From assembly GCA_018902385.1 (NCBI GenBank), contig JABSSW010000108.1, positions 1-26,324 of the forward strand: DNA of 26,324 nt, read 5' to 3'. The position numbers and the translations under genes are program-made. The notes under the pieces were generated by a model, which saw nothing but the letters and a program-made list of their open reading frames with translations, searched no databases and was not told the DNA's origin. This document shows positions 1 to 26,324 of the stretch, piece by piece; the first letter of the stretch is position 1; each line of letters opens with the position of its first letter. The stretch is from Physcia stellaris. Taxonomy: Eukaryota > Ascomycota > Lecanoromycetes > Caliciales > Physciaceae.

Positions 1-2281
1 GACTATCTGCATACCGGAATTCGACTCGCTGAAGATGGCGAACGGTACGTGTGTGTACACCATGATCTCAAACCTGATAACATACTCGTTGTCGCTGAAG
101 ATGGTGCTCCTGTTGGCCGTTGGAAAGTCACAGATTTTGGGCTTTCAGGGTTGAAAGCAGCAGAGTCCAAGAAATCTCTAACAGGAACGACCTCTTATGA
201 CCGTATTTCTTCGGTTCGCGCTTCCTTGACCTCGCCAAAGCGCCGTCGAGGTACTTTTCAGCCGCCAGAGATAGATAAAGCAGGTGAAAGGTTATGGGCC
301 CACGAAGCGATGTATGGGCACTAGGCTGTATCTTGTGTCTGGTACTGATGTACGCCACTGGAGGTGACTCAGAGGTAGAGAAATTCCAGAAGCGACGACT
401 TCGGCAAAAGAAGACTCAACGCTCTAGCATAGAGTATGAGCATGATTATTTCTATCGTGACAATAGTATTAACCCCGAAGTATTGGCCCCTTGGAGACGA
501 AGAGCCGACTGGGCGTATGGACTGCCAATTGCGTCGAGGTCATCAAGAAGATGTTGCAGATTGAACCAACCCGGAGACCGAAAGCCAAATTGGTCGAAGA
601 ATGGCTTTTCGACCGAGTGGTGCGCGAGATTAGGGAAAGCGACGTCAGTGAATGTTCAGCAAAGGCACCCGCACCACCCACGTCCTTGGAGGAAGGTACC
701 CAACAACACCATGGAGGTCATGATATTTCAAGCTTCCCACCTAGCGTTGAAGACTACATTATCGAGTCCAGACCTTGGGCTTCCAAAGCCTGAAACAACC
801 ACTACTCACGCAGGAGGTCCTAAACATGGTTTGAAAGAATGGACACCATATCCTTCAACTTGGAATCCAACCGTTAGCTCCAGCTTTGTCTCATTCAAAC
901 TAGACGGGTTTATTTCACGGACATTGCTCTCAGACTCTGCCGAATATGTGGCTTTTCTTTGCGAAGCGAACGTTTATGTCCATACGATTATGCTTTTGGA
1001 CGAGAAAGCTCGTTGGGTGGACAGGCTCAACAAGGAAGTGGTCAAGCTGAGCGAGGGTACATGTCTCACTATCCCGGCGCCGGAAAACACAGTATGGAGA
1101 GGGATGTCATTTCCTGGAGCCTACCTCGCGCTAACAGGTTTCAACAAGAAGGAGCAGCAAGACTACGTAAGTCGACTCCGTCCATTGAATCGCTCGAGTC
1201 ATCGTAGGGCTGCATCAGATAGGGCTAAGATAAGCAGGTCTGTATTTATAATTTGAGCATGGTTTCGTCCTCTGATCTCAGCGGCAACCGTGTCTTTACG
1301 AAGGATCGGGTGTCAAACCTGTTAGGAGCTAATGTGTCAAGTCGAGGGGATCTTGTTTTCCAATATGCAAGCGCTTTTTCCTTTCATAGTCGTCGGTAAG
1401 TCTCGATCAGTCCGATCGAATTTGATCATTCCGCACTATTTTATTGATAACATGTCTGTAGGAAGAATTGGGTCGACTCGTCAACATGTACCATCCCAGG
1501 ACTGAAGAATGTAGCCTTCACTTTAAATGGTAATTGGTTACTTGCGTGGTCTGACGATAGGAGCTCTACGTACTCTCACTTCTGGGATATTAGTACCTGT
1601 GATCCAGGTCAAGGAAGTCGTGGATCACTTCACGATGTATGTTGTCACGTACGCTACGTTAACCATTGTACTAACGTCTGCAGCAACCTAAGCAACCCCC
1701 GTACCCAGTATCTGAACGTATGATAGTCTTCAAAACCTTACCTGCTTTTGTTGTCTTTGACGAGAGTCCTGGTAAAATTCGCTTTGTCCAGTAAGCGTTC
1801 CGGAAGTCTCCTATTCCTCCCTCTTCACATTCCAAATTTCGCGATCTGATGAAGGTGATCCATCACATGTGCACAAGCGCACAGTAATCTAATACTAAGG
1901 GTGTGCTGATGTTGAATTAATAGGGGACAGACCACTCCACCAAAAGAGAAGCTTTCATCAGACTATTGTCAATGTGTCAGAGCAGGAGCTGTCACGCCCA
2001 CATCCAATGCTGTTGTAATGGCTCGCAAACGTAGCAGAGGAATAAGAGGTGCTGTCTTGCAACTTAGCATCTCAACCTTGGATCAAGGACAGGACAAGAT
2101 TTTAGAGCCACTAAAACGACGAGACTTCCACGAGTCAAAAGTGAAGATCTCCGAGAACAAAAGACCTTGTGACATCGTTGTTAAAGTGGATGAGAATACT
2201 GGGTTGATAGAAAGGATTTATATATCCTATCTAAATGGGACGCAAGGGACTCTAGAGAAGGTCGAATGCTCTTGCCCGTAG
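1..2281 (+). CDS. Protein kinase with C-terminal beta-propeller-like region (5' truncated by window, frameshifted)
   Basis: The 5' end lies outside the window. The kinase catalytic loop reads VHHDLKPDNILV, so the usual HRD is HHD (a non-RD kinase). It is followed by DFG (TDFGLS), a PPE motif (FQPPEI) and the helix-F motif SDVWALGCI, then a C-lobe ending KKMLQIEPTRRP. Downstream, repeats such as LSDSAEYVAFLCEANVYVHT and VAFTLNGNWLLAWSDDRSST resemble WD40-type blades. I place introns at 1167-1237, 1396-1461, 1637-1683 and 1791-1923; all join in frame, and the stop is at 2279-2281. Within the kinase part the reading frame must change by one base near 287-291, 483-492 and 780-795. No intron fits the first of these because conserved kinase sequence is continuous across it. 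These are either sequence errors or early decay. It would be a cytosolic Ser/Thr kinase-like protein with unknown target. The kinase assignment is firm, the propeller is inferred. Confidence 0.8.
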
Positions 2282-2409
2282 TCTCAGTCTCGGAAATATT
2301 CGTTGTAGGTCTTTCCACCTCAACCCATCAACAGTTCCACGGCACGCGGGGGTCGAGTAGACCTTGACGCTGTCCTCCATCGTGGTTTCAGAGGAGCGTC
2401 GTCCGAATT

Positions 2410-4288
2410 TTACACCGTCAACAAACCGATGCTTTGGCGTTGCGCGTCTTGCATCATCTTCGACTCTCTTCGGTGTTTCTTTTTGAAGGATAAAAACACC
2501 CAACAGCCTACCGTCAGTAGTGTTAAAGGAATTGCTAGGGCAAGAAAAACCCAGAAGTCTTTCGCGATTTTGATTCTCGAAGCAGCCACTTCGAAGGTAA
2601 ATAGATTCATTCCTAACACTGTCTTGCCTTCGAGTGAGCAAAGGCACCGAGCTTACATTTGCTTAAATTCCAGGAGACTTACTGCAATGAAGGTTGCTGG
2701 TAGATATATCAGTGTCATGACGCCAACGACACGCACCGTAGCACTATCATCCACTGTTTCCCTGGTCAACCCTAGCATATGCTGATTCACAGCCATGGCC
2801 GTTGTTTGGCCTTTGTGGTTTAGTGCGTCTCCAAGCTACGGAAAAGCTTTTTAGTTACCTTGCAAAGGTCCAGACCGACGAACCAAGATCACTCACCAAG
2901 TGCATGATTCCTCCAATGCGATGTCTCAGTGTTTCTGCACTTGTAAGATTACCACGCAGACGGTCCAGCACGAGCGTCAGCCGCGCCTGGACAGCTATAG
3001 CAGTTGCATCGTCTTGCTGCGACGAAACGAAAGAATTATGGCAATCTTTCAACCAACCTGCGACACTCACAGAAGCATGTAGAGCCGCCGTCACCGGAAA
3101 CAACTTGTCCTCAAGATTACGAAGGCTCTGCAATGTAGAGAAGCTGAGCCGGTAGTCGGCGTTATCGTTCAGATCCATAGTCAATGCAGCATCTGCCTGT
3201 CGAATCATCAGACCCACCTTACCTACAATGTTTTCTTCGGACTTACAGCATCAGTAAAGGTCTCACTCAATTGACTCAGATACCAACGCCAATTCTCCAT
3301 GTACGATGAGAAAAGTAATAGGTGTACGATGGCTGGATTCAATCGCAGTTTGGCTGTGCTGTGCACATCGGATAACAATCTCTCTAGCCTTTTTTGGAAC
3401 ACAGATTCGGTTTTTGGATGCAATATTATCCAGAGATCGGTGCCTTCAGTTGTACGCTGGTGGTAAACCGTCGTCTGCCGCATCGACCAATTGTTACCTT
3501 GGGCTCGACCGTTTCTCTCGACATACTTGAAGGTGTACATCATCTCTTAAGTTTGCGTTGTCTTGTTAGCCTAGCTTTCACCAAGATTACAATTTTCATA
3601 CCGGATGGTCCATTTGCAGAGCTATTCGAACAGTGATACCCTGAACCGGCCTCGGAGGCTTGAGGGTCTATTGAAATGCCGCAATTAGCGATCCTTCAAC
3701 TTGAAAAGCACATTTTGAAAAGCTATATTGAAAATACGACTTTTGTTTTAGAACCGTATGAGAGAACACGAAGAGTTTGTTTTACAAATCAACGTACAAT
3801 TGCCGCAGCAGAAGAGATTTATCAGCAAATCTGGAGAGACATCATGGTATGTGAGAATTTTGCGCATGATTTCTTCAGTAACATTCAATGGTTGTAGCGA
3901 GTTTGCTTGGGCTATAGATATAACCCTGATGTCAGGTGCAGTAGAATGCAGTAGGTGATTGCTCAAGTCTTTCTCGCTCGAGAATTTGTTCTGGTAAAAT
4001 TTCATTTCCTCGTGGTCTTGGAAAGTCATCAATGTTAGCAGAATCTCACAAGATCGCGATTAGGGATCACGGACCTTGAACCTCGGAAATGTCGACGCCA
4101 ATTCGGCACCCTTTACCACAGAAAAGTCTCTCGGAGAAACTACTCAACTGTTGATCGAGTGCTTCGCCGTCTATGGCGCCTTGGTGGTAGTTCGACAGGT
4201 TCGTCGGATAGCGCTCCCAGCCCTCGAACGTCCTTGACTGTTTCATCACCATTTGTTTCTCTGACAGCAGTCCCATTATCGGCAGCAA
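2410..4288 (-). CDS. Fungal CorA-like membrane protein
   Basis: Seven exons join without any frame correction into 487 residues: 4288-4075, 4016-3798, 3667-3602, 3545-3247, 3196-2897, 2835-2683, 2622-2410. The N-terminal half has the features of the fungal CorA-like family: a WERYPTNL start region, a stretch ending in ILTYHDVSPDLL, then YVERNGRAQGNNWSMRQTTV ahead of a VYHQ strand. A helical region follows, then ETVDDSATVRVV leading into the first membrane helix (VGVMTLIYLPATFIATV). The GMN signature (LGMNLF) and a second helix (FWVFLALAIPLTLLTVGCWV) come next, with a basic tail. GMN between two C-terminal helices is the hallmark of CorA/Alr Mg2+ channels; transport by this fungal branch is not established. 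The intron at 3668-3797 (130 bp) is the least certain. The gene converges on the kinase, with 128 bp between the stop codons. Confidence 0.85.
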
Positions 4289-5830
4289 GGAAATTGAGGT
4301 CTAGCAAAATGAGAGAAAAGGTAGGAGAAGGAATAAGGTCATCATCTTGGTTTTCCGTGCTAGTTTAGTGCACTTTTCTGCCTCGATTCAGGCCACCATT
4401 CCTGCTTTATCAGGGCGTAAAAATTTATCTGAGCTTTGCCACGTTTGCGTCGAAGCCGATTGGACACGAAGAGAGTTTTAGAAGGTGTACGTACGTAAAG
4501 GCTGCATCTAACCGCGCTGTACTATGAGCAAGGGTTCCGATACGAGATTAGCACCATTATTGGCACAGGTTCGCGGACTGCCGATCTTACTGTGCCTTGC
4601 ATGCCCAACGCCTCCTCCCAATGTTTGCGTGGTACCAGAGTCCACGTACAAACCCTTTCTGGTATACGTTGATGGCTACACAGCTTTGCTGAGACCGCGA
4701 GGTGCCTTGGAAGATGCACTGGAGCTCGAAGGCTTGCAGTCCCGGCTCAAGGCGCCGAAACAAAGAGAAAGAAGTAAACGGGACCTGTAAACTCTCTCTA
4801 AAGCAGCGGACTAATGATCTTGTACACAATGTCTAGCTGCCTCACATCGGGTATGTAGTCGATGACATCCTCGAACGGTTGCTGCTAATACTCTATCCTT
4901 AGCGATTCATGCGGTACGGAAGCCTGAGCACTGTCTTCACACACCAAGGTACCATGCAGTAAGCAAAGCTTACGCAGGATTGAAAGCTTACCAAGTCGCC
5001 CGAAACGCCCGCCATCTTCTCTCCCCACAAGGAACAATTTTGCCACAAGGAACACATTCCACCGTAAGCTTTTCGGGGGGTTACTTAGTCAGAGAGAAAT
5101 TGCCGAGAGTGAGACGCCTAAATACTCTGAAGGCACCCAAAGAAGCCTCTCTCAAACTTATTTCGGCCTAGACGCTCCTTCTCTTTCCTAGGCTGGCTCT
5201 CAAGACCGGCGAGACCGGGACGTCGGCGTAAAAGAACTTGAAGACAACGACTGACCCCGTGATTGCTTCCCCAATCACCATCATACCTATAGAATACAGA
5301 AAATCTCCCAATATCATGCGACATGATCGTCACTGACGCACAATAATGTGACAGCCGCCATCTTCCTTTCTCTCTCCCGAACCCACACTCACGAGACCAC
5401 CATCACTCCGGTGGAGAAAGCTGTAGAATCCTTGGCATCGAAGAATTTTCGCCCTCCCCCGCGAACATCAAAAAGTTCCAACTTGATCAAAACAGAACAT
5501 TGTGTTTCAAGACTTAATTTCAATAAATTTATTGCACTTTTCTGATGATATGACGCTTTGATTGTATGAAATTTGACATAGTATTGAATGTGCTATAATT
5601 AATTGAAAAACAACGTTCGAAAGGGGATTTGAATACAAAAATTTAAGCTCAATTTAACGTTGAATAGTGCGATTTAGTGACAGAATTTCAGGGTTACGTC
5701 AGGGTTATCGCTAACAAAAAGCGGGAACTGCTGGGGGAGGGGGAAAGTTAAAAAATTTCAGCGCCAAGGATTCTACAGCGTATTGCACCTCGGTGAACAT
5801 AACCCTTAAACAACCTTCATCCCTGCAATC
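4289..5830. other. Intergenic region, no convincing gene
   Basis: This stretch separates the CorA-like start (4288) from the NLR 3' end (5831). It must hold the CorA-like promoter and the NLR 3' UTR. An 88-codon plus-strand frame at 4524-4790 and a 63-codon one at 4980-5171 show no motif I recognise, no plausible splice partners and no domain-like composition, so I do not call them. A 12-base direct repeat (CCACAAGGAACA) occurs at 5025-5036 and 5043-5054. The AT-rich part from about 5400 to 5800 is bounded by inverted repeats and is listed separately. Confidence 0.6.
5403..5796. repeat. Candidate miniature inverted-repeat element
   Basis: A perfect 17-base inverted repeat, GCTGTAGAATCCTTGGC at 5420-5436 and its reverse complement at 5763-5779, sits inside longer imperfect arms. 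The outer ends are TCAC (5403) and GTGA (5796). The inner parts carry matching C-rich and G-rich tracts (5452-5460 and 5733-5743), giving arms of about 58 bases. The roughly 270-base core is AT-rich and codes for nothing I recognise. This layout fits a MITE or other non-autonomous DNA transposon of about 394 bp. I see no clear target-site duplication, so the exact ends and the superfamily remain open. Confidence 0.5.
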
Positions 5831-8800
5831 TTAAACAAGATTCCTCACTTCATCCGCCCTCCTCCCCGCCTCCACAGTCTGCGGATGCTCCTTCCCCAAA
5901 GCATGCTCATACAACGTCTTTGCCTCCCTCAGCAGCGCTTCCGCTTCCACTCTCCTCTCCTCCATAGTCTCATAGATAGTAGCGAGACAATACTTACTAT
6001 CGCCTTCACTCTTCGCCACGCCTTCGCCACTAGCCTTCCAGCCCTCAATCGCGCGCTCGAATTTCGCTCCAGCGGCTGAGAAATTACGTTGTTTGAGATG
6101 TAGCAGGCCTTGATTGTGAAAGGTGGTCACAGTGAAAGGGTGAGCAGGCCCGACAGCGCCTTCGAGAGTGCGGGCTGCGCGGCTAAGATAGTGTCCTGCT
6201 TTCTCGTACTGAGCAGATTCGAGACAACATAGGCCGAGGTTGCAGATGATGATTTGCGTTTTCGTGTGGCCTGATCCATATTGCCTCTCGGTTCCGGCCA
6301 AGGCACGCAAAAGCAGGCGTTCCGCAGCCATGAAATCTCCTTTTAAGACTTCGAGTGTGCCAAGGTGATTGACGATCATAAGGGTTTTGCTAGCTTCGGG
6401 ACCGTCAGCTTTTTCACGACCTTCGAGGGCTTGCTTTAAGAGCGTTTCTGCCGTGGAGAGGCGGCCTTCCTTCATGTAAGCCACTGCGAGGCCGTTCTTT
6501 GTGCTTAAAGCGGACACGAACCAGGGTTCGAAGGAGCTGAAGTCGCCGGTAAGGGCGCCTTCGAGCTTTGTACCCGAGGCGTTGAGTTTGTCGTCTTGGG
6601 TCCAGTAGAGGACACCGAGGCGGATGATGTGGAGGTGTTCGTTGGGGTCTTTGATTGGGGGGGTCTCTTTCAGGTTGATAAGAATTTGCATGTATAGATT
6701 TTCGGCCTCGACCAGGTCGCCTCGGTCGCAGTACATGTTTGCTAGGACGTTGCGGATCTTGGGCGTGACTTCGTGATCGCCTCGCAAGGCACGTTCGATC
6801 AGGTACTTCGTTTCTTGGTACCTAAGCACATTAAAGCCTCAGATGTGAAATTATGTCGCGAGAAATGTAATCCTGAGTTGTTGCAAACAAGTTGACCGAA
6901 GCTTTTCACATCATTAAAACATGATATGTCTTATATTTCGTAAAAAGCCTCAAGACTGGTCAGTGGTGACAAAGCTCTGAAATGTACTTACCGGCCTAAG
7001 CGGCGGTAGAAGCTGCCGAAAGAGACCATTGCGTCCTGTAGCGTCTTGGAGACTTGATGCCCATTTGTATGCAGCATTTCATCTCCCGCGATGACAGCGT
7101 CCAGATGGCTTAGAGTTTCTCCCTTGTCACGAAGTGGCATCTCCTCTTCGTCGCCATTGTCGACGAAGAGACGGACGACATGGACGGCTTCTTCGGCATA
7201 TTCCTCTCGGACTTTGTTATCGACACGGAGTTTCAGCCACTCAGCGATAAGCGGGTGAAATGAAAAGCGGGCATCCGTTGCCTTTAGATCGATATTTGTC
7301 ACGAGCGAGACACTGAGGAGACGAACGATCGAGTCTTGATATTTTTCACTGTCCCATTTCGTACCGTCCGTGAAATAGTCGAGCCATTTTGGCCTACGAG
7401 CTTGCTTAGCGTAAAGGCTAAAGAGCCCTTCACTAATGTTTCGAGTATTTACGAATGCTCCCAGAGTCAATAAATGGACCAATGAATCACGTTCGTCATG
7501 GGTGACTTGTAGCTGCTCGAAAGACATTTCCCATGTAGTGAATACAGATAAGGGCTTGTCGCGCTCCTCTAGCCTGGTCTTTGAATACTCCCAATGTGTC
7601 GGAGTGTGCTTCAGTATGGCCGATCTGCGTTTTGCGAAGACCTCAGCGAACGATTTCAACGGTAGATCTCGAGCTCCGATATATGTCGCAGCCTGATCGA
7701 TCGCAAGGGCTAGACCTCCGAGGATTTCGACAATCTGGCGGGCGTCCTCCACGTTTTCCTCAGTTCGTTCATGTCCAGATTGAAGTAGTAGCAGTTCCAC
7801 ACCCTCCTATGGCGAGTATATGTCAGCTTTCCTTTTCATCCTACTGAACCGCGGCTGAAGTCTATGCGTCTAGCAATTCTCTCACTCAAGCGTGTCTTAG
7901 CAACAAGTGAAGAGCACCTCACTAGGGAAAAGGCGCTCCAACGTATGCTCACCTCTGCAGTCATAGCGCCAACCTCGACACCCTTACCCAGTCTCTTCGC
8001 ATCCGTATGGCGACTGTTGAAGATGATCTTGGAACGATGCGGAAGATAATCTCGAATGGTGGGGAACTCGGCAGGCCTGTCATAATTATCAAATATCATC
8101 AAGACCGGATCTGACAGATCCTCGAACTTCTTCAATACGAACGTGCGGGCAGCTTCTGGGTTCGGAAATTTTGAGCCCGGTGCCAAATTCAAGGCAATGC
8201 CTTCGAAGCTTCGATTGACCGTCCCCATAGAAGTCGCATCAACCCAGAAGATGGAATATTCTGATTGTTCTGCTCTGCAGTACTCAAGCGACAACTGTGT
8301 CTTTCCCTGACCTGCAATATATCAGTTGCAGTACTGAATCGGTTCCATTTCTGTTCTAGGAGCCTTACCTCCCATTCCAACCAAGACGATGACTGATGCG
8401 CCCTCTTTGAAGAACTTTTGTATACGATGGAGCAAGTACTTCCGTCCAACAAAGCGGTTGACCCTCATTGCAGGGACCTCGTAGAATTTCGACTTCGTCG
8501 CCACAGCGGGCAGACTTTGGCCTGACGAAGCCATGACTGTAAGATAACTGAAATAGAGCGTCAAGGTTGACTTGTACGTCTCAAGAATACGTTAAATTTC
8601 AACGATATTCTTCTCCACCTTGATGCTTTTGATGGCCCTCTTCCCTTTATCAAAAACGAGTCATCCGGTAAGGGCAGGCACTCTCCCAAACGCGCCTCGA
8701 GCACTTTGGTCAGTCTTACAAAGCCTTGAACGGTCTTCAATAAAGACTTTTGCTGTTCAGTTGAGATCTTCTCAATCTCGCAAGCAGTCTTGATCTCTTC

Positions 8801-8983
8801 AAATGTCTGAACTAGCAACGGTAACTGATCATACAACGTACGAAATATCTGTGGAGGCTGCTTTGTCCAGGAGAGATAGTATTCAAGACGGTCTGCCACC
8901 TTGAAACTCATGTCTATGCAGCTGACGGAATTGACACCGAGTGTGATTATGGCTAGTGATGGAGGCTGTCGCGTGACGGTCAC
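5831..8983 (-). CDS. NLR-like NB-ARC/TPR protein with N-terminal helical domain (N-terminus disrupted)
   Basis: The N-terminal region (8983 to about 8640) is a helical domain of the kind found before NACHT/NB-ARC in fungal NLRs, resembling SesA-type domains; the start is uncertain, the first in-frame ATG being at 8911. The NB-ARC core follows: RFVGRK, a P-loop assembled across an intron as VGMGGQGKTQ, Walker B VLMIFDNYD, IIFNSR, and GGLALAIDQAA. A winged-helix-like part leads to TPR units with A-E-L repeats and an acidic/basic C-terminus (stop near 5831). Introns fit at 8312-8368, 7807-7952 and 6822-6991, all in phase. Between the N-terminal and NB-ARC parts the frame shifts near 8637-8656 and meets an in-frame TAA at 8592-8594. 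Family role: NTP-driven sensor in heterokaryon incompatibility or other recognition; ligand unknown. NB-ARC and TPR are firm, the N-terminal class is inferred. Confidence 0.85.
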
Positions 8984-9253
8984 TACATGTCTGTCATGAC
9001 ACTGTCAGTCACGTCACGATGATTCAACTTGACAGCTACCTGTTCTGGGTATTAGTCCTTCGCGGTGTACGCTATGTTAATAACAGATGAACACTGAGGA
9101 CTTCGTTCTTGGGAACGCTGTATTCAATCATTTTGCTTCCACGTGATGTCTTGACGTCTAGTAATTGTGACCTGACCGTCACGATATCACCGTGACGATA
9201 CGGTCATTACTGTCACGCGCCAACTTGTCATGTCATATCCCATCACTAGTCAG
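8973..9253. promoter_or_regulatory. GTCA/TGAC-dense divergent promoter
   Basis: The region between the NLR (minus) and the alpha-glucosidase (plus) holds about 18 copies of GTCA or TGAC in some 280 bases, counted by eye, against about two expected. Several are palindromic: GTGACGGTCAC at 8973-8983, GTCATGAC at 8993-9000, and CGTCACG/CGTGACG arms at 9177-9183 and 9191-9197, nested inside GACCGT...ACGGTC. CGTCA/TGACG half-sites are known targets of CRE/ATF-type bZIP factors, so bZIP control of one or both flanking genes is a reasonable inference. No TATA element is obvious. Confidence 0.5.
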
Positions 9254-9364
9254 GCAGATGGTTCCCGAAAACCCCAATTTCAATCTCTCTAATAATCAAA
9301 CTATACTTTTCTTTTACTGATGCCATTGTCTTCATAGACATCCAGCATATTACAGCCACTCAAC

Positions 9365-10805
9365 ATGTCAGAAGAGTGGTGGAAAGAAGCTGTGATCAAT
9401 CAGCTAAAGATTGAAACAACACACTCACCACAAAGAGTCAACTGTTTCGTTTCCCTAACATCATCATCCCCAGATCTACTGACAAAACATCCAATGAGTA
9501 CTACCTCAGCCTATTCACTCCCGACCAGCCAGATCTGAACTGGGCAAACCCTGATGTCCGCGTCGCTGTGCATGATGTGATGCGCTTCTGGCTGGACAAG
9601 GGCGCGTGCGGGTATCGGATGGATGTCATAAATCTGATCAGTAAAGATCAACGCTTCCCGGATGCTGATGAAACGATTGTGAATGCCACTTCTGGTGACG
9701 CGGCCGGCCATACAGGCGGAAGCGCGAAATACCAACCTGGGTGGAAGTGGTATGTCAATGGCCCGCGTTTGCATGAGTATCTTCGGGAGCTGAAGAAGGA
9801 GGTTTTGGATCCGTATAAGGCGATTACGGTAGGTGAGATGCCTCACGTTAGTGATATAGATGAGATCATAAAGACAGTGGGGCAAAAGGATGGCGAGTTG
9901 AACATGATTTTCATCTTCGATGTCGTCGATTTGGACAATGTGCCCGGGCAAGGGCGGATGGCGTTGCGTAATTGGGAAGTGCGGGATCTGGTGAAGCCAA
10001 TTGTGAAATGGCAGACTCTGATGATTGAGCGAGAGGGATGGAACAGTGTGTTTATCGAAAATCACGACAATCCAAGATCGTTGTCGAGGTTTTGCGATGA
10101 TTCTGATGAGTGGAGGGAGAAGGGTGCAAAGCTGCTAGCGCTCATGCAAACGACGCTCAGTGGGACCATATTTGTGTATCAGGGGGAGGAGATTGGAATG
10201 AGGAATATGCCGAAGGACTGGGATGTAGCGGAGTACAAGGATATTGAGTCTGTCAACTATTGGAAGAAGAGTCTCGAATTGCATGGATTTGACAAGGACG
10301 CTCTGAAGAAGGCAAGAGAAGTATTGGACACAAAGGCACGAGATCATACGAGGACTCCGATGCAATGGGACGCCTCGCCTAACGCCGGCTTTTGTAGCGA
10401 GAATGTTAAGCCATGGATGCGGGTGATGGACGATTTCAAGACTGTCAACACCGACGTTCAGACGAGATTCAGCAGTGAAAATGATCTAAGTGTATTGCAG
10501 TATTGGAAGCGAAGGCTGGCGGATCGGAAGAAGCACGCTGATGCCTTTGTTCATGGCGAGTATCAGACGATTGATAACGCTGACAATGGAAGTGTATTTG
10601 CATACCTAAGAGCCGGGAAGGAAAGCGGTCAATGGCTGATCGTGCTGAATTTCAGCGGCAATACCTTAGCGTGGAGCATGCCAGAGGAAGTGAAGGTGAA
10701 GGACTGGATGGCAGGAACTTATTTGAAGGAAAACCTGACAAACCGACTAAGGGCGTCGTGGCGCTGCGGCCATGGGAGGGCTTATTAGGCATGTGCTCAG
10801 ACTGA
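9365..10805 (+). pseudogene. GH13 alpha-glucosidase (maltase), internally deleted and frameshifted
   Basis: The start matches fungal maltases: ATG at 9365 gives MSEEWWKEAVINQ, close to the conserved WWKEAVVYQIYP opening. Homology then stops and resumes at TDKTSNEYYLSLFTPDQPDL (from 9478). About 150 residues are missing, including the NGDGxGD loop and the DLVVNHTS region of the (beta/alpha)8 barrel. The two parts are in different frames. Bases 9442-9473 look like the 3' end of an intron (CCCTAAC branch, pyrimidines, CCCCAG), so the deletion probably removed an exon and part of an intron. The rest retains the nucleophile Asp (YRMDVINLI), the acid Glu (VGEMPHVSD) and the third acid (IENHDNPRS). 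Near the end, one missing A in 10730-10733 shifts the frame; with it the expected C-terminus (KPTKGVVALRPWEGLLG) and a stop at 10803-10805 appear. Most likely catalytically dead. Confidence 0.85.
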
Positions 10806-11349
10806 TTCTGATGGACACCCAAGACCCAAGCCGCAGAAGGAAGAGTCCATAGGCGGCGCCAGCGTCGCCCAAGAGGCATAGAGCAGCCCAGGGAGACGCC
10901 GAAAGGGAAAGATAGTATGTGGTCTCAAAAAGAAGAGACGAAAGCTGCAGAAACGAGAACTCGGGGGGAAGGTCGTCTATATAGGCGTGCCAAGCCCCAG
11001 CTTATTCGGGCCGTTGTCGGAATATATGCCTGCCTTGGCTTTTGGAGAATCGATCATCTAGCTTCCTTATTTGGTTTTCCTATCACTCATGAGCGCTGTA
11101 TTCTATAGAACCGCATTTGACCGAGCCAAGCCTTGTTCGTGCTACCCGTCTTATGAATTTGAGTCTTCACCTTAGCTTTCCGTGCTCTCGGGGAGCTATG
11201 AGCTTGTTATAAAGACAAAGGTCAAAGGCTTCCTTTGCAAAACCTCCCCCAGACCTGTCTGCGGATTCCTGACATCTCATCATCTCAGCTGCTCGTATTC
11301 CATTCTGATCGTCTGATGTTGCGCTGTTGGAATCGGTTCAGTTGAATCT
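10806..11349. other. Tail-to-tail intergenic region
   Basis: This lies between the stop of the alpha-glucosidase remnant and the stop of LYS12, so it should hold only 3' UTRs and terminators. A 63-codon plus-strand frame at 10917-11108 has no recognisable motif. I see no RNA gene or repeat here. Confidence 0.6.
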
Positions 11350-12486
<1,137 letters not shown>

Positions 12487-13123
12487 TGAGCTGGATGAGG
12501 GGAGTGTTAGACGATAGGGGTTACTTCCACGTCAAGCGAATTGACGGCCGACTTCAGCATACGAGCGTGGTGCTGACTGCTGACAGGCCGAGGAGAAAAA
12601 TATCTCATCACCGGATTTTACGGATTTTAGGGTAAATGCCTTCGAGACGAGCGCGGAAAGCTCCCGCGGATTCTGTGTAAAGTAGGTTTCATCTTTTCAG
12701 GATCGTCTTCAGATACATTTTCCTATCCTGATGACCAACGAGATCGATTGTACGCGCCATCTGAGCATAAGTCACGATATCAATGTACTCATGATATGCT
12801 CCAGCCTCCTCTGTGAGGAGGAGTCTGAGAGTATTAAGACACGAACGCGTCGTCCAGGTCTTCAGAATTACAACGGTACACGCAAGCAGATAATCTAGAG
12901 ATCCACCTGATTAGAAGTCACAAATTGGACACTATCACCTGGATTCTGGTTATAAGTGGTAAGGTCCTCTCAAACGTAGTTTACGGATGACAGGGTACCC
13001 GCATCTCATTCATGATCTCGGAAACGGGAATTTGTCTTGCCAGAGATAGAACCAGGTTCGTAAGGTAAGGTAAGAAGCTCGATTGATCTGTTCCCAGGGC
13101 AAAGAAATACACATGGCAGATCC
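12487..13123. other. LYS12 promoter and Cys-array gene 3' region
   Basis: This stretch lies upstream of the LYS12 start (12486, minus) and downstream of the stop of the cysteine-array gene (13124). It contains a perfect 7-base hairpin, CCTCCTC-tgt-GAGGAGG, at 12805-12821. I see no convincing reading frame, tRNA or repeat. Confidence 0.5.
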
Positions 13124-13701
13124 TCACCAACCACCGACATTCTTTGCTCCCTTCAAGCCTTTGACATTATAGCAATTCCTGCTTTTTCATCAGCACCTCT
13201 CCCGTTCTAGATGATCTTGTCTCTCTTCAAATTATCGCCAGGATAAAAATTTTCCTCCTCGCATGTCGGCTTCACCGTATATCTATTTGTTGGTTCCATT
13301 GAATGAAAACAGAACTTACATGCAGTCCTCGCAGTCCGTACAACTAGCACAGCTTCGCGCATCGTCAGCGGAACGCATGTAATTAAACATAGCTATTTTG
13401 ACTACTTACTTTTTGCAAGACTCGCATCCCACGCAATCCGAGCAATTCGCGCAGTTACTAGCTCCAGATATCAGCGCATTGCAATCCATACGATAAAAGC
13501 CTCCAGCGACTGAATGGACCAAGATAGATTGTCTTCGTGGTTTTAAGTCTGTCAGGGAAATAAGGTCTCTTACTAGCAATCTACGCAATTCCAGCAGTTC
13601 TTGTTCCCGTCTCCGGTAGTCTTGGAGCAATTGCGATTTCCTTGGCGGTCATACGGAGAGCTGAAGCAGCCGAAAAGCGTTCGTGAGAGGGAGGATAACA
13701 T
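13124..13701 (-). CDS. Small protein with cysteine at every third residue (87 aa)
   Basis: Four exons give 87 residues: 13701-13574, 13457-13410, 13352-13320, 13178-13124. Introns are 116, 57 and 141 bp, all with GTAAG donors, CTGAY-type branch sites and AG acceptors, and all in phase 2. From residue 36 to 72 cysteine recurs every third residue, 13 times without a break, nearly always after Asn, Asp, Ser or Gly (for example NCANCSDCVGCESC in exon 2). After Cys72 the same register carries Val75, Leu78, Ala81, Val84 and Trp87, the last residue. The period is kept exactly across all three splice junctions, which is strong support for the gene model. There is no signal peptide; the first 24 residues (MLSSLSRTLFGCFSSPYDRQ...) may be membrane-interacting. 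I do not recognise the family. Metal binding, or a disulfide- or thiol-stacked solenoid, are possibilities only. If exon 4 is not used, the protein ends after Met70. Confidence 0.75.
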
Positions 13702-15259
13702 AGCGGGAAATGTCAGCTGATTAAGAACCCAAGGTTGTAAATGAACAAGGAAAAGAAGACACCGTCGACGACAGAAGTAATCTCAGCAGCGAAAAGTTGG
13801 GGGATAGGATGGATTCCATCAGCCTCAAACCTCAGCTGAATCTTACGTCAGACCCCGCATGACCATTCCTTGCCCGAAGTATTGTGGTACCTCATACCAG
13901 TCGGCGTGGAACTGTTAGATGTTGAAGAGTCGATATCTCTTGCCTAAAAAAGGGTATCAAGTAAAGCTTTTCGGGCTCTACTACTGCACCGCCATCTCCA
14001 CAAGACATCGCCTATACCATTTCCAGACCTCCAAACAGCTTCAGCCGTCTCAACATACTCTCTCTCATCACACTCCCATGGGAGCTAGAGCTACTTGCAC
14101 ATAGTCACGAAAATCCCATCTCCTGACCCCACTCATATAACGGCTCATCACCTGATCACCCATATGATGTCTCCGCGAGTCTTCAAAGATTACAAAAGCA
14201 AATGTCCCTCTCATCAGCAAGCAGCTGTGTCCCAAGCTCTTGATCTGTCCATCTTCCACTTTTCATTCAGTCATTTCCGCATCTTCTGTATATACCACAG
14301 ACACAAATTCTCGACGAAGTTGTTAGACTCAATAGTAGTACAGGAATATTCCGTCGATTTAGCCATGACTTTCTACTGCCCCCCTCCCTTCCTTCCCTTA
14401 TTTCCTCCATGTACCTAAGCCTCGTGTCTCCAACGCCAATAATTAAACCTCCATTTCACAAGAAAGATAAAAAGCAAAAACAAGCGCTTTTACAGTCCCG
14501 TCCCAGGAAGATAAGATATCGCAAAGAAGTAAAAGTAAAGTAAACCCAGCACCTTCATATCCAAGCAAAAACAACACCAACACAAAAACAGCCGCTATCT
14601 CAAACCCATATTCAAAAATCCGTACAAAACCCAAAAAGCATGACGGAATCCCCCATAACAGTAAAAGTATATAGATTTGCATACATTTGCAAACGGAAGA
14701 TCGAGAATTCCAATATCCCTCCCATGGGCTATCAGATAGAAACCGATAACCAAAACCCGAGCGTAGATGCGTATATAAGATCACTCATCCCCTCCCCTAC
14801 CCCTTCCCTCCCCAAACCCCCAATATCGAACACCTGCAAATGTCATGAGGGATACTGGACTGAAGTAACTTTGGGGTAGGATAGCTCGAGGTAAAAAAAG
14901 AGCTGAGGCCCAACGACATCGATAGGGGATAAGCGCCGAGCGAAGGAAAACAAGTTGTGTAATTTGAAATGTCCCAGTAATAGATGAGAATGAAGTAGGA
15001 GGGAAAAGGGGGACTGTTGAAGAAGGGTATCGAATTATCTATCTACTTCGAGTCGTGCTGCTGTTGTCTATGTACGAAACCGAATATGTCTGTCATTTCA
15101 ATCGTGACGGATTTGCCGCTGCCATGGCTCTATCTGCCGTTCTTCCTTGTTGCTTTTCTCATCCCTCATCTCTCATTCTGTTTCCTTTTCATTCCAGTTT
15201 CCTCATCTACACAACCCTCAAAACCACCATTCCTTCCCGTCTCCTCCCACATCCTCCCA
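13702..15259. other. Intergenic region, no convincing gene
   Basis: This 1.56 kb holds the promoter of the cysteine-array gene and the 3' UTR of the helicase. It has long pyrimidine-rich tracts on the plus strand (14380-14410, 14790-14820, 15130-15260). A 113-codon minus-strand frame at 14443-14784 looks hydrophobic, but this follows from the base composition, and it lacks recognisable motifs. A 107-codon plus-strand frame at 14095-14418 is equally unsupported. Confidence 0.55.
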
Positions 15260-18200
15260 CTAAGCCCACATCGCGAAGAACTTCTCATTGAACTCCCTCT
15301 GCAACAGCGTCATCGCCTTATACACCTTCAAAAACCCCTCCTCCATCTCATCCACGGTCCTGGCTCCCACTTCCGCGCCCGCTCCATCCCCATCATCACC
15401 ACCGCCATCCGCCTCATCCTCATCGCTCTCATCCCAATCATCCTTGACCTTCTTCTTGACCACCGGCTTCGTCGTCGCAGTATTCAAGCTCGCCTCCGCA
15501 ATCGTCGCTCCCCGCTCCGCAAGCGTAGAAGCAACACTCGCATCATCCTCACTCCCAACGACCGTATCCGCCGCAAACAGGTCGTCTTGCAAAGTATTGC
15601 TCTGATCGCCCACGCCCGCCAACATATCCATACTGACATCCGCCTCGGGCAGTTTCAGGAAGCTGGCGAGACTGGTCACGATGGTGGCCAGCACCATGCT
15701 GAAATCGTTGAGCAGGAACCAGACGTCCGCGCGCTTGATGCCGTTGGCTGTTTCCAAGGGTTCGACGTTGCCGTGCATGAAAAATCGTAGAGGTAGGCGT
15801 TGAGCGGGATCTTGATTCGTCGGGGTAGACGTCCAGATGGGGGATGACGGCTTCTTCCAGGAAGACGCCGCCGCGCGCGGTGCGGCAGAGGTCGGGGATG
15901 CTGCTGAATGAATCGCCGTGGCCGGAGAGGGCGACAAATGCGGAGCGGACTTTTGGTGTGGGGAGCGTCGGGAGCGAGGGGATGTTGAGGGTGGAGTTGT
16001 TGTCGCCAAAGGATAGGCCGGTTAGGGGGAGCTTCGTGTCTGGTTCAGTAATATGCTGGTTGACGAAAGTTTCGACATAGGCAGTGAAAGTCTCGAGAGT
16101 TTCTTTGTTGTGTCGACTGAGGATCTTGGAGGCTCGTGGGGGAAGTTCGGGGAGGAAGACGATGGAGGATGAGGGCTTGACGACGACTTCGAGATATTCT
16201 TGATCTGCTTCCCGACAGGGCCGACGGCCGAAAAGGTGAGCCATGACGATCATCAGTGTGCGGAGGACGCTGGATTGCTTCTCATTGATATCTGCACAAA
16301 GCTCATGGAAATAGCCTTCTTTGATGAGAGCATTTAGGGCGAAGCTAGAGTTCTCCGTGTAGTACAAATGAGATGTTAGGCCCGCGAAATTGATCGGTGC
16401 TCCTTGGGAGCTGAGCAAGCTTTGACGTCGAAGATACTCAATTGAGAAACGGAGATGATGAAGAACCTGATCTCGAAAAGCCGATCCGTCAAGGTATAAG
16501 CGCGGTTGTGACAACAGCGAATTAATTGCCTTGATGGCGTATGGAGCAGCGTCCGACTCATGTAAGAGCATGAACAGTCTAAGTACCAGCGTTGTAGTGA
16601 TTGGAAAGTGTCCGTTAAGATCTGGGAGCCTGCTGCTCAATAGACGGCAGACTTTTTCCTTGGAGATGTTCTGGAATACAACGTTCCCGAGTAGGTCAAA
16701 GCCACGACGTCCAGCTCGACCAGCTGCTTGGCGGAAATTGAGGGCTGTTAAGAAGATACTATCACCCGAAAATACCACGGTTGCGCAGGGCATGTTGATA
16801 CCAAGGCGAGCGTTCCGGTGGCGATCACTACCCTCAAGAAACCTCCACGGAATAGCATTTCCACCACTTGGCGATATTTTCGGTTCATGCCAGCATGATG
16901 GACACCAATACCTCGAGATAATGCATCTAGTAACCAGGAGGGCAAGTCCCTTCTTCTGAGTTGGTGGAACCAGGTGGACAGGTCTGCTTTGTCTGCCTTG
17001 TGCTTTGCAGCAAAATGGAATCCGTCAATGGGGTCTTCAGGATTGAAAGAAACCCATGGATCTACATCCGAACTGGCTGCATCCTGTATCTGGTCGGCCT
17101 TACTCGTTGGGTCGTCTTCATCGTTCTTCGCCTTCTTCTTGGCCGCGGCTTTTGGATTTTTCTTTGCTGCCATCTTAGCCTTGTTTTTCTTCCATTGCTC
17201 CCACTGCTCTAGCTTGGTCTTCCAGACTGAACTCCCCCTCTTTCCATCGCTCCTCAGCAGCTACCAGCTGGTCTAGAACAGAATGGCAGATCACTTCACA
17301 TTTGTGCCGATCGTAGTTGAAGAATATTGCAGGTAACGCATTTCGCTCTTGTAGCTTGCACAACAATGGAAGGGTCGTATCTTGAAGGCTCTCCGGATCA
17401 ACAGTAGTTGAGCTCTCGCTATCACCATCTGTACCGTGTTGCTTGGAGGACTGAAACTCCTCGGCGGATGAATCCATGGACTTGCTAAGGTCTTCGACAA
17501 CTTTGTCAAAGGAGAAGCGTCATCATCCATCCACTTTCGGAGAAGTTCTTTCAGATTTTTCTCCCAGACAATGATGTCAGCCTTTCTGATGATTTGCGCT
17601 ACCGCTTTCGCTGGGTCGAGCTCTGGGGAGACCGGAAAATCCTTGGTCTGATGGTGTGTCATTGCCTGCCATAGAGATAGACAATCTCTGGCTTCTAGGC
17701 TCAGGTCGTTCGGAATTCCCCTTGACTTGTTGACCAGACTAGCTACGGGGTGCATGAAAGCCAACCCTGCAAGACCATCGAGTCCCAACGTCGCAAAGGA
17801 CCCTCGATCAGTAAGACCATTGAACTGAAATTTCTTTGGTGGCGTATAGATGAATTTTCGTAAGTCAGAGTAACGGTGCGGGTGTGTAATCATGGTAAGC
17901 TCATTACCTATCGACTCTTGCGTAGACTTAAGCCACGAGTTGAATTGTTCTGGGTTGCCGACCGTAGCTGACAGGGCGATGATAGGGCATGGTGCAAGCA
18001 GAAGTAGCTGTTCCCACACGACACCGTCTTCGGCTTGGCCAATACTGTGAATCTCGTCGAAGATGATGTACTTCAGTCGAGGACTCCATGACCTTGCATT
18101 GCTGGGTGATAATAACATGATCTGCAGTATATGAGGCACAGTGACCAATACCTGACATCCGTTGGGGTTGTTGATCCGATAGTCTCTTGTGTGAATGGCC

Positions 18201-21089
18201 CAGACTGATTTATTGTATTGGTAGGTTTTCTTGAAACGAGCCTAATGCTCCATTAGCATCAATTCAACAGACAAAAATGGCGGTCATGTTCCTACCTGTA
18301 TCTCTGCCGCTATCTGGTTGACCAGCGCTTTCGTGGGTGCGACATATACAAGTACGCTATCGTCGTCAGCGCGAAGAATCCGCTCCATGGCATAGAAAGA
18401 TATGAAAGTTTTCCCAGCGCTAGTGGGTGCCACAACAAAAATGCTCTTATCGGCGTCGAGTTCATCTAGCACCTTTCTCTGCCACCCATCAGGCTCGAAT
18501 GGTACTCGAGGGTCTGGTGCGGAGTCGAGGTTCCGGTCCATGTAAGGACCACAATGGAGCAACTGGAATTCCTTTGGATTTGATGCTAGTGGCAGCTTTG
18601 GTATATTCGTTAATGATATGCTTGGGTCAAAAGATAATTTCCGATCGTACTCCACTGTGGGAAAGGAGACTGGTGGCAGGCCAACGGATGATGCAATCTG
18701 CTTTGCTAAATCGATGATTTTCTTCGTCAAACCGCTGGCCAGGGGTAATTTTCGTAGAGAGTCCCAGACCATGGACGCGACACCAAATAGATGCTCTTCA
18801 TGCTGATTTTTCTTTTGTCCGAAGCTTTGCTCGACTCTTTATAGATTGCAATGAGCACACAAATCTTATAAAACTCGACTTCAGCCTCCACAGCTTTACG
18901 CTTGGAACTTGCAGGATCATTCGAATAGCTCCTGGCTTTGGCATATCTTGACGCTGGATGCGTCTCGGAGTCAAAGATTTTGCGAACAGTCTCCCAAGCC
19001 TTGAAAGTCTTTTCTGTTACATCGTCTTCTTTGGCAGCTTTACTTGCAGCAATGTTGCTCAACATGGCTTGTTTGCCAACATTCTTCTTGTTTGATCCTG
19101 CCTTGCTTCCTGGGTTCTTGTTGCCCTTCGCTTTACTTTCATTTTCTTTGTTCGCTTCGAGCATTTTGGTAGTGGCCTTTTTCGCTTTGCCAACCGTGAT
19201 AACTTCTGGATCCAAAATCTTACCGGCAGAGTTTGTCAAACTCGCTGCATAAGAGAACATTTCAGCCATAAAAACTGGTTTCGCCGCAAGGCACGAGACT
19301 TTTCTCGGCCAGACTGCTCCCTTGTAGGCCTTATTATCCAGCTTGCGCTTGGCATTATGCCAATGGGTGACTTCCTGAAAGATTCGAGCTGACTCAGGTC
19401 GGGGAGGCCGATTCCCAGCGATAGATATCTGAATCGACGCTAGATGCTTATCAAAAACTGGACTCGTGAACGGCAATATCGAGGCTGCACTAGAAGAAAA
19501 AGGGATCTCAGACTGTTGAACCTTCGGATCGTTGGGATTAGAAGGCAAGCCCATATCCGAGACGTCGACCTGACCACAATCTAATTTCTCTAAGGCTTGA
19601 GTAAGACGTGAAAAAGCTTGAGGTAAGTCGTGGCTCGGACATGACTGTGTTGAATATCGCCTTCAGCGATCCGAGAGTGACAATGAACAGACGACCATCT
19701 AAGATGTCAACAACATCGCATGTGACTGAGTTCGACTTCATGGTCTGTCCCCAGCGCGCGGTTTTAACTATTTTGCTTGCCTCTCGTGAGAAACCGCAAG
19801 AAAGTCCTCTATGAATGCACGCTGTTCAGGCTTGGTGGGATGCAGGTGCCGAGCAGAGGCTCATTTCTCGTGCCAGGACCATATGCAGTAAGAAAGCTAA
19901 AACGGTAAGTCTATCGACGGATTTGGCCTTCAGAAGGGCTGCGAGTGTCAGAATCCCCAGGTAGCTACGCTCTGTCAGAATGTCGGTCTCTCCATTTTGA
20001 AGACTGTGTCCTTGGTTGGCCGACAAGACCTTGTTTGATAGGAAATTCGATGTCCCATTCTCCGTTGGCTTATCTAGCGTAAGCCCAAGCTTGGAAAGAC
20101 TAGTGTCAACGGTGTCAGGCAATTCAACCTGGTTATTACCGTTCTGTGTTTCTGTGGCCTTGGAGGACAGTCCAGTCAGGCTTCTGGCTCTCCTTGAGCC
20201 TTCAACAACCGTGGTTACGACCTACTCAGCAATCATTAGCTGAAGTAGTAAGAGATTCAATTGAAGTGGGTTGTTTACCTTCGTGTCCTGCCATTCCACT
20301 CCGTTGATAAGAGCAACGTTGTAACCTTGAATTATCAAGTAGCATATCATCGCACGGAAGCCTAACTTCCTCGAATGCTCTTGGGTTTCGACATTGGCTC
20401 TATCTTTCTCGGAAAGATTTTGTATGCCGAAATCTTTCGATATCGGGACAGCGTTGGCACCGTCGTGGGCCATGACAAAGTAAACGCCTGATGCTTTGAG
20501 AAAAAATCAAAGAATCTCTGGCTCCGTACTGACGAGAACACATGCAACTCGATAGAGGGGTGGATCTTGGGAAGGTTGGCCTGCAGATGGCGAAGGATGA
20601 CCGATCGTGCCAGTAAGTACTTCGGTCGGTTTACCCTACTGATGTTGCGAGGTATGCATAGGCTCGTGCTGGTCAAAAAGACAATGTGCAAGTTGCACTT
20701 TCTTTGCACGAGGCCTTGTATGAAGTATTCCACAGCGTATGCTGCATGTAATAATTGAAATCCATCTGTGAGCTGTTAGATCCACTTGGGCTTTCTAAGG
20801 CCAGCCTTGTAGCCACAAGAAACATCGAAAGGTCCACCAGACGTCGGTATTATTCCATACTGTGGGGAGACACGTACCACCAAAATCTAGTCTAGGATCG
20901 TTCAGACAGTGAAGCAGAAGAGAATCTCCTCGACGAGAAATAGCTCTTGACCTGCGTAATCCCCCACGAGATCTACTCTTCGTGATGACAAAGATCCATA
21001 CCTAAATATATGTGAACACTTGAGCTCTTTCGGATGATCAGAATGTTCTTTTACCATTCCAGAATTTTATCTCCTGGAGGCTTCCCCAT
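15260..21089 (-). CDS. DDX60-like DExH-box RNA helicase (Ski2-like), frame-corrected at about 11 sites
   Basis: About 1850 residues. The start [12 protein letters not shown] joins across an intron (21002-21054) to [20 protein letters not shown], typical of the DDX60 N-terminus. The middle carries [20 protein letters not shown]. Helicase motifs follow: [10 protein letters not shown] (Q-type), [10 protein letters not shown] (motif I), APTKALVNQ (Ia), IIFDEIH (II), ALSATVGNP (III), [14 protein letters not shown] (IV-V), ATGTLAL...INMP, and [12 protein letters not shown] (VI). The C-terminus [10 protein letters not shown] is family-typical. Other introns: 20766-20877, 20222-20278, 18242-18295. 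The frame must shift by one base near 20925-20931, 20501-20506, 19840-19858, 19771-19774, 19608-19622, 18807-18811, 17500-17520, 17222-17235, 16801-16802, 15808-15818 and 15780-15784; about half are homopolymers, mostly one base short. Human DDX60 is an antiviral RNA-sensing factor. The role of fungal members is not established; cytosolic RNA surveillance is plausible. Confidence 0.92.
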
Positions 21090-21775
21090 GATGGCGGGAG
21101 TGATTCAATTCTGTCGATGCTCTGTGGTCTGAAGCCTTCTGTTCTGAAGTTCCAGCGGCTTCAAGATAATGTAAGATAGGGAAAAAGGTAAGAAGAGGGT
21201 AAGATTTTAGAAGAGCGAGAATCAGTAATTTGTTTGTGGCATTCGGTTAGTCGTAGTCAGGATATCACGAAAGCAATCTAAGTCGATGGAACCTGTCACA
21301 CCACACGCTATGCAATGCCTAACACACATATACAATTCGTTAGTGATATGGAAATGGAATCTATGCAACGTGAACGGACAAAGTGTGTTGATGGAGTGAG
21401 TTGTGATTTTCCAATTCTGCGTGAAGCTTTTGAGGCTTGGCGCAAGCCATGGGAGCCTCACTGCTTTCACGTATGAGTATCTATCACTATTGCAAGTTCA
21501 ACGGCGAATATTCTATGATAGAGACAAAAGGTATTCTGTGTTTGTCGTCTAATGCTGACAATTTATACTACTGTGTTCCTTGCGCTTTGAGAGCAGAGAA
21601 AGCCATTGTTTCATAGATAGTCGAACTTTCCGTAGTCAAGTTTGAATCGCACACTCATGCCGTGAAAGCTCTCTATACCATAATTTCGTCGAGCACATGT
21701 GAAATTATGTGCAAAAAATCACGCCTCCAACGTCCAATCGCTCGCTCATGAAGAAGACAAAAAGTTCACAATGTT
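21090..21775. other. Helicase promoter region
   Basis: This lies upstream of the helicase start and downstream of the stop of the membrane-protein gene. An 82-codon minus-strand frame at 21222-21470 has no recognisable motif and stops well short of the helicase start. I see no repeats or RNA genes. Confidence 0.5.
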
Positions 21776-23572
21776 TCATCTCCGTTCCCGCGCCATATCG
21801 CTGTAGGCTTCGACCGGAGTAGCAGGGACGCTGTTAGCCGGAGTCGTGGCTATAACTTCGATGGCAGGCACTGTTCTGAGAGGCGGCAATTGTGGCCCGG
21901 TGCCTCTGTCCGCGATCGGGGAAGTGTAAGGGGGCGCTCGCCCGCACGGTGCTGAGTATGCTCCTCGTACCTAGGTGGTTCTGCTGTTGGCCGACCCAGA
22001 CGATCCAGTGGCGGAGAATTGGGGTCGTCAGTGCTAGGTGTTGCCACAGGGGATCACTGCCGCTTCGTTCTCCATGCGTCGATGTTTGAGGAGTGTCTTG
22101 TGCTTCTGAATTGAGGCTGAGAGCCGAATCTGCGGAAGGAGCACGATGGTGTTGAGGGAGGGGTGGAAAGTTTTGCGTTTGAAAAGACCGCTACCTCGAC
22201 GTGAAGACGCTGCTGATCGGTTCGTTCCACCCATGCTAGCAGCTGAATCGAGGAGTGGTCGATGGTCGGACTCGACACTGTCAGCTCGAATCCTTGAGCC
22301 ATCATGTCGAGCAAGTCCGAGGAAGCGTAACTTTACGCTGCTCACACGGCGCCTCGACTAGCCGTTCGCAGCGTATGCTCAGCGATAAGTGTGCTTGAGC
22401 GTGGTTCACCAAGGCTTCCTGTGCTGGGGTTAGCTTCACTTCCCAGCTTCGGCTCGCGCCCGGGCTTGACTTTTGTAACCGTAACTGGTTCCAAGCGGGC
22501 CCAGTCGCCAGCTTCTCTCGCTGCCGCTCGCTCGCGCCTTCGCTCCTCGCGGTCATTGATCTCTCTGCGTCGAGCTTGACGAATCTGATAGAGGGCTTCC
22601 ATATCCGCTTCTCGGCGAGCCTCTTTCGTCGTCGGCCGTTTCTGGGTACTCAATGACAGTGTCTACACCAGCCCGCTCACCTTCACGAGCAATGACGTTC
22701 CGGGAAGGTAAAGGGACGGTCGATACGCTGGAGTGTCATGATGCTGCGCACAGAGGTATTGCGATCAACACCGTTGGTCGTTGCAGCCATCTCCGTGGAT
22801 GATACAGTGGGTAGGTCGGGTTCATTGATGGAGGTTGTGTAAGACGTATTGCGATCAGATAGCGAGGTATGGGTCTTTCGCTTGAACATCCGGCCATACT
22901 TGGTTCCAGGTTTCCACGAACGCCAAAGGGACTTCAGGAAGGGCGTCGGGATATATCTGGGTTCGGGATGGGTATATCTCAGGCTCCGGATGTAGAAGAA
23001 GATCAGACCCAGGAGGAAGAAGGAAGCAACGATGACCACGACAATCTGCGGTGGACTATCAGCTTGAAATTCAATATAGAGTCATGGCGCATACAATGGA
23101 GACATTTATTATTAGCAGCGGGCTCATTGCTGCTGCTGCCAGTATTACCGTGGTTGCCGTTGGGAGGCGGGTCCGTTCCCTGGCAGATGCATGCATCGTG
23201 AAGATCCAAGCGTGGAGGGAATCCACTGTGCAATACGATCCCTCGAGCGGTAAATTGCACGTGAAGGCCGGTGAAGTTGATAGGTAGAGGCACTCTTGTC
23301 CAAATACCAGCCGGAAGATTGATTCCGACAAGTGGTTTCAGAGCCAGTGCTCTGTCAAAGACAAGTTTCGCAGGAAACCCAAAATGTCTGATCCATGCGC
23401 TTGACGAGCAGGAGTATTGCAGCGCTGACAGATGAACAGTGGGCGGCCTCGACGGAAATGGTTCGTAGGATTCCGAAACGGGAGAGGCTGACGATAGGAA
23501 GATGAGCACCACCACAAGACTCCAATCAAAAGCCTGCCAACATCTCCTACAACCGAAACTCATAGGTGTCAT
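21776..23572 (-). CDS. Single-pass membrane protein with signal peptide and charged cytosolic tail (frameshifted)
   Basis: The start at 23572 gives a signal peptide with core [19 protein letters not shown]. An ectodomain of about 140 residues follows, with several cysteines and an N-glycosylation site (NFT), which I do not recognise. A short intron near 23043-23088 probably precedes the membrane helix [20 protein letters not shown]; its acceptor is ambiguous. The cytosolic tail has [20 protein letters not shown], a charged coil ([20 protein letters not shown]), then [15 protein letters not shown] and LLDSAASM, which recur in an uncharacterised Pezizomycotina family. It ends [20 protein letters not shown]...ARERR with TGA at 21776-21778. 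One-base corrections are needed near 22690-22710, 22625-22635, 22325-22345, between about 22055 and 22200, at 22043-22050 (four C where five fit) and at 21930-21934 (five where six fit). Probably a plasma-membrane or wall-stress-type sensor, but this is inference. Confidence 0.6.
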
Positions 23573-24639
23573 AGACGGGATAAAAGTGAAAGAATAAAAT
23601 TAATTATCATGAGGTGTTTGCTCTCGCCAAACCATCAGGATTCTGGAGGCGCGATAAACTTGTTTCATGGTCACCTTGGCGCTAATTGGTCGGCGCCAAT
23701 TACAGGTCCAGGAACATGCGGTCAGTCCTTATTTTAGGCATCTTCAGCAACGATATTCTATCAGGATCGGCCTTGCAAGGCTCTCTCGAGGAGTGAGCTG
23801 AGTGTTTGGGCAATTAAAAATTCACAGCCAGCTCCTTCATCATTTATCATGGAGTAGAGCGTGTTTAGGAAGCCCTTTGTTGTGCACGTTTTTGTAAGGC
23901 AGATTCATAGATCTCGTCCATAGAATCGTACCTACACAGTTTCGCGATATACCTTAATCGTAACCAGACACTCCGGTCACAAACGTCTAGGTAATTAGAT
24001 GCTAGGAAGACAGAATAAGGTTGCCACGACCACAAGGAATGTCTCTTGATATTTGGAAAGACGTTTTTGTTGGATTGACTTATCAAATCCCGTGCCTTTC
24101 CCGTCACTCGCGCCTATTGCCTCATTACCCAAAAGAGGTATGATACCCAAGATTTCAGACCGGCCCATCAGTAAACTTTCTCGTCCCGTGCCATAATAAT
24201 CCTAAAGTCGAAGTTGATCGGAGAGCCAGCGACGATTGTTGGGTGGATCTTTGGAACAATGGACATTACAGGCCAATTGAGTTACTCGCGTCAAGGTTCG
24301 GCCGACTTTGGTTCTGGCTGTCGGCCTATTTTGAGCTGCGCAGATATACCAGCACGATTCGTGCTCGTCTCCCATGGTGGATGTGTAGTTCCTGAGAGGA
24401 TGTAACCATGATTGGATGTGTATTGTCTTAGCAAGGCTGTAAAGCAATGTTGATAAGGCATTGACGGAGAAGGCGGAGAAGCATTGAGATCTAAAATTCG
24501 ACAGTGTGAAGAAGCACAACACCTGGATTGGGTCATAGTGACTGTGAAGTCCGGTGGCAATGTTTTGCGCGATGCATGCTTCTTGGGATGTTGTACCTGC
24601 CCAACTAATTGTAGAACACTGTCTCATTTCGAATGGTCG
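23573..24639. other. Intergenic region with CCAAT palindrome; one doubtful frame
   Basis: This holds the promoter of the membrane-protein gene and the 3' UTR of the F-box gene. At 23676-23702, two inverted repeats overlap: TTGGCGC/GCGCCAA and TAATTGG/CCAATTA, giving a CCAAT box on each strand about 110 bases before the start at 23572. An 80-codon minus-strand frame at 23865-24107 has ordinary protein-like composition, but no ATG start, no neighbour exon and no known motif, so I leave it uncalled. Confidence 0.5.
23676..23702. promoter_or_regulatory. Overlapping palindrome with two opposed CCAAT boxes
   Basis: TAATTGG (23683-23689) and CCAATTA (23696-23702) form perfect arms around TCGGCG. 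TTGGCGC (23676-23682) and GCGCCAA (23693-23699) form a second perfect pair. CCAAT is the binding site of the fungal HAP/CBC complex. The position about 110 bases upstream of the membrane-protein start fits a promoter element. Confidence 0.4.
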
Positions 24640-26201
24640 TTATACATTTAGATAGTCAGCAAGGTCAATTCGCTTGTAGAACGAAACGTGACCGAACTCC
24701 TCCCAGTATTGCGCCAAGGTGTCGTGTGATATCATAATCAGCTGCGAAACAACGTATCGATCTGGAAATCAATCAGCATACAAAGATTGGAGGTCTCAAG
24801 ATGGAACCAATACCATTTCGAAATCCTCGATTCGCGCAGTGCCCCAGACTTCGCACTACCCTCGCGCCTTTGAACATCTGCTCGGTTGCAACCCGTATAA
24901 AACCCTTAGGTCCAATATCCTCGGCGATCCAAGTGTACTCGCCTTTAGGAACATTGGGATCTCCAGTGAGCTTGATAGCCTCCAAGCGACCTTTACAGGA
25001 AGGATCGTCACCGAATTCCAGAAGTTCTGCTGGGGTATCAATGACAGGAGGTTGGCCAATAGCTTGTTCGGATGACGACAATGCTTCGTCCATCTGTTGA
25101 GTTTCTGCAGTATCGGTGTCGAAATGTTGGTCAGGGAAATCGTCTGAACCCTCTGGCGACCGCCAGGTACTTGGTGAGATCGGTTTAACATTTGGGTCAA
25201 CGTTTTTCTGCAGCACAACCAAAACTCGCAACCGTGGCCGGAATAATCGCCGACCCAGAGACCCTGCCATGGCTTGTCTTTGGTAGGCGTATAACTCTCC
25301 TGGAGGAGCGTACTGAATGTCATGATATTATCGCCTATCCTGACACCTAGTTGCGCTTCCATGCCGCCAAAGTCGAGCCATTTGCGTAGGCGGAAGGTCT
25401 GGTCGCTAGCTTCTTCCAGCGTTCTGGGCTTGTGTCCGACCTCGTAAAACTTCGAACTGCTCTCGCGGCGCACCCGATGTTTCGCTGGCAGGATGGCTGG
25501 GGGCCAAAGGGTCATGCTCCGGTGCTGTGAATACTCTGGAATAGCTTGGCAGAGAGAAAGCGCTGAGAGGGCGCGGAGCGATCCTGTCTGCATCTTCCTT
25601 TCCATTCGCACGTCATTAGCATTTGGATGGCCTGAGGGTCAAGCTTGATCACAGGATCGTCGAGCCAGAGCTGTACGAGAGGGTTAAAGGTATGGATGAT
25701 GACGTCCTCGTTCCACGACCAAGACTCGAAGGTATGTTTGCCATGCTCAGCGACAAGTCGGTAGCCTTCAATGCAAGCTCGGCGGGGATCGAACCGGGCG
25801 ACAATGACATTGCCGGTCATGGTGTTACCACCAACTGCGCGGTCGGCGAACCATATCTTGTGTCGTGTAAGAAACCAATAGGGGTGATGGGCGAGGTAAA
25901 GCTCTCGCCAGCTTTGACATGGGTTTGGCGATTCAAGTCTGGTCGGCACGTTCTCTTGGACTAATCGGGCCCACAGTAAATCATTGTTACAATGAGTGTG
26001 TAAGTATTGACATGTTTGACTAAGCCTTGCTAACGAGCGAGGTGGAAGGAAACCCAGAATGTGGATTACGATTTCAGCAGGGAGGAGCTGGAATGGAGAG
26101 ATTGAAAGATGGTTGATACTCATGGCGACTGGTGAGATGGGGAGAGAGGATGTGGCAAAGAAAGATAGGAAGGATCTAGAGAGCTTTAAGACTGCGTCCA
26201 T
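24640..26201 (-). CDS. F-box protein with FBXO31-like C-terminal domain (frameshifted)
   Basis: About 500 residues. The F-box is clear (residues ~35-80): FQLLPAEIVIHILGFLPPRS, then LARLSQTCQYLHTHCNNDLL. It would bind Skp1 in an SCF ubiquitin ligase. The substrate side has HHPYWFLTRHKIWFADRA, IVARFDPRRACIEGYRLVAE, GLWVGDYSGHGCEF, GRLEAIKLTGDPNVPKGEYT and FIRVATEQMFKGARVVRSLG. This order resembles the substrate-binding part of FBXO31 relatives. An intron at 24762-24813 joins GFRN to DRYVVSQLIMISHD; the end is YWEEFGHVSFYKRI with TAA at 24642-24640. Two one-base corrections are needed: near 25620-25632, and at 25221-25224, where four T on the coding strand must be five. The start at 26201 is the first ATG; an internal Met (MSINHLSISPF) is an alternative. 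The substrate is unknown. Confidence 0.88.
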
Positions 26202-26324
26202 ACCATGAGCATTGAAAAGCGGAGAAGCGCTTCTGCTACTTAAGGAAGGTGAGTAAACGTGTCCAGTTCTAAGTCAAAGTACGAAATTGATGATGAGCTT
26301 TCCAATCCGAGCATTGCAGTTAAT

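Follow-up and report, generated by a model that had tools for sequence, protein, structure and literature searches.

The locus examined here raises the question of whether a run of cysteines recurring at every third residue belongs to a real gene, and what kind of structure such a protein would form. It lies in a window (the whole stretch of DNA analysed, 26,324 nucleotides) of the genome of Physcia stellaris, a lichen-forming ascomycete of the Lecanoromycetes. The draft genome is given as 46.57 Mb in 184 scaffolds in PMC7513301, and the genome searched in this study comprised 43.97 Mb in 147 contigs.

In-silico splicing of four exons on the minus strand (Table 1) yielded 264 nt, coding for 87 amino acids and a stop, and reproduced the gene proposed in the initial annotation, with the frame and the three introns kept in other genomic copies. 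Inspection by eye showed that all three introns started with GTAAG, ended with AG, carried a CTGAY branch-like site near the acceptor and split codons in phase 2. An in-frame stop was located 27 codons upstream of the ATG, with no further ATG between. The protein contained 15 Cys among its 87 residues, at positions 12 and 25 and then at every third residue from 36 to 72. The strictness of this register was confirmed by shuffling, as the longest period-3 run was 13 Cys in the protein and never exceeded 8 in 200,000 shuffles of the same 87 residues. The residue before the array Cys was N, D, G or S in all cases (13/13), and the continuation of the register past the cysteines to the C-terminus, also proposed earlier, was observed as described. 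On hydrophobicity and charge, no long hydrophobic stretch was found at the N-terminus.

Table 1 Features of the cysteine-array gene (positions in the window)
Feature	Position	Strand	Description
Exon 1	13574..13701	-	ATG at 13701-13699, N-terminal extension, array start GNRNC..GDGNKNC
Intron 1	13458..13573	-	116 nt, GTAAG..TAG; 123 and 124 nt in the other two copies
Exon 2	13410..13457	-	48 nt, phase 2 at both ends, Cys45-57
Intron 2	13353..13409	-	57 nt, same length in 3/3 copies
Exon 3	13320..13352	-	33 nt, phase 2 at both ends, Cys60-69
Intron 3	13179..13319	-	141 nt; 142 and 141 nt in the other copies
Exon 4	13124..13178	-	Cys72, C-terminal cap, stop TGA at 13126-13124
Cys array	13172..13602	-	Residues 34-72: 13 triplets of the form x-[NDGS]-C; all three introns fall within it
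C-terminal cap	13127..13171	-	Residues 73-87; V75, L78, A81, V84 and W87 in three-residue register
N-terminal extension	13603..13701	-	Residues 1-33; first acidic residue at 18

Comparison within the genome showed that a segmental duplication takes in most of the window and involves two other contigs (C113 and C18) at 92.7-96.1% identity. C113 aligned with window positions 1-21413, where it ends, in blocks of 95.7% and 92.7% identity, and C18 (31-53 kb) aligned with window positions 1-5402 and 11001-26292 in blocks of 94.7-96.1% identity; window 5.4-11.0 kb had no counterpart within the 40 kb of C18 compared. The Cys-array gene was present on both contigs, with the 264-nt frame, the 13 Cys and the three introns intact. 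The window and C18 copies differed in 7 of 87 codons, all silent (dN 0, dS 0.153, Nei-Gojobori), and the window and C113 copies in 11 of 87 codons, 9 of them silent (dN 0.014, dS 0.201), the remaining two being adjacent codons 17 and 18 in the N-terminal extension (Y17D/D18T); exon 1 was otherwise conserved in all three copies. The C113 copy also had insertions upstream of the ATG. Exon differences amounted to 7/264 bases (C18) and 12/264 bases (C113), and intron differences to 30/312 and 50/311 aligned bases, respectively, in addition to indels. Exon change that is almost only silent, next to diverging introns, is the pattern of a coding sequence under purifying selection.

Other genes were observed along the window. 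A TPR ORF (5831-8294, minus strand; TPR_12, E 3.8e-29) lies beside ORFs that resemble NLR-type ATPases by eye and match no Pfam family, and these TPR and NLR-like ORFs sit in the stretch lacking a C18 counterpart. An alpha-amylase domain (9568-10788, plus strand), a fragment of an isocitrate/isopropylmalate dehydrogenase (11755-12114, minus strand), a DEAD helicase match slightly below its cut-off (17294-18148, minus strand) and an F-box protein (25512-26201, minus strand) were also present.

The window protein used alone as a query returned no homologue; since no protein of the database had three 5-residue words in common with it, it has apparently escaped annotation. In the PDB sequence search the only chains to come up were those of CBP/p300-type acetyltransferases and methylcytosine dioxygenases, none with E better than 0.02, no Pfam family was found at E up to 10, and the only NCBIfam match was unrelated (E 5.4). 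A profile of the fungal arrays found 60 proteins at E <= 1e-3 among 546 candidates, of which 33 were inspected as sequences. The best match was P0001, a protein from another assembly, with 36 of 62 residues identical to the window protein in a gapless alignment. A diverged paralogue on contig C5 gave 72 residues when spliced by hand at CGCAT/GTACGT...ATAG/GCACC. The window protein, P0001 and the C5 protein had all 13 array Cys in common, with no gap across residues 31-86, and also shared the GN-x-NC array start and the cap residues G77 and N83. The initial annotation had named the lack of any homologue with the three-residue period as a refutation; homologues that preserve it were found. The second exon of the C5 gene was contained, with its period intact, in P0010, P0020 and P0028, where a gene caller had apparently read through the C5-type intron.

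These comparisons bear on the possibility that there is no gene here, the array having arisen by chance or repeat expansion and the splices having been picked by hand to join it. The spliced model is drawn from genomic sequence, and the database search for common words was empty, which would fit an artefact; silent-site divergence among three copies whose splice sites are conserved, together with relatives that align without gaps over the array, makes an artefact highly improbable. The Cys-array gene is very probably a real gene.

A second paralogue, on contig C14 (G000:C14:609386-610540, plus strand), formed a 384-residue frame with two Cys arrays and was 100% identical over its length to the NCBI hypothetical protein G7Y79_00014g037400 of Physcia stellaris. 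This frame as a query found 38 proteins among 3646 candidates (16 of the 38 inspected as sequences), with P0062 and P0063 close to it. In P0069 of Xylariaceae sp. FL1651, an MMR_HSR1 GTPase domain (PF01926, 25.9 bits, cut-off 21.9) was followed by a C-terminal array of near-perfect 12-residue units with a tail resembling that of the C5 protein. Long Cys-triplet arrays in P0072 and P0085 stood beside a precomputed PF04564 label, with PF00536/PF07647 also in P0085, and the array of P0078 stood beside a PF01343 label, also precomputed; we take PF04564 to be the U-box and PF01343 to be the S49 peptidase. A scan of genome contigs with P0003 gave 16 stretches at 2 loci; a long Cys array was carried by L152 (Helicobacter), and a regular-expression look at L153 showed no run of five Cys triplets. 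In the P. stellaris genome, two weak matches to the phage profile phrog_15341, at C12:279861 and C33:176424, looked like low-complexity or degenerate sequence and were not counted as family members. P0075 had no match in plasmids by tblastn. In the parts of the literature covered by searches for the pattern or the fold, no description of a fungal Cys-triplet array was found; the cysteine repeats of PMC7379824, as presented there, are longer and form a different module.

Arrays of the same kind are known from phages. Residues 35-77 of the window protein matched the phrog_15341 profile (E 2.1e-9), which was also matched by P0001, P0003, P0063, P0069, P0072 and the C5 protein. The match of the window protein rests largely on the Cys pattern, and therefore reflects a common pattern more than descent. 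The initial annotation had been aware of no named family with this pattern; this held for Pfam and did not hold for phrog_15341, nor for an array protein of Vibrio phage 1.238 annotated as "insect antifreeze protein" (InterPro IPR016133). A pattern scan of viral contigs for eight (RRY TGY NNN) units gave at least 120 matches, and those listed included many genuine-looking arrays with recurring end regions as well as many monotonous (GCS)n-like runs resembling antisense or low-complexity frames. Seven array proteins chosen from the viral contigs all matched phrog_15341 (7/7) and none reached a Pfam cut-off (0/7). P0068 was matched by 17 Campylobacter phage records, an L082 phage protein matched one Flavobacterium phage record by tblastn, and the C14 array and P0071 had no tblastn match in phages. 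Ten of 24 listed ORFs neighbouring phage arrays were scanned and 6 matched a PHROG (helicase, tail lysin or transglycosylase, ParB, PAPS reductase, DNA methyltransferase and primase), with no common genomic context emerging from these ten.

Several further features were seen on the phage side. At L073:7691-8560, a PAPS-reductase-like gene adjoins a phage Cys-array gene. Among the matches listed, the array proteins of L125, L073, L106, L082 and others end, by eye, in a WHxC-TTHCRAGW region; the one protein of this set that was scanned, from L082, matched phrog_31265, whose annotated function is unknown. The matches in L061, L072, L103, L127 and L138 read MNQFQQELQAL...GGCGGC and presumably resemble heterocycloanthracin-type precursors.

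The periodicity of the arrays was analysed through the outward residue x of each triplet. In 13 arrays from 10 proteins, fungal or presumed fungal by similarity, 76 of 175 pairs of triplets four apart had the same x, where 33.0 would be expected (z 9.8), as did 45 of 123 pairs eight apart, where 21.9 would be expected (z 6.0); z was <= 1.0 at the other lags from 1 to 7. A thinned subset with fewer close relatives (9 arrays, 7 proteins) gave z 8.4 at lag four. The period can be read directly in the arrays of P0069 (KGC SNC TGC HSC KNC SNC TNC NSC KNC SNS TNC NDC...) and P0001 (RNC TNC SNC YDC RNC TNC VNC RGC RNC TNC TDC IDC RNC), and the C14 arrays repeat TNC DDC TNC TxC. A larger set of 93 arrays, including phage ones, was kept after removal of arrays in which a single triplet prevailed, distinct triplets were few or N/D/G/S were scarce; it showed lag-four z values of 4.5 (x) and 5.7 (triplet), and a lag-1 excess (z 5.6 for n, 4.8 for triplet) that tandem duplication would explain. 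The repeat unit in the fungal relatives is, on this sequence evidence, four triplets or 12 residues. The window protein by itself gave p 0.37 for x at lag 4, and we infer its place in the 12-residue scheme from the gapless alignment with P0001 and not from a periodicity of its own.

Structure prediction of P0001 gave a solenoid, with the array predicted confidently in the best model out of five, and its best structural match was the Tenebrio antifreeze beta-helix with 12 residues per turn; the model of P0003 gave no useful structural match. The 12-residue repeat of the relatives, together with the match of the P0001 model, indicates that three residues are the spacing of inward side chains and not a turn, so the helix of three residues per turn considered in the initial annotation was abandoned, while its suggestion of a thiol-lined solenoid was supported by the prediction for this relative. 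The window gene would accordingly encode a small, capped beta-solenoid of about 4.5 turns with a thiol core, acting as a rigid module, for which a redox or metal role would be secondary and ice binding less likely; we put the probability of this reading at roughly 0.66. Such a protein would be a version of the fold known from beetle antifreeze proteins, now with a thiol core, in a sequence family already known in phages.

Under the thiol-core solenoid, the array would wind into a tight tube in which each turn has four short sides, each bearing one inward residue, the four triplets per turn being carried over from the P0001 prediction. The third residue of each triplet, Cys, would point inward, N, D, G or S would stand at the bends and x would face outward. 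The 4.5 or so turns would correspond to 18 triplets with the cap included, where V75, L78, A81, V84 and W87 would take the places of Cys in the last turns and close the end of the tube. Cys would serve primarily as a small core residue, with the core thiols probably free in a reducing compartment and forming disulfides when oxidised. The tube may work as a short rigid display or binding module, elsewhere placed beside GTPase, U-box or hydrophobic-anchor parts; the occurrence of the module alone, beside a GTPase, beside a U-box and before a hydrophobic segment suggests such an element and not a single set activity. As a plausible second role, the core could switch in response to redox state or soft metals.

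With so many thiols, the protein could instead be metallothionein-like, its regular spacing stacking clusters of Cu(I), Zn(II) or other soft metals along the rod. This would agree with the 15 Cys in 87 residues, with the use of Physcia species as metal and pollution bioindicators mentioned in PMC7513301, and with the presence of Cys at 98.2% of 1905 register positions in the 93 arrays, which had been chosen for high Cys. Within the same high-Cys selection, however, the in-register replacements were S, L, F, R, N, A, G and V, mostly small or hydrophobic, and H, D and E occurred at none of the 1905 positions (0/1905), which speaks more for Cys as a packing residue than for an obligatory coordination of metal. 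No metallothionein model was among the Pfam or NCBIfam matches, the register runs on as V, L, A, V and W, and the predicted fold of P0001 suggests a closed core, so that a metallothionein-like role is considered unlikely.

A ribosomal peptide precursor, in which Cys would be cyclised to thiazoles as in heterocycloanthracin, is a further reading. For heterocycloanthracin with its Cys-Xaa-Xaa repeats, cyclisation of Cys to thiazole was proposed (Haft 2009, PMC2674419), and the precursor described there is 88 residues long, begins with an N-terminal leader and has 13 Cys, most of them separated by two residues. Against this reading, the genome gave no YcaO family match (0) in an intron-blind six-frame search in which 5 of 14 control genomes matched, NCBIfam gave no bacteriocin match, and P0001 and the C5 paralogue keep both the length of the array and the cap. 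A thiazole peptide would be hardly credible here.

The resemblance to beetle proteins also invites the reading of an ice-binding or freeze/desiccation-protection protein of the lichen, working as beetle antifreeze does. The solved fold closest to the P0001 model is the Tenebrio antifreeze protein, the Vibrio phage relative carries its "insect antifreeze protein" annotation, the C14 arrays are rich in Thr adjoining Cys, and the C14 paralogue (P0061) has a precomputed label of PF02420 (Pfam short name AFP), which we take to be the insect antifreeze repeat. The Pfam scan of P0061 in this study listed no PF02420 despite that label, no family was assigned to the window protein (0), and no PF02420 match occurred in the genome at E up to 1 (0). 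The window array has no TCT or TxT, contains one Thr and places N, D, G or S before Cys, its protein lacks a long hydrophobic N-terminal stretch as judged by hydrophobicity, and P0069 joins the array to a GTPase domain; an ice-binding role of the window protein is thus less likely, and improbable on the whole. A Coccidioides gene is listed in a table of PMC3401177 with the insect antifreeze repeat domain label.

Hints of localisation came from the C14 paralogue, which has no acidic residue before position 85 and 11 K/R ahead of its array; towards the C-terminus a segment of 19 residues starting at 351 is borderline hydrophobic (mean 1.58). R-x-Y-N stands directly before the C14 array and in the same place in P0063, P0064, P0065 and P0066. 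These features would fit a mitochondrial presequence cleaved at an R-3 site; the longer N-termini of P0064 and P0065, with 6 and 5 acidic residues, count against a mitochondrial presequence. A broader and rather doubtful proposal is that of a mobile beta-helix, an all-Cys form of the beetle antifreeze fold, common to phages, bacteria and fungi. It would occur as a stand-alone protein, as a C-terminal domain of GTPase or U-box proteins and, in lichen fungi, as a hydrophobically anchored double rod imported into mitochondria; its thiol ladder would be a stiff element switchable by redox or metal.

One repeat rule, an inward residue at every third position with a unit of 12 in the relatives, connects the beetle antifreeze fold with a lichen fungus and a phage family. 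Sequences of this type may escape gene finders and low-complexity filters, and the rule offers them a structure that can be tested. Should the core prove to be an unbroken stack of thiols, the protein would have an architecture of uncommon redox and metal chemistry and would provide a rigid scaffold that can be tuned.

Compared with known systems, the phage members of phrog_15341 (annotated function unknown) have the same x-[NDGS]-C array as the window protein but, by eye among the matches listed, different N- and C-terminal regions and often longer arrays. Pentapeptide-repeat-like beta-helices such as MfpA and the SV2 luminal domain have five residues per side, as against the three proposed for the Cys array. 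Heterocycloanthracin-type precursors, as far as they are described in the source cited above, are similar in length (about 88 residues) and in their 13 Cys mostly in three-residue spacing, and are thought to need a cyclodehydratase, whereas the window genome has no YcaO match. The hyperactive antifreeze proteins of Tenebrio, Dendroides and Dorcus are presented in PMC8038014 with disulfides and the consensus TCTxSxNCxxAx. The window protein differs from them in having introns, no TCT rank and no PF02420 match, and in its Cys at every third position where the beetle register is C-S-C-A. The beetle proteins (PDB 1EZG, 1L1I) have a 12-residue unit, as do the fungal relatives of the window protein, and their consensus, as read here, places the inward residue at positions 2, 5, 8 and 11, with NC at 7-8 as in the arrays.
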